IMG/VR virus record: IMGVR_UViG_3300036770_008702 | Span: 1 to 64,000 of that record | Strand: one strand, 5' to 3' | DNA length: 64,000 nucleotides | From: a virus | Shown: positions 1 through 64,000 of the stretch, in pieces | Layout: the number at the start of each line of letters is the position of its first letter | Position numbering within the stretch: position 1 is the first letter of the stretch | Translations under genes and position numbers: made by a program | The notes under the pieces: model-generated | The model's database searches: none | What the model saw: the letters and a program-made list of their open reading frames with translations, nothing else | What the model was told of the DNA's origin: nothing

Positions 1-243
1 CGGACCGCAGGTGCCGGACTGCTGCGCTATGCTTCGGTGCGCGATCCGGCCCATGGCGCGAACTGGGCGGTGCTCGACTGCGCCGCGATCTCCACGCGCA
101 TGCCGACGCGCCAGCAGACCTGGCATTACATGATCCGTCCGACCCAGATCGAAGCCGTTTGCGAAATGCCGCAGATGCGCCTGGTGTTCGCTTACGCGGA
201 CTGGGGATCGGTCGATCCTCGCATTCCACCCCAGCTGGCCTGA
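1..243 (+). CDS. RES-domain protein, 3' end only
   Basis: The window opens inside this gene. The visible 80 codons read GLLRYASVRD near the start and end with RLVFAYADWG plus a short tail, the typical C-terminal part of RES domains. RES proteins are usually toxins that degrade NAD+ and are paired with an upstream Xre-type antitoxin. If that holds here, the antitoxin lies off the left edge, because the gene runs rightward. The next gene faces the other way. The N-terminal catalytic residues are not visible, so activity cannot be judged. The family call is from motif recognition only. Confidence 0.6.
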   Translation, partial: RTAGAGLLRYASVRDPAHGANWAVLDCAAISTRMPTRQQTWHYMIRPTQIEAVCEMPQMRLVFAYADWGSVDPRIPPQLA

Positions 244-433
244 CCGCCACCACGCCCGGGCCCATACCGGACCAATTCAGTCCTGTTCACCACCGATCAA
301 CGGTCGTTGGTCGGTGGTGAACAGGGGCCAAATATCAGACGGAGGGATGTACTGCGTAGGCCGAGGCACGGTGCGGCCGAGTTGAATGTCGGTCGACGTG
401 CTCGGTTCGCCGGCTACGATGTGGAATGCCTCC

Positions 434-655
434 TCAGTAGCGGCCCACTCCAACGCTGATGCCGGGTCGCTGCGCCCTTTCCAGTACGATGGGGGAGAAG
501 GTCTCGCGCTTGGCCGCTTGGCGATTGCCGACCATCTCGAACCAAGTGCACCAGACGGCATCCTCGTTGGTAATGGCTCTTTGGCCGACCTGCTCGACTG
601 TCATCAACGGCCCGCCTGATTTGAGGCGGACAAGGTCACCAGGATTGAACTCCAT
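434..655 (-). CDS. DUF2158 family small protein
   Basis: A 73-residue protein beginning MEFNPGDLVRLKSGGPLMTV and continuing to CTWFE and an ETFSP segment. That pattern (GDxVxLKSGGPxMTV, CxWF, ETF) is the DUF2158/YodC signature. The ATG at 655 has GGAG seven bases upstream. Members are small proteins of unknown function, often found near mobile DNA. It lies just past the 3' end of the prophage A terminase and is transcribed in the same direction, where portal and capsid genes would be expected. Confidence 0.75.
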   Translation of the reverse strand: MEFNPGDLVRLKSGGPLMTVEQVGQRAITNEDAVWCTWFEMVGNRQAAKRETFSPIVLERAQRPGISVGVGRY

Positions 656-729
656 ATGGCACTCCGGTCAGTTGGCGATCGATCCAATATACGCGTTAGC
701 AGCGAGTCGCCATTGGAGATCCTTTGGCT

Positions 730-2652
730 TCAGAACCAGCTATCTCGCTCTCGGTTGATCCACCGCGGTCGGTAGGGAATGTATGGGGTCTGCGCCTCCT
801 GCCGAGCGGGCTGTGTTGGCTGCGCAGGTGATGCGACAGCGGCCGCAGATGCGGTGGGCGGCAGCGGTGGCACCGACGCCATCCCATCCGCCATCCGATC
901 CCACCGCCCGTCGCCCCAGCCGTCCATCCCCATGGCCGCCGTTGCCGCCCTGGCATAGACGCGACAGTCGAGCGCCTCATTCCGCTCCCGCGTTTTGACC
1001 CACTCCATCTTGCGGAACCCGTTGCGCCCGGCACGGATCACCAATTGCTCAGCGGTCAGCTGCTTGCAGAACTCCTCCCCCGCGGCGTGGCTGGGCAGAT
1101 GCACGTAGCCCGCGGGATAGTCCTCGCCTGATTCCTCCGTCGGCCGGTCCAGCTTCAGCCAGCCATAGGTCTCCCCTTTGAGATAGCTGGACCCGACCGG
1201 CCACACCTTGAGGCCACCTAACCTGGTGCCGTTGCGCCGCACCTCGGTCTTCGATGCCAAGCCCACCGCTTGGCGCAGGGCGTCCTGACCCTTCACGGCG
1301 ATGACACGCGTGGACCCGGCGCGACGCACAAAGGCGTAGACCTCGGCGGTGGTCATGCCATCGCCGCTGTCCACGGCGGTCATCGAGATCCCCAGTTGCT
1401 GGCCGCTATCGTGGCGCCACGTTTCGTTGAGCAAGGCGCGCAGCTCGTCCCAGACAGCGCGATGGAAAGGGTTGCCTGGAATGACCCGATGATCCACCAA
1501 CCAGGACTGCTTGCCATACCCCCAGGCCCAGATCGATGCCTCGACGCGATCGCGCTGAACGTCGACGCCGGCGGTCAGGAACAGCCCGCCCTGCGGCACC
1601 GTGCCTGGCGCCCACGTCTCCCGGCGATCATATAGACGCTGCCAGTCGGGCGCCTCGCCCGGCTCCTGCCACGTCTCGCCCAGCACTGTGTTCTTGAATG
1701 TCTTGATGGCGCGACCATCGCCCTGGGCCGCCTCCCAGTCCCGCGCGATCTGCTCCCAGGAGAGCCAGCCGATGGGTGAATAGAGCGCGGAGATGTGGAA
1801 GCCCACCGCATGGGGATCGGAGGCTTCCGCCGTCGCCCGCCAGGTGCCGGCGGCGAGCATGGCGGTCTTGTGGTGCTCCAGGATGGGGTGGTCGCAACCT
1901 TCGCAGTGATAGGCCACCGTATGGGGCGCCCCCCATTCCCACCTGAGCCGATCAAAGCGCAACCACTGCTCATGGCCACACTCCGGACACGGCAGGAAGT
2001 AGCGTCGCTGGTCCGTGGCTTCGAACTCGCGTTCGATGCGCGATGCCCCGGCGATGGTCGGCGTCGAGACGAGGTACACCTTGCGCCGCCAGCCAAAGGT
2101 GCGGGCCCGGGCCTCGGCCAGCGCAATGGGATCACCTTCGCCGTCGACATCGCCAGGATAGGCATCGACCTCGTCGAGGAACAGGAACCGCGCCGTCATC
2201 GAGCGCAAGCCCACTGCCGAGTTGGCCCCGGTCAGCACCAGGATGCCGCCCGGGAACTCCTTCGAGAGCTGGGTGTTGCCGCTGTCGCGGGCCCGGGCCG
2301 GCGCCACCCGCTCGCGCAGTGCCGGCGTCTCCTCCAGCAGGGGATCGATCCTCTGGCGGCTAAAGCGCTTGGCCAGTTCCACGGTCGGCTGCACCGCCAG
2401 CACCGGAGCCGGCACGTGGTGCATGATGTAGCCGAGCCAGCAGTTGCCGCCTTCCGTGGCGCCGACCTGAGCCCCCTTCATGAACACGACCCGGCGGGCA
2501 GGATGCACGGCCGACAGCGTGTCCATGATCTCGCGCAGATAGGGCGTGCGGCTGGTGCGCCAGGGTCCAGGCTCCGACGAGGCGCGGGTGCCGAGCACGC
2601 GGTGCTGGTCGGCCCATTGGCTGACGGTGAGTTGGGGCGGCGGGCGCAGCAT
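730..2652 (-). CDS. phage terminase large subunit, GpA family (prophage A copy)
   Basis: The packaging motor ATPase and nuclease of lambda-type phages. The protein is 640 residues from the ATG at 2652 (MLRPPPQLTVSQWADQHR); an in-frame upstream start at 2697 also exists but only adds a poorly conserved leader. FMKGAQVGATEG near residue 70 is the ATPase Walker-like loop, FLFLDEVDAYPGD near 160 is the acidic Walker B segment, and CPECGHEQW plus CEGCDH form a zinc-binding pair of CxxC motifs. It closely resembles the second copy at 60969-62900, with near-identical N-terminal halves and a diverged C-terminus. It lies downstream of terS, but no portal, gpW or capsid gene follows, unlike in prophage B. 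Confidence 0.92.
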   Translation of the reverse strand: MLRPPPQLTVSQWADQHRVLGTRASSEPGPWRTSRTPYLREIMDTLSAVHPARRVVFMKGAQVGATEGGNCWLGYIMHHVPAPVLAVQPTVELAKRFSRQRIDPLLEETPALRERVAPARARDSGNTQLSKEFPGGILVLTGANSAVGLRSMTARFLFLDEVDAYPGDVDGEGDPIALAEARARTFGWRRKVYLVSTPTIAGASRIEREFEATDQRRYFLPCPECGHEQWLRFDRLRWEWGAPHTVAYHCEGCDHPILEHHKTAMLAAGTWRATAEASDPHAVGFHISALYSPIGWLSWEQIARDWEAAQGDGRAIKTFKNTVLGETWQEPGEAPDWQRLYDRRETWAPGTVPQGGLFLTAGVDVQRDRVEASIWAWGYGKQSWLVDHRVIPGNPFHRAVWDELRALLNETWRHDSGQQLGISMTAVDSGDGMTTAEVYAFVRRAGSTRVIAVKGQDALRQAVGLASKTEVRRNGTRLGGLKVWPVGSSYLKGETYGWLKLDRPTEESGEDYPAGYVHLPSHAAGEEFCKQLTAEQLVIRAGRNGFRKMEWVKTRERNEALDCRVYARAATAAMGMDGWGDGRWDRMADGMASVPPLPPTASAAAVASPAQPTQPARQEAQTPYIPYRPRWINRERDSWF

Positions 2653-2677
2653 GGCGCCGGCACGGCGATGGACATGG

Positions 2678-3211
2678 CTAGCGGTCCGCCCCGCCATGTC
2701 CGAGGTCTGGAGGATCGAAGCGATCGGCCGCCTCCATCAGCATAGTGGTGACGTGCTGCTGCAGGACGGACTGCATCAGGTGGGGATCGACACCGAGTTC
2801 GGCGGCGATCTGGCCGGAGACGCGGCTGGGCCAGTTCAGCAGGGCATCGCGCATGGCGCCGGCGATCTCATCGATCGCGGCGTTGGCGGCCGCGGTGTCC
2901 AGTAGCCGGCCCTTCTCCTCGTCGAGCGCCAGACGGCGGGCCTCGACCTTCAGCGCCAGTTCGGCAACCTTGAGCCGCGCGAAGGGGGTGGCGTCAGACG
3001 ACATTGCCGCCCCTGATCCGGCAGCGCCCTGCGCCAACGGGGAGCGGGCCGGATCGGCGGTCTCGACCATGCGGCGGCGGGTCTTCTCGACATCCCACTG
3101 GCCGTCGGGCTCACGGACGATCCGGCCCTTGGCCTCGGCCTTGCGCAGGGCGGTCTCGGTGACGCCGATGCGGCGTGCGGCTTCACGGGTGGAGGGGGTC
3201 AGCTCTGGCAT
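2678..3211 (-). CDS. terminase small subunit-like HTH protein (prophage A copy)
   Basis: A 177-residue protein starting MPELTPSTREAARRIGVTE; the first 25 residues form a helix-turn-helix, as expected for a subunit that recognises the packaging site. The ATG at 3211 is chosen because it matches the start of the second copy, where a strong GGAGG precedes the equivalent ATG. The C-terminal half (about residues 85-165) is helical and aligns with the second copy. The 3' end overlaps the start region of terL, so the two are translated together. The small-subunit role is inferred from its place before terL and the N-terminal HTH. Similar proteins are also annotated simply as elements of external origin. 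Confidence 0.75.
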   Translation of the reverse strand: MPELTPSTREAARRIGVTETALRKAEAKGRIVREPDGQWDVEKTRRRMVETADPARSPLAQGAAGSGAAMSSDATPFARLKVAELALKVEARRLALDEEKGRLLDTAAANAAIDEIAGAMRDALLNWPSRVSGQIAAELGVDPHLMQSVLQQHVTTMLMEAADRFDPPDLGHGGADR

Positions 3212-3285
3212 TCCCGTCCCCATCATCCGCGTCAGGCGGCAAGACCACGCTCATCATGTGATCGAGCGTGGGCGGTGATCGCAAT

Positions 3286-3356
3286 CATTCTGCGCTCAAT
3301 CTGACTTGGCTATGCCGCGCCCCAGCGCGAAGTGTCCATCACGCGCAGGGGACCAG
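3286..3356. promoter_or_regulatory. conserved non-coding block next to terS, copy 1
   Basis: This 71-bp stretch between the divergent terS and the small gene at 3382 matches 63495-63565 with only three mismatches. The flanking coding sequence is visibly less conserved at the DNA level. It sits where a lambda-type packaging (cos) site or a divergent promoter would be expected. No single function can be proved from the sequence. Confidence 0.5.
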
Positions 3357-3381
3357 CACCCGCCAGACAGGAGCAGCACAG

Positions 3382-3750
3382 ATGGCCAACACCAGCATCC
3401 CGCAGACAGAAAACCGCGAACACGGCTTCTTCGGGACCATTTCCCACCATGCCGACCCCGAGCGCGCCTGGGACATTGCCCTGGCCTTCATCGCCGGGAT
3501 CACTGGCTGCAGCCCTGACGCCACGCGCGCCTTCCTCGATAGCCGCCACGGCCGGCACTTCGCCGACGAGGTCAGCAACCACCTGGTGGCGGGCCAGGGA
3601 CTGGCCAGCGCGATAAACGCCGCCACGACCACCTGGATGGGCTGGCGGATCAGCGCCCGCACCGCCCACGAAACCGGCATCCCGCGCGGGCTCCCCTACC
3701 TGACCGGCTACGTCCTGCACGTCGAGATCGAGACCGACACCACCGAGTGA
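3382..3750 (+). CDS. conserved phage-associated protein of unknown function (copy 1)
   Basis: A 122-residue protein, MANTSIPQTENREHGFFGTI onward. The ATG at 3382 follows AGGAG at good spacing. It has no domain I can name. The region around residues 35-100 (ERAWDIALAFIAG, then FLDSRHGRHFADEV, then WMGWRISARTAHE) looks globular and mixed helical. A second copy lies at 63591-63959 with roughly nine in ten residues identical, again divergent from a terS gene, so it is a stable member of this phage family. It may be cotranscribed with the DUF3489 gene 100 bp downstream. Confidence 0.75.
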   Translation: MANTSIPQTENREHGFFGTISHHADPERAWDIALAFIAGITGCSPDATRAFLDSRHGRHFADEVSNHLVAGQGLASAINAATTTWMGWRISARTAHETGIPRGLPYLTGYVLHVEIETDTTE

Positions 3751-3850
3751 CGCAGCACCCTCCGCCGCCGCCCCGCCCGGGTTCCAACCGGCGGGGCTCC
3801 AAGCAGTAGCAGGCGCCCGATGGTCGGGAGCCGCCACCCGGAGCACGCAG

Positions 3851-4651
3851 ATGAGCCCCTCCCCCGCCGCCACCATCGTCCTGACCCGCGCCGCAGAGCG
3901 CGCGGACCGCCGCCTCGAATTCCACCGCAAGCTGCCGACCGGTGGCCGCCACAAGATGATCGACGCCCTGCTGCGCGAGGGCCTGATCGCCGAGACCCAG
4001 GGCGACTACCGCCTCGGCGACGGCGCCCTGCTGATCGAGGACTCCGCCACCGGCCTGATGCTGACCACGCTGGCCCTGACCGACGCCGGCTTCCGCGCCC
4101 TCAACATGGACCCGCCGGGCCACGAGGCCGACGCCGAAACTTCCGCCACGGACTCGCCCACGGCGCCCGACACGGCGGCGGTGCAAGCGGAGGCCCTGGC
4201 GGTCGCCGACGCCCTGGAAGCCGCCCAGGGCGCGCCCGTGCCCACGCCGCGCGCCAGCCTGCGCGACGCTGCCGCGACGGTGCTGGCCGCCTGGATGGAT
4301 GATGCCAACCGCGAGACCGACATCATCGCCGCGCTCGAAGCTCCGATGGATGCCCTGCGCGCCGCCCTGGCCACCAAGCCGGGCCGCCCGGCCCGCGAGC
4401 CCGGCGCACCGCGCAAGCCGCGCGAGGGCACCAAGCAGGAGGCAGTGCTCACCATGCTCCGCCGCGCCGAGGGGGCGACGGTGGCGCAGATTGCCGAGGC
4501 GACGGGTTGGGCCAGCCACACCGTGCGCGGCTTCCTGGCGGGCCTGAAGAAGAAGGGCATCCAGGTCACCGCGCTGGAGCGCGTCCGCGTAGTCGGAACT
4601 GGCAAGGACGGCGCGAAGGGGTCTTACACGGTCTACCAAGTCGGTACCTGA
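3851..4651 (+). CDS. DUF3489 domain protein
   Basis: 266 residues. The C-terminal part from about residue 190 (KPREGTKQEAVLTMLRR, then EGATVAQIAEATGW, then HTVRGFLAGLKKKG) is the DUF3489 domain, a winged-helix-like fold known from phages and mobile elements of alphaproteobacteria. The middle (about residues 95-180) is rich in Ala, Asp and Pro and probably flexible. The N-terminal part has a short region with basic and acidic patches. It is likely a DNA-binding regulator, inferred from the HTH pattern. It follows the small gene at 3382 on the same strand. Confidence 0.8.
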   Translation: MSPSPAATIVLTRAAERADRRLEFHRKLPTGGRHKMIDALLREGLIAETQGDYRLGDGALLIEDSATGLMLTTLALTDAGFRALNMDPPGHEADAETSATDSPTAPDTAAVQAEALAVADALEAAQGAPVPTPRASLRDAAATVLAAWMDDANRETDIIAALEAPMDALRAALATKPGRPAREPGAPRKPREGTKQEAVLTMLRRAEGATVAQIAEATGWASHTVRGFLAGLKKKGIQVTALERVRVVGTGKDGAKGSYTVYQVGT

Positions 4652-4780
4652 CTCAACTGGTGTCGCTATATGCCATCGCTCCTCCCGCTTTGGGGCGATG
4701 GCACAGGCGGGATCGATTTGGTTTCAAGGCACGTAGTCCGAAGGTCGAAATTGAAACGCACCGCCAAGAAGTGCATAATC

Positions 4781-5038
4781 TCAATTGCCGATTCGCTTGG
4801 TCGCGTTTGCGCCAACAATGAGATCGAAAATATCGCCTGCAGCTGCGAATGACGCGGCCTTGGCGAGAATCTCAAAATGGTTTGTTCCGTTGTGGTGCTG
4901 CGCCTTGATGATGAAGTAGCCCTCGCCGCCACCAAGGTTGTCGTCTTCAATGTGCTCATCGTAGGTCTGGCGATCGATCGGTGACACGTAGAGCACCGCT
5001 CCACCCCCGATTTCTGCCCTAAGGACCATGTCTTCCAT
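4781..5038 (-). CDS. small protein of unknown function, divergent partner
   Basis: 85 residues, MEDMVLRAEIGGGAVLYVSP onward, with acidic and Gly-rich stretches and a final AAAGDIFDLIVGANATKRIG segment. I do not recognise a family. Codon use is less GC-biased than the neighbouring phage genes. Its start codon region overlaps that of the rightward gene at 5037, so the two must share one short control region or be expressed exclusively. It could belong to a two-gene accessory unit carried by prophage A. Confidence 0.55.
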   Translation of the reverse strand: MEDMVLRAEIGGGAVLYVSPIDRQTYDEHIEDDNLGGGEGYFIIKAQHHNGTNHFEILAKAASFAAAGDIFDLIVGANATKRIGN

Positions 5039-5783
5039 GAGCGATACCCCCCACTTCGGATTCTATAAGCATCCCAGGTTCTCGGCAAACCACGTGGCTG
5101 AATACCTTTGCACGCTAGATGCAGGTCAGCGAGAGGCGGTCATTCGTAAGGCAAAATTCCCGCGGAAGAGCGCTGTGGTAGCCTATCAGCAGGTCACACC
5201 AGTATTTCGCAGATTTATGACGGGAAACACTAGCGATCTAAGCTTTTTCGACGAGCCCATTCAACGACTGGAGGCGAAGGCCCGACGCGAGGTGGGATAC
5301 CCTCGCGACGAGGCGCTGCGTTGCATTGCGGCAATCGAGGCATTCAAGATTGCTTTTGCGAAAGTGGATCTTGGGAATGCTGAGTTTGTGCCCGGTCCCC
5401 GTGATGTTACCTTCAAGGTCGAAGGCGTCTCGATCAATGTGCGCTTAGACCCTCCAATAATTGAGCGTACCGCTGACGGGAGCAACTTCTCGGGCGGATG
5501 CGTAATGCTCCTTTCGAGCTCCCCAGAGGCGCGAAGGAATATAGAAAGCCGGCGTAAAAATGTGGCTGCTATAGCTCACTGGGCACTTGAGAAGATTGAT
5601 TCCAACCAGGAGCCGGCTGCAAAGCTTTGCCTTTCGTTTGATGCCTTTGGAGGCAAGATCATAAGTGCACCTCAAGCGGTTGAGCGGCTTCGAAAGCGCG
5701 TTGCAGCCGCTTGTCGTGAAGCAGGCGACAGCTGGCATCGTGTTGAACCTCCGGCCGGGTATGACGGTCCCGCTTGGCGATAG
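5037..5783 (+). CDS. protein of unknown function, divergent partner
   Basis: About 248 residues, starting MSDTPHFGFYKHPRFSANHV (an ATG nine bases upstream at 5028 is also possible). I do not recognise the family. Visible features are a basic first third, a beta-rich middle (FVPGPRDVTFKVEGVSINVRL) and a C-terminal helix-rich part (APQAVERLRKRVAAACREAG). It has no membrane segment or signal peptide. Its GC content is lower than that of the methyltransferase genes to the right. It is convergent with the ParB-methyltransferase at 5788, with only a few bases between stops. Together with the small gene at 4781 it looks like inserted cargo. Confidence 0.65.
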   Translation: MSDTPHFGFYKHPRFSANHVAEYLCTLDAGQREAVIRKAKFPRKSAVVAYQQVTPVFRRFMTGNTSDLSFFDEPIQRLEAKARREVGYPRDEALRCIAAIEAFKIAFAKVDLGNAEFVPGPRDVTFKVEGVSINVRLDPPIIERTADGSNFSGGCVMLLSSSPEARRNIESRRKNVAAIAHWALEKIDSNQEPAAKLCLSFDAFGGKIISAPQAVERLRKRVAAACREAGDSWHRVEPPAGYDGPAWR

Positions 5784-5787
5784 AGAG

Positions 5788-6999
5788 TTAGGCAGACCGA
5801 TCGCCGTTTTGGGACCGCACCGGCGTCTGGCCCGCTGCCGCCTCCCAACGCCGCACGATCACGTCGACATAGCCAGGGTCGATCTCAAGCAGCACTGCCT
5901 GCCGTCCCGTCCGTTCGGCTGCGATCATGGTCGTGCCGGACCCGCCGAACGGATCCAGCACCGTGCCCTGCTGTTTGCTGCTGTTGCGGATGGCGCGCTC
6001 CACCAGCGCCACCGGCTTCATCGTCGGATGCAGGTCGTTGCGCGCCGGCTTGTCGAAATGCCAGACGTTCCCCTGGTCGCGCGCGCCGCACCAGTAGTGC
6101 TGGCCACCGGCCTTCCAGCCGTAGAGCATCGCCTCGAACTGCTGGTGGTAGTCGGCACGTCCGAGCGCGAAGGTGTTCTTGGCCCAGATGATGGTGCTGG
6201 ACCACTTGCCGCCCGCCTCTTGCCAGGCCCGATGCAGGGTCGGCCATTCCGACGATGACATGCAGACGTAGCATGCGCCGATGGTCAGCTGCAGAAGGTT
6301 GGTCAGCGCAGGGGACAGGAAGTCGAGAAAGCCGCTGCCGAGGGCATCATTTGCAATCGTCATCTTTGCTGCCGTGCCTCCTTGATAGCCGACGTTGTAG
6401 GGCGGGTCGGTGAACGCCATGTCGGCAAACCGTCCCGGCCCGAGCGCGCGCTGAACGTCCACCAGCTTCGTGGCGTCGCCGCACAGCACCCGGTGCTGGC
6501 CGCAAATCCACAGGTCCCCCGGTCGGGTTACGGGCACGGAAGGCAGCGGCGGCACCTCGTCCAGCGATGCATCGCCATCACCGTGGATGGTGGCGAGCAA
6601 GTCGTCGATCTCGCGGCTGGAGAAGCCCATAACGTCCAGGTCGACCACGCCCTCGTCGCGGACCCGTGCCAGTTCCGCGGCGAGCAGCGCCTCGTCCCAG
6701 CCTGAGTTGAGCGCGATCTGGTTGTCGGCCAGCCGCAACGCGCGGGCCTGTGCCTCGGACAGATGCGCGAGCCGGATCGCTGGCACCGCCGTCAGACCCA
6801 GACGCTTAGCTGCCAGTACGCGGCCATGCCCCGCCACCAGCACGCCGGCCGCATCGACCAGCACCGGGTTCACGAAGCCGAACTCAGCAATGGAGGCCGC
6901 GATCTGCCCAACCTGCGCGTCCGAGTGGGTGCGGGCGTTGGCAGCGTAGGGGATCAGCGACTCCACCGGCATCGCCACCACGGCGAGATCAGCCTGCAT
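5788..6999 (-). CDS. ParB-like domain fused to adenine-type DNA methyltransferase
   Basis: 403 residues. The N-terminal 90 or so form a ParB/Spo0J-type nuclease-like domain (VESLIPYAANARTHSDAQV, then GHGRVLAAKRLG). A DNA methyltransferase follows, with motif IV TDPPYNVGYQGG near residue 195 and the SAM-binding motif DPFGGSGTTM near residue 365. The order IV before I marks the beta class, usually N6-adenine or N4-cytosine; DPPY favours adenine. Such fusions are common in phages and probably protect phage DNA from host restriction. Its start overlaps the 3' end of the next upstream methyltransferase by about 11 bp, so the two form one operon. Confidence 0.88.
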   Translation of the reverse strand: MQADLAVVAMPVESLIPYAANARTHSDAQVGQIAASIAEFGFVNPVLVDAAGVLVAGHGRVLAAKRLGLTAVPAIRLAHLSEAQARALRLADNQIALNSGWDEALLAAELARVRDEGVVDLDVMGFSSREIDDLLATIHGDGDASLDEVPPLPSVPVTRPGDLWICGQHRVLCGDATKLVDVQRALGPGRFADMAFTDPPYNVGYQGGTAAKMTIANDALGSGFLDFLSPALTNLLQLTIGACYVCMSSSEWPTLHRAWQEAGGKWSSTIIWAKNTFALGRADYHQQFEAMLYGWKAGGQHYWCGARDQGNVWHFDKPARNDLHPTMKPVALVERAIRNSSKQQGTVLDPFGGSGTTMIAAERTGRQAVLLEIDPGYVDVIVRRWEAAAGQTPVRSQNGDRSA

Positions 7000-8470
7000 C
7001 GGCGGCCTCCATCACCTTGGTGCGTTCCGCGGCCACCGTGTCATAGTCCCGCCCGTCGCTGTCGAGCGTCACCGCCAGGTCGGGATGGTTCTGCCGCCAG
7101 CGCGCGATCGCCAGGTCAACATATGCTGGCGCCAGCTCGATCGCCCGCACCCGTCGTTCGGTCCTCTGTCCCGCCAGCAGCGTCGTGCCCGACCCGGCAA
7201 AGGGCTCGAACACCAGGTCGCGCTCGGCGGAATACGTCTCCATCAGGAACGCGGGGAGTTTCACCGGGAACACCGCCGGGTGCTCGGTCTCGATGCCGCG
7301 CTCCTTGTGCCGGCTGATCCGCACCACGTTGTCGGGGATCCGGAAATCCTGGATTGGCCGGCCCAGGTGCGAGTTGCCGCTCATGCTGCCGTCGGGACGG
7401 CGCAGCCCGGACATCAGCAGCGGGTCGCCGGCCCACTTGCAGGGCACGACCTTGTTGGCCTGGCGCGGCTGGCGGTTGAAGTGGAAGACGAACTCGAAGC
7501 TCGGCGCCAACCGCCCATTCCAGTCGCCGGGCAGGCCGGGACCCTGGTCCCACACATACCAGCCGAACCGGCGCCATCCGGTCGTTCGCATCCATTCGAC
7601 CCAGCCCTGCCAGTAGGGATGCCATTCGCTCTCCCGGTGCGTCATGCCGAGGTTCACCAGCACCTGCCCGTCCTCGGCCAGCGCATCACCTGCGTGCTGG
7701 AAGACACCCTGCATGAGGTTGTCCCAGTCGCCGATGCCGCCGGTCGTGTAGTTGCGCTGGCTGCCATACGGCGGCGAGGTGAACAGCAGCGCCGCGCGCT
7801 CACCGGACATGACACGAGCGACGGCCGCCCCATCGGTGCTGTCACCGCAGAGCAGCCGGTGCTCGCCAAGGAGCCAAAGATCGCCGGGGCGAGTGACGGC
7901 GGCGCGCGGCGGGTCGGCCGCCGCATCTGCGGGGTCTTCGTCCCCGTCATCGCCATCCGCGCCCGCAGGTTCGGCGTGACCATCGACGTTGGCGCCGTCC
8001 TGCTCGTCCCGCGCATCGCCATCGGTGACGGCCTCGTCCGCGGCGGCCAGGATCGCGCCGATCTCCTCCTGGGAGAACCCGATGGCCAGCAGGTCAATCT
8101 CGCCCGCCTGCTGCAGCCCGGCCAGTGCGTCGCGCAGCAGCGCCTGGTCCCAGGTCGCGTTTTCGGCGATGCGGTTGTCGGCGAGCCGAAGTGCCTCTTT
8201 CTGCGCCGGCGACAGGTGCTTCAGCGCGATCACCGGCACCTTGGTGACGCCCAGCGCCAGTGCTGCCTCGAGTCGTCCGTGTCCCGCGATCAACACGCTG
8301 TCCTCGTCCACCAGCAGCGGGTTGGTGAACCCAAACGCCAGCATGCTGGCCTTGATCTGCTCCAGCTGCTCGGCGGAATGGATCCGCGCATTGCCGGCAT
8401 GGGGACGCAGGTCGGCCGCCGGGCGCAGCACGATCTGCGCGGCCATCCAAGGGAGGGTCATCGGCACCAT
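6989..8470 (-). CDS. ParB-like domain fused to SPPY-type DNA methyltransferase
   Basis: 493 residues with the same design as its downstream neighbour. The ParB-like domain comes first (LRPHAGNARIHSAEQLEQIK, then IAGHGRLEAALALG). An acidic Gly/Asp-rich linker lies around residues 150-185, then a methyltransferase with TSPPYGSQRNYTTGG near 235 and FEPFAGSGTTLLAG near 440. TSPPY motifs are typical of N4-cytosine enzymes, so the pair may modify different bases. The start could be at 8470 or at one of two Met codons just inside. A 343-bp stretch without a gene lies upstream. Confidence 0.87.
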   Translation of the reverse strand: MVPMTLPWMAAQIVLRPAADLRPHAGNARIHSAEQLEQIKASMLAFGFTNPLLVDEDSVLIAGHGRLEAALALGVTKVPVIALKHLSPAQKEALRLADNRIAENATWDQALLRDALAGLQQAGEIDLLAIGFSQEEIGAILAAADEAVTDGDARDEQDGANVDGHAEPAGADGDDGDEDPADAAADPPRAAVTRPGDLWLLGEHRLLCGDSTDGAAVARVMSGERAALLFTSPPYGSQRNYTTGGIGDWDNLMQGVFQHAGDALAEDGQVLVNLGMTHRESEWHPYWQGWVEWMRTTGWRRFGWYVWDQGPGLPGDWNGRLAPSFEFVFHFNRQPRQANKVVPCKWAGDPLLMSGLRRPDGSMSGNSHLGRPIQDFRIPDNVVRISRHKERGIETEHPAVFPVKLPAFLMETYSAERDLVFEPFAGSGTTLLAGQRTERRVRAIELAPAYVDLAIARWRQNHPDLAVTLDSDGRDYDTVAAERTKVMEAADAG

Positions 8471-8813
8471 CCGGCATGTGAGGGGAGTGCGAACCAGGGT
8501 CGCAGCGCTGCGGCGTGCGAACCTCAGTGGCGAGGGTAGGCAATTTTTGGCGGAATACCGCGGTCAGCCGCCCGTAGCTGCGAACCGCGAACCAGATTTC
8601 AGAACTGACAGTAGCGACCTACCGCGCATCGTCCCCCCGCATGGGATTGTCCCAGGAAGGAACCATGGCTTCGAAACGAGTGGCTCAGGAGCCGCAGTGG
8701 CTAGGGGGAGACGGCGGAGGCACTTATCGAGCCACCCTCAATGTAGCCCAAGCAAATCTCGTTGCGCAACACGACATTTCTACGCAGGTTTTCGCACGTC
8801 TTCGCGTGTTGGG
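8471..8813. other. non-coding gap with a 10-bp periodic motif at its edge
   Basis: No convincing gene. At 8781-8810 the sequence repeats a TTCGCA-like core every 10 bp (TACGCAGGTT, TTCGCACGTC, TTCGCGTGTT). A 15-base part, CGCAGGTTTTCGCAC at 8783-8797, recurs with one change at 14734-14748, upstream of the DUF2924/recombinase cassette. Sites one helical turn apart suggest a protein-binding array, possibly at the 5' side of the methyltransferase operon. Confidence 0.4.
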
Positions 8814-9239
8814 TTAAATCCGCTTTAGCGGCTTTGGCTTGCCTGACCACGGGCATTTGAGAAGAGCGCCAAGTGGTGCACCCCGGACGCTGCCCATCCA
8901 AGTCGACCACCAAAGGAGGGAGTGGTGTGCCCGCTCCATCATCGAGGCATGGTTCCACTCACCTGTCAGCACGATGCCTATGCATCCCGTCTCGGCAAAA
9001 GCGGCTCGCTCATGGGAGCGTGTCCTCATGCTCTTGTCGGTGGTGACAAGCGCCGCGCGGCTGTGTCCGCCTTCTACAACTGCCTGGATCAACAGAACGT
9101 CTTTGGTTCCATTCTGCACAATGTCCAGCGCATGATGAACCTCGAGAGACTCCTGAGAGCCCAGTGCATCGGCCTCCACGATCAATTTAATCGCGTGCGC
9201 GACCACGCGAGGCGTGTTTTCGTCAAATACGACTTTCAC
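8814..9239 (-). CDS. PIN-like toxin of a DUF433-linked pair
   Basis: 141 residues, beginning MKVVFDENTPRVVAHAIKLI. The early DEN motif, the VTTDKSM segment near residue 65 and the following TGCIGIVLTGEW are those of PIN-like (VapC45-type) ribonuclease toxins, where acidic residues bind metal. The ATG overlaps the stop of the upstream DUF433 gene (ATGA), the usual translational coupling of toxin-antitoxin pairs. The last 30 or so residues are basic and unusual, so the C-terminus may be extended by read-through into flanking DNA. Toxicity is inferred from the family and gene order. Confidence 0.7.
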   Translation of the reverse strand: MKVVFDENTPRVVAHAIKLIVEADALGSQESLEVHHALDIVQNGTKDVLLIQAVVEGGHSRAALVTTDKSMRTRSHERAAFAETGCIGIVLTGEWNHASMMERAHHSLLWWSTWMGSVRGAPLGALLKCPWSGKPKPLKRI

Positions 9240-9955
9240 GCCGCCAGGGGCATGTGGGAGTCGACACCAAGAGTAAACCTCACGGCTTGGTCTACACCCG
9301 CTTCATCAGTCCCGAAGAATGCAGCGACCTTTGCAGAGTTGCCCTTCTCGCCACGCCAAGCATCAAAAAGAGCGTCAGCCGGAGCACCACTAGTCAATTC
9401 GATCGGTCTACCAAAAGAGCGGTGCGGATCAACGACAATTCTGGGGTACCGTGTATTTGGAGTCCATTGTCGGGCAACATCACCTTCGTAAGAGACGCTG
9501 GCAATGAAAGTATCGACTAGCACATCATAGATGGCGAAGTTATCGCCAACGAGATCGTACAGCGCCAAATCTCCAGTTTCTTCCTGCGCCTCAGCAAAGA
9601 TTCGCCGCCCGTCCGTGTGGATGCGCCGAACAGCGAAGGGGTGTTCGTTCTTAAGAACTCGCCGCGCGGTCTCAGCTGCGGTGCGAATAGCCTTCCAGCT
9701 AGGCGATCGACCTTGCCGTTCGGCCGCTCGGACGATCCGACCAAGAAAATCCACCTCTAGCAGGTCCAGAAAGCCCAGAGCGAGCTCGCCCTCCCTTAAC
9801 TCATGCTGACGCTTGAGGACCGGCGGCGCAGCAGCTTTTCCTTTGCGCTGTCCATAGCCCAGCAGCCAACCCCGGATCTGCCGTGAGGGCACTCCGGTCA
9901 GCCGGGCGGCGTCTGAGACGCTGTAGATGCCAAGCGCAGCTGAAATGGCGTTCAC
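9236..9955 (-). CDS. DUF433 antitoxin with N-terminal HTH
   Basis: 239 residues from a GTG at 9955 that has AGGAGGG five bases upstream; a longer reading to 10048 has no good ribosome site. The N-terminus (GIYSVSDAARLTGVPSRQIRGW) is a MerR-like helix-turn-helix. The C-terminal half around TRYPRIVVDPHRSFGRPI is the DUF433 region found in VapB45-type antitoxins. It is immediately upstream of, and overlaps by four bases, a PIN-like protein. Expected role: neutralise that protein and repress the operon. The pair may stabilise prophage A or act as an abortive-infection module. Confidence 0.72.
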   Translation of the reverse strand: MNAISAALGIYSVSDAARLTGVPSRQIRGWLLGYGQRKGKAAAPPVLKRQHELREGELALGFLDLLEVDFLGRIVRAAERQGRSPSWKAIRTAAETARRVLKNEHPFAVRRIHTDGRRIFAEAQEETGDLALYDLVGDNFAIYDVLVDTFIASVSYEGDVARQWTPNTRYPRIVVDPHRSFGRPIELTSGAPADALFDAWRGEKGNSAKVAAFFGTDEAGVDQAVRFTLGVDSHMPLAA

Positions 9956-9977
9956 CAGTACCCTCCTCGTCCGTACG

Positions 9978-10568
9978 CTAGCACGGCATCTTCGATGAGG
10001 GAATCGGTAGCGGAGGCGGTCGTTCCCTTGTCTCGGGTCCGTCACCATCCAGTCGGAAATGGCGCGCCAGCACCGCCAGCGTGGCCGTCAGCATGCCCTG
10101 CGCCTGTGCAGCCGGCACGACACGTCCACCCCAGCCCTGTCGCATGGACCATTCCCGAACCGAGCTCTGGCAGCCCAAGACGTGCCAGGCGCACGAACCG
10201 GCGGCGCTGTCGTGACCGCCCAGCACGTCCATCGCCTCGGCAACGCGCAGGCCGGCGGTGATGTGGTGGTCTGAAGGGCCAGGGGGCGTCACACCCGCCG
10301 TGCGCACCAGCGACGACACGCCGATGGAGCCCAGCTGCGCCATGCGGAACAGGTGACGGAAGTGGATGCCGGCCTTGTGCATCTCCGGAGTGATGGTGCC
10401 GTTTTTCAGCATCTGGCCAAGCGTGTCGACGGCGCGGTGGCGGTGGGCCCCTGCGTCGGGTTCTGGGGCAGCCTGCTCGACGTCGCCATGCTGGAGGCGC
10501 CACCGACTGGGGTTGCCCTGCTCCTCGGATGCAACCGGGATGCGCCGGGGCCGCCGCTTAGTCGCCAT
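9978..10568 (-). CDS. DUF6456-like phage protein
   Basis: 196 residues from the ATG at 10568, which has GGAGGG eight bases upstream. The first 60 residues are basic and Pro/Arg-rich. The rest (MLKNGTITPEMHKAGIHFRH, then CAWHVLGCQSSVREWS, then AQGMLTATLAVLARHF) matches the helical DUF6456 region seen in alphaproteobacterial phages and in some host regulators, where it follows an HTH. Function is unknown; it lies in the early region between the toxin-antitoxin pair and the repeat array. It overlaps the end of the small gene at 10558 by 11 bp, so it is translated from the same message. Confidence 0.7.
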   Translation of the reverse strand: MATKRRPRRIPVASEEQGNPSRWRLQHGDVEQAAPEPDAGAHRHRAVDTLGQMLKNGTITPEMHKAGIHFRHLFRMAQLGSIGVSSLVRTAGVTPPGPSDHHITAGLRVAEAMDVLGGHDSAAGSCAWHVLGCQSSVREWSMRQGWGGRVVPAAQAQGMLTATLAVLARHFRLDGDGPETRERPPPLPIPSSKMPC

Positions 10569-10797
10569 TGCTCTGCCCTCCGCGGCGCGGACCCCACCGC
10601 CGCGTCGCTTCGTTGGTGACCGCCTGGCGCAGCCAGGGGTCTGTGATGTCAGCGACCGCGAGTACCGCGACGCCCTGCTGCAGCCAAGCTCGCCGGCGCA
10701 GTTCGTGGAGGGACAGGACTGGGAATGGTCCTGCGGCGGAGGCAAGGCTCAGGCAGGAACGGGGTGCCCGTGGTGCCCCGGGAAGGTTGATGCTCAT
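10558..10797 (-). CDS. small phage protein of unknown function
   Basis: 79 residues (MSINLPGAPRAPRSCLSLAS onward) ending in a basic tail. Its 3' end overlaps the DUF6456 gene start by 11 bp. There is no clear ribosome-binding site and no family I can name, so it is supported mainly by its position and overlap. The middle (LHELRRRAWLQQGVAVLAVAD) could form a short helix-turn-helix-like segment. Confidence 0.45.
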   Translation of the reverse strand: MSINLPGAPRAPRSCLSLASAAGPFPVLSLHELRRRAWLQQGVAVLAVADITDPWLRQAVTNEATRRWGPRRGGQSNGD

Positions 10798-11182
10798 GAC
10801 AGCCGTCGATCTTTCTGCTGTAGGGGAATAGGTTTGTCCTCTGCGGCCATGTGGCCATCACAATGGCTGGGTTGGCCCGACCAAGCCCTGCCACCGGGGG
10901 GAGCGCGTGTGTCGTTTAGACTCACACGCACTCCCCCCGTAGGGGGGCGGAAAGTTTGGCAACTTGGCAACTTACCTAACCAATTGATTAGGTTGGGTGT
11001 TTTGAAGTTGACATAGTTGACAGGCCAAGTTGACATTTGGCAACTTGCCACGCCAGTTAGGCCATTGATCTAAATGGTGAAATCAAGTTGCCAAGTTGCC
11101 AGAGAGGGGGGAGTTGCCAATGTCAACTTGGTAGTTGCCAGACTTGTTTTGGCAACTTCCCGTTGCCCTGCGAGGACGGCCC
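10798..11182. repeat. array of AAGTTGCCA-type sites, candidate origin or operator
   Basis: This 385-bp gene-free stretch holds about a dozen copies, in both orientations, of AAGTTGCCA or the variant AAGTTGACA, concentrated at 10956-11160. Examples are two overlapping TTGGCAACTT at 10956-10973, AAGTTGACA at 11005, 11015 (partial) and 11027, TTTGGCAACTTGCCA at 11037-11051, CAAGTTGCCAAGTTGCCA at 11084-11101, AGTTGCCA at 11112 and 11133, and GGCAACTT at 11151. At 10933-10947 six C and six G flank GTA and could form a hairpin. It adjoins the 3' end of the primase-helicase gene. Site clusters of this kind are typical of iterons or repressor operators. Confidence 0.65.
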
Positions 11183-13429
11183 TCATGGGTCCATCTCTCC
11201 CTCGGCATAGACCCAAACCTCGGGGTTCTCGACCTCAAGCACGGCACCGGACTCGGCCGCTTTGAAGTGGCTGGGCAGCACACGACGGAGCGTGAGGGTG
11301 ACCTCGCCGGTCTCCGGATCGACGCTTTCCCCGTCTGGCCCAAAGACCATGCCTTCGACGACCAGGTAACCGCGCGTGGAGGTGGAGGCGGGCAAGTCGA
11401 AGGGCCGCGCGTCGCGGAGGAACTTGATGTAGCCCTTGGTGGCCAGGGTGCTGATCCGCTCGCGGATGGTGCTGGTTCCGCCGAGCCCGGCCTGGTTGTC
11501 GAACTTCTCGGCGAACTGCCGGCCGGTGTAGAGACGACCTGCCCTTGCCTCGTCGAACAGCAACTGGACGATGACGTCGCGTTTCCGGTCCCGCTCGGCG
11601 TCCATCTTCGCACCCGCCTCTTGACGCACTATGCGTTCACTGGACCGCTCGATCTGCACCCAATGCCCGCGACGTTTGTCGACGACGATCGGATCGAGTG
11701 CCGGACCATTGCGCAGTTCGAAGTGCAGTTCCCGCTCCTGCCGCGCCTCGTCCGGGCGGAACAGGATCATGCCAGTGGTATAGAAGCCACGCAGGGCGCT
11801 GGCACCAGAGAGGGCCAGGAAAGGGTCGTCCCTCACCTGTGTCTTGGACAACTTCTTTGTGTGGTGGGCAAGGATGATCCCGGCCAAGGGAGCTACCTTG
11901 TCGCGAAGGACTTCGACGCGTTCCTGCAGGAAGAACAACATAGCACTGTTGTCGTTTTCGCCATCACCACCAGGACCGCCGTCAAACAGGTTGCGGATCG
12001 GGTCGACGCAAATGATGTCGGGAGGGGCGCCTGGGAATGCCGCGGCGATGGCGGTGGCCACGAGATCAACACCGCGCTCGTCCAGGAGCAGCTTCAGCTT
12101 CGGCGTGACCACCAGATTGTCGGCTGCCGCGGCGACGACCGCCGGGTCAAGCTTGAGCTGCTGCAACCGCTCCCGGAGATAATGGTATTGGATCTCGGCT
12201 TGGAGAAAGAACACCCGCAATGGGCGCGGGGCGGTGAAACACAGGAAGGGGACACCGGCGGCGGCATGGAGCAGCAGGCTGATCAGGAAGTCTGACTTGC
12301 CAACCTTCGGAGCACCACCGAGGACGAGCATGCCACCTGGCGTCAGCACCCTGGGACCGACGAGGTCCTGTGGCATGGGCGAGTTGTCGGCCAGCAGTGA
12401 GCGAAGGCTGTAGCTGGTCAACGTGCCAGATGCCGACGACCTGGCCTTTGGCGGGGTGGGGGGACCGTTCTTCTCGAAATGGAGTTTCCAGAGGCGTTTC
12501 ATCTCGACCTGAAGCCGCTCGATCGGCCACGGTGGTCGCAACATTGCCTCGTTATATCCGCAGATAGCCTCCCAGCCCTCGTCACGGCTCAGCCGGCCTT
12601 GGTGCATCAGCCTGACGTAGTAGCCGATCGCTGCACTGGCCCCCTGGAAGCGTGTCCACTCATCCTGGCCACCTTCCCGCACGGGCGTGGTGAGGGCAGC
12701 GTCCACATGGGGCTTGATGGGGCCCGTTGCAGCGCCACGAGGCTCGGCAGCCACCAGGGAGGGCATCGTCGCAGCCGCGCTCACCATGTCATCCAGGTTC
12801 AGCTCGACCTGAGGCGAATGGTCGACAACCCGGACCAGACGGCTGACATCGTTCTTATTGTGGATGCTGCCCGCAACACGGATCGGCTGGTGCGCGGAGC
12901 CGAAATGTGAGTCCCCCCCGACCTTGGCCGCGATCTCGGCACGCAGCCGGCACAGGCGAGTGATGTCTTCTCCCTCAGCGGGCTCCGACAGCTTCCACCA
13001 GACATGGAGCTTGTCGGCTCCCTCGTCGGTGCGGCCGCCACTGGCCACCAGCAGTGTCGGCTCGCCGAGGTGGCGGCGGAGATGATCGAGTTTCAGAGGA
13101 ACGTCGCCGGAATCGAGATCGACCACCACCGACTGCATCTGCCGCACGTCGGCGGCGCGCCCCTGGCCCTGTTGTGCAACGACGCCCGGCACCACGTAGA
13201 ACGCCATCCGCACCCGCGCGGCTTCGGCAGCGTGATGCGCAAGTTGGTCGGCCGCAGTGTCGTCGTTGCTGATCCAGATGGTGCGGGGCTGCTGGTCGGA
13301 CGACTGCCCCTTCTCCGCGAACATCCGGATCGGGATCTCACCGTCGAGGTAGCTGAACACGACGTCGGTGAAGGTCGTGACCATGGCGGGATCCACCGCC
13401 AAGGCGTCGGTGGCTCCCCCAGCGGTCAC
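11183..13429 (-). CDS. phage primase-helicase (RepB-like primase plus RepA-like ATPase)
   Basis: 748 residues. The N-terminal 230 include YVVPGVVAQQGQG, VVVDLDSGD and HVWWKL segments typical of RepB-like archaeo-eukaryotic-type primases. Residues about 365-600 are a RecA-like hexameric helicase of the RepA/AAA_25 type, with Walker A GGAPKVGKSDF near 370, Walker B-type CVDPIRNLFDG near 475 and HHTKK near 525. The C-terminal 120 residues look like a winged helix (GRQFAEKFDNQAGLGGTSTI). The GTG start overlaps the stop of the small HTH gene (GTGA). It should start prophage DNA replication, and the repeat array just downstream is a natural partner. Confidence 0.88.
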   Translation of the reverse strand: MTAGGATDALAVDPAMVTTFTDVVFSYLDGEIPIRMFAEKGQSSDQQPRTIWISNDDTAADQLAHHAAEAARVRMAFYVVPGVVAQQGQGRAADVRQMQSVVVDLDSGDVPLKLDHLRRHLGEPTLLVASGGRTDEGADKLHVWWKLSEPAEGEDITRLCRLRAEIAAKVGGDSHFGSAHQPIRVAGSIHNKNDVSRLVRVVDHSPQVELNLDDMVSAAATMPSLVAAEPRGAATGPIKPHVDAALTTPVREGGQDEWTRFQGASAAIGYYVRLMHQGRLSRDEGWEAICGYNEAMLRPPWPIERLQVEMKRLWKLHFEKNGPPTPPKARSSASGTLTSYSLRSLLADNSPMPQDLVGPRVLTPGGMLVLGGAPKVGKSDFLISLLLHAAAGVPFLCFTAPRPLRVFFLQAEIQYHYLRERLQQLKLDPAVVAAAADNLVVTPKLKLLLDERGVDLVATAIAAAFPGAPPDIICVDPIRNLFDGGPGGDGENDNSAMLFFLQERVEVLRDKVAPLAGIILAHHTKKLSKTQVRDDPFLALSGASALRGFYTTGMILFRPDEARQERELHFELRNGPALDPIVVDKRRGHWVQIERSSERIVRQEAGAKMDAERDRKRDVIVQLLFDEARAGRLYTGRQFAEKFDNQAGLGGTSTIRERISTLATKGYIKFLRDARPFDLPASTSTRGYLVVEGMVFGPDGESVDPETGEVTLTLRRVLPSHFKAAESGAVLEVENPEVWVYAEGEMDP

Positions 13430-13767
13430 CGCTGCGACACCAGGTGCAGTTGGCTTCGTTCATATGCCTCGATATCTGCAAGCCGGTACAGCACGCGGCC
13501 ACCAACTTTCAGATAGGGCGGACCCTGCCGGAGCCACCGCCACCGCTCCAGGCTTCGGGGAGAGATGCGCCACCGACGTGCGACGGCGTTCTGGTCAAGA
13601 TGCTGAACTGGCGACTCGCCAGCCAGAGGTGTTTCGTCGAACAGGGCGAGCGGCCTCTGAAGCGACGGCAATTCGGTGCGGGCGGCGCATGCTCCCCCGG
13701 TATTGCCAGTCGCCGGCTGGTCAACCGGCCGTTGCCTGGTGGTGGAGTTGAGAAGAAGATTTCGCAA
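13426..13767 (-). CDS. small HTH (MerR/excisionase-type) DNA-binding protein
   Basis: Up to 113 residues from a TTG at 13767; the true start may be further in, because the first 50 residues look unstructured. The C-terminal 55 residues (LDQNAVARRWRISPRSLERW, then RQGPPYLKVGGRVLYRLADI) form the helix-turn-helix of family 17, like AlpA and phage excisionases. It is translationally coupled to the primase-helicase. It may control excision or act as a replication regulator. The upstream 13840-13882 region carries repeated GCGCAC motifs that could be its operator. Confidence 0.75.
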   Translation of the reverse strand: MRNLLLNSTTRQRPVDQPATGNTGGACAARTELPSLQRPLALFDETPLAGESPVQHLDQNAVARRWRISPRSLERWRWLRQGPPYLKVGGRVLYRLADIEAYERSQLHLVSQR

Positions 13768-13841
13768 TGGGGAACCTCGGTGGCGGACGTCCGTCCGTGC
13801 TGCTGAGGTTTCCGATCCTGCACATGGCGCTAGCCGTGGCG

Positions 13842-13882
13842 ATAGCGCACAGGCGCACGAAGGCGCACGGACTTCCGTGCGC
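13842..13882. repeat. GCGCAC direct repeats and a hairpin
   Basis: GCGCAC occurs at 13845, 13853 and 13863, the last two exactly 10 bp apart inside AGGCGCACGA/AGGCGCACGG. The last copy pairs with CCGTGCGC to make an 8-bp stem with an ACTT loop at 13863-13882. The hairpin touches the stop codon of the leftward gene at 13882 and could terminate it. The direct repeats lie upstream of the HTH gene and could bind its product. Both roles are inferred. Confidence 0.45.
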
Positions 13883-14595
13883 TACCTGTCGTTGCGCAAG
13901 CCTTTGGCGCGATTAGGATTCTTCAGCTTAGTAGGAAGCTGCGCGTGCAGCCGCTCAACGTCTCGTGCAGTTGCAATGTTCTCTCGCGTCACGGCATCGC
14001 GGGCTTCGTCGCGTGTCGCCGGCTTCCCTGATTCGAGGGCACGAACGGCATAGCCAATCAGGAACCACTCCAGTTGCTGGTCGGTCACGGCCTTGAGGAC
14101 ATCGCTCTGACGCCGGGGCCAGTCCGCAGGGCGCTCGACAGGTGGAAGTGGGATCTCTGTCTCGTCGAGCCACACGGCAAGATCGGAATGCGCCAGCAAC
14201 GGCGTTCCCCATGCCGCATAGCCCCCACGTTGCGACAACACCGGAATGTCGTTGCCCTGCCGAGCTTCGTCGAAGGGAACACGAGCGGGAATGGCTGGTG
14301 CAGTGCGCTCCCGCTTCCAGTAGTCGTTGTATCCAATGACGCGTGTTGGATCATCAGGCCGGGCGAAAAGCCTGCGCCACGCAGCAGGCAATACAGACAC
14401 CAGTTCGCCATCTGCCTTACGAACAGCCGCCGCCAACAGTTCACCGCACTTGAGCGCCTCATGAACGAGGGCACCAGCATCTCCAACGGACCGATCAGGA
14501 TCAGGACCCTCAGATGCAAGCCGTCTCTCGGCTGCGACCTGTGTGGCTTCCACTGCCCGGCCGATGGTCACGTATCCCTTAGGCGGCACAAACAT
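13882..14595 (-). CDS. phage-associated protein of unknown function
   Basis: 237 residues, MFVPPKGYVTIGRAVEATQV onward. I do not recognise a family. It has a conserved-looking tract around residues 80-140 (RLFARPDDPTRVIGYNDYWK, then GGYAAWGTPLLAHSDLAVWL) and a helical, charged C-terminus. The YVTIGRAVE start and VWLDE end of that tract resemble small-molecule or DNA-binding accessory proteins of prophages, but this is not enough for a function. It is transcribed in the same direction as the primase operon and is divergent from the DUF2924 cassette. Confidence 0.65.
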   Translation of the reverse strand: MFVPPKGYVTIGRAVEATQVAAERRLASEGPDPDRSVGDAGALVHEALKCGELLAAAVRKADGELVSVLPAAWRRLFARPDDPTRVIGYNDYWKRERTAPAIPARVPFDEARQGNDIPVLSQRGGYAAWGTPLLAHSDLAVWLDETEIPLPPVERPADWPRRQSDVLKAVTDQQLEWFLIGYAVRALESGKPATRDEARDAVTRENIATARDVERLHAQLPTKLKNPNRAKGLRNDR

Positions 14596-14832
14596 CCGGT
14601 CTTGCGACTCCGCGCTTCATTGCTGGTCCGCCCCGAGATTGCTCCCTGCTTGGGACCCTAGCCTCGAGCCGGCGTCGACCTGCCGACACTCGGAAACGCC
14701 GAGTCGCGCCGCCACTCGCAATTATGCCTCCTTCGCAGGTCTTCGCACCACTACATTTGTTTTCGCACCCCTTCGCTAAGAGACTGTTATTGCTTGTGTC
14801 TATGCCTCAGCACCGACACTTTGCGTCGAACC
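14596..14832. promoter_or_regulatory. divergent control region with 10-bp TTCGCA repeats
   Basis: Between the leftward unknown gene and the rightward DUF2924/recombinase cassette. At 14731-14776 the motif CTTCGCA recurs in 10-bp steps (CTTCGCAGGT, CTTCGCACCA, one skipped turn, TTTCGCACCC, CTTCGCTAAG). The same motif family is at 8781-8810. An array in a divergent promoter region is a good candidate for a repressor or recombination-directionality site. The local sequence is also AT-richer than its surroundings. Confidence 0.45.
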
Positions 14833-15042
14833 ATGCGCAAAAGCCCCAGCTCATCCCACCTCCCACCTCACCTCCGCGAGGTCTGCGCCATCCTGGCCGC
14901 GGGCCTGCTGCGGCTGCGCAGCCGCACGGCCGAGGATTGTGCCCGCGACGCCGCGGAGACCGGGGACCACGGAGAGTTTCGCCTACACTACCTGCCCCAC
15001 CAGCGCGGTCATGCAACCCGGACCAACCGGAGAGACGCATGA
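14833..15042 (+). CDS. small protein leading the DUF2924-recombinase cassette
   Basis: 69 residues from the ATG at 14833 (MRKSPSSSHLPPHLREVCAI, then LRLRSRTAEDCARDAAETG). Its stop overlaps the DUF2924 ATG (ATGA at 15039-15042), so the genes are coupled. A short Arg-rich helical protein in this position precedes DUF2924 in many alphaproteobacterial mobile elements, to my knowledge without an assigned function. A longer reading from 14794 is possible but less likely. Confidence 0.6.
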   Translation: MRKSPSSSHLPPHLREVCAILAAGLLRLRSRTAEDCARDAAETGDHGEFRLHYLPHQRGHATRTNRRDA

Positions 15043-15551
15043 CCAGACTGGCCAAAACCAAGGGCGCCACATCCACCGCCGCGCCCACCACGTTTCCCGC
15101 CATCCCGCCGGCCGACGTGCTGGGGCGCCTGGCGGCCCTGAAGACGGCGCCGGCCGCGGAACTGCAGGCGCAGTGGCGCGAACTGTTCGGCAAGGAGGCG
15201 CCGCCGCACAACCGGGCCTTCCTGCAGAGCCGGCTCGCTTACCGGGTCCAAGAGCTTGCGTATGGTGGCTTGAAACCGGAGACGCTGCGGCGCCTTGAGG
15301 CGCTGGGTGAGCAACTGGACGGCGGCAACCCGGTGCTGCGGCGCATCCGGGTCGACGACAAGCCGGTCACCGGCACCAAGCTGGTGCGGAACCACCAGGG
15401 CGTCGAGCACACCATCACCGTGCTGGCCGACGGGTATTCCTGGGAGGGCCGGCCCTACAAATCGCTGTCGGCTATCGCGCGCGCCATCACCGGCACGCGC
15501 TGGAATGGCTGGACGTTCTTCGGCATTGCGAACCGGCGGGGGGCAGCATGA
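15039..15551 (+). CDS. DUF2924 family protein
   Basis: 170 residues. The core runs from LAALKTAPAAELQAQWRELF through FLQSRLAYRVQELAYGG to the C-terminal YSWEGRPYKSLSAIARAITG and WNGWTFFG segments, which define DUF2924. The C-terminal part looks like a small DNA-binding RAMA-like domain. It is coupled by ATGA overlaps both to the small gene before it and to the serine recombinase after it, so it probably helps that recombinase, for example in site choice or direction. The role is inferred from constant co-occurrence in this class of bacteria. Confidence 0.85.
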   Translation: MTRLAKTKGATSTAAPTTFPAIPPADVLGRLAALKTAPAAELQAQWRELFGKEAPPHNRAFLQSRLAYRVQELAYGGLKPETLRRLEALGEQLDGGNPVLRRIRVDDKPVTGTKLVRNHQGVEHTITVLADGYSWEGRPYKSLSAIARAITGTRWNGWTFFGIANRRGAA

Positions 15552-16897
15552 GCCGGACATCTGGACTTCCCACCGGCGGGAAGTCGACGGCCGCACCGCC
15601 TGTCCGTAAGGTCCGCTGCGCCGTCTACACCCGGAAATCCACCGACGAGGGGCTGGAGAAGGAATTCAACAGCCTCGACGCCCAGCGGGAATCCTGCGAG
15701 GCGTACATCGCCAGCCAGCGTCCTGAAGGCTGGGTGCTGGTGCCGGACTACTACGACGACGGCGGCGTCTCTGGCGGCACGCTGGAACGCCCGGCGCTGC
15801 AACGGCTGATCCAGGATATCGAGGCGGATCGTATCGATGTTGTTGTGGTTTACAAGATCGATCGCCTAAGCCGCTCCCTGATGCACTTTGCCAAGCTGGT
15901 CGAGACCTTCGACGCCCACAACGTGACCTTTGTTTCGGTGACGCAGTCGTTTAACACGACAACGAGCATGGGCCGGCTGACGCTGAACATCTTGCTCAGC
16001 TTCGCCCAATTCGAACGCGAGGTCATTGGCGAACGCGTGCGCGACAAGATCGCCGCCTCGAAGGCGCGTGGCATGTGGATGGGCGGGCCCGTGCCGCTGG
16101 GTTACGACGTCCGCGATCGCAAGCTGGTGGTGAACGAGGTCGAAGCCGCGACGGTGCGGCGGGTGTTCGAAGCCTTCGCCACGATCGGCTCGGCCACGCA
16201 GCTGGTGCCAGCACTCCGTGCCGAGGGTCTGCTCACCAAGATGGGCCGCCCATTCGACAAGGGGGCGATCTACAAGACGCTGAACCTCCGTACGTACCTC
16301 GGCGTCGTGACCCACCAGGGAAAGGTCTACCCTGGCGAGCATCAGGCCATCGTGACCCAGGAGCTATGGGACCGGGTGCACGACATCATGCGGGAGAGCC
16401 CGCGCGTCCGCGCGAACCAGTCCCGCCGCCAGACACCGGCGATGCTGCGCGGGTTGATCTTCGGGCCGGACGGGCGGGCGCTGTCGCCGACGCATACCCG
16501 TCGCAGGGGCAAGCTGTACACTTACTATGTGAGCCAGGCCGTGCTGAAGGGCACCGACGATGGCTGTACGGTCCGGCGCATCTCGGCAGGCGAGATCGAG
16601 ACCGCGGTGATGGAACAGGTGCGGGAGCTCCTCCGGCAACCCGAGGTGGTGATCGGCACGTGGCAGGCGGCGCTGGCGGAGGCGCCGGACCTGACTGAGG
16701 CTGAGACCCGTGACGCGCTGGAGCAGCTCGACCCGCTATGGGGGGAGTTGTTCCCGGCTGAGCAGGAACGGATCGTGCGGAGCCTCGTCGAGCGCGTGGA
16801 CATCAGCCCCGCGGGCGCGGACATCCGGCTGCGGCTGGATGGGTTGGCCAGCTTGGTGCGGGACCTGCGGGTATCGTCCGTGCGTGCGGCCGCCTGA
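15548..16897 (+). CDS. large serine recombinase
   Basis: 449 residues. YTRKSTDEG carries the nucleophile Ser31, and the catalytic domain continues through NSLDAQRESCEAYI, KIDRLSRS and FEREVIGERVRDKI. A recombinase domain (GYDVRDRKLVVNEVEA, then KMGRPFDKGAIYKTLN) and a zinc-ribbon-like part follow. The length is normal for phage-type integrases and transposon recombinases. It starts in an ATGA overlap with DUF2924 and ends in a TGATG overlap with the HTH gene. It is the likely integrase of prophage A or of an element carried by it. No attachment sites could be assigned with confidence. Confidence 0.9.
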   Translation: MSRTSGLPTGGKSTAAPPVRKVRCAVYTRKSTDEGLEKEFNSLDAQRESCEAYIASQRPEGWVLVPDYYDDGGVSGGTLERPALQRLIQDIEADRIDVVVVYKIDRLSRSLMHFAKLVETFDAHNVTFVSVTQSFNTTTSMGRLTLNILLSFAQFEREVIGERVRDKIAASKARGMWMGGPVPLGYDVRDRKLVVNEVEAATVRRVFEAFATIGSATQLVPALRAEGLLTKMGRPFDKGAIYKTLNLRTYLGVVTHQGKVYPGEHQAIVTQELWDRVHDIMRESPRVRANQSRRQTPAMLRGLIFGPDGRALSPTHTRRRGKLYTYYVSQAVLKGTDDGCTVRRISAGEIETAVMEQVRELLRQPEVVIGTWQAALAEAPDLTEAETRDALEQLDPLWGELFPAEQERIVRSLVERVDISPAGADIRLRLDGLASLVRDLRVSSVRAAA

Positions 16898-17277
16898 TGT
16901 CGGCCAGCATCACGGTCCGGGTGCCGGTCACCATCCGCAAGCGTGGCGGGCGGCGTCTGGTGGTGGCGCCCGACGGCGCGCCATGGTCGCCGCCAAAGGC
17001 GCGGATTGACAACACGCTCGTCAAGGCATTGGCGCGGGCGCACCGGTGGAGGAAGATGCTGGACGACGGCCGCTACGGGTCGGTCACCGAACTGGCGGCA
17101 GGGGAGAACCTGGATCGGGGCTACCTCGGGAAGATCCTGATGCTGACCCTGCTGGCGCCGGATATTGTCGAGGCGATCCTGGACGGGCGGCAACCGGCGG
17201 AACTCGGGGTGCATGTGCTTCGGGAGGGGTTTCCGGTCGAGTGGGGGGAGCAACGAAACGATCATGCTCTCCGATGA
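16897..17277 (+). CDS. small HTH protein downstream of recombinase (copy 1)
   Basis: 126 residues. Residues about 35-110 (LARAHRWRKMLDDGRYGSVT, then ELAAGENLDRGYLGKILMLT) look like a KorB/ParB-type helix-turn-helix. It starts at TGATG overlapping the recombinase stop, so it belongs to the cassette and may modulate recombination. The last few codons after EWGEQR differ from copy 2 at 18725 and probably come from foreign DNA, so the C-terminus is likely replaced at a recombination junction near 17255. Confidence 0.7.
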   Translation: MSASITVRVPVTIRKRGGRRLVVAPDGAPWSPPKARIDNTLVKALARAHRWRKMLDDGRYGSVTELAAGENLDRGYLGKILMLTLLAPDIVEAILDGRQPAELGVHVLREGFPVEWGEQRNDHALR

Positions 17278-17412
17278 CTAGTTGGTGCTTCTCAGGGTCG
17301 AGCAGTGGCCACATTGAACCCGGATTTCCCGGATGAGCTCCGACTCGCCTGTACGGGACGGCCGAATCTGGCATGAGTATCAGCGTGTTGTCTTCAGTTA
17401 GGGCGCGCGCGG

Positions 17413-17781
17413 ATGGAACACTCAGCGGGTGAATCGGATGATGGGTCCCTGCGGGTCGCTTTTGACCGGCACCTGAAGCTGGAGTTCCACGGCAGTCGGA
17501 TCACTTCGGACGCCGGCTTGCTGGCCTACCGGGAACTCGATGACGCGCTCGGCCTCTCCAATCTGGCGGGCGCGGCGCTGTCGGAATGTCGCCGTGGCAA
17601 GAACATCCGCCATTTGCTGACCGGGCTGTTGCGCCAGGTCGTGTTCGGACGCCCCGCCGGCCATGAGGATGTGACCGACGCCGAGCGCCTCGCCCATGAT
17701 CCCGCGTTGCGCTCTGTGGTGGATCGCACTGGCCTAGATCGCCCGGCGGTGGCACGGCACATGAGCGTGACCGGCGGCTGA
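17413..17781 (+). pseudogene. IS1380-family transposase, N-terminal fragment
   Basis: Encodes the start of an IS1380-type transposase: SLRVAFDRHLKLEFHGSRIT, then SDAGLLAYRELDDALGLS and the Arg-rich GKNIRHLLTGLLRQ segment. A full enzyme is about 450 residues; this stops after about 120, close to the end of an oppositely oriented DUF1194 gene. The matching C-terminal fragment lies at 18478-18720. The transposase is therefore dead and its middle, with catalytic residues, is missing. Confidence 0.8.
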
Positions 17782-17785
17782 CGGC

Positions 17786-18421
17786 TCAGGCGGGCAGGTC
17801 GGAGCGCCGGGTGGCGATGATCTCGCGCTGGAGCTTCTGGCGCATGGCCTCCTCGAATTCCGAGAAATCCTGGCAGGTCATGGCAAAGGCGCCGGGGCCA
17901 CCGATGACTTCGGCCTCATAGTGGGCGAGCAGGTCGGGTTCGTCGTGCAAAATGCAGAGCCCGTTGATGGTGACACCCGCGGCCACCAGCGCGTCGCGCA
18001 CCGTGGCGGGCTTCACACCCTGATTCGACTTGCCGTTGCCGACCATGTCGATGACCGATCGGGTCGCGGCGGCAGGCTTGGCTAGAAGCTGGCGGCCACA
18101 GGCGCGCAGCGCCTCGCCAACGGCAGTGGCGCCGTAGGCCCCGATCACGCGCGGCACGTTCTCCACCGCCTCGGCAAAGGAGGCGATCTCGTCGGGCGAG
18201 CCGAGGCGGGTCCAGTCGACCATTACCTCGTAGGCGCCGACGCTCGACCAGATCATCAGCGTGCAGAGGCTGCCGCCGAGCGAGCCGCCGGTCAGACCCT
18301 GTATCACGGATTCATCGCGCAACCCCGCGGCGCACCCGCTGGCCATGAGGCCGAAGCTCTCCACCGAGATGCTGGCGGAGCAGTCGAGCGCAATCACCAG
18401 GGCGAGGTCGACGTCGTCCAT
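17786..18421 (-). CDS. DUF1194 family (VWA-like) protein
   Basis: About 211 residues from the ATG at 18421, which has AAGGAG seven bases upstream. MDDVDLALVIALDCSASISV matches the start of DUF1194 proteins, which have a von Willebrand A-like fold; the DCSAS segment is the expected metal-site DxSxS. WTRLGSPDEIASFAEAVE and VIDMVGNGKSNQG are also typical. Most family members are exported, but I see no signal peptide here. It lies between the two halves of a broken IS1380 transposase in the opposite orientation. Function is unknown; it may be host cargo trapped during rearrangement. Confidence 0.82.
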   Translation of the reverse strand: MDDVDLALVIALDCSASISVESFGLMASGCAAGLRDESVIQGLTGGSLGGSLCTLMIWSSVGAYEVMVDWTRLGSPDEIASFAEAVENVPRVIGAYGATAVGEALRACGRQLLAKPAAATRSVIDMVGNGKSNQGVKPATVRDALVAAGVTINGLCILHDEPDLLAHYEAEVIGGPGAFAMTCQDFSEFEEAMRQKLQREIIATRRSDLPA

Positions 18422-18477
18422 CCCATGCTCCTTCCGGTTCATGCTAGCCATGCCGGATCGCCCTACGCGAGCATTGT

Positions 18478-18720
18478 GTGTCCTGCACGCGGTTCGCCGC
18501 CAATGCCGTACGGCTGCAGCTGCACGCGCTGGCCTACAACCTGGCCAACTTCCTGCGCACCCTGGTGCTGCCCGAGGCTGTCTGTCATTGGTCGATGACG
18601 ACGTTACGAGACCGGCTGGTGAAGATCGGCGCGAAGATCGCCCGGCACGGGCGATCGATCGCGTTCCAGATGGCCGAGGTGATGGTCTCTTGTGGGTTGT
18701 TCCAGCAGATACTCGACGCC
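18478..18720 (+). pseudogene. IS1380-family transposase, C-terminal fragment
   Basis: CTRFAANAVRLQLHALAYNL, then LANFLRTLVLPEAV and KIGAKIARHGRSIAFQMAEV are the conserved C-terminal end of IS1380 transposases. The fragment runs straight into the second HTH-gene copy near 18720, so the natural C-terminus and any right terminal repeat are lost. With 17413-17781 it shows that one IS was split by, or rearranged around, the DUF1194 gene. Confidence 0.8.
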
Positions 18721-18724
18721 GTCA

Positions 18725-19093
18725 GCGCGAGCGCACCGGTGGAAGAAGATGCTGGACGACGGCCGCTACGGGTCGGTCACCGAACTGGCGGCGGGGGAGA
18801 AGCTGGATCGCGGCTACCTCGGGAAGATCCTCATGCTGACGCTGCTGGCCCCGGATATCGTCGAGGCGATCCTGGACGGGCGGCAGCCACCCGAGCTTGG
18901 GGTGCACGTGCTGCGGGAGGGGTTTCCGGTGGAGTGGGAGGAGCAGAGGGCGGCGCTTGCACACTGCCGGTCTCTTGGCAGCAATGTCTCGCATCTTCGA
19001 CGCTCGAACGTTGGATCCCCATCACCGACATCACATGCTGCGCGCTGCGCTGAGACCGTTGTTCAGGCGGATTGCCTGCGCGAAATTGCGTGA
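18725..19093 (+). pseudogene. truncated second copy of the HTH gene
   Basis: From ARAHRWKKMLDDGRYGSVT to LREGFPVEWEEQR this matches 17036-17250 at about nine in ten bases, but it lacks the first 45 residues, which are replaced by transposase sequence. After EWEEQR the frame continues into unrelated residues and overlaps the 3' end of the SIR2 gene on the other strand. It is a leftover from recombination between two related recombinase cassettes, or from a partial duplication. Confidence 0.7.
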
Positions 19094-22000
19094 AGCCTGC
19101 GGTAGGCTGCGTCCGTCAGGAGGGATGAATCGGCAGATGCGCATTGAGCTAGGACCTCCCCCAGATCGCTTGGAATACGTACAGTATCAGGATCGATAAT
19201 TATATTCAACAATTGAATAAAGCTGCGAGAGTAATTTTGAATTATCGCCTCTGAATTTCCCATATTCAATATATTAATTTCTATGCTCCATATATCGAAT
19301 GGAACCAAAATCGGGATAATACATTTTAGTGCGTCGCCTAGCGATTGCTCGGCAGCCATTGCCATTTGAACAAGATTTCGAGACGTCGTTTGATCCCGAC
19401 AAGCAACGCCTTGGGGCCAGCAGCTATAGAAGAATGGATAAAATACCCATGTCCATCTTTTCGACCGTTCTCTTGGATCCCCTTCTTCTTCAGACATCCA
19501 CATCCACAGTTGCCTAGATGCCGCGTGCAGCAGTTCTTTTGGTGCCTCTTCCAACGCAATCTTGACTTCTGCTGGGGCAATCTGCCACCCACCAGCGTCG
19601 TCCTGTTGCTTCCAGAGCCTCGGAAGAATGATGCTAGACACCAACCCCTCAGCAGACGGTATCGCGACCAGTGGGTCGCGGCACTGCGCGAGTAGAGGGT
19701 CCTTGAGCATGTTGAATAACATCGGATCTCGGGCAATATCCCCGGAAAGGCGCACTTGCCACAACGCGCGCGTCTCCGACCCCGTTTTAGTAAGTAGCGG
19801 GATCAAATGCTCCGAACTCCAATCATGATCAATATGGAACATCCACGGCAGAAATCGAAGAAAATGAGCTCGCGCAAGCAGACCCGGGCGACCTGGGGCG
19901 GCAATAGCTGTTTCAAAACGCTGCTTGAAGTCGGCGCTGAAACCCTGTCCCTTGGCGGGTCTTAGGTTGGCAGCAGCATCGAAAAGGGTCCCGGCGAGTT
20001 GACCTCCTGGCTCGTTCAGCGCAGCATTGCCGACATCATCGTCGGAAGTAACGACATTCAGGTCTTCCGGAGGTGCTCGATAGGCTAAGGAGGCCAGCCG
20101 ATCCCAGATCTGAATAAACGCGCTTGATGCATGGGCGGTTGCGTCTAATTTCTCACGCATTCTTTGGAGCCAGGACGTAGCTGCCGGCAAGAACGATAGA
20201 AGAACCTCTTCAGGAATGCGCATCAGATTCGCAGCGATCCGCTGCGAAAGAAAGTCAACATCCGCCCCTGTGGCTTCCCAGAAAAACTCCTTCCAACGCT
20301 CTGGGTCCCAATGATGCTCCGCGGCGGAAGCCTCGAGTCCATTCAACGCGCGTGCCGGGTCCGATGCGCATAGGGCGCGCCAGATGTCACTGCTTTCAAA
20401 TGGATGCTCCCTCTGGAGTCGCCCCGCGACAGAAACTAGTTCAGGTTCTGAGACCCCAGAAAGGACTGAAGGATCGCCTCGCAATCCCCAACTGCTAGTC
20501 ATCCAATAGCTGAAGTCGTCACGATCACCCGCCCCGGCGATCCAGTCCGGATGTCGTTGCTTTATTTTCTCGAGCGCCTCCCGGCCGTTTCCATCCAAAA
20601 TGCCACCAGCACCCTTGATGCGCGCAAGTCGCTTGAATGTGGCTCTGTCCCGTACTGCTTGCCATTCGTCTGGATCAGCGATCGCCTCCTCTCGATACAT
20701 CGCACTTGGAGGCCCATCAACGAGCCGCAGTACTAAGTTCACGTGCGCCGTGGTTGAAAATTGATTCCACCGCTCCGCCATCAAACGCATCGTTTCGCGG
20801 CGAAGGCTGAGTGACCAAAACTCGGTATCTTTGAGGTCAAGAAGTCCATCCGCTGCCTCATCGGCTGTATATGCGACGTGATTGACCAAGGCATGGAGGT
20901 GCAGGCGCTGGAACAGTGCGTACTTCGACGAGCTCCATTGTTGAGCATGAGATCGCGCGTCTGTCGGTGCTAGCGCAACAAGTCGCGTCCAAACCTCGGC
21001 AATCAGCCGCACCAAGGGAAGAAAGCCCCCGCGATGCCGGTTTTGATCGTGCTCGGCAATTGACGGTACATCACCTGACGATCTGTCATACGGTTCAACA
21101 AAGCCAGCGTCTCGAGCCTGATCGAGCGCTGCATCCAAACTCCGACATAGCGTTCGCAACAGACCCTCGACTAATTCTGCGTCCTCCGGCAGAACATCGA
21201 TGACTTCTTGCATTCTTGGTGGGTGTGAGACTTCGAAATCCACCTCGATCAGCGATCGCGCGGTGACTGTGTCCGCTTCGCGTTGCTCAGTGTACGGCCA
21301 TTTGACAGGGCGGCGAACATGCAGCATCGGCCGGAAGAGTTCGGCTACAGCGGATCGAAACCCGAACTCGTCTTCGACAGCAGTTGATTTATTCAGCAAA
21401 AGAATTGAGCGGTGTCGCCAGGAGGGTTGTTGGTTCCGCCGCGCCCAGATGATCCATCGCCATGCTGTCCTGTATTCCGCAGGTGGGAGGTGTTCCTTTC
21501 GACCCAGCGCCCACTCGACTGTCTCCCAAGTTTGCTCGCTTACGGGCTCTGATGCGCAGTTCCGGACCATCTCGGGATCGCCGAGGCGACTTACAATCCA
21601 ACTACTTGCTGTGATTCTCCCATCAGCAAAAACGCCGCGTTCTCGGAGTTTGGGCAGCCATTGTGCGGACGGTGAAATTACACCGAGGAGCCGGTCGGCG
21701 TCTCCGTGCCTCAGGAGAGCTACGATTTCCCCGAGATCGAACTCGCTGACCGATGCCGGATCGGAGGATAGGAAGGCGGTCAGGCGCTCCTTTCGCCAGG
21801 AGGTCGGATCCTCGGCGTAGCGGGCCCACTCGCGGATCGTCCGATACAACGGAAGATGACTGCCCTGCGCATCCTTTTGGTACAGGACCGGTTCAATACC
21901 CTTGGCACGCCAAAGCGCTTCTTCATGAAGACCCTTGGCCGCATCTCCCGCTGCGAAGGCGTATACGGGTTTCAAGTCGGGAAAGCGCTCACGATCGGCC

Positions 22001-22734
22001 TCAAGGGCCTCAAGCAGATATCGCATCGGCGGGTCGTCAGCCGAGTACCCGACAAGAACTAGGGTATGAGTTCTGAAGACATCATAGAGGTAACGCGACG
22101 CCCATCCGCTGCGAAGATAAGCGTCACCGAACTCGGCGCTCGTCAATACAAGGTCAGTGTCGTCTAGATCGAGTGTTGTGTCCGCAAGGCGACCATGCAG
22201 ATGCAGAACGCCATTGAACCGTCCATCCTTAGGCTGAGGCATTGCTTGACATGCATGAGAAGCGATTGAAGTCGTCTTGGCGAATTTCCATGCGCGTTCA
22301 AACAGCGTGTCGAAATTGGTGGTGAGTATCCGATTACGGTGTTCGGCGTCCCTTGATAGCTCAAGAAGCATGAGGTGGTCAGTCAGATCCGCATCATTTT
22401 TGGGCGCCAAACTGTTTCGTACTGCGTCTCGAATACGCCCGCGCCAGGACTGAGAGCTTCGGCTACCTTGGCCAACGAGACGACGTTCCAGCGCGCGCAG
22501 TAGTCTGTCGTATTGCCCGCTAAGGCTACCTCCATCGCGCATAATCTCGTTCTCAGCCGGGTGTACCTCCCAGCGCTCCCCGAGGTGCTGGTAGATCCGT
22601 TCAACTAGACCACGGAAAAGCGGCAGCCCGGCATTAAGTGAAACGCCTGCGCCACACACGAACAGCACTTCTCCCCGTTCCTGAGCTCGAACCAGTTCGT
22701 CCGGGAGGTTGGGGCCATCATCAACTAGGCGCAT
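19063..22734 (-). CDS. large SIR2-domain protein, probable anti-phage NADase
   Basis: 1223 residues from the ATG at 22734 (MRLVDDGPNLPDELVRAQER). The first 250 residues are a SIR2 fold: CGAGVSLNAGLP at 27-38, TTNFD at 138-142, HLHG at 178-181 and VGYSADDPPMRYL near 228-240, which form the NAD pocket with the usual Asn and His. The remaining 970 residues are helical and match no family I can name; such long C-terminal parts are seen in defence-associated sirtuins (DSR type), where they sense phage proteins. It is divergent from a type I restriction operon, and its 3' end has lower GC than its neighbours, as expected for acquired DNA. Depletion of NAD+ on infection is the likely action, inferred from the family. 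Confidence 0.78.
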   Translation of the reverse strand: MRLVDDGPNLPDELVRAQERGEVLFVCGAGVSLNAGLPLFRGLVERIYQHLGERWEVHPAENEIMRDGGSLSGQYDRLLRALERRLVGQGSRSSQSWRGRIRDAVRNSLAPKNDADLTDHLMLLELSRDAEHRNRILTTNFDTLFERAWKFAKTTSIASHACQAMPQPKDGRFNGVLHLHGRLADTTLDLDDTDLVLTSAEFGDAYLRSGWASRYLYDVFRTHTLVLVGYSADDPPMRYLLEALEADRERFPDLKPVYAFAAGDAAKGLHEEALWRAKGIEPVLYQKDAQGSHLPLYRTIREWARYAEDPTSWRKERLTAFLSSDPASVSEFDLGEIVALLRHGDADRLLGVISPSAQWLPKLRERGVFADGRITASSWIVSRLGDPEMVRNCASEPVSEQTWETVEWALGRKEHLPPAEYRTAWRWIIWARRNQQPSWRHRSILLLNKSTAVEDEFGFRSAVAELFRPMLHVRRPVKWPYTEQREADTVTARSLIEVDFEVSHPPRMQEVIDVLPEDAELVEGLLRTLCRSLDAALDQARDAGFVEPYDRSSGDVPSIAEHDQNRHRGGFLPLVRLIAEVWTRLVALAPTDARSHAQQWSSSKYALFQRLHLHALVNHVAYTADEAADGLLDLKDTEFWSLSLRRETMRLMAERWNQFSTTAHVNLVLRLVDGPPSAMYREEAIADPDEWQAVRDRATFKRLARIKGAGGILDGNGREALEKIKQRHPDWIAGAGDRDDFSYWMTSSWGLRGDPSVLSGVSEPELVSVAGRLQREHPFESSDIWRALCASDPARALNGLEASAAEHHWDPERWKEFFWEATGADVDFLSQRIAANLMRIPEEVLLSFLPAATSWLQRMREKLDATAHASSAFIQIWDRLASLAYRAPPEDLNVVTSDDDVGNAALNEPGGQLAGTLFDAAANLRPAKGQGFSADFKQRFETAIAAPGRPGLLARAHFLRFLPWMFHIDHDWSSEHLIPLLTKTGSETRALWQVRLSGDIARDPMLFNMLKDPLLAQCRDPLVAIPSAEGLVSSIILPRLWKQQDDAGGWQIAPAEVKIALEEAPKELLHAASRQLWMWMSEEEGDPRERSKRWTWVFYPFFYSCWPQGVACRDQTTSRNLVQMAMAAEQSLGDALKCIIPILVPFDIWSIEINILNMGNSEAIIQNYSRSFIQLLNIIIDPDTVRIPSDLGEVLAQCASADSSLLTDAAYRRLHAISRRQSA

Positions 22735-23006
22735 TGCCTTACCTTGCATCAGTGGCCGGGCGGGGATCATTGTCGCCAGCGACTGTGGATTACGACACTG
22801 GCATGGTGAAGTCGACATTGCTGATGACTTTCTAACATGCAGTGCCGCGCGGAACGCGTCCGAACCGCCAAGCCGCCTCGCAACCTCATGCACATGGATG
22901 AGCGCAGCCTTGTGCCAACACGTCGGTTCGGCAACCATGCTCGCGTCCAGAGATGGCCCGCAGAAGCTGAGCCTCTCCCCAGATTGCTACAAGGAATCCG
23001 CCTTTT
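22735..23006. promoter_or_regulatory. divergent control region between SIR2 gene and hsdM
   Basis: 272 bp separate the SIR2 start and the hsdM start. The stretch must hold promoters for both defence units. No confident -35/-10 pair or operator could be read by eye. A longer leftward reading from 22938 exists but begins with residues that look random. Confidence 0.4.
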
Positions 23007-24809
<1,803 letters not shown>

Positions 24810-24891
24810 GTATACCCATCCGTCACAGGTGCCACGCTCAATTCGCTTTGCTTCGCGCGAGGAGAACTATCGTCCTCGAAGGGGCGCGGTG

Positions 24892-26061
24892 ATGTCTGTC
24901 TACCCGATCAGACCTCTTGGCGAGATCGTCGAGAACCTCGACGCGCAACGCCGGCCGGTCAAGAGTTCAGAGCGAAGGCCAGGCCCATATCCCTATTTCG
25001 GCGCGCAAGGCATTGTGGACCATGTAGATGGTTTCCTTTTCGATGGGGAGTTCGTCCTGGTTGCCGAAGACGGTGAAAATCTGCGATCGCGCAACCAGCC
25101 CATCGCGTTGATGGCGCGTGGCCGCTTCTGGGTGAACAACCACGCTCATATCCTGCGCGGCACTTGGTCTGCGAATACCCGCTTTTTGTTCTATGCCCTC
25201 AACCACGCTGACATTTCAGGCTATGTAACAGGCTCGACCATACCGAAGCTTTCCCAGGGCAACCTGAACCGCATACTGGTTCCCTGTCCGTCAATCGACG
25301 AGCAGCGCGCAATCGTCGCTATCCTCGGCGCACTCGACGACAAGATCGACCTGAACCGCCGGATGAACCAGACGCTGGAGGCGATGGCCCGCGCCATCTT
25401 CCAGGACTGGTTCGTCACCTTCGGCCCCACCCGCGCCAAGCAGGAAGGCCGCCCCCCCTACCTCGCCCCCGACCTCTGGTCCCTCTTCCCCAACCGCCTC
25501 GACGACGACGGCAAGCCGGCGGGGTGGCAGGTCCGAAAGGTGGTGGATGTTCTCGATCTCGCCTATGGCAAGGCGTTACCATCCCCGGATCGCACACCCG
25601 GCCCTATTCCTGTCTACGGATCAGGCGGCATTACAGGACACCACGATACGGCATTGGTTGATGGACCTGGTGTGATCGTTGGCCGCAAAGGCACAGTTGG
25701 CAGTTTGTATTGGGAAGACCATCCATTTTATCCGATTGATACGGTGTTCTATGTTGTCCCCCGAACCTCGATGGCATTCTGTTTCTACTTACTGCGAACA
25801 CTCGGGCTCGAAGGCATGAACACCGATGCGGCCGTCCCTGGCCTCAACAGGAACAACGTGTATCGGCTGCCGGTTCCGTGGGCGCCGGAGGAGGTGCGGC
25901 AGGTATTTGACTCGGTCGTGATGCCGCTCCGCGCAAAGATTTCAGCGAATGACGCAGAGGCCCGCACCCTCGCCGCCACCCGCGACCTCCTGTTGCCAAA
26001 ACTCATGTCCGGCGAACTCCGCGTGAAGGAGGCCGAGCGTCTGGCGGAGGCGGCCCTGTGA
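24892..26061 (+). CDS. hsdS: type I restriction-modification specificity subunit
   Basis: 389 residues from the ATG at 24892 (MSVYPIRPLGEIVENLDAQR), preceded by GAAGGGG. It has two target recognition domains. The first ends at a conserved IPKLSQGNLNRILVPCPSID segment and a helical spacer (ILGALDDKIDLNRRMNQTLE); the second starts near residue 205 and ends with a matching NRNNVYRLPVPWAPEE and coiled coil. HsdS sets the DNA sequence recognised by the HsdM/HsdR complex. Its recognition domains are lower in GC than hsdM and hsdR, consistent with frequent exchange. The stop overlaps the GTG start of rhuM. Confidence 0.9.
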   Translation: MSVYPIRPLGEIVENLDAQRRPVKSSERRPGPYPYFGAQGIVDHVDGFLFDGEFVLVAEDGENLRSRNQPIALMARGRFWVNNHAHILRGTWSANTRFLFYALNHADISGYVTGSTIPKLSQGNLNRILVPCPSIDEQRAIVAILGALDDKIDLNRRMNQTLEAMARAIFQDWFVTFGPTRAKQEGRPPYLAPDLWSLFPNRLDDDGKPAGWQVRKVVDVLDLAYGKALPSPDRTPGPIPVYGSGGITGHHDTALVDGPGVIVGRKGTVGSLYWEDHPFYPIDTVFYVVPRTSMAFCFYLLRTLGLEGMNTDAAVPGLNRNNVYRLPVPWAPEEVRQVFDSVVMPLRAKISANDAEARTLAATRDLLLPKLMSGELRVKEAERLAEAAL

Positions 26062-27086
26062 GCTACTCACCGAAGGGCGAACTCATTCTTTACCGCACCG
26101 AGGACGGCCGAACCACGATCCAGCTTCGCGCGGTCGATGGCACCGCCTGGTTGACACAGGCGGACATCGCCGCCCTGTTCGACACCACCAAGCAGAATGT
26201 CAGCCTGCACCTTAAAAACATCTTTTCCGACAAAGAGTTGGACCCTACCGCAGTTGTCAAGGAATCCTTGACAACTGCCGCCGACGGCAAGGCCTACCCG
26301 ACCCAGCACTACAACCTCGACGCCATCCTCGCGGTTGGCTACCGCGTGCGCTCGCCCCGCGGCAGCCAGTTTCGCCGCTGGGCGACCACCGTGCTGCGCG
26401 AATACCTGGTGAAGGGCTTCTCCCTCAACGACGAGCGACTCAAGGACCCCGCCGCCACGGACTACTTCGACGAGCTGCTGGCGCGCATCCGCGATATCCG
26501 CGCCTCGGAGAAGCGTTTCTACCAGAAGGTCCGCGACCTCTTCAAAGCCACCAGCGTGGACTACGACGGCACCGACGACGCCGCCAAAACGTTCTTCGCC
26601 ACCATCCAGAACAAGCTCGTCTTCGCCGTCACCGGCCGGACCGCGGCGGAGCTGATCGTGGAGCGGGCCGATCCGACCAAACCCAACATGGCGCTCACCA
26701 GTTGGAAAGGGCCGACGGTCCGCAAAGGCGATGTCACCATCTCGAAGAACTATCTCAACGCCGAGGAGATCGAATCCCTCAACCGCCTGACCACGATGTT
26801 TCTGGACTTCGCCGACGAGCGCGCCCGCCGTCGGCGTGAAACCCGCATGGCCGACTGGCTGGCCCAGACCGATCGCTTCCTCGCATTCAACGAACGTGAC
26901 GTCCTGCGCAACGCCGGCAGCATCTCGCATGATCGGATGGAAGCAATTGCCCATGGCCGCTTCGAAACCTTCGACGCCAACCGCCGCGCCTCCGAACTGG
27001 CCGCCGCGGAAGAGGAAGCCGCGGCCGAGATGAACCAACTGGAGCAGGAGGCGCAGCGACTTCGGCGCCCGCGCAAGCCAAAGTGA
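26058..27086 (+). CDS. RhuM family protein within type I RM operon
   Basis: 342 residues. [20 protein letters not shown] and the following [25 protein letters not shown] are the RhuM signatures: an N-terminal HTH-like part and a Fic-related or virulence-protein core. RhuM was first noted in a Salmonella pathogenicity island, but family members are widespread inside type I RM operons between hsdS and hsdR, where their role is not established. It starts at a GTG overlapping the hsdS stop, and its stop overlaps the hsdR start, so it is translated as part of the RM unit. The C-terminus is a charged coiled coil. Confidence 0.88.
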
Positions 27087-30000
27087 CCGGTATCGCGGAA
27101 AGTCATGTGGAGGAAGCGGCGCTGCATTGGCTCGCCGAGCTTGGCTACGCCGTCGCCGCTGGCCCCGACATCGGCCCGGACGGCGCGCGGCCCGAGCGAG
27201 CTACCCATGGCGACACTCTCCTCCTCGGTCGCCTGCGCGCCGCCATCGCCCGGCTGAACCCCGGACTTGCGCCGGAGGTCCGGGCGGCCGTGCTGGCGAA
27301 GGTCACCCAAACGGAAACCCCGTCGCTGATCGAAGAGAACCGCCGCCTCCATCGCTATCTGGTGGAAGGCGTGCCGGTGGAGGTGCGCCGGCCGGACGGC
27401 AGCATCGGGGGCGAACTCGCCCGCCTGATCGACCTCACCGACGTCGCGGCCAACGACTGGCTGGCGGTGAACCAGTTCACGGTCATCGAGAACAAGGCCA
27501 ACCGTCGGCCCGATGTGGTGGTACTGGTCAACGGTTTGCCGCTCGGCGTGATCGAGTTGAAGAACCCCGGCGAACAGAACGCCACCCTCGACGGTGCCTT
27601 CAACCAGTTGCAGACCTACAAGGCCCAGATCACCTCCCTTTTCCGCGCCAACGTCGCCCTGGTGATCTCCGACGGCATCGCCGCCCGCATCGGCTCGCTC
27701 ACCGCGGACCGAGAACGCTTCATGCCCTGGCGCACCATCACCGGCGACGACCTGGCGCCCAAGAGCGCGCCGGAACTGGAGACCCTGCTGAAGGGCGTCT
27801 TCGACCGGCAACGCCTGCTGGACCTGATCCGCGACTTCCTCGTCTTCGGCGGCTCCGGCAGTGACACGGTGAAGATCCTGGCCGGCTACCACCAGTTCCA
27901 CGCCGTGCGCCACGCCGTCGCCCGCACCCTCGCCGCCACCGCCCCGGGGGGAGACCGCAAGGTGGGGGTCATCTGGCACACCCAGGGCTCCGGCAAGAGC
28001 CTGCTGATGGCGTTCTACGCCGGCCAGGTCATCAAGCACCCAGAGATGCAAAACCCCACGGTCGTGGTGCTGACCGACCGCAACGACCTCGACGAGCAGC
28101 TCTTCGGCACCTTCTGCCTGTGCCAGGACCTGCTGCGCCAGTCCCCGCAGCAGGCTGAGGACCGCGACCACCTGCGCAAGCTGCTCGATCGCCCCTCCGG
28201 TGGCGTGATCTTCACCACCCTGCAGAAATTCTCGCCCGAGAGCGGCTCCACCGACTACCCGGTGCTGACCGACCGCCGCAACGTGGTGGTGATCGCCGAT
28301 GAGGCGCACCGCAGCCAATACGGCTTCCGCGCGAAGGTCGCCGCCAGGACGGGCGAGATTTCCTACGGCTTCGCCAAGTACCTCCGCGACGGGCTGCCCA
28401 ACGCCTCCTTCATAGGCTTCACCGGCACGCCGATCGAGAAGGACGACGTGAACACGCCGGCGGTGTTCGGCAACTACATCGACATCTACGACATCGCCCG
28501 CGCCGTGGAGGACGGGGCGACGGTTCCCATATACTACGAGAGCCGCCTGGCGAGGATCGAACTGGACGAGGACGAGAAGCCGAAGCTCGATGCCGAGATC
28601 GAGGACCTGACCGAGGACGAAGCCGAGACCGAGCAAGAACGCCTGAAGCGCAAATGGGCCAGCGTCGAGGCCCTGGTCGGCGCCGAGAAGCGCCTCGCCC
28701 TGGTGGCCGAGGACTTGGTACGCCATTTCGAGGCCCGCATCGCGGCGCTGGACGGCAAGGCGATGGTGGTGTGCATGAGCCGCCGCATCTGCGTCGCCCT
28801 CTACGACGAAATCATCCGGCTCCGGCCCGCATGGCACAGCGACGATGACGATGCGGGCATGGTGAAGGTCGTGATGACCGGAGCGGCTTCCGACCCGCCC
28901 TCCTGGCAACCGCATATTGGCAAGCGGCCGAAAGCCCGCCGTGAGGCATTGGCCAAGCGAGCCAAGAAGGCCTCCGATCCGCTTAAGCTCGTCATCGTCC
29001 GCGACATGTGGCTGACGGGTTTCGACGCCCCGAGCATGCATACGATGTATGTGGACAAGCCGATGAAGGGCCACGGCCTGATGCAGGCCATCGCCCGCGT
29101 GAACCGGGTGTTCAAGGACAAGCCGGCCGGCCTGGTGGTGGACTACATCGGCGTTGCGCAGAACCTGAAGAGCGCCCTGGGGCAGTATTCCGGCGGCGAC
29201 CGCGACCAGACGGGCATCGATGAGGCCGAAGCGATCCGTGTCCTGGAGGAGCACTACGAGATCGTCCACGCCATGTTCCGCCCCGACATGGCCGGCGGCT
29301 TTGATTACCGGCCCGCCTTGGAGCCTGGGGCGAGCGCACCCGTCCGCCTGGGCATCATGGCCGGCGCCATCGACTGGGTGCTGACCATGCAGCAGAATGA
29401 CGCTGCCAAGGAGATCACCGAGGAGGGCAAGAAACGTGCCCATCGTCGGTATGCCGACGCGGTGGCGGCCCTCTCCAAGGCATTCGCGCTCGCCTCCGCC
29501 AGTGACGAAGCGCGGGCCATCCGCGAGGAGGTGGGGTTCTTCCAGGCGATCCGGGTCGCCCTGGCCAAGAGCGCGCCTGGCGACGGCAAGAAGAGCACCG
29601 CGGAACGCGAGTTCGCCATCCAGCAGCTTGTCAGCCGCGCCGTGGTGTCCACCGAGATCGTCGACATCATGAAGGCCGCGGGCCTGGACAGCCCGGACAT
29701 CTCCATTCTCTCCGACGAATTCCTGGCTGAAGTGCGCGAGATGGAGAAGCGGAACCTCGCGATCGAGGCACTGAAAAAGCTGATTGCCGGCACCGTGCGT
29801 GCCCAGGCCCAGCGCAACGTGACCCAGGCCAAGGGCTTCACCGAACGCCTGGAAGCCGCGATCGCCCGCTACCACACCAACGCCATCACCACGGCCCAGG
29901 TGCTCGAAGAGCTCATCCAGATCGCCAAGGACATCCGCGCCGCCCGTGCCCGCGGTGAAGAAACCGGACTGTCGGACGAGGAGGTCGCCTTCTACGACGC

Positions 30001-30253
30001 CTTGGCCGAGAACGAGAGCGCCCGCCAGATGATGGGCGAGCCCGCTCTTCGCCTGATCGCCCATGAGCTTGTCACGATCATCAGGGGCAATATGACCGTC
30101 GACTGGATGCACCGCGACTCAGCGCGCGCCAACATCCGGCGCCTCGTGAAGCGCCTGCTGCGCAAGTACGGCTATCCTCCCGACCTCCAAGACGCTGCGG
30201 TGCAGAATGTCCTGCAACAGGCCGAGGCGCTGTCGGCAGAGTGGGCGGCATGA
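27083..30253 (+). CDS. hsdR: type I restriction endonuclease subunit
   Basis: 1056 residues. The N-terminal nuclease part has [11 protein letters not shown] near residue 155 (PD-(D/E)xK-type acidic and Lys residues) and QLQTY. The motor has Walker [14 protein letters not shown] near 300, a DEAH-like IADEAHRSQ near 405 and [18 protein letters not shown] in the second RecA domain. The C-terminal 300 residues are helical and bind the methylase core. HsdR translocates and cuts unmodified DNA. The frame is complete, so the system appears intact. It ends the operon and is followed by 690 bp without a gene. Confidence 0.93.
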
Positions 30254-30943
30254 TGTCGGCGTTCCGCGCGCACTGGAAAGAGTGGGCTTTTCGCTCCCAG
30301 TCACCAATGCCCACCCGATCGAGTTTCGAACTTACGGTTTGGAGTCGCATCATTAAAGCGCGCGACTTCAATAGGATACAACTCGGGCCCAAAACCCCCA
30401 CAGCCCCAAGTCGCGGAGAAAATTGGCCCTTCGGAGAGAGATTCGGGCGTTCGTTCCGCTCGCGGAGCCCCGAGTCCACCCGGCAACCCCACGGAAAACT
30501 TGGGGTTTTCCGGGCCGTCTCACCAGCGGAGAGCGGTTCACCCCTAGGGTGGTGGCGTAGGATAGGGAACTGGGAGCGAAAAGTCTCTGTGCGCCGGCGG
30601 TCGCCGCCCAACGACGGTGAGCGGCTTCCTGGCGGGTATATTCAGCGAGCCTGCGTCGTAGCCTTTGCCAAGGCATTCTGAACACCGCTATCGTCTCGAT
30701 CGTAGGTTTTGCTCCATCAGCGCCCGCAAACCCTGGGGCCAATCGCTGCTGAATTGTTGTTGCTGTTAAGCGGCGAATCTCTTGTGTTGGGCGCATTGAA
30801 GTGGCGTGCCTGCGAGAACAATATCGTTTGCCAGCTCCGAACGTTTGCCGCTCAGCCGACCCGAAGGTGAAGGCCCGACAGTCAGCTCCGCCGGAATCTT
30901 GTCTGGGGCCCGGGGAGCGGCAGGTCACAAGAAGGGACGGAAG
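30254..30943. other. gene-free stretch with a 15-bp inverted repeat pair
   Basis: No credible gene. A perfect 15-base inverted repeat, CTTTTCGCTCCCAGT at 30287-30301 and its complement at 30569-30583, bounds about 297 bp. This could be a small non-autonomous element or an IS remnant; no target duplication was obvious. The right part (about 30800-30943) is likely the long leader of the cold-shock gene. Confidence 0.35.
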
Positions 30944-31153
30944 ATGATGGCTACGGGTACGGTGAAGTGGTTCAACACGACCAAAGGGTATGGCTTTATC
31001 GGCCTCGACACGGGGGGCAAGGACGTATTCGTGCACGTCAGCGCAGTTCAGAAAGCTGGGCTGCGCACCCTGAACGAGGGTCAGAGGGTCAGCTTTGACG
31101 TCGAGCAACAGCCTAACGGCCGATTAGCGGCCGTGAATCTGGGCGCCGAATGA
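30944..31153 (+). CDS. CspA-family cold-shock protein
   Basis: 69 residues: [20 protein letters not shown], then [16 protein letters not shown] and a normal C-terminus. The RNP1 (KGYGFI) and RNP2 (VFVHV) RNA-binding motifs are intact. It is a single-stranded nucleic-acid chaperone of usual length. GAAGGGACGG stands before the ATG codons at 30944/30947. A long AT-poor leader precedes it, as in many cold-shock genes. It is monocistronic, with the histidine kinase convergent downstream. Confidence 0.93.
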
Positions 31154-31272
31154 CCAGCATGGTTGACGCAGGCGTGCAGCAAGGCCGGGAGGATGTGTGC
31201 CTTGCGACGGCGCCACAGTACAATAACACAAGGAGACTCGCGCTATACTATTTATCAATATAATTCAGATTG

Positions 31273-33381
31273 CTAGGATTTATCAGATATTTTGTGACCA
31301 ATTCTGCTTTTCAGCGTTACGATAAACGTGGCTCCGTTTTCGTCGTTGGCTGCCCTGATTTCTCCTCCCATTTCCCAGATCAGCCGTCGTGTGATGGCGA
31401 GTCCTAGGCCGGTACCTTCTGTTGCAGACTTGGTTGTCACGAATGGTTCGAACAAGCGTGTTAGGACCGTTTCTGGAATCCCGCCACCGTTATCAGAAAA
31501 ATTGATTTGCACGTCAGCGTTGGATAATCGAGAGACGGATATGCGAATCTGCCGTTTTGGTCCATATGGTTGTTTGGCAAGTGCATCACGTGAATTCATC
31601 AAAATATTAATGAGGGCCTGCTCTAGAGGTAATTTTCGGCCGCGTACAAAAATGGCTTCATTGCAGACCTGAAGATCTACATAGATTTGATCTTGTTGGA
31701 ACGTGTGCTCAAGAATTTCAAGAGAGTCTTGCGATACGAGATTGAGATCAATATCTTCAAGTGACAAATCACTATCCGGTGTTCGCGAGAGTTGCCTTAG
31801 ATTATCAATCAAACGAGCGGCGCGATTCGTCTGATGTTCTATTCTTTGCAGCCGATGCCTCGCGCTCTCGACATCGCCGTCATCGAGAGCAGCAAGAGCA
31901 TTGCTTGCTGCGAGCCCGATTGTACCTAATGGCTGTCGTAGTTCATGCACTAGCCCCGCAGCCATCTCGCCAAGGGATGCGAGTCTCGCGGACGTCAGTG
32001 CACGAGCTTCGGCGTCACGACGAGCTGTCACGTCGATGGTATAGCCTACAATTTCTGCGCCACCGTCAGGCCAGAGCGTCAATACACGAGCGTAGGTATG
32101 CAGTATCCCCCAACTGCCAGAGGGTTGCCGTATGCGCGTTTCGAACGCTACCCGTCCTGAGGAAAGAAGCTCGTGGTTATACTCGTCTGGCTTTGGGTCA
32201 TCCGGATGAACCAGGTCTGTTAGGGAAGAGAGTCTTTCGAGATCACTCGAGGGCCATCCGAACACACCCTCTATATCACCTCCGCGATATACGCTTCGGA
32301 CGGTCGTGCCATCTGGCGCAACTTCTCGCAGGAAGATGACCGCGGGCAATCCATCAAGCAGGCGTTCAACGTCTTTCTGTCCCTCCAACAGCGCTGTCAC
32401 CTCTCGCCGGGCGTGCCGAACATCTTCACGGCGAAGGATCCAGGCTACCGACGCCAGCGTGACGCCAAGCGCAGTGCTGGCCAGTAACAACCACTGGACA
32501 GCCTTCCACGCAGCGCCTTGCAAGGACGCCTGGGCCTCGGCGACGGTCACGGTCCAGCCAGTTGCGACTGACAGACGTTCGACGGCGTAGACATTGTCAT
32601 TTCCGCTCCAGCCGGGCCCGACGACCAGTGTGCTCTGTCTGTTTCCAATGGCCTTTCCCACCCACTCTGGCGCTCTGGCGCCAACTCGGCGTCCTGTCGG
32701 ATCGAAGCTGTGCGCCAGGATCCGGAACTGGCTATCGGCGATCGCGGCGAATGTGCCGGGTGGAAGGTTCTGGCTTAGAAGTAGTTCCCTCATTGCAGTC
32801 GGTTTCAGTGCCAGCGCCAGCGCTCGGCGGGTTTGACCTGGTCGCTCAACGGGAACGAGCGCTGCCAACACGAGCCGGTCCGCAACAGCACCAGGAAACA
32901 GATCTGAAATCGCCGGACGTGAATGTTGGAATACTTCATCAAGAGCAGGCAGCAGAGCCTGCTCGTGACCCTTTGGCAAAGCGGAGGGCAGGGGCGTTCC
33001 CGGCACGCGGAGGGAGTTAGCTCTCATCATGTAGTCGGGCGGGGGACCGATGAGAACGATCCAGCCTCCGAGGCGAGCACCGACGGTGCGTGCACGTTCT
33101 TCAAACGCCCCGGCAGCAGCCCCAGAATCGAGCAAATTAGACGTCGCAAGTGTTTCCAGGGCGCTGACATAACGTCCCAGCTGCGCGTCCACCGCGGAAG
33201 CGAGGGCTCGCGCTGTCGACTGCAAGCGCGCTTCATCATTCGATCGGTAAAGGGTGAGGGTTGTGGAAAGTGAAAGAATTACAAACAAAATGGCTGGAAA
33301 GATGGCAAAAGCGCCAACGATTAACCGAAAAATACCAGGGCGCTTAGTTCGAAATACGGTCACTGCCTCCGCGATCTTCAT
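31273..33381 (-). CDS. membrane sensor histidine kinase with PAS domain
   Basis: 702 residues. A membrane helix near 17-41, an extracytoplasmic sensor of about 240 residues (Cache-like) and a second membrane helix near 295-315 are followed by a PAS domain near 340-455. A HisKA segment MAAGLVHELRQPLGTIG carries the phosphorylated His, and an ATPase domain has FSDNGGGIPE, TTKSATEGTGLGLAI (N, G boxes). It should autophosphorylate in response to an external signal; no response regulator gene is adjacent, so it is an orphan. The C-terminal part of the gene is AT-richer than the sensor half. Confidence 0.88.
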   Translation of the reverse strand: MKIAEAVTVFRTKRPGIFRLIVGAFAIFPAILFVILSLSTTLTLYRSNDEARLQSTARALASAVDAQLGRYVSALETLATSNLLDSGAAAGAFEERARTVGARLGGWIVLIGPPPDYMMRANSLRVPGTPLPSALPKGHEQALLPALDEVFQHSRPAISDLFPGAVADRLVLAALVPVERPGQTRRALALALKPTAMRELLLSQNLPPGTFAAIADSQFRILAHSFDPTGRRVGARAPEWVGKAIGNRQSTLVVGPGWSGNDNVYAVERLSVATGWTVTVAEAQASLQGAAWKAVQWLLLASTALGVTLASVAWILRREDVRHARREVTALLEGQKDVERLLDGLPAVIFLREVAPDGTTVRSVYRGGDIEGVFGWPSSDLERLSSLTDLVHPDDPKPDEYNHELLSSGRVAFETRIRQPSGSWGILHTYARVLTLWPDGGAEIVGYTIDVTARRDAEARALTSARLASLGEMAAGLVHELRQPLGTIGLAASNALAALDDGDVESARHRLQRIEHQTNRAARLIDNLRQLSRTPDSDLSLEDIDLNLVSQDSLEILEHTFQQDQIYVDLQVCNEAIFVRGRKLPLEQALINILMNSRDALAKQPYGPKRQIRISVSRLSNADVQINFSDNGGGIPETVLTRLFEPFVTTKSATEGTGLGLAITRRLIWEMGGEIRAANDENGATFIVTLKSRIGHKISDKS

Positions 33382-33651
33382 GGGGCTGAGATGATCCTGG
33401 CTGCCTATGGTTTCTTTATAGAGAGTGCAGAATATAAAGGAAACCGCATATTATATCGTGTGTTATATGCGTTCCTTGCGTAGTACGCACTCCCGGCATG
33501 AAGCACTCAGCATGGTCCGAGGAGATCGGACTTCGGTCGCAACCCGGCAGCCAAGGCCCAGGCAGCGAAGTCTGCATCGCCTGCTCGGACCGCGGTTGGA
33601 CCGGTCATCGAGGTTCCGATGGCGACGGCGAGGACGGCCCAGTGCATGGGT

Positions 33652-34725
33652 TCAGGCCGCTTCGGTGCGGTCGGACGCCGCGACGGGGGTCGCGCGGGCG
33701 GCGCGGCTGCGGTGGATGCTGCGGACGGTGCCCTGGGGCTTGCCGTTGGCGGAGAGGAAGGTTCGGCCGATGTATTCGCCCATGACGCCGAGGATCGTCG
33801 ACTGGATGCCGGTGAGCAGGAGGATGACCGTCATGGTCGAGGCCCAGCCGGAGGGGCTTTCGCTGCCGAACAGGGCCTCGAAGATGGTGAAGGCGGCGCC
33901 GGCCAGGCCGAGGGTTGCCATGGCGATGCCGGCGAGGATGGCTATGCGCAGGGGGGCGAGCGAGAAAGAGGTGGCGAGGTTCAGCCAGAGGCGGATGAGG
34001 CGCTTGACGGTGTAGTTGCTGCGGCCTTCGGCGCGGGGGAGGTGGCGGACCTCGATGCTGTCGATGCGCTGGGTGACCTCCATGATGAGGCCGTCGATAT
34101 AGGGGTAGGGGCCGCGGTAGCGGGTGACGCTGCGTACGACGAGGGCGGACATGCAGCGGAAGGAGGAGAGGTAGAGGCCCTTCGGCTTGTCGAGCAGCCA
34201 GTCGGCGACCTTGTTGGCGAACTGGCTGCCGAGATTGCGCCAGGGGGCGTGCTTCTTGCTGGCGTAGCGGGTGTAGACGACATCCCAGGTGCCGAGGCGG
34301 GCGTGGTCGTAGAGCTTGGTGACTTCCTCGGGCGGGTTCTGCAGGTCGTCGTCCATGGTGATGACGAAGCGGCCGCGGGCGTGGCGCAGGCCGGTCATGA
34401 CGGCGTTGTGCTCGCCGTAGTTGCGGGCGTGCTCGATGGCGACGACGGGGAGCTTGCGGTCGGTGCCGGCGATGGTGGGCGGGTTGGTGGCGAGCGCGCG
34501 GCAGACCTCGCCGGAATTGTCGGGGCTGCCGTCGTTGACGAGGATCACCTCCATGCCGCCCTCGGGACGCAGGGCGGCGAGGGCTGCAACGAGTGTGCCG
34601 ATGGTCGCCGCGCCGCGATAGACGGGCACGACGACCGATAGGCCGATAAACGGGGCGCGAACACGCTCACGAGCGCGGCCTTCGCGACTTAGCGCCTCGG
34701 CGGCAGTGAATCCTGCGAGGATCAT
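33652..34725 (-). CDS. family 2 glycosyltransferase (GtrB/dolichyl-phosphate mannosyltransferase-like)
   Basis: 357 residues. LSVVVPVYRGAATIGTLVAA, VNDGSPDNS and MDDDLQNPPEE (metal-binding DxD-type) are the GT-A catalytic motifs. The C-terminal part has a positively charged juxtamembrane segment and two membrane helices (AILAGIAMATLGLAGAAF near 265-285; TVILLLTGIQSTILGVMGEYIG near 300-322), as in GtrB and ArnC. It probably moves a sugar onto a polyprenyl-phosphate carrier for cell-surface glycans. No flippase gene is adjacent. It is the last apparently ordinary host gene before the mosaic region. Confidence 0.87.
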   Translation of the reverse strand: MILAGFTAAEALSREGRARERVRAPFIGLSVVVPVYRGAATIGTLVAALAALRPEGGMEVILVNDGSPDNSGEVCRALATNPPTIAGTDRKLPVVAIEHARNYGEHNAVMTGLRHARGRFVITMDDDLQNPPEEVTKLYDHARLGTWDVVYTRYASKKHAPWRNLGSQFANKVADWLLDKPKGLYLSSFRCMSALVVRSVTRYRGPYPYIDGLIMEVTQRIDSIEVRHLPRAEGRSNYTVKRLIRLWLNLATSFSLAPLRIAILAGIAMATLGLAGAAFTIFEALFGSESPSGWASTMTVILLLTGIQSTILGVMGEYIGRTFLSANGKPQGTVRSIHRSRAARATPVAASDRTEAA

Positions 34726-35795
34726 AATGCCAGGGTTTCTGGAAACGCGATTACACCACTCCTCGAAGCTGAGTTTGGTAATGCGGTGGTTGCGCGAGTA
34801 TCGACGTGGCTAGACTGAAGTTCTTCTCGAACTGCAAGTACATTATGGCCAACATCGGATCTGAATCACTGCGGCATCGCGGATCATCTGGTCGACAGTT
34901 GAGTCACCATGTCCAAAGCACGAATCAGGAAGCCAGCGCGCTACAGCCGACACCGGAAACTTGGTTGGATAGAATCGGCAGCCCTTCACCAAAGGGGTCG
35001 CAGGTAGTGCGCCCACGAATTAGGTGGCCCCCGGGGCTGAGCAATCCCTGGATGAGCCCCGCAGCGTAGGAGGTGACGTCAACCCTAGGGGGCGGACTTC
35101 GCTGTCGCGGCGATGTGAAATGCAGATCTGACCCAATCGGGGGAGTCCCCCGTCGATGACGTTGTCGCATTCTTCGAAGGAACTGTCCTCCACGAGGACC
35201 ATGCCTATCGGCCGTAAGCCGCAGCGTTCGCAGCACATCCTCTCGACAAAACTCCCAACTATCGCTGAGGGAGCAATAGAAGCAAGTCGGGACAAATGCA
35301 TCTGGACGGTCATCCGGCAGTCCAAACATCGCCCCACTACGCGACAGCTACTCAATTCCGCCAAAGGCATGAGGAGCGTCGTAGAGCGGATTTCGGTTAG
35401 CAATTCAACCTCGACTGACTGATATCACTTCCCGGCCAGCAACAACTATTTCGTCACGGACGCGAATTGAGGCGCTCACGATTTACGAGCTACTCCAATA
35501 TGCTGCATCGCTCCGCGTATTCATAATCGTAAAAAATATCGAATAAACTCAAAAATTTTGCGATATTGAGATTAATTTCGAGAAGTGATGTATATTTCTT
35601 TCGCCACATCCAGTTTTGTGGGCACGCGATTGATTTGTATCGCCGCGCCTCAGGCTGGTGTCGAGGCGAGCGGCGCGAGAAACGAGCGGGGCGGGGTAAC
35701 GTTTCTTCTCGATCAGTGACCGGGCCTTGTAGCGGATTGAGAAGTCACGCGCCGCCCCTTTTCGTTCACACCAACACACACTTCGGTACGCGGCC
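34726..35795. other. mosaic stretch, mostly without recognisable genes
   Basis: About 1 kb of lower-GC DNA between the glycosyltransferase and the tail-gene relic. Apart from the doubtful zinc-ribbon-like frame described separately at 35020-35370, I see no coding signature, RNA gene or ordered repeat. It is probably a junction accumulated from several insertions at the edge of prophage B. Confidence 0.4.
35020..35370 (-). CDS. possible small zinc-ribbon-like protein
   Basis: About 116 residues from a Met at 35370. It contains CRVVGRCLDCRM and FVERMCCERCGLRPIGMVLV, two Cys clusters spaced like a zinc ribbon. Similar short Cys-pair proteins of unknown function occur in this bacterial class. 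The last 40 residues look random, and there is no strong ribosome site. It may be a decayed gene. Confidence 0.33.
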   Translation of the reverse strand: MPLAELSSCRVVGRCLDCRMTVQMHLSRLASIAPSAIVGSFVERMCCERCGLRPIGMVLVEDSSFEECDNVIDGGLPRLGQICISHRRDSEVRPLGLTSPPTLRGSSRDCSAPGAT

Positions 35796-36010
35796 TCAGC
35801 TTTGTATGGCATCCGCCGATCGAAACAGCGCGTCAACCTGCTCGACGTTCAGCCCGAGGTCCGCGGCCAACGACATGAGGAACTCGCTGTCCCGGCTCCA
35901 CTCGGACGCGCCGACCCACGCGTCCTGAACCCGGCTGTCCGATGCCGCGACGGCCGCCTCAACGTCATCCAGCAACCCAGCTTCCCGCAGCGCCGCCTTG
36001 CCCTTTCAGG
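35796..36010 (-). pseudogene. dead copy of the tail-gene 3' end (AIQS module)
   Basis: Matches 38442-38655, the 3' end of the tail gene at 38440, at roughly 80-85 percent of bases, including the final DAIQS and stop. The decoded part reads KGKAALREAGLLDDVEAAVA, then WVGASEWSRDSEFLMSLAAD, then LNVEQVDALFRSADAIQS. The Trp codon before KGK has become TGA. Just upstream, at 36022-36044, is the end of the other tail module type (QAAEIRP and stop). It is a relic of tail-fibre gene ends. Confidence 0.7.
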
Positions 36011-36045
36011 CGTGGACGCCTTCATGGCCGGATCTCTGCCGCTTG

Positions 36046-36156
36046 GATGACCCGCTTCCGCCGCCTCGTGCGAGACTTCGAGCAACGCATCGACGTCTCG
36101 AAGGCCATGATCTACGTGGCCATGGGATGCGTGCTGCTCCGCAGACTCCATGAATG
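36046..36156 (+). pseudogene. IS5-type transposase C-terminal remnant
   Basis: MTRFRRLVRDFEQRIDVSKA, then MIYVAMGCVLLRRLHE and stop match the end of IS5-family transposases, which finish with a degenerate DYERRxxxSxAMIxxAxxxLLLRR motif. Only about 36 residues remain. It abuts the tail-gene relic, suggesting that an IS-mediated event created this junction. Confidence 0.6.
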
Positions 36157-36196
36157 AGAGTTTTCAAACGGGCTCTGAGCAGTTACGATTATTGCA

Positions 36197-36439
36197 TTAA
36201 TTAGCTAGCTTGTTTGCAGGAATAATTGATCGTATCTGCCTATTCATCTCAATCTGCTTTGTGAGATTGGATAATCCATTTACAAAATTTGGCAATTGTG
36301 CAACAGGGATGCAGATCATGCCGCATGGTATATTATGACCATCTTTGCCGGTCATCACGAGCGTGATCCGCGCCACTCCATTCGCAACCTGTGCTTCCGT
36401 AACGCCGTCGATGAATATGATGGGGCAGCAATCAGACAT
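36197..36439 (-). CDS. small protein of unknown function
   Basis: 80 residues from the Met at 36439 (MSDCCPIIFIDGVTEAQVAN, then GVARITLVMTGKD, PCGMICIPVAQLPNFVNGLS). It has alternating beta-like and helical segments and resembles single-domain proteins of unknown function in prophages. The region is clearly AT-richer than the phage operons. A longer start at 36508 is also possible. I do not recognise a family. Confidence 0.5.
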   Translation of the reverse strand: MSDCCPIIFIDGVTEAQVANGVARITLVMTGKDGHNIPCGMICIPVAQLPNFVNGLSNLTKQIEMNRQIRSIIPANKLAN

Positions 36440-36769
36440 TAGAATGCCCGATCCTCGTTGCAGAAAAAATGTTGGTAACACGCCGCGTTTCGGGAGAATT
36501 AAATTCAATAAAAAGGCTTTGTGGTGTCGAGATAAAGCTCGGTTCGTAGTTTAGTGCGGCACTATCCACGGAGATTACCTTAATTAGAGTGGTGGCCTTA
36601 TGAAAACCATTTACCGGATCATTCTTTCTGATCGGCGACTGACAAGTGCGTCCGGGGCGTTCGGATAACGAAGAGAAGGCAGACCTAGTCCATGGCTCTG
36701 ATCCCTACATCTGGAGCCACGAACATCGGGGTCGAGGTCGCTGAAAACCAAATCTTATCATGGAATTTC

Positions 36770-37021
36770 TTAAATATCATCTGTGCGTATCTTGAATTGG
36801 GAAAGTTCAAGATCGCTATCAACAAAAAATTGCGCAAATGCCAAAAAATTTTTCAGGTTATGGCGATTTTGACATCTCACGATCGAGATGCCGGGTGATG
36901 CCGGCTCAATTTTAACAATCGGCGCATCGCCATATGCCTTTTTGACCAAACGCAATAGAAGCGCTAAGCTTATTGGCAACTCCACCGACGCTTGCAGCGT
37001 GACTGAATCTTGAGACTGCAT
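36770..37021 (-). CDS. small protein of unknown function
   Basis: 83 residues from the Met at 37021 (MQSQDSVTLQASVELPISLA onward). The composition and predicted beta/alpha alternation look natural, but there is no clear ribosome site. It is AT-rich like its neighbour at 36197 and may have arrived with it. A rightward overlapping frame at 36692 looks less protein-like. Confidence 0.4.
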   Translation of the reverse strand: MQSQDSVTLQASVELPISLALLLRLVKKAYGDAPIVKIEPASPGISIVRCQNRHNLKNFLAFAQFFVDSDLELSQFKIRTDDI

Positions 37022-37352
37022 AGATTGCGGTTTTGACCGGATTCCGAATGAGGACACTCAAGCGACTATAACCGAGAATCATTCCTGAAAATTCTTTTAT
37101 AAGTAATTATATAACGTAATTTTAATTGAAACCTCTCTTAAAATCGAAAATAATTAAATTATATAAAATTCTACTCATGGCTGCGATGTAGGTGCCCATG
37201 CGGCCACTTCAGGTTCCAGGAATGATGGATCGATTGCATTAGCTGCTGCGGCCCGTGAACGCACCGGCGAGCCTTCGCAGCCCAACCTGATTCAACTCGC
37301 AGCGATGACACAGATCGCCCTCAAAACAGCACGCGAAGTTCCCGCGACAACC

Positions 37353-37727
37353 TCACGGCCGGATCTCTGCCGCTTGTCGGAACAGCGCCTCTGCCTCCTC
37401 GTCGGTCACCTCGAGCAGGCGCATCAGCTCGGTGGCCAGCGAGGAATGGCGCTCGATGCGGTCGCCATACTCGAACAGCTCGGCGGCCAGGAGCGCCTGC
37501 GGCGTGGCAAGCTGGCCCAGCGCGTGCTGCACCAAATCGAACTGCCCGGCGAGCTTCAGCGCGGCTCGGAACTGCCACAGCGCGACATCGTGCGGCACGG
37601 GGGGTGCGGCCGGCGCCGGAGCTGGCTGCTGCTGCCAGGTCTGCCACCACAGCCCGTCGCGGAAGCAGGGCGGGCCCTCGACCACGACCATCCCCTCCGC
37701 GGCGGGCGGGCACGGCATGGGGCGCAC
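37353..37727 (-). CDS. tail-fibre assembly-like module, EIRP type
   Basis: 124 residues from a GTG at 37727; the frame stays open upstream to about 37815, and the true start is uncertain. DVALWQFRAALKLAGQFDLV and LTDEEAEALFRQAAEIRP-like wording (VTDEEAEALFRQAAEIRP here) resemble the C-terminal chaperone-like part of phage tail-fibre assembly proteins. Just upstream, ARITTYL and stop looks like the end of a truncated previous tail gene. The last 19 bases recur at 36026-36044. It may be an alternative, partly detached end of the tail gene cluster of prophage B. Confidence 0.55.
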   Translation of the reverse strand: MRPMPCPPAAEGMVVVEGPPCFRDGLWWQTWQQQPAPAPAAPPVPHDVALWQFRAALKLAGQFDLVQHALGQLATPQALLAAELFEYGDRIERHSSLATELMRLLEVTDEEAEALFRQAAEIRP

Positions 37728-38439
37728 GAGCCGGATCCCGGCGGCGATCAGCGCGTCAGCGTCGATGTGGGCCGGGAGACTGCCGTCCGGTTGGGTCAGG
37801 TACTGCGTGGGTGTGCCTCAGAGGTAGGTGGTGATGCGCGCGTAGCATCGGCCTTCGCGAGGGCCAAAGAGCGGCCTGCGTACGCCAGACACTCGACGGT
37901 CACTCCGAAAAGCCACTCAGTGGCCCCCCTACACGACTACTGGGGACACCACCCATCCGCGTCGACAAACTCGACGAAAGCTACCTCAGGCCCGTCAAAC
38001 TCGCTGCTGCCAAGATCTGGAGCAGATTATGAGTCAGTGCCCCATGGCCTGCAGAAAATTCTACCACATGGGCCAAAGCCGTGCAGTAAACCCAAGTGTG
38101 TTAGGCAATCTTTAAGAATTTCACGATTTACATGACGAATTGCGGTAAAATTTCCAGATTTTCTGACAAAAACTACATCTTCGTATTCGTACATCTCAGT
38201 TTTATTTTGGTCAATATCGTTGAAATTTACGGGAATTATGGCAGAGTACGTCATCTCGAACTCCTGGTTGGTAACTGTGCACCCGTAGCGACGGCCATGG
38301 CGTGAGGCGGTGAGCGCGTTGGGCCTATAGAAAGGAGCTTACACGACCACGGGTGCCTCAATTCAAGATGGTCGTGAGCCCCGCGATCAACCTCGCCGCA
38401 ATAGCCTAAACTCGCCCCAATCGGCGTCGCCACACATCC
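37728..38439. other. junction between two tail-gene ends
   Basis: Contains the end of a truncated tail gene (about 37816-37840, ARITTYL and stop), the small frame at 38027-38254, and otherwise AT-richer DNA without a recognisable gene. It separates the EIRP module from the main tail operon. Confidence 0.4.
38027..38254 (-). CDS. small protein of unknown function
   Basis: 75 residues, MTYSAIIPVNFNDIDQNKTE onward. The ATG at 38254 has AGGAG six bases upstream, the best support for translation. The C-terminal third looks less natural and may come from a fused neighbouring sequence. AT-rich codons set it apart from the tail operon. I do not recognise a family. Confidence 0.45.
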   Translation of the reverse strand: MTYSAIIPVNFNDIDQNKTEMYEYEDVVFVRKSGNFTAIRHVNREILKDCLTHLGLLHGFGPCGRIFCRPWGTDS

Positions 38440-38997
38440 TCAGCTCTGTATCGCCCCCGCCGATCGAAACAGCGCGTCAACCTGCTCGACATTCAGCCCG
38501 AGGCCCGCGGCCAGATCAGACAGAAACGAGCTGTCCCGACTCCACTCCGATGCGCCGGCCCAGGCGTCCTGAACACGACCACCTGCAGCCGCGACTGCGA
38601 CTTCAACGGCATCCAGCAGCCCAGCCTCTCGCAAAGCGGCCTTGCCCTTCCAGGCCGGGACGACCGGCGGAACGGGCGGCTGGGATGCCGGAGGAAGGGC
38701 GACGTCCCACCCGCGGGACGGCGTCGCCGGCACGACCAGGGATACCTGGAAAGCTTCCTCGGGCTCGCGGCCATGCCAAGCCAGGTTGACGTGATACCGC
38801 GGGTCGATGACGTCACCGGCGATCGGCACACCGCCTTCGCCGACCTGCGCAGGGGCGACGATCGGCCCCACGATATCGACCGCCACACCCTGCGGCAGAT
38901 CGGGATCCTGGCCCGGCGGACAGGTCCACCCCGCAGCCTGGCACGCCGCGAGGAATTCCGCCCGGCTGGTGAACCGGTGACAGGTCGTGATCCACAT
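38440..38997 (-). CDS. phage tail protein, AIQS-type C-terminus
   Basis: 185 residues from the ATG at 38997 (MWITTCHRFTSRAEFLAACQ). The N-terminal half looks like a small tail-fibre adaptor. The last 70 residues (WKGKAALREAGLLDAVEVAV, then WSRDSSFLSDLAAGLGLNVE, then DALFRSAGAIQS) are the same helical module as the relic at 35796 and resemble tail-assembly C-termini. It follows the 415-residue structural gene by 11 bp and closes the main late operon of prophage B. Confidence 0.7.
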   Translation of the reverse strand: MWITTCHRFTSRAEFLAACQAAGWTCPPGQDPDLPQGVAVDIVGPIVAPAQVGEGGVPIAGDVIDPRYHVNLAWHGREPEEAFQVSLVVPATPSRGWDVALPPASQPPVPPVVPAWKGKAALREAGLLDAVEVAVAAAGGRVQDAWAGASEWSRDSSFLSDLAAGLGLNVEQVDALFRSAGAIQS

Positions 38998-39008
38998 GGC
39001 GTTGGCTC

Positions 39009-40256
39009 CTAGGGCGCCGTCAGCGTCTGCAGCAGGGCGTTGGACAGCCGGCGAGGGAAGTACTGGAACGCCCGGCAGGTGGCGTTGGCGAGGGAGGATG
39101 CCGAGGGCTCCGACCAAGGGGCCGCGCCGATCGCGATGCGGGCCGGGGTCGCCGGCAGAGGGCAAAGGGCGTGGCTGCTGACGGTGCCACCATCCAGGCA
39201 GAACGCTGCGTCGAAGTTGGCCCAGGCCATCGCCATCCGGAAGGTCACCGCATTGGCGAAGCTGAACGGCCGGGTCAGCGCCGCATAGCCAGCGCCACCC
39301 GCGCGCGTGTTCAGCACCAGCTGTCCGGTGGTGAAGCGTGACAGGTAGAAGGTGTCGTTGAAGGTCAGGCCGAAGCCGCCATAGACCAGGGCACTGCCAC
39401 CGGTCTGCGCCGGCACGATCCGGTTCACATACTCGAAGATCATCGTTCCCTCGCTGGGGTTGAACCAGCGCGTGTCGACGTCGAGGTAGAGGTTGTCGGC
39501 CCCGCGGGTGACCGAGGCGGTCGTAGTCGGGATGTAGCTCGTCGGGTTGGTCAGCGTGGCCTCCGCCTCGAGCTGTGCACCCCAGGCATAGATGCTGTTG
39601 GTGCTGGCGGGCGGGGTGTTGTCGGCCGCGGCGGGTCCGATCGACGCGGCGATGGCGGTCACCGTGGTGCTGGTGGCCTCGATCGCGCAGCGATACCAGC
39701 CGGCGCCGTGCGCCTCGATGGTCTTGGCGCTGTAGAGCAAGGTACCGGCGCCGGCGGTGTGGGTCCCGACCGCGCCGCTGACCAGGTTGAACCAGACCTG
39801 GATGGTATTGCTGCCGTCGCTCAGTTCCAGCACCGCGAAGCCACTGGCGGCGGCCTTGAGGAACACCACGAAGGCGATGCCGCGCCCGGCGGTGATGGTG
39901 ACGGCCTGCGTCAGCTTGCCGCCGCTGGCGGCCGCGGTGAGGGTGTCCGCCGTCGTGGTGCCATCCGGGGCCATGGTGGCATTCGGCGTGACGGTGAGGT
40001 TCGCCGCGGACCAGGGCGCGGTGTCCAGTTCCTCGCTGCGCAACAGCAGGTTGGTGCGCTGGGGCTCGATCAGCAGCCCCTCGCAGACGCCCGTGACCGG
40101 GTGGTGCTGCCAACGCCCGGTGTTGGCCGGCACGGCCCGAATGAGGCCTGTGCGCCCGACATTGCGGGCGGCCCCGGTGCGGGTGAAGCGGGCGCGCGGG
40201 TCGATCAACCCGGGGGCCTTGTGGAACTGCCAGTTGATGGCGGGCTCGACGGACAT
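39009..40256 (-). CDS. phage tail/spike structural protein
   Basis: 415 residues from the ATG at 40256 (MSVEPAINWQFHKAPGLIDP). LIEPQRTNLLLRSEELDTAP and the long Thr/Ala-rich beta stretch, then SIYAWGAQLEAEATLTNPTS match the concanavalin-like head-spike/tail-spike domain found in phages of this class. The C-terminal half has a second lectin-like beta domain (TRWFNPSEGTMIFEYVNRIV onward). Expected role: surface binding. It overlaps neither neighbour but is only 2-11 bp from each. Confidence 0.75.
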   Translation of the reverse strand: MSVEPAINWQFHKAPGLIDPRARFTRTGAARNVGRTGLIRAVPANTGRWQHHPVTGVCEGLLIEPQRTNLLLRSEELDTAPWSAANLTVTPNATMAPDGTTTADTLTAAASGGKLTQAVTITAGRGIAFVVFLKAAASGFAVLELSDGSNTIQVWFNLVSGAVGTHTAGAGTLLYSAKTIEAHGAGWYRCAIEATSTTVTAIAASIGPAAADNTPPASTNSIYAWGAQLEAEATLTNPTSYIPTTTASVTRGADNLYLDVDTRWFNPSEGTMIFEYVNRIVPAQTGGSALVYGGFGLTFNDTFYLSRFTTGQLVLNTRAGGAGYAALTRPFSFANAVTFRMAMAWANFDAAFCLDGGTVSSHALCPLPATPARIAIGAAPWSEPSASSLANATCRAFQYFPRRLSNALLQTLTAP

Positions 40257-40258
40257 GG

Positions 40259-40840
40259 CTATGCCACCTCGAAGGATGTGCTGCCGGTGCAGACCAGGGT
40301 GAGGATCGCGGAGCCGGTGGTCACCGTGATGCCCACCCCGGCGGTGCCGCCGTTGATGGCGTCGGTGGCGGCGCCGGTGTTCAGGGTCAGGGTGGCGCCG
40401 CTGCGGTTGCGCAGCCGGCAGGTCCAGCCGGGCCAAACGTCGATGGCCACCGGCAGGATCCAGGTGCGGGTGCCGTTGGTGCAGAGCAGCAGCTTGCCGG
40501 CGTCGTGCGGGGTGATCTGGTAGGTGGCGTTCTGCGTGTTGGGATAGAGTGACAGCGCCATGTCCCAGGGCCGGAAGCCGCCGCTGTCCAGATAGGCCAG
40601 GCGCGGCAGGTCCATCGGCTCGTTGCCGACGCCGTTGGCCGGCGTGCCGAGGGCCAACTGGGTGGCCAGGCTGCCCGAGGCGGCGGTGGCCGATGCCTGG
40701 GCCTGACCGGTCAGGTAGGCGACATCCTGCGCAGTGCGGCCGATCGCGTTGAGCGAGGGGCGGAAATAGATGCGGAACAGCCCGTTGGGGAAGTCGGCGT
40801 CGCTGCGGGCGGCGAGATAGGTCCAGTCCTCCTCACTCAT
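40259..40840 (-). CDS. phage tail protein of unknown detail
   Basis: 193 residues from the ATG at 40840, which has GGAGGA six bases upstream; the start overlaps the stop of the upstream gene (ATGA). The first half (MSEEDWTYLAARSDADFPNG, then FRIYFRPSLNAIGRTAQDVA) looks like a tail-attachment domain, and the second half is beta-rich with many Thr and Gly. It lies between a tail-tip protein and the spike gene. Confidence 0.65.
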   Translation of the reverse strand: MSEEDWTYLAARSDADFPNGLFRIYFRPSLNAIGRTAQDVAYLTGQAQASATAASGSLATQLALGTPANGVGNEPMDLPRLAYLDSGGFRPWDMALSLYPNTQNATYQITPHDAGKLLLCTNGTRTWILPVAIDVWPGWTCRLRNRSGATLTLNTGAATDAINGGTAGVGITVTTGSAILTLVCTGSTSFEVA

Positions 40841-41700
40841 AGCCATTCCTCCAGTTCCAGGACGGTCTCGTGCACGTTGTGGAAGGCCTGGGTGATCGGA
40901 TCGAGCTTGCGGAACCGCACCAGGCAATCGCGCTTGAACCGCCGCGCGGTGTCATCGGGGCTGGGCACGACCCAGAACGGGGTGTGGGTGCCGAGCAGGC
41001 GCTGGGCATCGAGCAGGGCGCCGAACGCCTCGACCCGGGTGATGCCCTTGAGCGCCAGGCGCAGCACCCGGGCCGGCGGTCGCGTCTCGCTGTAGAGCAC
41101 GCCGCCGAGCGATGTGGCGCTGACGCTGCGGTCCTCCCAGGCCAGCTGCGCGCCGGGGGCGAGGTTGCGCTCCGGCGACCAGATCGTGCCCAGGCGCAGG
41201 TGGGCGAGCTCGACATAACCATCGGGGTTGGCGGTGTCGTTGATCTCGATGGCCCAGTAGCGCGCCCGGATGTTCACCAGCGCGTCGTGCATGCCGTGGC
41301 TGGGATAGCCCACGATCTCCTCGTCCGAGAGCTGCCCGGTCCAGAAATTGTCGTCCTCCCATTCGAGGTCCTCGGGGAGGTAGACGGCCGGCCAGACCGG
41401 GATCCAACCGGCGCTGTAGAGATCCGTCCCGCCTGGCGTGGCGCCGGCGGTGATCCGCACCAGGGCATCGCGGGTCAGGTTGTGCCGCGCAACGCCGATC
41501 ATGCGCACCGGGATGTTGCTGGCGCCGAGATCGACGTTGAACTTGGTCGAGGCCAGCAGCAGGTTGCTGGACCGCGCGCGCAGGCTGAGGAGCGGTGGAT
41601 CGAGCAGCAGGTTGGCCAGCGGCGCGCCGGCTTGCCAGGCGCCGCCCGAGAGCGTTGCCACGGGCGCCTTGCTGTAGAATTGGAACTGGATGTTCGTCAC
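40837..41700 (-). CDS. phage tail-tip/baseplate-associated protein
   Basis: 287 residues (MTNIQFQFYSKAPVATLSGG). It has beta-rich segments such as VRMIGVARHNLTRDALVRIT and IWSPERNLAPGAQLAWEDRS, and FWVVPSPDDTARRFKRDCLV near the C-terminus. I recognise the type from similar phage late operons, not a named family. Translation is coupled to the next gene by ATGA. Confidence 0.7.
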   Translation of the reverse strand: MTNIQFQFYSKAPVATLSGGAWQAGAPLANLLLDPPLLSLRARSSNLLLASTKFNVDLGASNIPVRMIGVARHNLTRDALVRITAGATPGGTDLYSAGWIPVWPAVYLPEDLEWEDDNFWTGQLSDEEIVGYPSHGMHDALVNIRARYWAIEINDTANPDGYVELAHLRLGTIWSPERNLAPGAQLAWEDRSVSATSLGGVLYSETRPPARVLRLALKGITRVEAFGALLDAQRLLGTHTPFWVVPSPDDTARRFKRDCLVRFRKLDPITQAFHNVHETVLELEEWL

Positions 41701-41793
41701 GACCGTGACGCTCCTGAGCGTTGCGACGCGCGCGGCAGCGGCGTCGCGTGCGCCGCGAGAGCGCGCGCCGCTGACAGGTTGAGCATGGTGTTC

Positions 41794-43374
41794 CTAGCCC
41801 CAGAGATCGAGGGTGAGCTGCGAGCGCGGGCCGCCGGGGGTCTGGGCCCCGTCGACGTCGATGCCGACGACGCGAAAATCGCGGCCGGCACCGTAACCGA
41901 GCCGGCTGGTGACCAGACGCACCGCGCTGCCAAGATCGATCGCGGCTCGCGCCTGGGTGAGCCAGACGCCGACCTGAGTGAAGTCGCGCCGCAGCTTGTG
42001 CAGCGCGAGCACCCGGCTGGCCTCGGTTGCCATGTCCGCGGCCTGCTGCAGGCAGGTGTCGCGCAGCATCTCGGGGGCGAGGAGATGGGCGGTCTGCACC
42101 GCGGTGTCGCTGGCGATGGCCTCGCGCCAGGGTTGCAGCAACTCGGCACGACGGGCCTCGGTCAGTGACGGGCCAACGGCGACCAGGTCGTTGGCGCTGG
42201 TCTCGGCATAGGGCCGGCCGCGCAACCGGACCCGCCACACCGGGATCCCGGCATCGGCATCGCGGGTGGCCAGGGTGTCCAAGGCTTCGATCTCGACGTC
42301 GGTGAAGGTGAAGGCCGGGCTGCCGGTCGGCGCCAGCAGCTGGCCGACCTGCCACAGCCCGGTGCGGGTGGGGGCGAGCCAGCCGCCGCAGCCGCTGAGG
42401 ACCTGGTCGATCGCCTGCTGCCGGGTTACCTCGCCGGTGAGGTGGACGCCGCACTCGCCCGTGGCGGCGGCGTTGAGGGTGGTGAAGGACCCGGCATCCA
42501 GATCCCCGACGGCCACGCCGCAGCGCTGCGTCAGCAGGCGCTGGACGATCTCGCCGGCCTTGGCGACATAACCGCCGGCGGCATCGCCCTGCGCATCCAT
42601 GGTGATGCGGCCGACGGCCGACGCGCCGAGGCGGACCAGGCCGAGGGCGAGGCAGGTGTCGAACTGGCCGGCGGCGACCGTCGCGCCTTCGAGGGCTGCC
42701 AGGCTGGCGCGGTTGTTGCCGGAGAAGGTCAGCGCCACGCCCTGGTCGTAGACGGCGTCGACGGCCTGGGCCTGGCCGTCATGGAACTGGTAGATCAGCC
42801 GGGCGGTGTTCACCAGGATGGGGACCAGCTGGTAGCGCCGCCCGAACAGCAGCGGTTTGCGGCGTCCCTTGATGTCGTCGGCACTGCCCTCGGCGCCTGC
42901 AGGGAGGGCATTGTTGCCAGCGTAGAGATTGGCCTGGAGCGGCAGCGCCAGCATCTGCAGCTTGTCACGCAGGCGGATGGTCACGGTGCGGGCGCCGACC
43001 TCGACCTGCTCGGCGGTGCCGGTCAGGAAGGTAGTGGTGCCGCCGGGATAGGGCGCGTTTTGCGGCCCCACACGCACCACCACCTCACGCCCGTCGATAC
43101 CGAGGTCGCGGAGATAGGCAAGGCCCTGGTCCAGGTTGTTGAGCACGATGTCGCCGACACCGACCGTGCTGCCGCCGCCGAGGCGGGCGGCCGAGAACAT
43201 GGTGCGCTTGAAGCGGATCGGCTGCTGCAGGCGCGGGGCGAAGTGGACGTTCGGGGGCACCTCCGTCGGCCGGGTCATGGTGCCGAGGCCGGAGGTGAAG
43301 CGCAGCACTCGGGTGCCGGGGATGGCCGGGTCGTAGGCGGTGACCTCGACCAGAGTGATCAAACCGTCAGGCAT
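41794..43374 (-). CDS. phage tail hub/baseplate protein
   Basis: 526 residues. The N-terminal half (TAYDPAIPGTRVLRFTSGLG, then VGDIVLNNLDQGLAYLRDLG, then VRVGPQNAPYPGGTTTFLTG) is rich in short beta strands like tail hub proteins. The middle has a Cys-containing DAGSFTTLNAAATGECGVHL stretch, and VTRQQAIDQVLSGCGGWLAP is conserved-looking. Its start is adjacent to the tape-measure stop (43374), as in other long-tailed phages, where hub genes follow the tape measure. Confidence 0.7.
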   Translation of the reverse strand: MPDGLITLVEVTAYDPAIPGTRVLRFTSGLGTMTRPTEVPPNVHFAPRLQQPIRFKRTMFSAARLGGGSTVGVGDIVLNNLDQGLAYLRDLGIDGREVVVRVGPQNAPYPGGTTTFLTGTAEQVEVGARTVTIRLRDKLQMLALPLQANLYAGNNALPAGAEGSADDIKGRRKPLLFGRRYQLVPILVNTARLIYQFHDGQAQAVDAVYDQGVALTFSGNNRASLAALEGATVAAGQFDTCLALGLVRLGASAVGRITMDAQGDAAGGYVAKAGEIVQRLLTQRCGVAVGDLDAGSFTTLNAAATGECGVHLTGEVTRQQAIDQVLSGCGGWLAPTRTGLWQVGQLLAPTGSPAFTFTDVEIEALDTLATRDADAGIPVWRVRLRGRPYAETSANDLVAVGPSLTEARRAELLQPWREAIASDTAVQTAHLLAPEMLRDTCLQQAADMATEASRVLALHKLRRDFTQVGVWLTQARAAIDLGSAVRLVTSRLGYGAGRDFRVVGIDVDGAQTPGGPRSQLTLDLWG

Positions 43375-46300
43375 CAGGCGACATCCCGGACGGTGTTGCG
43401 CAGCTTCTGCACGGCCTCGGTGGTGCCACTGGTGCCGGCACGCACCTCGCCAGCGATCAGGACCGCCGCCTCGCGCAGCACCTGGCGCAAGTCGGCAACC
43501 TCCTGGCGCAGCGCCTGGAGATCGGCGCGCAGGCTGTCGGACGCCGCAGGCATGGTGGCGCGGACGCCGAGGGAGCCATCGCCACGGCGGGCCAAGGGCA
43601 TGATCGCCTCGGGCCCGGCCTCGCCGAACAGCGCCATCGGCGCCAGGGTGGGACGACCGACGAGGTCGGGGATGCCGCCGCGCGCGAAAGGGATGACGTT
43701 GCCGCCGGTGAACACGCCGCCGAGGGCAAAGGCGCCGCCTTCGCCGGCGTTGCCGCCACGGGCGTCGTCGATCAGCGTCTGGGTGTTCTGCACGACCTGG
43801 CTGGTGAAGCCGCGTGTCGCGGCAATGTCATCGCGCATGGTGGCGAGGATGGCGTTGGCCGCGGTGAGCAGCCCGGACAGCTTGTCGTCGATGGAGCGGC
43901 TGATCTGGATGGTCTCGGTGGTCTCGACCGCCTGGCGGATGATGCGGGTGATACTCTCGTCGGTCAGCAGCGTCGCCCCGGTGGCGGCGAGCACCTGCTG
44001 GAAGATGCCGCGCAGCACCGCCTCGCTCTCCGGCACGACGATGGTGCCGGTCGGCGCGAAGATGGTCTGGTTGATGCCGCGGGTGACGATGGCGCTCTCG
44101 ATGACCAGGGCCCGCTCGGCGTCCGTCAGAACCCGACCCAGCTGCTGCTCGACGGTGCGGACGACGCTGGCGGCCTGGATCAGTCCGGCGCGCTCCTCGG
44201 CGGTGAGGTCCCGGCCGATGGCTTGGCCGATGGTTCGTTCGATCGCCGCGCCCTGCACCAGGCTATCGCGCTCGGCATCGGACAGGGTGCGCCCGATTGT
44301 CTGCTCGATACTGCGCAGGATGCTGCCGCCCTGCACCAGGCCGGCGCGCTCCGCGTCGGTGAGATCGCGGCCGATGGCTTGCTCGACGATGCGGGCGATG
44401 CTAGCGCCCTGCACCAGGCTATCGCGCTCGGCATCGGAGAGGTTGCGGCCGATCGCCTGTTCAATGCTGCGCAGGATGCCGCCGCCCTGGACCAGGCCAG
44501 CACGCTCGGCGTCGGTGAGGTCTCGCCCCATCGCCTGCTGGATGGCGCGGGTGATATCGGCGTCATAGACGAGCCCGGCGCGTTCGGCGGGCGACAGGTC
44601 ACGCCCGATAGCCTGCTGGATGGCCCGCGTGATGTCGGCAGCCTGCACCAGGCCGGCGCGCTCGGCGACGGAGAGATCGCGGCCCATGGCCTGCTGGATC
44701 GCGCGGGTGATGTCGGCACCATAGACGAGCCCGGCGCGCTCGGCCGGCGACAGGTCACGTGCCATCCCCTGTTGGATGGCACGGGTGACATCGGCGGCCT
44801 GAACGAGCCCGGCACGCTCGGCGACGGACAGGTCGCGCTGCATCGACTGCTCGATGTCGCGGCGCACGACAGCGCCCTGCACCAGGGCGTCGATCTCACC
44901 ATCGGTCAGCAGTCGGCCAAGCCGTTCCTCAACCGTGCGCAGCACCGTAGCGGTCTGCACCAACCGCGCCCGGTCGGCGTCCGGTAGCGCGTTCAACGCC
45001 TCGGTGATGACGCGCACTATCTCGACACCGACCTGGACGTTCACCGAGCCGCCCAGCTGCTGAAGCGCGGCCAGGATCTGCGCGTCGTAGGACTGGGTGG
45101 CCGGCAGGTTCTCCAGGCTGGAGATGATGAACTGGCGCAGCGCCTGGAAGTCGGTGCCTGAGGCATACATGCCACGCCCGGCGGCCAGCAGCGTGTCGGC
45201 GGTCTGAGTGATGCGGGACAGAGCATCGCCGTCGCCGCCACGCGCCAGGGCCAGGTCCCGCCCGAAGGCGTTCTGGGCTTCGGTGAGCCGGTCGGTGGGC
45301 GAGGCGCCGCCGGAAGCTCCGGCGCGCAGTCCATCTATATAAGTACGGATCGCACCACCGGTGCGCAGCAACGCGTCGCGCGCCTGCTCGGCATAGCGGG
45401 CGATGATGGCGGCCCGCTCGGCCGCCTGCGTCTCCTCCAACGCCACCAGCAGCCGCGACTTCTCGGCCGCGGCGGTTGCCAGCGCCTCCAGTTGCTCGGT
45501 GAAGGCCCGTGTCTCCTGCCGCGCCGCCTCGGTCTGGCGGGCTAGTTCGGCCGCCTCGGTGTTGCCAGCTGCGGTGAGCCGCCGCACCACCAGCGCCACC
45601 TCGCCCTGGCGCAGCGTCTCGGTGCGTTGCACCTCCAAGGCCGCGATCTGCCGGGCACGCTCGGTGGCAAGCTTCTCCTCGGCGAGCCCGTACGTACGGG
45701 CCGTCTCGGTTGCCTTGTCGAAGGCGGCGTTGATGGCGTCGATCTGCTGCGCGAAGGCCGCCAGCGGCGCCGTGCCGAGCTTGTCGATCTCGGCCTGGGC
45801 GGCCAGGAAGCCATCGACCCATTGCGCCAGCTTGTCCACGCCGGAGAAGGTCTTGCCCTCCAGCGAGCGGGTGAGGTCAGCGTTGTCCCGCGAGGCAAAG
45901 CGCAGTCGGGTGTACGCCTCTTCGACCGAGCCGGCATCGGCCCAAGAATAGTCGGCGCCGTTCTTGTTCCCGCCGATGACGCTGACGCCACCCACCTGCA
46001 GGCCCCGCTGGGCCAGATAGGCGTTGGTGGCGGCGACAACCTGCTCGGCCTGGGCGAAGACCGCCTTGCCGCTGTCGTTGTAGAAACGGTAGTCAATCGG
46101 CATCAGCTGGTCGGCCATCGCGTTTGACGGCGCCGCGTCAGGCCCCCAGCCGGCGCTCTGCAACCGCAGGCCGAAGCCGCGCACGCTCTCGCCGGGGCCG
46201 AACAGGCCGCCCAGCCCCCCACCGGCTGCCCCGCCGAGCAGGCCGCCGATGAGGGTGCCGATGCCGGGGATGATCGAGCCCAGTGCCGCCCCGGCCAGGG

Positions 46301-48710
46301 CCCCGGCGCCGGAGCCGACCATGCCGCCGGTCTGGTTGCCGCCGAGGAGCGAGTTGAGCAGCATGCCCGCGCCGAAGCCGGCTCCGGCACCGCCCAGCAG
46401 CGAGCCGAACGTCGCGCCGGTGCCGCCGAAAAGCCCGCCACCACCGAAGGCTTGCAACTGGGCGAGCGAGGCCGGGCCGTAGGCCCCGCCCATCGCGCCC
46501 AGCGCGGCACTGGTTGAGGTGCCCCAGCCGGTGATGGCCGTGGCACCCAGCAATCCACCCGCGCCGGTCAGGCCGAGGCCGGAGCCGATGCTGGAAAGCA
46601 GCCCGCCGGGTCCGGTCAGACCCAGCGTCTCGCCGATATTGCCGAGCCCGAGTAGGCTCGCGAGCGAGCCACCGCCCGAGGCCGCACCACCGACGCCACC
46701 GATCCCACCGCCACCGAAGATGCCCTGGACGATGGGGGTGACGATCGGGCGGATCACCGCCTCGGCGGCGATGCGCGCGAAGGTCGCGCGCGCCAGGCGG
46801 TAGAAATCGTCCATCAACCCGGCCCAACCACGGCCCGTGGTGCTGAACAGGTCGGCGAAGCGGTCGCCGGCATAGCGCACCACGTCGTCGGTGGTAGACT
46901 GGATCTGGCGCTCCTGTTCCTTGCGGGCGTCGTCGAGCTTCTTCTGGTCGTCCTGGGCCGACTTGTAGGCCGCCCGCTGCGCCTCGATCTGGCGCACCGT
47001 GGCCTCGATCGCCTCGGCCTCACGCTGCTGAGCGGCGGTGCGCTTCTCGATGGCGGGGATGCCGGCTTCGCGCAGCTGCTTCTCTATCTCCAGCGCGACG
47101 TTCAATGCTGCCACCGCATTGCTGCCCTGGCGTTGCGCCTCGGTCAGGCGGGTCTGGCGGTCGAGCTCGACGGCCAGCGCCTCGGAGACCTTGGCCACCT
47201 TGGCGGCCTGGTCGTCGGCCAGCTTGGCGGCCTTCTGGCCCTCCTCATTGGCCTTGGCCAGCTTGTCCTGATACTCGCGCAGCGCATCCGCCCGCGCCCT
47301 GGTGGCATCGAAGACCGCCCCGCCCGGAAGGGTGGTGACCCCGGCCGCCTCGGCGCGGGTGATCTTTGCCAGCTGCTCCTGATACTCGCGGGTGGCCTTG
47401 AGCTTCTTGTCGTTGGCCTCGACGACCTCGCGCACTTCCTGAGCGGTACGGGTGCGGGCGGCCTCGGCAGCCTTGGCCTGGGCGGTGACGTATTCGCCGA
47501 AGCGCTGCTGCCCGGCATCGCGCTCGATCTCGGCCAGACGGTCATTGGCGGTGCGGTAGTCGCTCTCGGCCTGGCGCAGGGCCGACTGCCGGGCGGTGGC
47601 TGCCGCCTGCAATTGGGCGCGCTGGATGGCGGAGTAGCCCCGCGCCGGGTCCGAGCCGTCATCCATCGCCGGACCGGCGCGCAGGGCTTCCAGACGAGCG
47701 CGGCTGCGGGCGACGTCGTTCTCTGCGGCCTGACGGTCGGTTGGCGCGACATACCGCTGCACCGCATTAACCGCGGCGGCCGCGTCCATCGCCGCCTTGG
47801 CGATCGCCTGGGAGAGGCCGAGCGCCTTGTCGAGTTGGCTGGCGAAGTTGTCCATCGCCGCACCCAGCACGCCGAAGGCGCGGCCCATGGTCGGCGGCAG
47901 CTTGTCGAACTCGGCGGCCAGCTTCTCACCGGCGGCAATCAGGGCGGGGAGGACCCGATCGGCGGTGAGCTTGCCCTCGCTGCCCATCTGGCGCAGCTGG
48001 CCGATGCCGACACCCAGCTCCTTGGCCAGCGCCTGTGCCAGCTGCGGCATGTTCTCCAGCAGCGAGCGCAACTCGTCGCCCTGCAGCACGCCGGAGGCCA
48101 GGGCCTGGCCCAGCTGCTGCACCGCCGCGCCAATCTCCTGCGTGGCGCCACCCGAGACAATGCCGGCCTTCTGGACGCCGACCACCAGCCGCATCACCTG
48201 GTCGTTGGTGGCTCCCACCTCCTTGGCGGCGACGGCGAAGCGATTGAACGCCCCGGCAGATTCCGCCACGGCGATGCCGGTCTGCTGCGACAGGCGGAAC
48301 AACCCCTCGAAGGCATGTTCGGCCGCAGCGGCGGAGCCGGTGGCACTGACCAGGCGGGCCAGCACCGCGGTGGCGGTATCGCCGGCCTGGGCAATTCGCG
48401 TCCCTGCGGCCACGGCAGCCGCGCCTATCGCCGCGAAGCCTGCGGCCAGCCCGCCGGCCGCGACAGACACGCCGCCGAAGGTGCGGCCAACGGTGCCGAG
48501 GCTGCCACCCATGCCCTGGAAGGCGCGGGTGGCGACATCGGAGGCGCCGGCCAGGCGCTGCAACCCAGGCGATGCCGCGGTGCTCGCCACCTCCACCCGA
48601 CGCAGGGCCGCCTCGCCCGCCACGCCGAACTGCTCCAACTCGCGACGGGCACGGTCCGCCCCCTCGGTGGAGACGCGGATACCGACGGTGCGGGCGGTGG
48701 CACCACTCAT
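43374..48710 (-). CDS. phage tail tape measure protein
   Basis: 1778 residues from the ATG at 48710 (MSGATARTVGIRVSTEGADR), which overlaps the stop of the DUF6441 gene. The N-terminal 350 residues contain the conserved tape-measure block (FRLSQQTGIAVAESAGAFNR, then LENMPQLAQALAKELGVGIG). Coiled coils follow, then a Gly-rich hydrophobic stretch near 650-780 that may cross the host membrane during DNA entry. Residues about 1250-1535 hold roughly a dozen 26-residue repeats of the GRDLSxAERAGLVQxADITR type. The length sets the tail length, so a siphovirus or myovirus with a long tail is expected. Confidence 0.9.
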   Translation of the reverse strand: MSGATARTVGIRVSTEGADRARRELEQFGVAGEAALRRVEVASTAASPGLQRLAGASDVATRAFQGMGGSLGTVGRTFGGVSVAAGGLAAGFAAIGAAAVAAGTRIAQAGDTATAVLARLVSATGSAAAAEHAFEGLFRLSQQTGIAVAESAGAFNRFAVAAKEVGATNDQVMRLVVGVQKAGIVSGGATQEIGAAVQQLGQALASGVLQGDELRSLLENMPQLAQALAKELGVGIGQLRQMGSEGKLTADRVLPALIAAGEKLAAEFDKLPPTMGRAFGVLGAAMDNFASQLDKALGLSQAIAKAAMDAAAAVNAVQRYVAPTDRQAAENDVARSRARLEALRAGPAMDDGSDPARGYSAIQRAQLQAAATARQSALRQAESDYRTANDRLAEIERDAGQQRFGEYVTAQAKAAEAARTRTAQEVREVVEANDKKLKATREYQEQLAKITRAEAAGVTTLPGGAVFDATRARADALREYQDKLAKANEEGQKAAKLADDQAAKVAKVSEALAVELDRQTRLTEAQRQGSNAVAALNVALEIEKQLREAGIPAIEKRTAAQQREAEAIEATVRQIEAQRAAYKSAQDDQKKLDDARKEQERQIQSTTDDVVRYAGDRFADLFSTTGRGWAGLMDDFYRLARATFARIAAEAVIRPIVTPIVQGIFGGGGIGGVGGAASGGGSLASLLGLGNIGETLGLTGPGGLLSSIGSGLGLTGAGGLLGATAITGWGTSTSAALGAMGGAYGPASLAQLQAFGGGGLFGGTGATFGSLLGGAGAGFGAGMLLNSLLGGNQTGGMVGSGAGALAGAALGSIIPGIGTLIGGLLGGAAGGGLGGLFGPGESVRGFGLRLQSAGWGPDAAPSNAMADQLMPIDYRFYNDSGKAVFAQAEQVVAATNAYLAQRGLQVGGVSVIGGNKNGADYSWADAGSVEEAYTRLRFASRDNADLTRSLEGKTFSGVDKLAQWVDGFLAAQAEIDKLGTAPLAAFAQQIDAINAAFDKATETARTYGLAEEKLATERARQIAALEVQRTETLRQGEVALVVRRLTAAGNTEAAELARQTEAARQETRAFTEQLEALATAAAEKSRLLVALEETQAAERAAIIARYAEQARDALLRTGGAIRTYIDGLRAGASGGASPTDRLTEAQNAFGRDLALARGGDGDALSRITQTADTLLAAGRGMYASGTDFQALRQFIISSLENLPATQSYDAQILAALQQLGGSVNVQVGVEIVRVITEALNALPDADRARLVQTATVLRTVEERLGRLLTDGEIDALVQGAVVRRDIEQSMQRDLSVAERAGLVQAADVTRAIQQGMARDLSPAERAGLVYGADITRAIQQAMGRDLSVAERAGLVQAADITRAIQQAIGRDLSPAERAGLVYDADITRAIQQAMGRDLTDAERAGLVQGGGILRSIEQAIGRNLSDAERDSLVQGASIARIVEQAIGRDLTDAERAGLVQGGSILRSIEQTIGRTLSDAERDSLVQGAAIERTIGQAIGRDLTAEERAGLIQAASVVRTVEQQLGRVLTDAERALVIESAIVTRGINQTIFAPTGTIVVPESEAVLRGIFQQVLAATGATLLTDESITRIIRQAVETTETIQISRSIDDKLSGLLTAANAILATMRDDIAATRGFTSQVVQNTQTLIDDARGGNAGEGGAFALGGVFTGGNVIPFARGGIPDLVGRPTLAPMALFGEAGPEAIMPLARRGDGSLGVRATMPAASDSLRADLQALRQEVADLRQVLREAAVLIAGEVRAGTSGTTEAVQKLRNTVRDVA
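44190..44965 (-). repeat. 78-bp (26-codon) tandem repeats inside tape measure gene
   Basis: About ten to twelve degenerate copies in register, each encoding GRDLS/T-x-AERAGLVQ-xAxITRAIQQA or a close variant; two sub-types alternate in the right half (VQAADI and VYDADI or VYGADI). The DNA period is 78 bp. They fall in the helical C-terminal third of the tape measure, where copy number would change tail length in fixed steps. Confidence 0.75.
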
Positions 48711-49450
48711 GATTTGACCCCCCGCAGTTCGGCGATGGCGTTGCGCGCAAACCAACCCGGCACTCGCGAGCGCACGCTGGCCACATCGAGCCGCTTGCGC
48801 AGGGTGACGCGGCGCAGCAGCAGGAACATCGGCACGAACCCCTGGGCCAGGACGTCCCGCCGGCGCTGCGCCTGGCTCTTGCGATGGCCGGTCAGCACCT
48901 CGGTGCCGCTGCCGACGAACAGTCGCAGCCGGTTGCGCGTGCGGCGGCTGGTCCCGGTGGCTGCGGCCACCCGCAGGCACCAGAGTGCGGTGCCGGGCCG
49001 CGATCGGCTGGGCAGCACGAAGGCCTCGCCACGCCGCCCGGCCTGGATCATCTGCGCCGGGGTGATGCGCAATCCGCCACGCCGGCCCGACCTACGGCCG
49101 CCAATCGAATTGTAGCCGGTGGGGATGGCCATGTAGGTGCGGCCGCGCGCGACGATGGTGGCGCCGCGGTCAAAGGCGGTGACGACGGTCGGCATGCGCG
49201 ACCAGATCAGGGCTGCTGGCTTGAAGGTGGTCGGTGCCGTCCCTGCGGCCGGATACAGGTTTAGGCGCCAGGCATTGGCGATGCTGCGGCCGCCGTCCTT
49301 GAAGCCAGCCGACCGGGCCTGGGCGCGCAACTCTGACTGCACCTCGCGGCCGGTTGCGGCGACGGCGCGGCGCAGTCCGCCTGCGACGGCGCGCACCTCG
49401 GTCTGCATGGCCTCACGCAGGCGGCCGAACACGGCGGCGCGGACGAACAT
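48707..49450 (-). CDS. DUF6441 family phage protein
   Basis: 247 residues from the ATG at 49450 (MFVRAAVFGRLREAMQTEVR), with AGGAA at good distance. ELRAQARSAGFKDGGRSIAN and AFDRGATIVARGRTYMAIPT are the DUF6441 pattern. Family members lie before the tape measure in alphaproteobacterial phages and probably belong to the tail. It is very Arg-rich at the C-terminus. Its ATG-TGA overlap with the tape measure shows translational coupling. Confidence 0.75.
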   Translation of the reverse strand: MFVRAAVFGRLREAMQTEVRAVAGGLRRAVAATGREVQSELRAQARSAGFKDGGRSIANAWRLNLYPAAGTAPTTFKPAALIWSRMPTVVTAFDRGATIVARGRTYMAIPTGYNSIGGRRSGRRGGLRITPAQMIQAGRRGEAFVLPSRSRPGTALWCLRVAAATGTSRRTRNRLRLFVGSGTEVLTGHRKSQAQRRRDVLAQGFVPMFLLLRRVTLRKRLDVASVRSRVPGWFARNAIAELRGVKS

Positions 49451-49580
49451 GGGCTGGTTCCTGCGGGTGTGCCGACGCTTGCGCTGGCCCATGCCACGGT
49501 TGCGTGGCTACGCTGCGTCCAGGCGGCTCGGATCGTCGAAATTCCGGTCACCGCGTGGCAGCGATCTGGGGAGTGGGTAG

Positions 49581-50474
49581 ATGAGCAAGGTGCGTGTTGG
49601 CTTGGTCCAGATGGCGCTGAAGGCACCGACCTCGGCGCCGGTCGCAGAGATTCGCGACGCGATGAATGCCGCCCATGCCGAGCAGGTGCGCCAGGCGGCG
49701 GAGCAGGGCGTGCAGGTGATCTGCTTCCAGGAGGTGTTCAACGCCCCGTACTTCTGCCCGGTGGCGGAACCGCGCTGGCTGGAAGCCGCGGAGCGCGTGC
49801 CGGAAGGACCAACGACGCAGCTGATGTGCCAGGTCGCCCGCAAGCACAGCATGGTGATCGTGGTGCCGCTCTACCGGCGCCACGACGATGGCCGGAAGAC
49901 CAACACCGCGGTGGTGATCGACGCTGATGGCTCGGTCCTGGGTACCTACGAGAAGACGCACATCCCGACCATTGGGGCGCACCTGCATACGATGATCGGC
50001 AACGAGGAGCGCGGCACCGAGCGCTACTGGTTCGAGCCAGGGACCACGGGGTTCCCGGTGTTCCAGACACGCTACCTGAAGCTGGGGGTCTACATCTGCT
50101 ACGACCGGCACTTCCCCGAAGGCTGGCGTGCCCTCGGTCTGGCCGGCGCCGAGTATGTCGTGAACCCCTCGGCGACCTGGAAGGGGTTGAGTCAGCACCT
50201 CTGGACGCTGGAGCAACCGGCGGCCGCGGTGGCGAACGGTTTCTATGTCGGTGCCATCAACCGCGTCGGTGTCGAGGAACCCTGGGCGATCGGCGAGTTC
50301 TACGGCTCCAGCTATGTGGCTGATCCGCGTGGCCGCATCCTGGCCCAAGGGCCCGACGATCGCGATGCGCTGGTGGTGGCCGATATCGACCTCGATGTCG
50401 TCCGCGAGGTGAAGGCGACGTGGAAGTTCGACGAGCATCGCCGTCCCGAGACCTACGGCGCCCTCACGCGCTGA
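49581..50474 (+). CDS. carbon-nitrogen hydrolase (ureidopropionase/carbamoylputrescinase-like), phage cargo
   Basis: 297 residues, full length for the nitrilase superfamily. The catalytic triad is visible: Glu in ICFQEVFN near 51, Lys in YEKTHIPT near 122 and Cys in YICYDRHFPE near 172. NPSATWKGLSQHLWTLEQPA and EPWAIGEFYGSSYVADPRGR point to the branch with beta-ureidopropionase and N-carbamoylputrescine amidase, which splits a carbamoyl or amide group. It runs rightward inside the leftward tail operon of prophage B, and its stop overlaps the end of the GT frame on the other strand. It is cargo of the moron type; its substrate is not known. Confidence 0.88.
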   Translation: MSKVRVGLVQMALKAPTSAPVAEIRDAMNAAHAEQVRQAAEQGVQVICFQEVFNAPYFCPVAEPRWLEAAERVPEGPTTQLMCQVARKHSMVIVVPLYRRHDDGRKTNTAVVIDADGSVLGTYEKTHIPTIGAHLHTMIGNEERGTERYWFEPGTTGFPVFQTRYLKLGVYICYDRHFPEGWRALGLAGAEYVVNPSATWKGLSQHLWTLEQPAAAVANGFYVGAINRVGVEEPWAIGEFYGSSYVADPRGRILAQGPDDRDALVVADIDLDVVREVKATWKFDEHRRPETYGALTR

Positions 50475-51377
50475 CCGACTGGCCGCGGAGCCGCGCCTCG
50501 CTCTCGACCATCTTGGCGTAGATCGTGCCGAGGGTGGCAAAGGCATCAACCAGCCAGGCTGCCTGGTCTCCGACGCCGCCGGCATCGGGCCAGTGCGCGA
50601 CACCACCTTTTGGATCCCGGCATGCGGCCCAAAGGCGGACGACCTCATGCCAGGCTGGCGCAATTGCCAGCCGCGGGTTGTCGCCCTTCCACGGCTCGCC
50701 TGCGACCAGCCAGTCCGAGCCATCCTCCGGCCTCAGCCCTCCGGCGAAGGCGTCGGGGTCCCTGGCGACGGCAAGGGCGCCACGGAGTTTCCCTCCGCAC
50801 TCCGGTCCAGCGACACCAGCAGGAAGGCCCGCCAGCCCACGGCAGTGACCTCGCTCGCCGGCAGCACGTCGAGCAGGTCCTCCGGCACCAGTCCCTTGTC
50901 CCGCCGGAAGACCGGCAGCCCGGGACCATCCCAGCCGCGGAGTGCATGCCGGCACGCCACCCAGGGTGCCATGCCAGTCCAGCGCTCGCCGGCCACGCGC
51001 AGTTCCGCATAGACGGGCACGTCCATGCAGGCGGTGATGATCACCGCGAGCCGCGCCTGCGCCTCTGCCAGCTTGGCCTTGAGCGTCGTGTCGTCCGGTG
51101 CAGCATCCACCGCGTCGCGTGCGGCATCGGCGTCGTCGACAACGGCGAGGGCCTCGTCCAGGTTGGCGGGCGCGATCTCGCGCAACGCGGCGCGCAGGCC
51201 GTTGCTGACATCCTGCGGCGACGGGCGCATGCCGGCCTCGCGCGCGAGTGCCGTTCGGAAGGCAATGCGTTCGCGATAGGTCAGTGGCGCCAGACGGTAG
51301 GTCCGCGGGCTGCCCGGCGGGGTGAAAGCCACGAGGTCGTGCGCCGAGAACACCGGCGGGGCGGTCATGCCATCCAT
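50464..51377 (-). CDS. tail assembly chaperone GT, made by -1 frameshift
   Basis: Extended product of the gpG gene. The G frame begins at 51377; at the heptamer GGGAAAC (50787-50793, read leftward) ribosomes can slip back one base, leaving the G frame 60 bp before its stop. The new frame reads GKLRGALAVARDPDAFAGGL and ends SEARLRGQSVSA at 50464, giving 304 residues in all. Its T part has EPWKGDNPRLAIAPAWHEVV and VDAFATLGTIYAKMVESEAR. Lambda G/GT proteins work with the tape measure during tail assembly; here the tape measure follows two genes downstream. Frame arithmetic and the heptamer are direct; use of the slip is inferred. Confidence 0.75.
50733..51377 (-). CDS. tail assembly chaperone G
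   Basis: 214 residues from the ATG at 51377, with AGGAG seven bases upstream. AFTPPGSPRTYRLAPLTYRE and RIAFRTALAREAGMR lead into a helical core. It ends with a Pro/Ser-rich tail (VAPLPSPGTPTPSPEG) that is read only when no frameshift occurs. It follows the tail tube gene, the usual place for G-type chaperones. Both G and GT are probably needed in a fixed ratio. Confidence 0.78.
   Translation of the reverse strand: MDGMTAPPVFSAHDLVAFTPPGSPRTYRLAPLTYRERIAFRTALAREAGMRPSPQDVSNGLRAALREIAPANLDEALAVVDDADAARDAVDAAPDDTTLKAKLAEAQARLAVIITACMDVPVYAELRVAGERWTGMAPWVACRHALRGWDGPGLPVFRRDKGLVPEDLLDVLPASEVTAVGWRAFLLVSLDRSAEGNSVAPLPSPGTPTPSPEG
50787..50793 (-). promoter_or_regulatory. GGGAAAC slippery heptamer for -1 frameshift
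   Basis: Read on the leftward strand the bases are G GGA AAC in the G-gene frame, exactly the X XXY YYZ pattern. Lambda uses GGGAAAG at the matching place. Slipping by -1 joins gpG to the overlapping T frame. A downstream stimulating structure could not be settled by eye. Confidence 0.8.
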
Positions 51378-51400
51378 GAGGGGACTCCTGGGGGAAAGGT

Positions 51401-52567
51401 TCAGAACTGGGCGAGATAGAAGGCGCTGTCGGCGCCATCGCCCTGGAAGCTGATGCCATGCTGGCCGAGGCCATCGCGCTGGCCAGGGTCCATGGCGATC
51501 GCCTTGGCGTTCGGCACGATCGCCACGAAGCGGTTGCCCGGGGTGCTGCCGATGATCGCCATCAGCGACATCGGCGTGCCCGCCCGGAAGGCGTTGAACA
51601 GCGCCACCGAGTTCGTGGTGTTCATGTAGGGATCAAGGTTCCCCGCCACGTCGCGCTCGATCGGCAGGGCGGCGCCATAGCCCTCCGCACTCTCCGGGTC
51701 GTCGGGCAGGATGACGTTGACCCCGGCATTGATGGTCAGCGTCCGGACCTGGGCCAGCGCCTTGTTGAGCTGGCACTTGCCGCCGACAAAGCGCGGGGGC
51801 GTCGGCCGCAGCACCGCGGCGGCACCTGCCGGCACGGCGGTCGCAGACTTGCTGGCGAACTGGGCGCGCATCTCGAAGCTGACGAAGCCGATGCCGCCGG
51901 TGGTGAGCTCCAGGGTGGGCGTTCCCAGCGCGCCGGTGAAGGTCCAGAGCAGACCATCGGCGTAGAAGTAGATCGTCGCGGTCTTGTAGACGCTCTCGTC
52001 TGAGGTCGGGCTGTAGAGCACGTTGATCGGGATCTGCAGCAGGCTGCCCGTGGTGTAGGCCGTGCCGGCGGTATCGCCCGTGGTGATCACCCGCGCCGCG
52101 GTGTAGTCGACGATCCCGGTTGTGCCTGCAGCGATGCCGGTGACGATCAGCGGCATGCCGCGATACTGCTGCGCGGTGGTGCCGAACGGAGTGGCTGCGG
52201 TCACCGTGGTGGTGGTGCCGGCGGTGGCGGCGGTCGGGGCGCCGATGGCGGCGGCAGTGACCAGTTCGGCGAAGGTGCTGCAGCGCATCAGCTTGCCGAA
52301 GTCCGGCGCGGTGCCGGCAGTGCCGGAACCGCGCAGGGGCATGCGCAGCCGCAGTCGTGGCTTGAGGCCACCGACGACCGAGGATGCCTTGTCGAGCGAG
52401 CCGGTGAGTTCGGGCAGTTCGATGATGGTGGGGTCGAACTGCACCTCCATCTCCGACGCGATCCAATCACCTGCCGCCGGCGTGCCGCCGATGGAGTCTA
52501 CCCCGGGGGTGACTTCGATCTTGGCCGCGACGGCGGCGAACTTCATGCGTACGAGATTCACACTCAT
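51401..52567 (-). CDS. major tail tube protein
   Basis: 388 residues (MSVNLVRMKFAAVAAKIEVT onward). It starts like other phage tail-tube proteins of this class (KIEVTPGVDSIGGTPAAGDW), with a middle immunoglobulin-like Thr/Gly-rich region (ATAGTTTTVTAATPFGTTAQ) and a C-terminal beta part ending FYLAQF. It lies between a terminator-like gene and the G/GT chaperone pair, the usual order of long-tailed phages. High expression would be expected. Confidence 0.8.
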   Translation of the reverse strand: MSVNLVRMKFAAVAAKIEVTPGVDSIGGTPAAGDWIASEMEVQFDPTIIELPELTGSLDKASSVVGGLKPRLRLRMPLRGSGTAGTAPDFGKLMRCSTFAELVTAAAIGAPTAATAGTTTTVTAATPFGTTAQQYRGMPLIVTGIAAGTTGIVDYTAARVITTGDTAGTAYTTGSLLQIPINVLYSPTSDESVYKTATIYFYADGLLWTFTGALGTPTLELTTGGIGFVSFEMRAQFASKSATAVPAGAAAVLRPTPPRFVGGKCQLNKALAQVRTLTINAGVNVILPDDPESAEGYGAALPIERDVAGNLDPYMNTTNSVALFNAFRAGTPMSLMAIIGSTPGNRFVAIVPNAKAIAMDPGQRDGLGQHGISFQGDGADSAFYLAQF

Positions 52568-52604
52568 GGGCTGGACCTTTCAGATTGTGCGGGTGAGCCG
52601 CAGG

Positions 52605-53057
52605 TCAGGGCAGGTAGGGGGACCCGAGCGGCGCGATAGCCAGCATCGAGAAGCGGGCCAGGAATTCACCGGCCGGCTTGGCGCTCTCGTCGGTGTCGTA
52701 GAGCCGGAACTCGGCGCCCTGTTCGGTGGCCTCGCCGAGCCCATCGACGGTGGGCGTCCAACCGGCGAGGGCCGCCACCACCGAGGCATGCAGATCCGAA
52801 AGCCCCTGCTCGACACCCAGGTCGGTGGTGTCCCGTATGTAGCCGGCGACCACGAAACCCATCGTGTAGTGGGTGCTGCCCGGCTCGGCCGTCTCGTCGG
52901 CCTCCCAGTCGGTGCCGGTCAGCACGAGGCGTGGCAGAGGCTCCTTGTCGATGTCGACCAGTGCGCGGCGCGCGCGCTCCAGGACGGTGCCCGGCAGTTC
53001 GGTTGTCAGGCGGTCGGCGATCGCGGCCAGTGCTGCCTCGCGGATCGGTGTCGACAT
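52605..53057 (-). CDS. phage tail terminator-like protein
   Basis: 150 residues from the ATG at 53057 (MSTPIREAALAAIADRLTTE). The pattern of a helical start, a beta core (PRLVLTGTDWEADETAEPGS) and a C-terminal MLAIAPLGSPYLP fits minor tail/terminator proteins between head completion and tail tube genes. The name is inferred from position and size. Confidence 0.65.
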   Translation of the reverse strand: MSTPIREAALAAIADRLTTELPGTVLERARRALVDIDKEPLPRLVLTGTDWEADETAEPGSTHYTMGFVVAGYIRDTTDLGVEQGLSDLHASVVAALAGWTPTVDGLGEATEQGAEFRLYDTDESAKPAGEFLARFSMLAIAPLGSPYLP

Positions 53058-53059
53058 GT

Positions 53060-53377
53060 TCAGCCCTCCGCCAGGACGAGGCGCCAGGAGAGGTCGAGCG
53101 GATCGCGCTCGGCGTCCTCGACGCGGTGCACCGCGGTGCCAATCCGCACCTCGTCGCCACGTTGCGGTTCCAGTGAGGCGATGTCGCCCGCGAGGATGGT
53201 GGCGGACAGACTGCCGGCGCGGGTGCCGATGCCGCCCAGCCCACCGATGGTGTCGGTGGGTCGCGACAGCACGACACGGGCCGGCACCCAGGGGCCGGGC
53301 GGATGGCGGAAGTCGGCCGGGGTGCCGATGTTGCTGTCGGCGTGCGCCGCCGCCAACATGGAGGCGAAGGCCGACAT
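53060..53377 (-). CDS. head-tail joining-type protein
   Basis: 105 residues from the ATG at 53377 (MSAFASMLAAAHADSNIGTP). GDIASLEPQRGDEVRIGTAV and LDLSWRLVLAEG give a beta-sandwich look common to head-tail completion proteins of the lambda gpFII type. Its start overlaps the endolysin stop by one base (TGATG). Function is inferred from order: endolysin and holin before it, tail genes after it. Confidence 0.65.
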   Translation of the reverse strand: MSAFASMLAAAHADSNIGTPADFRHPPGPWVPARVVLSRPTDTIGGLGGIGTRAGSLSATILAGDIASLEPQRGDEVRIGTAVHRVEDAERDPLDLSWRLVLAEG

Positions 53378-53757
53378 CAGCCCCTCCCCGCCGGATAGGC
53401 ATCGCGGTTGAGCTCGAAGTGCGGGCCATCGCGGAAGCGCGGCCAGTCGCCACCCCACACGATGGCGACACCGCGGGCCTGCGCGGCATCCTTTACGGCC
53501 TTGGCCATTGGGAAAAAAAGCGGCCAGTCCCAGCGGACCTTGCCCGCCACCGTCGGGGCGAGATCGACGGCGTGGCCAGTGAGGTGCCGGCTGTCCATGG
53601 TGCGGCTGGCGCCGGCCTTTACCAGCTGCGCCTGACGCTCGCGTGTGCGCATGCCCTCCACCACGATGAAGGGCAGAATCTGGCGCGCCGCCTCGACGAC
53701 GGCAACCAGGTCGGGATGCACGCCCGTGAGCCGGGCCTTGTCGCGGACCGTCATCAT
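53377..53757 (-). CDS. M15-family peptidase endolysin
   Basis: 126 residues (MMTVRDKARLTGVHPDLVAV). SRHLTGHAVDLAP supplies the His and Asp zinc ligands and GPHFEL supplies the second His, as in VanY-type D,D- or L,D-peptidases used by phages to cut peptidoglycan cross-links. Length is normal for the single-domain form. No signal peptide is present, so release needs the holin-like protein next to it, to whose gene it is coupled by ATGA. Confidence 0.87.
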   Translation of the reverse strand: MMTVRDKARLTGVHPDLVAVVEAARQILPFIVVEGMRTRERQAQLVKAGASRTMDSRHLTGHAVDLAPTVAGKVRWDWPLFFPMAKAVKDAAQARGVAIVWGGDWPRFRDGPHFELNRDAYPAGRG

Positions 53758-53930
53758 GCGCTGGCACCCCGGTCACGGAGCAGGATGCCGAGCAGGCCGG
53801 CGATGCCGGTGCCGATCAGGGTGATGTTCTGCATCACGCCGGGATCGAGATGCAGGCCGAGCGCGGCGAAGACGCCGGTGAGCGCACCATAGGTGCTGGC
53901 CTCGCGGAAGCGGGCGATCAGGTAGGTCAT
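53754..53930 (-). CDS. holin-like small membrane protein
   Basis: 58 residues from the ATG at 53930. It has one or two membrane segments (ASTYGALTGVFAALGLHL; NITLIGTGIAGLLGILL) and a basic C-terminus (RDRG). Overlap with the endolysin gene (ATGA) makes a holin role likely, but no family motif proves it. Confidence 0.65.
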   Translation of the reverse strand: MTYLIARFREASTYGALTGVFAALGLHLDPGVMQNITLIGTGIAGLLGILLRDRGASA

Positions 53931-53958
53931 GATGTGTCTCCTGGGGGAGAGGGCGGCG

Positions 53959-54300
53959 TCAGGTCCCCGCCGGGGTGGACCCGGACAGCCGCACCCGCAC
54001 CGTGGTGTCGGCGGAGGCCGCGGCCGCGACGGCATGGCCGATGGCGGTGTTGGAAGTTGCCGTGGTGGTGACCCGCCTGTTGGTGTTGTCCCAGAAGACC
54101 CGGGCACCAACGGCGATCACCAGCGGCGCCTCCTTGGTGATGTCGAAGACGCCATTCACCGCCACCTCGGCAGTGACGCCGGTGAGCGCATCGACAGCGA
54201 CGACGCCGAAAAGCGCGCCGACCAAGACGCCCTGGCCGGAGGTGCGGTCGTAGGGCATGGGCAGCGGGACCGAGAGGCCCGGCTGGACGAAATTCTTCAT
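53959..54300 (-). CDS. DUF2190 capsid decoration-type protein
   Basis: 113 residues, MKNFVQPGLSVPLPMPYDRT onward, with GVLVGALFGVVAVDALTGVT and FWDNTNRRVTTTAT, the DUF2190 pattern. These small beta proteins cap or cement the capsid and are normally encoded directly after the major capsid gene. Here an IS1182-type element of 1565 bp has been inserted between them, beginning 37 bp upstream of the start codon. Confidence 0.85.
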   Translation of the reverse strand: MKNFVQPGLSVPLPMPYDRTSGQGVLVGALFGVVAVDALTGVTAEVAVNGVFDITKEAPLVIAVGARVFWDNTNRRVTTTATSNTAIGHAVAAAASADTTVRVRLSGSTPAGT

Positions 54301-54406
54301 GATGGAGACGCTCCAGAAACGCGAAGGGCGACCCGAAGGAGGCCGTGTGAGAATTAGCGCCGGAACTCAGGTAGAATCGCCGCATCGGTAACGGTGCGGC
54401 GATTCC

Positions 54407-55819
54407 ATGAGATACGTGCGCGGCGAAGACCGGAACCAGGCGAACCTGCTTCCGGCTGTTCTGGATGATTACGTTGGACCCGAAGCGGCGGTGCGTGTCG
54501 TGGACGTCTTCGTAGATGGCCTCGACATGGCGGGACTTGGTTTTGGTCGAGCTGCTCCAGCCGCATTGGGACGTCCCGGTTACGATCCTCGCGACCTGCT
54601 GAAGCTCTACATCTACGGCTACCTGAACGAAGTCCGCTCGTCGCGTCGCCTGGAACGAGAGTGCGGGCGCAATCTCGAGGTGATGTGGCTGGTTCGGCGC
54701 CTTGCTCCGGACTTCAAGACGATTGCGGATTTCAGACGTGACAATACGGAAGCGATCGTCGGCACAGCCCGCGCCTTTGTGCTGTTCTGCCGTGATCAAG
54801 GCCTTTTCGCAGCGCGGCTGGTTGCCCTGGATGGTTCAAAGTTTCGGGCAGCTGCGAGCGCCAAGCGGATCATGGGACGGCGCGAAATTTCGGAAGAGGT
54901 GGCGCGCGTCGACCGGGCTATTGCAGGCTATCTTGGTCGCCTTGACGCAGCGGACGCAGATGAGCCGGCCGATAGCGATACATCGACTACTTCTGGTTCG
55001 GTGGAGGCGGCTATTGCAACGCTCCAAGAGCGGCGTGCCGAACTTGATCGGCTAGCCGCGTATCTGGAAGCCGAAGGACGCACCACCATTGTCGAGGGCG
55101 AGCCGGATGCGCGACCGATGCGATCGGGCGCTGGACGCAAGCCACCGAGCTACAATGTCCAAACGGCTGTCGATGCTGAGACCGGCCTCATTGTTCACCA
55201 CGAGGTCACGACCGAACCGACTGACAACCGGCTGCTCTATACCATGGCAAGTGCCACCAAGGCTTCGCTCGATCGCGAAACGCTCACGGTGGTCGCGGAT
55301 AAGGGCTACTCAAATGGGGCCGATGCCAGCGCCTGCGAAGCGGGTGGCATTACGCCATGCGTGCCTGCCAACCGATCGAGCAACAACCAAGGTGATGGCA
55401 CGTTGTTCACGCGGTCGGTCTTCACGTACGAGCCGGAGGGCGATCGATATCGCTGCCCAGCAGGTCGCCTCCTCGTTCGCAGGCAAGTTATCCGTCGAGA
55501 CGCCACCATCCTCTATGCCGCTCGCGACTGCAGCGGCTGTGACCTGAAGCCCCGCTGCACCCAAACCAACCGGCGCCTCATCACCCGCCACCTGCATGAG
55601 GACGCGCTGGTGCGCATGCAGGCTCGTATCGACGCGGATTCGACTCTGATGGTCAAACGACGCTGTGCCGCCGAGCATCCGTTTGGAACGATCAAACGAA
55701 TGAGCCAGGGACGGTTCCTGACCAGAGGCCTAAAGGGGACCAGAGGAGAGTTTGCCCTTTCGGTTCTCGCCTACAACATCCTCCGCAGCACCAATATCGC
55801 CAGGTCCGCAACATCCTAA
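54407..55819 (+). CDS. IS1182-family transposase
   Basis: 470 residues, complete. The DDE triad is visible: Asp in LVALDGSKFRAAAS near 142, Asp in VVADKGYSNGAD near 293 and Glu in AAEHPFGTIKRMSQGRFLTR near 425. The N-terminal GYDPRDLLKLYIYGYLNEVR and SSRRLERECGRNLEVMWLVR are typical of IS1182/IS4-group enzymes. A Cys-rich CSGCDLKPRCT lies before the C-terminal part. The gene seems intact, so the element may still move. Confidence 0.9.
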   Translation: MRYVRGEDRNQANLLPAVLDDYVGPEAAVRVVDVFVDGLDMAGLGFGRAAPAALGRPGYDPRDLLKLYIYGYLNEVRSSRRLERECGRNLEVMWLVRRLAPDFKTIADFRRDNTEAIVGTARAFVLFCRDQGLFAARLVALDGSKFRAAASAKRIMGRREISEEVARVDRAIAGYLGRLDAADADEPADSDTSTTSGSVEAAIATLQERRAELDRLAAYLEAEGRTTIVEGEPDARPMRSGAGRKPPSYNVQTAVDAETGLIVHHEVTTEPTDNRLLYTMASATKASLDRETLTVVADKGYSNGADASACEAGGITPCVPANRSSNNQGDGTLFTRSVFTYEPEGDRYRCPAGRLLVRRQVIRRDATILYAARDCSGCDLKPRCTQTNRRLITRHLHEDALVRMQARIDADSTLMVKRRCAAEHPFGTIKRMSQGRFLTRGLKGTRGEFALSVLAYNILRSTNIARSATS

Positions 55820-55860
55820 TGCGCCGCCGTCGGTTCGGCGTCTCAGCATAAGTAAGAAAG

Positions 55861-55890
55861 GAGGCCTCCAGTTGGAGGCCTCTTCGTTTT
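55861..55890 (+). terminator. Rho-independent terminator inside the IS
   Basis: GAGGCCTCC, loop AGTT, GGAGGCCTC is a perfect 9-bp stem at 55861-55882 followed by TTCGTTTT. It ends the transposase message. On the other strand the hairpin is followed by CTTTCTT and could also stop leftward prophage transcription. Confidence 0.8.
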
Positions 55891-55970
55891 CACACGGCCT
55901 CCCGAAGGCCGCCCGTTCGCGAGACGATGAGGATGGAGAGGAAGGCCGGGCGGGCTCGATCAGCCCGGCA

Positions 55971-58067
55971 TCAGGTTCCCGGGTTGAACCAGGCACCACG
56001 CCAGTCGATGGCGCCGACGCCGAAGTCGAAGATCACCGACACCTCGACGCCGTCGACGCCGGAGACCGGACCGGTGGTCACCTGCGGGCCCTCGGCGCCG
56101 TTGAGATAGCCGTAGACGTAGACCGGCGCCGACACCGCATCGGAGAACAGATACCAGCGGTTGGCCGGGATCAGCGGCTCGACCAGGGGCTGGATGAAGC
56201 CAGCGTAGATGTTGACGTTGCTGGTCTGGTTGGCCTGCACCGATACGGTCAGCTGCCTGGCAGCCAGTTCCTGGTTCGGACCCACCACCAGCTGCATGCT
56301 GGAGCCGACCGAAATTGGCAGCCCATCCAGCGTCTTCTGCTTCATCACCGCCGCCCGGCCGGCGGCAAGGTTGGTCAGGTCGAGTGCCGTGCCGGAAGCC
56401 GCCTTGTTGGCCCGTGCGGCGCCGGTGGCGAACACCGCCGTGGCCCCGGTGGTCAGCGTCGGGCCATCGCCGTTGGCGGTATTGAGCAGGCCATAGGCGG
56501 TTACATTCTCGAAGTCCGCCACGCGCCGCCCGATCATGGCGGCGAAGTCGGTGAAGGCGCCGAGATCGTCATTGACCAGCATCGGCCGGGTGACGCGGAT
56601 GCGCCGGGCGAAGGTGGTCAGCGCCACCAGTTCCTGGCTCTCGGACATGGTGCCGGCCTGGATCTCGCCGCTCTCGGACAGCGGCACCAGGTTGGGGAAG
56701 TCCCCGACGCGCAGGTGGCGGTGCGGCTTGAAGTCGCGGAAGTCGCGCCGCAGGAAGATCTGGCGGTAGGTGGGGTTTGCCGGCGCGTAGGCGGCGAGCA
56801 GCATCTTGTTGGCGGCGGCCGAGAGCAGCAGCGGGAAGTCGCTGGTGGTCTGGAAGGCGCGCTCAGCCAGCTTGGCGGTGTCGCGCGGGATGTTCTTCTC
56901 CCCGCGGGCGCGCATCAACTCGGCGACCATCTCGGACGGACGCCAGCCGAGGAACTCGGCATGCCGGCCAGAGGTGGGCGCCTGGTAGCCGGGCATGGCG
57001 CGCACAGCCAGCGCCTCGGCCATGGCGTCGCGGATGACCTCGGGATCCTGCGACGCCGGACCAGCGGTCGGGTTGGCGGGCAGCGTGGGTGCCGCGGCGC
57101 GGCCGCGCTGGGCGAAGGCGTCCCACAGCCGGCCGCGCAGCACGTCGGCCGACACCCGCTCGCGGACGGCGGCCTGACGCTGGGCGTCGATCTGGTCGTC
57201 GGGCAGCAGGCCACGGGCGGCGGCGAGCACCGGATCGTAGCTGGCGATGCGCTCGGTCGCGGCGCGATCGGCCTCGGCACGAATGGCGTCGAGGTCCGGT
57301 GCAGGGGGCGGCGTCGTTGCTGGGGCCGCGGGTGCAGTCGCGGGGTTGGTGGTCATGGTCGGATTGGCCTCCTGGCCCGTGGCGGTGGTGGTCGTCGCGG
57401 CGTCTGCCGGGTCCGGCATGATGGTCTCCTGGGTGGGGATGGGATCGGGATCGGGGATGGCCGGCTCGATGGCCGGCATGGGCGGAGTGTCACTGGCGCC
57501 GCGCACAGCGGCGGCCGGATCGACCGGCAGCGGGACGACAGAAATCTCGTAGGGCTCCCAATCGACAGCCCGGTGGACGGTGCCGGCGACGGGATCCGGG
57601 ATCGGCTCGTAGCGGTGCACGCGGTATCCGACGCTGACGCTGCGCAGGGTGCCGTCGGCGATGCGTTGCCAGAGCGGTTCGACATCGGCCGCGGACGAGA
57701 ACTGCAGCGTGGCGATACCGCGACCGCCCTCGAGGCGGGCGGAGATCACGCGACCCACGACGTCACGGGCATCACCACTGCGGTGGGTGTTGAGCACCGG
57801 GGCGGCGCCATCCCGGAGCCCCTGCATGCGCACCGCGTTCGGCGACATGTCGAGCTCCTCGGTGATCAGGCCGAGGGGTGGGACGAAGTTGCGGGCGCGG
57901 GCACCGGTGGACCACAACACCTCGACCGTGCGCGCAGCGCGGTTGACGGTCGCCGGTGCGGCAAGAGCACGGGCAGCGACGATCGACTGCCCATCGGTGG
58001 GAAGTCGATCGGCATGCATCGGCGCCGGCGCGGGATCGCTCCCGCCCGGATCGATGGGTTCGGTCAT
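55971..58067 (-). CDS. prohead protease - major capsid protein fusion
   Basis: 698 residues. Residues about 25-200 are an HK97-type prohead protease: VLNTHRSGDARDVVGRV carries the catalytic His and GTLRSVSVGYRVH the Ser. A Pro/Ala/Thr linker (about 205-265) leads to the major capsid part, in which LPDDQIDAQRQAAVRERVSA is the scaffold-like delta region and the HK97 fold starts near TRPMLVNDDLGAFTDFAAMI, ending DWRGAWFNPGT. Such fusions are known in alphaproteobacterial phages; self-cleavage should free the capsid subunit. It is followed by the IS, which separates it from the decoration gene. Confidence 0.88.
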   Translation of the reverse strand: MTEPIDPGGSDPAPAPMHADRLPTDGQSIVAARALAAPATVNRAARTVEVLWSTGARARNFVPPLGLITEELDMSPNAVRMQGLRDGAAPVLNTHRSGDARDVVGRVISARLEGGRGIATLQFSSAADVEPLWQRIADGTLRSVSVGYRVHRYEPIPDPVAGTVHRAVDWEPYEISVVPLPVDPAAAVRGASDTPPMPAIEPAIPDPDPIPTQETIMPDPADAATTTTATGQEANPTMTTNPATAPAAPATTPPPAPDLDAIRAEADRAATERIASYDPVLAAARGLLPDDQIDAQRQAAVRERVSADVLRGRLWDAFAQRGRAAAPTLPANPTAGPASQDPEVIRDAMAEALAVRAMPGYQAPTSGRHAEFLGWRPSEMVAELMRARGEKNIPRDTAKLAERAFQTTSDFPLLLSAAANKMLLAAYAPANPTYRQIFLRRDFRDFKPHRHLRVGDFPNLVPLSESGEIQAGTMSESQELVALTTFARRIRVTRPMLVNDDLGAFTDFAAMIGRRVADFENVTAYGLLNTANGDGPTLTTGATAVFATGAARANKAASGTALDLTNLAAGRAAVMKQKTLDGLPISVGSSMQLVVGPNQELAARQLTVSVQANQTSNVNIYAGFIQPLVEPLIPANRWYLFSDAVSAPVYVYGYLNGAEGPQVTTGPVSGVDGVEVSVIFDFGVGAIDWRGAWFNPGT

Positions 58068-58253
58068 GATGTCAGCCTTGCTGGGGTGCTTTGCTAGAAG
58101 GCGGATGTGCTGTTGGCCGTCTTCCGCGGGGAACTGCGGCGGGCACAGCCCTCGCCTCTATGGTTCCTAAAGTTGCCACACCGAATAGTTGTGGCCTGCG
58201 CACGGTCCGCGTGACGTGTAGACGTGGCCGCGAACTGATGGCCAAATCAGAAT

Positions 58254-58964
58254 ATGTCAATTCCGAGTGACCGTCAGCGCCTTCGCCAGTTCGCGGCCGA
58301 ATACGAGTTTCGGCTTTTTCAGGAAGACGCCAAGTATCTAATTGAAAAAACGGCCTGCGGTAACCCGCGATTCGAGGATTGGAGAAAATACTCTAACTTT
58401 TATATTTCTAATTGTGGCAACCCGTTAAATCGAGAAATGGCAACGGTAACCGCTTTTTTTGGGAAGAGGCCAATTGGTTACATGATGAGTGGTGGAGGTC
58501 TTCTGATGGAAGATGGGGCCAGTCTTCATTACTCCTTTGGATTTTCAGGCGCTGTGGTCATCAGCCTCTATCCAGCACATTCCGAATTTATGCGTCCTCG
58601 GGAGAAAATGATCCACCTCCACATCGGTCAGCTCACCGCACACCAGATTGGCAAACGAGTTCAATCAGATGTGACGAATTTGATAGCGTACGCCCACGTA
58701 ACATCCATAGACGGCAACCCCACGCTACGTGAGAAGGCGCGCATTTGGCTTCTGCGTAAATCAAAACCGACGCAAACCGACGATGGATTTCAAGATGCAC
58801 TTTTGAGAAAATACATAAGAATTGGCACGGCTTACCTGCCGAAAGCTATCATCACTTCCTTCCTAGGCGAAACCTTCAAGGTTATTGCCATTGCACTTGC
58901 CGTAGTGGTCCTAGTGCGCTTGGGTTTCCCTGAATGGGCCGAGCGCTTTCTGCCTCGCAAGTAA
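58254..58964 (+). CDS. C-terminally membrane-anchored protein of unknown function, phage cargo
   Basis: 236 residues (MSIPSDRQRLRQFAAEYEFR onward). The soluble part has a Gly-rich IGYMMSGGGLLMEDGASLHY and a beta-rich FSGAVVISLYPAHSEFM. The last 40 residues hold a hydrophobic helix (ETFKVIAIALAVVVLVRLGF) followed by basic residues, the layout of a tail-anchored protein. It runs rightward inside the leftward late operon, between portal and capsid genes, has its own 186-bp upstream region and is visibly lower in GC. This fits a moron expressed from the prophage, for example a superinfection-exclusion factor. I recognise no family. Confidence 0.7.
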   Translation: MSIPSDRQRLRQFAAEYEFRLFQEDAKYLIEKTACGNPRFEDWRKYSNFYISNCGNPLNREMATVTAFFGKRPIGYMMSGGGLLMEDGASLHYSFGFSGAVVISLYPAHSEFMRPREKMIHLHIGQLTAHQIGKRVQSDVTNLIAYAHVTSIDGNPTLREKARIWLLRKSKPTQTDDGFQDALLRKYIRIGTAYLPKAIITSFLGETFKVIAIALAVVVLVRLGFPEWAERFLPRK

Positions 58965-59071
58965 CGCTGTCGCCTGTAGAACGGCGAGGCCGAAAGCTCC
59001 AAATTAAAGAAGTCACTGGCTGCCTACGACGCACCTTGCTGGATATGGCTCATTTCACCTCGACCGCGCTA

Positions 59072-60523
59072 CTACGGCAATGCTGCACCCGTCGCGGCAA
59101 TCTCCATAGCCGCCATTTGTGCCGCGTCCTGCGCGCCTCCGCTCTTGGCCACCCGTCGCGGATCGCTGTCGAGCGAGATTCCCGCGTCATCGAGCAGCGC
59201 GTTGGCGGCGCGGATCATCTCCACCGCCTGACGGAAATCGTAGCCGAACGAGCCCACTGCCTCGGGCTGTGGCACAAAGCCCGCGCGCACCTGTGCGATC
59301 AACGCCGTAGTATCCTTCAGTGGATCGATCATCTCGTGCGCCGGAGGGACGTGCGCCACGTCGTCCGGAATCTCCGCTCCCCACAGGCCGAGCAATGCCC
59401 CCTGCTGGTAAAAGCGGTCGGCGATGGGCCGCACCAGCATCGGAATCAGCATGCCGTACTGCACCTGCTCACACAGCCGGCGGAACTCGATCTTGCCCGC
59501 CCGCAAGCTGGAGTAGTTCGCCTGGGTCAGATCGCCGGAAACCTGGTCATAAGTGAGGCCCGCGCCGACGGACGCTGCTTCCAGCGCGCGCCGAGCGAAG
59601 GCGGTGTGACTGCCACCGCCGGAGGGGTTCACCACTTCCACCGAACCGCTACCGCGCCGGTAGAGGATCATCCCCGGCTCGAAGGCTTCCACCGGCCGGC
59701 CCTGGGCATCCCGCAGCAGACCTGCGGCTGGCCCAGTCAGCACTTCGTCACCCTCCTCGGTGACGACCGCGGCAAGGCATGCCTCGATCTTGGCTTTCAT
59801 CAGCAGGGCCGCCTCGTAGTCGCCGAGGTCGCGTAGCCGTAGCAGGATCGGCGCCAGCCAGGACACGTCGCGCAGCTGGCCGGGCCGGCGCTTGCGGTAG
59901 ATGTGCAGCACCTCCGAGGTTGGGACTGGCATGCTGCTCTGGCTCGTCCCCGGCAGATACCACGACGCCCCAGGATGCTGCGGGAACAACCAGTAGGCCG
60001 CGGGTGCACCGGTAGCATCGAGCGTGATGCCCTGCACCGTGATTGCGCCACCAATCGTGCCGGTGCGGCTGGCGTCGAGGTGGTCGCTCTCCAGCACCTG
60101 CAGGCGCAGGCCGATGGGGTTGGCGGGCGTCGGTTCGCTGGTGAGCAGCCGCACCAGGCACTCCCCGCTCTCGACGACCGAGCGCATGACCAGTGCCTGC
60201 AACCCATAGAGATCGAGCCGCCCCTCGGCATCGCAGGCGGTGCTCTCAGCCCAGCGCCGCCAGGTATCGGCGTGCTTCTTGTCCGGCCAGCGGGTGGTGA
60301 TGCCGGCGCCGACGGCGTTGCCGGTCCAGAGGTCGACGATGCGGGCGGCATAGGGATCGTTGCGGACGGCATCGCGGGCGCGGCGCGTGATGGTGCTCGA
60401 CGCGCTGGCCACTTCACTGTTGGCGCTGCCGCCCGAGGCCGCCCAGGTGGACGCGCGGGCGTCCTGGGCCGCCGCATAGCCGCGCAGGGCGCGCCATGCG
60501 TTTCGGAAGCGGGTGGCGATCAT
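59072..60523 (-). CDS. phage portal protein, lambda family
   Basis: 483 residues. ASSTITRRARDAVRNDPYAA and VDLWTGNAVGAGITTRWPDK near the start, EVLHIYRKRRPGQLRDVSWL in the middle and GLTYDQVSGDLTQANYSSLR near residue 330 are the lambda-family portal signatures. It forms the ring at the capsid vertex where terminase docks. It is separated from the capsid fusion gene by the rightward cargo gene. Confidence 0.92.
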   Translation of the reverse strand: MIATRFRNAWRALRGYAAAQDARASTWAASGGSANSEVASASSTITRRARDAVRNDPYAARIVDLWTGNAVGAGITTRWPDKKHADTWRRWAESTACDAEGRLDLYGLQALVMRSVVESGECLVRLLTSEPTPANPIGLRLQVLESDHLDASRTGTIGGAITVQGITLDATGAPAAYWLFPQHPGASWYLPGTSQSSMPVPTSEVLHIYRKRRPGQLRDVSWLAPILLRLRDLGDYEAALLMKAKIEACLAAVVTEEGDEVLTGPAAGLLRDAQGRPVEAFEPGMILYRRGSGSVEVVNPSGGGSHTAFARRALEAASVGAGLTYDQVSGDLTQANYSSLRAGKIEFRRLCEQVQYGMLIPMLVRPIADRFYQQGALLGLWGAEIPDDVAHVPPAHEMIDPLKDTTALIAQVRAGFVPQPEAVGSFGYDFRQAVEMIRAANALLDDAGISLDSDPRRVAKSGGAQDAAQMAAMEIAATGAALP

Positions 60524-60529
60524 CGGCTG

Positions 60530-60709
60530 CTACTTCACCACCAGCCGCTTCACGACCTCGACGACGGTGCCCTCGCCAAACAGCAGCAGAAGCACGATCG
60601 CCACCAGGACGAGTTCGATGCGTTTCAGCCTGGCGTCCGTCTGCTTCCAGCGTTCGGCGCATACCGCCTCGTGGACGGCGAGCTTCTGCGCGACGTCATC
60701 CTCGGACAT
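60530..60709 (-). CDS. small membrane protein of unknown function
   Basis: 59 residues from the ATG at 60709. A charged N-terminus (MSEDDVAQKLAVHEAVCAER) leads to one hydrophobic helix, VLVAIVLLLLFGEGTVVEVV. It lies between gpW-like and portal genes. It might be a second holin-like or tail-associated membrane protein; no family can be named. Confidence 0.55.
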   Translation of the reverse strand: MSEDDVAQKLAVHEAVCAERWKQTDARLKRIELVLVAIVLLLLFGEGTVVEVVKRLVVK

Positions 60710-60723
60710 GGGGTGGTCTCCAG

Positions 60724-60957
60724 TCAGCCGGCGTCGCGGGTGAAGCGAGCCAGGGTGATGCAAGGTCGCCGCTGGGCCGGGTTCTCGGCGGCGTAGCCGG
60801 CGGCGAGCGCCTGCCCGATCTCGGAAAGCGACCGGTATTCGACGGTGCGGCCTTCAAAGGTCACCCGCGTGGTCCCGCCGGTGTAGGCATCGGCGAGGCC
60901 GCGCCAGCGGTTGCCTGTCGGTTGCGCCAGGGCCCAGGTCAGAGCGTCAGGATTCAT
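60724..60957 (-). CDS. gpW-like head-tail joining protein
   Basis: 77 residues from the ATG at 60957 (MNPDALTWALAQPTGNRWRG). TTRVTFEGRTVEYRSLSEIG is like lambda gpW, whose VxxxGRxVEF core links the filled head to the tail. Lambda gpW lies between terminase large subunit and portal, exactly as here. The length also fits. Confidence 0.75.
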   Translation of the reverse strand: MNPDALTWALAQPTGNRWRGLADAYTGGTTRVTFEGRTVEYRSLSEIGQALAAGYAAENPAQRRPCITLARFTRDAG

Positions 60958-60968
60958 GATGGCGTTCC

Positions 60969-62900
60969 TCAGCGCAGCCAGCCGGAGCGGGTGCCCAGCC
61001 ATGTCCGCGGCCGCATCGCCGGAGAGTTGCCGAGCGCCTGCAGGGCGGGTGCAGGTTGTGCCTGGTCCATGGTTGCTGACGTCGCGCTGCTGGTGGATGT
61101 CGGCGCCGTGGTAATTGGCGCGTCCGCCAGTTCCTCGCGCAACCTCTGCCAGAACCGCTCGCCGTAGCGATCGGCGCCTAGCAACCACAGCGCGGCGCGC
61201 GCCAGCACGGCGCAATCCAGTGCCTCGTTGCGCTCCCTGAGCTTCGACCATTCCTGCCGTGCGAAGCCTCGCCGGTCCTTGGTCGTCCGCAACTGCTCGG
61301 CGACCAGCTGCTTCACCCATTCCACTTCGATGGCCCGCGGCAGATGCACCCACCCCTGGGGGAACTCCTCCGCCTCACCTCGGCCGAGCCACAGCCGGCG
61401 ATACAGGTCCGCCTTCCAGGTCGAGACCGACACCGTCCACAGCTTCAGCCCGCGCCGCAGCTTCTGGCCGTTGACCAAGGCATCGACCAGTGTCGGCCCC
61501 TGAACCGGCTGTGCTCGGTTCCAGCCCTCCACGCCCTTGGTCGGCGCGATCCGCGGATCCCGCAGATGCCGGAGGTGGCCGTAGACCGAAGCCGTGTCCC
61601 GGCCGCCGGTGTCCACGCATACCTTGGCGATGCGCATCGCGCCGGCAGTACCGGTGCTACGCGGCCAGTCCCTCGCCAGCAGCTTCGCCAGCTCATCCCA
61701 CGGCGCCCGCTCCCGCGGACTGCCGGCGATCACGACGTGGTCGATTAGCCAAGAGGTGTAGCCCTCGGCCCAACCCCAGACATCGACTTCGATGCGATCG
61801 TCCTGCACGTCGACCCCGGCGGTGAGCACCAGGGCGCCCGGAGGCACGATGCTGAGGGCGAAGTCCTCGCGCCGCTCGACCAGCCGCTCCCAATCCGGCG
61901 CCTCGCCATGCTCCTGCCACGTCTCGCCCAGCACGGTGTTGCGGAAGGTCTTGAGGTCTTCCGCCTTGCCCTGCGCTGCCTCCCAGTCCCGCGCGATCTG
62001 CTCCCACGACAGCCACCCCACCGGCGAGTAGAGGGCCGAGATGTGGTAGCCAACCGTGTGCGGGTCCGACGCCTCGGCCGTGGCCCGCCACTCGCCCCCG
62101 GCCAGCATCGCCGTCTTGTGGTGCTCGCCGATCGGCTGGTCGCATGCCTCGCAGTGATAGGCGGCGCTGATAGGGTTGCCTCGCTCCCAGACCAGCCGCT
62201 CAAAGCGCAGCCACTGCATCGCCAGGCAGTGCGGGCACGGCACGAAGAACCGCCGCTGGTCGCTGGAAAGGTATTCCCGCTCGATCCGGCTGCGCCCGGC
62301 AATGGTTGGCGTCGAGACCAGATACGCCTTGCGCCGCCAGCCGAAGGTCCGCGCCCGCGCCTCGGCCAGTGCGATCGGATCTCCCTCGCCCTCGACGTCA
62401 CCGGGATAGGCATCGACCTCGTCCAGGAACAGGAACCGCGCCGTCATCGAGCGCAGCCCGACCGCCGAGTTGGCCCCGGTCAGCACCAAGATGCCGCCAG
62501 GAAACTCTTTCGACAGCATGGTGTTGCCGCTGTCCCTGGCCCGGGCCGGTGCCACCCGTTCCCTCAGCGCGGGCGTCTCCTCCAGCAGGGGATCGATCCT
62601 CTGCCGGCTGAAGCGCTTGGCCAGTTCCACCGTCGGCTGAACCGCCAGCACCGGCGCCGGCACGTGGTGCATGATGTAACCCAGCCAGCAATTGCCCCCC
62701 TCGCTCGCGCCGACCTGAGCGCCCTTCATGAACACCACGCGGCGGGCCGGATGCACGGCCGACAGCGCGTCCATGATGTCGCGCAGATACGGGGTGCGGG
62801 CCGTGCGCCACGGCCCCGGTTCCGACGAGGCTCGCGTACTCAGCACTCGGTGCCGCTCGGCCCATTGGCTGACCGTAAGCTGCGGCGGCGGGCGCAGCAT
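60969..62900 (-). CDS. phage terminase large subunit, GpA family (prophage B copy)
   Basis: 643 residues from the ATG at 62900 (MLRPPPQLTVSQWAERHRVL). FMKGAQVGASEGGNCWLGYI near 65 holds the ATP loop, FLFLDEVDAYPGD near 155 the acidic Walker B pair, and CPHCLAMQW with CEACDQP the zinc-type motifs. It is the packaging ATPase and nuclease that cuts the concatemer. The first two thirds are very similar to the prophage A copy; the C-terminal third differs more. The next gene is gpW-like. Confidence 0.93.
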   Translation of the reverse strand: MLRPPPQLTVSQWAERHRVLSTRASSEPGPWRTARTPYLRDIMDALSAVHPARRVVFMKGAQVGASEGGNCWLGYIMHHVPAPVLAVQPTVELAKRFSRQRIDPLLEETPALRERVAPARARDSGNTMLSKEFPGGILVLTGANSAVGLRSMTARFLFLDEVDAYPGDVEGEGDPIALAEARARTFGWRRKAYLVSTPTIAGRSRIEREYLSSDQRRFFVPCPHCLAMQWLRFERLVWERGNPISAAYHCEACDQPIGEHHKTAMLAGGEWRATAEASDPHTVGYHISALYSPVGWLSWEQIARDWEAAQGKAEDLKTFRNTVLGETWQEHGEAPDWERLVERREDFALSIVPPGALVLTAGVDVQDDRIEVDVWGWAEGYTSWLIDHVVIAGSPRERAPWDELAKLLARDWPRSTGTAGAMRIAKVCVDTGGRDTASVYGHLRHLRDPRIAPTKGVEGWNRAQPVQGPTLVDALVNGQKLRRGLKLWTVSVSTWKADLYRRLWLGRGEAEEFPQGWVHLPRAIEVEWVKQLVAEQLRTTKDRRGFARQEWSKLRERNEALDCAVLARAALWLLGADRYGERFWQRLREELADAPITTAPTSTSSATSATMDQAQPAPALQALGNSPAMRPRTWLGTRSGWLR

Positions 62901-62934
62901 GGAGCCCGCACGCCGGCGGACATGTTCCGCCGTC

Positions 62935-63465
62935 CTAGCTGCGGTCTCCGAGGCCTGGGGGATCGAAGCGATCTGCGGCCTCCGTCAGTAGATCGGTGAC
63001 GTGCTGCTGCAGCACGGTCTGCACCAGGTGGGGCTCCACCCCGAGATCGGCGGCGATCATGCCGGACACCCGGGCGGGCCAATTCAGCAGCGCGTCGCGC
63101 ATGGCACCGGCGATCTCGTCGATCGCGGCATTGGCGGTCACGGCGTCCAGCAGCCGGCCCTTGTCCTCGTCCAGCGCCATGCGCTGGGCTTCGACCTTGA
63201 GCGCCAGCTGGGCGACACGGAGCCTGGCGTAGGGCGTAGCATCGCCCGACAACCCCGCCTGCGTGGTGCCCGCGCCCACAGCACCCGCCAGCGGCGATCG
63301 CACCGGGTCCGCCGTCTCGATCATGCGGCGCCGCGACTTCTCCACGTCCCACTGGCCATCCGGCTCGCGCTCGATGCGGCCCTTGGCTTCCGCCTTGCGC
63401 AGGGCCGTCTCGGTGACGCCGATGCGTCGGGCCAGTTCGCGGGTGGACGGTGTCAGCTCCGACAT
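62935..63465 (-). CDS. terminase small subunit-like HTH protein (prophage B copy)
   Basis: 176 residues from the ATG at 63465, which has GGGAGG eight bases upstream (MSELTPSTRELARRIGVTET). The N-terminal HTH binds the packaging site in related systems. The C-terminal half (LDEDKGRLLDAVTANAAIDE onward) is helical. High similarity to 2678-3211 shows that the two prophages share a packaging module. It precedes terL by 34 bp. Confidence 0.78.
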   Translation of the reverse strand: MSELTPSTRELARRIGVTETALRKAEAKGRIEREPDGQWDVEKSRRRMIETADPVRSPLAGAVGAGTTQAGLSGDATPYARLRVAQLALKVEAQRMALDEDKGRLLDAVTANAAIDEIAGAMRDALLNWPARVSGMIAADLGVEPHLVQTVLQQHVTDLLTEAADRFDPPGLGDRS

Positions 63466-63494
63466 GGCGGCGACCTCCCGCCGCACGTGGCGCT

Positions 63495-63565
63495 CATTCT
63501 GCGCTCAATCCGACTTGGCTGTGCCGCGCTCCAGCGCGAAGTGTCCATCACGCGCAGGGGACCAG
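63495..63565. promoter_or_regulatory. conserved non-coding block next to terS, copy 2
   Basis: Matches 3286-3356 in 68 of 71 bases. It includes GCGCGAAGTGTCCATCACGC without change. It is divergent between terS and the small gene at 63591, and is a candidate packaging site or two-way promoter. Confidence 0.5.
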
Positions 63566-63590
63566 ACCCCGCCAGCCAGGAGCAGCACAG

Positions 63591-63959
63591 ATGGCAAACA
63601 CCAGCATTCCGCAGACCCAGAACCGCGAATGGGGGTTCTTCGGGACCATCTCCCACCACGCCGACCCGGAACGCGCCTGGGACATTGCCCTGGCCTTCAT
63701 CGCCGGCACCACCGGGTGCAGCCCCGAAGCCACGCGCGCCTTCCTCGACAGTCGCTACGGACGCCACTTCGCGGACGAGGTCAGCAACCACCTGGCGGCG
63801 GGCCAGGGACTGGCCAGCGCCATCAACGCCGCCGCGACCACCTGGATGGGTTGGCGGATCAGCGCCCGCACCGCCCACGAGACCGGCATCCCCCGCGGGC
63901 TCCCCTACCTGACCGGCTACGTCCTGCACGCCGAGATCGAGGCCGACACCACCGACTGA
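63591..63959 (+). CDS. conserved phage-associated protein of unknown function (copy 2)
   Basis: 122 residues (MANTSIPQTQNREWGFFGTI), the counterpart of the gene at 3382. The AGGAG before the ATG is also kept. Changes between copies are mostly conservative (for example SRHGRH to SRYGRH), so the protein is under selection. The DNA downstream to the window end also matches the region after copy 1, so a DUF3489 gene is expected just past the edge. Confidence 0.75.
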   Translation: MANTSIPQTQNREWGFFGTISHHADPERAWDIALAFIAGTTGCSPEATRAFLDSRYGRHFADEVSNHLAAGQGLASAINAAATTWMGWRISARTAHETGIPRGLPYLTGYVLHAEIEADTTD

Positions 63960-64000
63960 CGCGCCGCCCTCCGCCACCGCCCCGACCGGGTTCCGCCCGG

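What the first reader, a model, noticed from the sequence alone, without database searches (positions are those of the whole stretch)
10956..11160. Dense AAGTTGCCA/AAGTTGACA array beside the primase-helicase
About a dozen 8-9 bp sites in both orientations within 205 bp, several overlapping or directly repeated, in a gene-free stretch next to the phage replication gene. The layout fits an iteron-type replication origin or a repressor operator cluster. I know no named system with this motif.
Basis: partly seen in the sequence, partly recalled or inferred. Interest (0 to 1): 0.66.

Follow-up and report, generated by a model that had tools for sequence, protein, structure and literature searches.

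The report
Phage origin with swappable binding sites
The repeat cluster is very probably the start point of DNA copying of a bacterial virus, read by the tail of its own primase-helicase, and across hundreds of related viruses this reading tail and all of its DNA sites are exchanged together for new matching pairs, like a swappable lock and key.

Summary
Confirmed: 12 of the 14 AGTTGMCA sites in the 64-kb window lie in 10957-11157, directly 3' of a primase-helicase gene. The gene encodes an AEP primase, a RepA-like helicase and a predicted C-terminal winged helix (wHTH). Most of 150 homologous prophage loci carry a repeat array at the same place, but the word differs by lineage (AGTTGCCA, AGCTGCCA, AGTTCCGC, AGTTTCGG, AGTTGGGA, GAGGAGTTAGG and others). 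All sites in an array change together, and site positions stay nearly fixed. The word tracks the wHTH, not the rest of the protein: nearest-neighbour prediction is right for 115/123 to 128/129 loci from the wHTH, against 14/123 to 91/129 from the body. Pairs with about 97% identical bodies but different words are diverged only across wHTH plus array, so the two are exchanged as one cassette (at least 26 word changes on the body tree). IHF-like sites between the site blocks and a GC hairpin after them stay constant. Best reading: an iteron origin recognised by the helicase's own wHTH. The layout matches SaPI Rep/ori; the swapping matches the cholera satellite PLE. The protein family, motifs, apparent recognition code and scale of swapping look new. 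Binding and replication are inferred, not shown.

The parts
11183..13429 (-). Primase-helicase gene (748 aa): AEP/RepB'-like primase at about residues 13-205, RepA/DnaB-like AAA_25 helicase at about 345-595, C-terminal wHTH at about 603-690
   Evidence: Pfam AAA_25 E 4e-17; PHROG 13004 E 1e-99 and PHROG 239 DNA primase/helicase E 6e-25; Foldseek top hits RSF1010 primase RepB' 3h20 and S-2L PrimPol AEP 6zp9, with RSF1010 RepA 1olo/1nlf also significant
11360..11623 (-). Predicted C-terminal winged-helix domain, the inferred iteron reader
   Evidence: AlphaFold pLDDT 84 for residues 601-748: helices 636-643 and 655-665 followed by strands; covariation with the array word peaks at residues 651-670, partial r 0.56
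11435..11479 (-). Inferred recognition helix and its N-terminal turn (residues 651-665)
   Evidence: Signature here follows the word, e.g. TS/NS with GCCA, SKH with AGG, DD/ND/ED with CCGC
11519..11521 (-). Codon of residue 637, the position best correlated with base 5 of the word
   Evidence: Highest normalised mutual information of 748 positions (0.78): N with T 36/36, M with A 34/34, mostly L with G, S/G/A with C
11086..11157 (.). Iteron block 1: six sites (11150-11157 -, 11133-11140 +, 11121-11128 -, 11112-11119 +, 11094-11101 +, 11086-11093 +)
   Evidence: positions conserved in relatives
11058..11070 (-). IHF-like element 1 between blocks 1 and 2 (GATCAATGGCCTA, two mismatches to WATCAANNNNTTR)
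   Evidence: Position matches full IHF-like elements of relatives
11006..11045 (.). Iteron block 2: four sites (11038-11045 -, 11028-11035 +, 11015-11022 +, 11006-11013 +)
10977..10989 (-). IHF-like element 2 between blocks 2 and 3: AATCAATTGGTTA, exact WATCAANNNNTTR, the only one in the window
   Evidence: in 150 related regions 107 NATCAANNNNTTR against 1.25 expected, and 17 in 1.43 Mb of the rest of the loci
10957..10972 (-). Iteron block 3: two abutting sites
10933..10947 (.). Short GC hairpin CCCCCCGTAGGGGGG directly after the array
   Evidence: Similar C4+..G4+ hairpin in 113/150 related regions against 29/1280 gene-body windows
10895..10939 (.). Larger GC inverted repeat (17-nt arms, 11-nt loop) overlapping the short hairpin
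   Evidence: I2; equivalent GTGTGCGTGCGCGCC..GGCGCGCGCACACC in relatives

Best explanation
The cluster is the replication origin of a prophage. The octamers are iterons read by the C-terminal winged helix of the primase-helicase encoded immediately upstream; the protein is thus initiator, helicase and primase in one. Inferred sequence of events: wHTH domains bind the 12 sites in three blocks; IHF bends the AT-rich spacers between blocks; the assembly opens the spacers and the protein loads as a hexamer; its primase domain then primes, possibly at the GC hairpin just beyond the last block. The wHTH-coding 3' end and the array behave as one exchangeable specificity cassette, so related phages with nearly identical helicases have mutually distinct origins. 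Shown by computation: the array, its conserved position, the constant IHF-like sites and hairpin, the word-wHTH covariation, and the cassette exchange. Inferred: binding, IHF occupancy, unwinding and priming.
For: Array confirmed. In 300 bp 3' of the gene some 7-mer occurs 5 or more times in 85/150 loci, against 0/157 upstream and 4/1120 gene-body windows. Different words occupy nearly the same positions in arrays of several classes. Covariation with the word peaks at residues 651-670 (partial r 0.56), with no window of residues 1-600 above 0.15. Word prediction from the wHTH succeeds for 115/123 to 128/129 loci, from the body for 14/123 to 91/129. Residue 637 ranks first of 748 for base 5. 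At least 26 word changes on the body tree, 10 on the wHTH tree. DNA divergence between near-identical loci is confined to wHTH plus array. IHF-like sites 107 against 1.25 expected, with a T-tract about 12-15 bp 5' of the core. RepB'-like and RepA-like folds, wHTH model. In an exact-pattern scan of IMG/VR every CCGC-word contig with 6 or more sites in 250 bp has the helicase beside it except one whose array starts 90 bp from the contig end. SaPI Rep reads iterons directly downstream of its gene with its C-terminal domain (PMC7581432).
Against: No binding, footprint, depth or mini-replicon data. The wHTH assignment rests on secondary structure and position; Foldseek of the C-terminal model gave no significant PDB match (best E 0.26, winged-helix proteins such as Fur among the weak hits). 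IHF-like elements are inexact or single in several classes, and their four middle bases are also conserved, so another protein could read them. Many Rhodobacterales relatives have only 2-3 recognisable sites. Co-resident copies do not avoid sharing a word (4 of 23 pairs same, 5.2 expected, P 0.38), so there is no support here for incompatibility as the cause of swapping.
Confidence: 0.87

Rival explanations
1. The sites are operators: the wHTH of the helicase (or another protein) binds them to control transcription of the downstream operon or its own expression, without being an origin.
For: The array lies in the intergenic gap before the next minus-strand gene; IHF also acts in promoters; many iteron initiators also autoregulate (general knowledge).
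Against: The array is 3' of the helicase gene, not at its promoter, and upstream 300-bp regions are free of arrays (0/157). The presumed binder is fused to a primase-helicase. The layout equals that of SaPI origins (PMC7581432). The window and its relatives have different downstream genes, yet the array stays with the helicase.
Confidence: 0.07
2. The small HTH_17 protein encoded upstream (13426-13767) is the binder.
For: It is a small HTH protein next to the replication gene.
Against: In 13 relatives examined the gene at that place is a different, cysteine-rich protein that hardly changes between loci with different words, and upstream DNA is 87-93% identical in such pairs. The word covaries with the helicase C-terminus instead.
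Confidence: 0.02
3. A centromere-like partition site or a packaging (pac/cos) site.
For: Clustered repeats also mark parS-type and some packaging sites; two methylases (one with a weak ParB_N match) and the terminase lie in the same prophage.
Against: No ParA/ParB pair is seen beside the array in the genes examined; the word tracks the helicase wHTH, and neither the terminase nor the methylases adjoin the array.
Confidence: 0.03

Closest known systems
SaPI Rep / ori (Staphylococcus pathogenicity islands) and SCCmec Cch2
   Different: SaPI Rep and Cch2 carry DUF927 or D5/Primase_Cterm-type helicases; here a RepA/DnaB-like AAA_25 helicase is fused to an AEP primase, and the element is an alphaproteobacterial prophage with different motifs and IHF-like sites.
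Vibrio cholerae PLE RepA / ori
   Same: DNA-binding domain and iterons covary and are swapped as a module between near-identical elements; shown experimentally there (PMC8263062).
   Different: PLE RepA is a RepA_N protein without helicase or primase, its DNA-binding domain is N-terminal, its iterons are three ~30-bp repeats, and two specificity groups were described; here about ten words, a C-terminal wHTH and at least 26 changes.
RSF1010 (IncQ) RepA-RepB'-RepC / oriV
   Same: Structural matches of the primase and helicase parts include RSF1010 RepB' (top hit) and RepA; iterons with an adjacent AT-rich stretch and hairpin priming sites (recalled, not tested).
   Different: Three separate proteins there, one fused protein here; no RepC homologue found; short octamers in both orientations rather than direct 20-bp repeats (recalled).
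Phage P4 alpha protein / ori and crr
   Same: Primase-helicase with a C-terminal DNA-binding domain reading short repeats in both orientations (general knowledge).
   Different: P4 alpha has a different helicase type and motif; no P4-family match was found for the window protein.
Iteron plasmids with IHF (pSC101)
   Same: Iterons plus an IHF site needed for initiation (review PMC4980987).
   Different: Different initiator, which relies on the host DnaB helicase rather than carrying its own (general knowledge).

Membership tests
Iteron-type replication origin (functional kind) | Repeated initiator-binding words clustered beside the initiator gene | tested here: met
   12 sites in 201 bp 3' of the gene; arrays at the same place in most relatives
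Iteron-type replication origin (functional kind) | Initiator DNA-binding domain matched to the word | tested here: met
   By covariation only; binding itself not testable here
Iteron-type replication origin (functional kind) | AT-rich unwinding stretch | tested here: inconclusive
   G+C 0.38-0.58 in the array against 0.60-0.70 outside; no unwinding element identified
Iteron-type replication origin (functional kind) | Supports autonomous replication | not testable with these tools
   Needs a mini-replicon or depth data
SaPI Rep / ori | Origin directly downstream of the helicase gene, read by its C-terminal domain | tested here: met
   Layout and covariation; origin activity itself inferred
SaPI Rep / ori | DUF927 or D5/Primase_Cterm-type helicase | tested here: not met
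   Only AAA_25 found by Pfam; RecA/DnaB/RepA-like fold
RSF1010-type replicon | RepB'-like primase and RepA-like helicase folds | tested here: met
   3h20 E 7.5e-8; 1olo/1nlf E about 1e-5; no sequence match to PDB chains
RSF1010-type replicon | Separate repA, repB, repC genes | tested here: not met
   Single fused 748-aa protein
PLE-type RepA_N replicon | RepA_N initiator domain | tested here: not met
   No RepA_N match in Pfam scan
PHROG 239 DNA primase/helicase | Profile match including the C-terminal part | tested here: met
   E 6e-25, query 362-745; C-terminal piece alone E 3e-9

The most novel reading that the evidence does not exclude
The wHTH-plus-iteron unit is an actively exchanged specificity cassette in a very large phage family, kept diverse by selection (for example origin-targeting nucleases, satellites hijacking the replicase, or competition between resident replicons), with a simple readable recognition code in which residue 637 sets base 5 of the word.
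Probability: 0.5. Interest if true: 0.8.

Novelty: new variant of a known kind. Interest (0 to 1): 0.64.

Why it matters
It turns an anonymous repeat cluster into a predicted origin and initiator pair for hundreds of uncultured and cultured alphaproteobacterial prophages. It gives a natural series of about ten matched protein-DNA specificities on nearly constant scaffolds, which is suited to working out how winged-helix proteins change DNA specificity. It also shows that coordinated replacement of about a dozen sites with their reader happens repeatedly, a pattern shown before in a few cholera satellites, and raises the testable question of what drives it.

Tried and rejected
Exact-motif search in relatives: only 3 of 160 loci share AGTTGMCA arrays, which at first looked like lack of conservation until de novo words were sought. 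Incompatibility as the driver: co-resident copies share words about as often as expected (4 of 23 pairs, expected 5.2, P 0.38). Upstream HTH_17 protein as binder: gene not conserved in relatives. Rfam and tRNA scans: nothing in the window. Wolbachia phage WO relatives: helicase core only, without the wHTH and without an array found. PDB sequence search with the full alignment: no hit. Foldseek of the C-terminal domain alone: no significant hit. Two virome papers on Paracoccus and Sinorhizobium prophages: no mention of origins, primases or helicases by the terms searched. A distant helicase carrying the same word (L225) has too few relatives in IMG/VR to repeat the covariation test.

Full report
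OBSERVATION. The cluster is real and not chance. AGTTGMCA occurs 14 times in the 64-kb window, 12 of them in 10957-11157, with 2.0 expected for the whole window; local shuffles never gave more than one site. The stretch is intergenic and lies 3' of the minus-strand gene 13429..11183. The window is part of an IMG/VR virus record of 83,951 bp.

THE NEIGHBOURING PROTEIN. The gene encodes 748 residues with an AAA_25 helicase domain and matches PHROG 239 DNA primase/helicase and PHROG 13004. An AlphaFold model from 55 homologues (mean pLDDT 69, pTM 0.40, so only domain-level matches are used) has as best PDB match the RSF1010 primase RepB' (3h20), then the AEP domain of the S-2L PrimPol (6zp9), with RSF1010 helicase RepA (1olo, 1nlf) among the significant matches. 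A separate model of residues 601-748 (pLDDT 84) shows a long helix, helices 636-643 and 655-665, and strands in the order of a winged helix, although Foldseek found no significant PDB match for it.

THE ARRAY IS CONSERVED, THE WORD IS NOT. Homologues are abundant: at least 594 stretches in IMG/VR and 317 in GTDB genomes, mostly alphaproteobacterial among the named records. Of 160 loci only three share dense AGTTGMCA arrays. A word search without prior motif found arrays of other words in the same place: AGCTGCCA, AGTTCCGC, AGTTTCGG, AGTTGGGA, AGTTGNGA, AGTTGCGG, GAGGAGTTAGG, CTTTGGGA and, in one Paracoccus genome, GTTCGTCCTC. In 300 bp 3' of the gene a 7-mer recurs 5 or more times in 85 of 150 loci, against 0 of 157 upstream regions and 4 of 1120 gene-body windows. 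Site positions after the stop codon agree closely between words: for example 25, 42, 54, 63, 81, 89 | 137, 147, 160, 169 | 210, 218 in the window and 29, 41, 53, 62, 76, 89 | 129, 138, 157, 170 | 211, 220 in the AGTTCCGC class. So about a dozen sites change word together in a fixed frame; the orientation of individual sites can differ between classes.

WHAT STAYS CONSTANT. Between the three blocks lie two AT-richer spacers holding ATCAANNNNTTR on the helicase strand, which fits the E. coli IHF consensus WATCAANNNNTTR (PMC10380432 is among the papers that print it). There are 107 such sites in 150 regions against 1.25 expected, and 17 in 1.43 Mb of the rest of the loci. A T-tract stands 12-15 bp 5' of the core, where the A/T tract of known IHF sites lies (general knowledge). 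The window has one exact copy, the only one in 64 kb, and one degenerate copy. After the last block comes a GC hairpin (113/150 loci, 29/1280 gene-body windows). The four middle bases of the IHF-like core are also fairly conserved, so identification with IHF is probable rather than certain.

WHO READS THE WORD. A windowed partial correlation between word distance and protein distance, controlling for the rest of the protein, peaks at residues 651-670 (0.56); no window within residues 1-600 exceeds 0.15. Predicting the word from the nearest relative works for 115/123 to 128/129 loci with the wHTH and 14/123 to 91/129 with the body, depending on how close a relative is allowed. Residue 637, at the start of the second helix of the wHTH, ranks first of 748 positions for base 5: N with T (36/36), M with A (34/34), mostly L with G, S/G/A with C. 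These tests use loci that are related to each other, so counts are not independent events; the tree count below addresses this.

CASSETTE EXCHANGE. On the tree of residues 13-600 the word changes at least 26 times among 51 representatives; on the wHTH tree 10 times, with 8 the minimum for nine words. DNA comparison shows the mechanism: L017, L042 and L022 (words GCCA, TCGG, AGG) are mostly 85-97% identical up to about 450-500 bp before the stop codon, 50-78% through most of the wHTH part, 37-59% in the array, and back to 82-100% from the hairpin on. The same-word pair L017/L034 stays at 85-99% throughout the same stretch except one 50-bp bin. The same pattern separates copies living in one genome (95% identical bodies, 47-48% identical C-termini).

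MECHANISM. Most likely this is an iteron origin read by the helicase's own wHTH: blocks of bound protein, IHF-bent spacers, local opening, hexamer loading, priming by the fused AEP domain, perhaps at the hairpin. Array, covariation and exchange are shown by computation; binding, opening and priming are inferred. Regulation of the downstream operon by the same sites is possible in addition.

COMPARISON. The layout, C-terminal reader with iterons directly downstream, is that of SaPI Rep (PMC7581432), but the helicase type differs, so it works like a SaPI origin without being one. The primase and helicase folds are RSF1010-like, fused into one chain and without RepC. Module swapping of DNA-binding domain and iterons has been shown experimentally for the V. 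cholerae satellite PLE, where an origin-directed phage nuclease is the likely driver (PMC8263062). I found no paper describing this family's origin in the library searched, which lacks most subscription journals.

WHY SWAP. Replicon incompatibility was tested weakly and not supported: co-resident copies share a word in 4 of 23 pairs, 5.2 expected. Origin-directed nucleases or satellites remain open.

BEYOND THE FAMILY. An exact scan of IMG/VR for the paired AGTTCCGC word gave helicase-adjacent arrays in all dense cases but one, whose array starts 90 bp from the contig end. The scan for paired AAGTTGCCA found, besides one helicase homologue, a distant helicase (L225) whose gene ends in a wHTH-like tail directly followed by an AAGTTGCCA array, and a P4-type primase contig (L223) with three tandem copies. 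Similar words may therefore recur beside unrelated primase-helicases.

Noticed in passing
window 15548-30253: Right of the phage genes: serine integrase (15548-16897), then a defence-like stretch with a 1291-aa SIR2_2 protein (19063-22938) and a type I restriction system with an intervening RhuM gene (HsdM, HsdS, RhuM, HsdR; 23007-30253).
   Followed up: partly
window 17032-17252 and 18725-18945: A 221-bp direct repeat (91% identical, 1693 bp apart) containing part of the small gene next to the serine integrase.
   Followed up: no
L225 7552-9807: A distant primase/helicase (23% identity in the helicase core) ends in a wHTH-like tail and is followed at once by an AAGTTGCCA array, the same word as in the window.
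   Followed up: partly
L223 about 2700-2725: P4-type primase contig with three tandem TTGGCAAC repeats near the primase gene.
   Followed up: no
L017 about 5560-5640, L009 and other relatives, roughly 310-400 bp after the helicase stop: Conserved element GGCAGCGACGG..GCTCCGCCAAGAACC..CGTCGCCGCC that can form a hairpin before the next operon; absent from the window.
   Followed up: no
L192 (downstream of helicase): Paracoccus copy with the unrelated word GTTCGTCCTC and wHTH signature GLGSQSTIRDRIN while keeping an IHF-like AATCAATGTATTA.
   Followed up: partly
upstream of the helicase in relatives such as L017, L018: Neighbouring gene is a conserved cysteine-rich protein ending FECRFCPWAKRCW, resembling Cas4/RecB-type nucleases (resemblance from memory); not present in the window at that place.
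   Followed up: no
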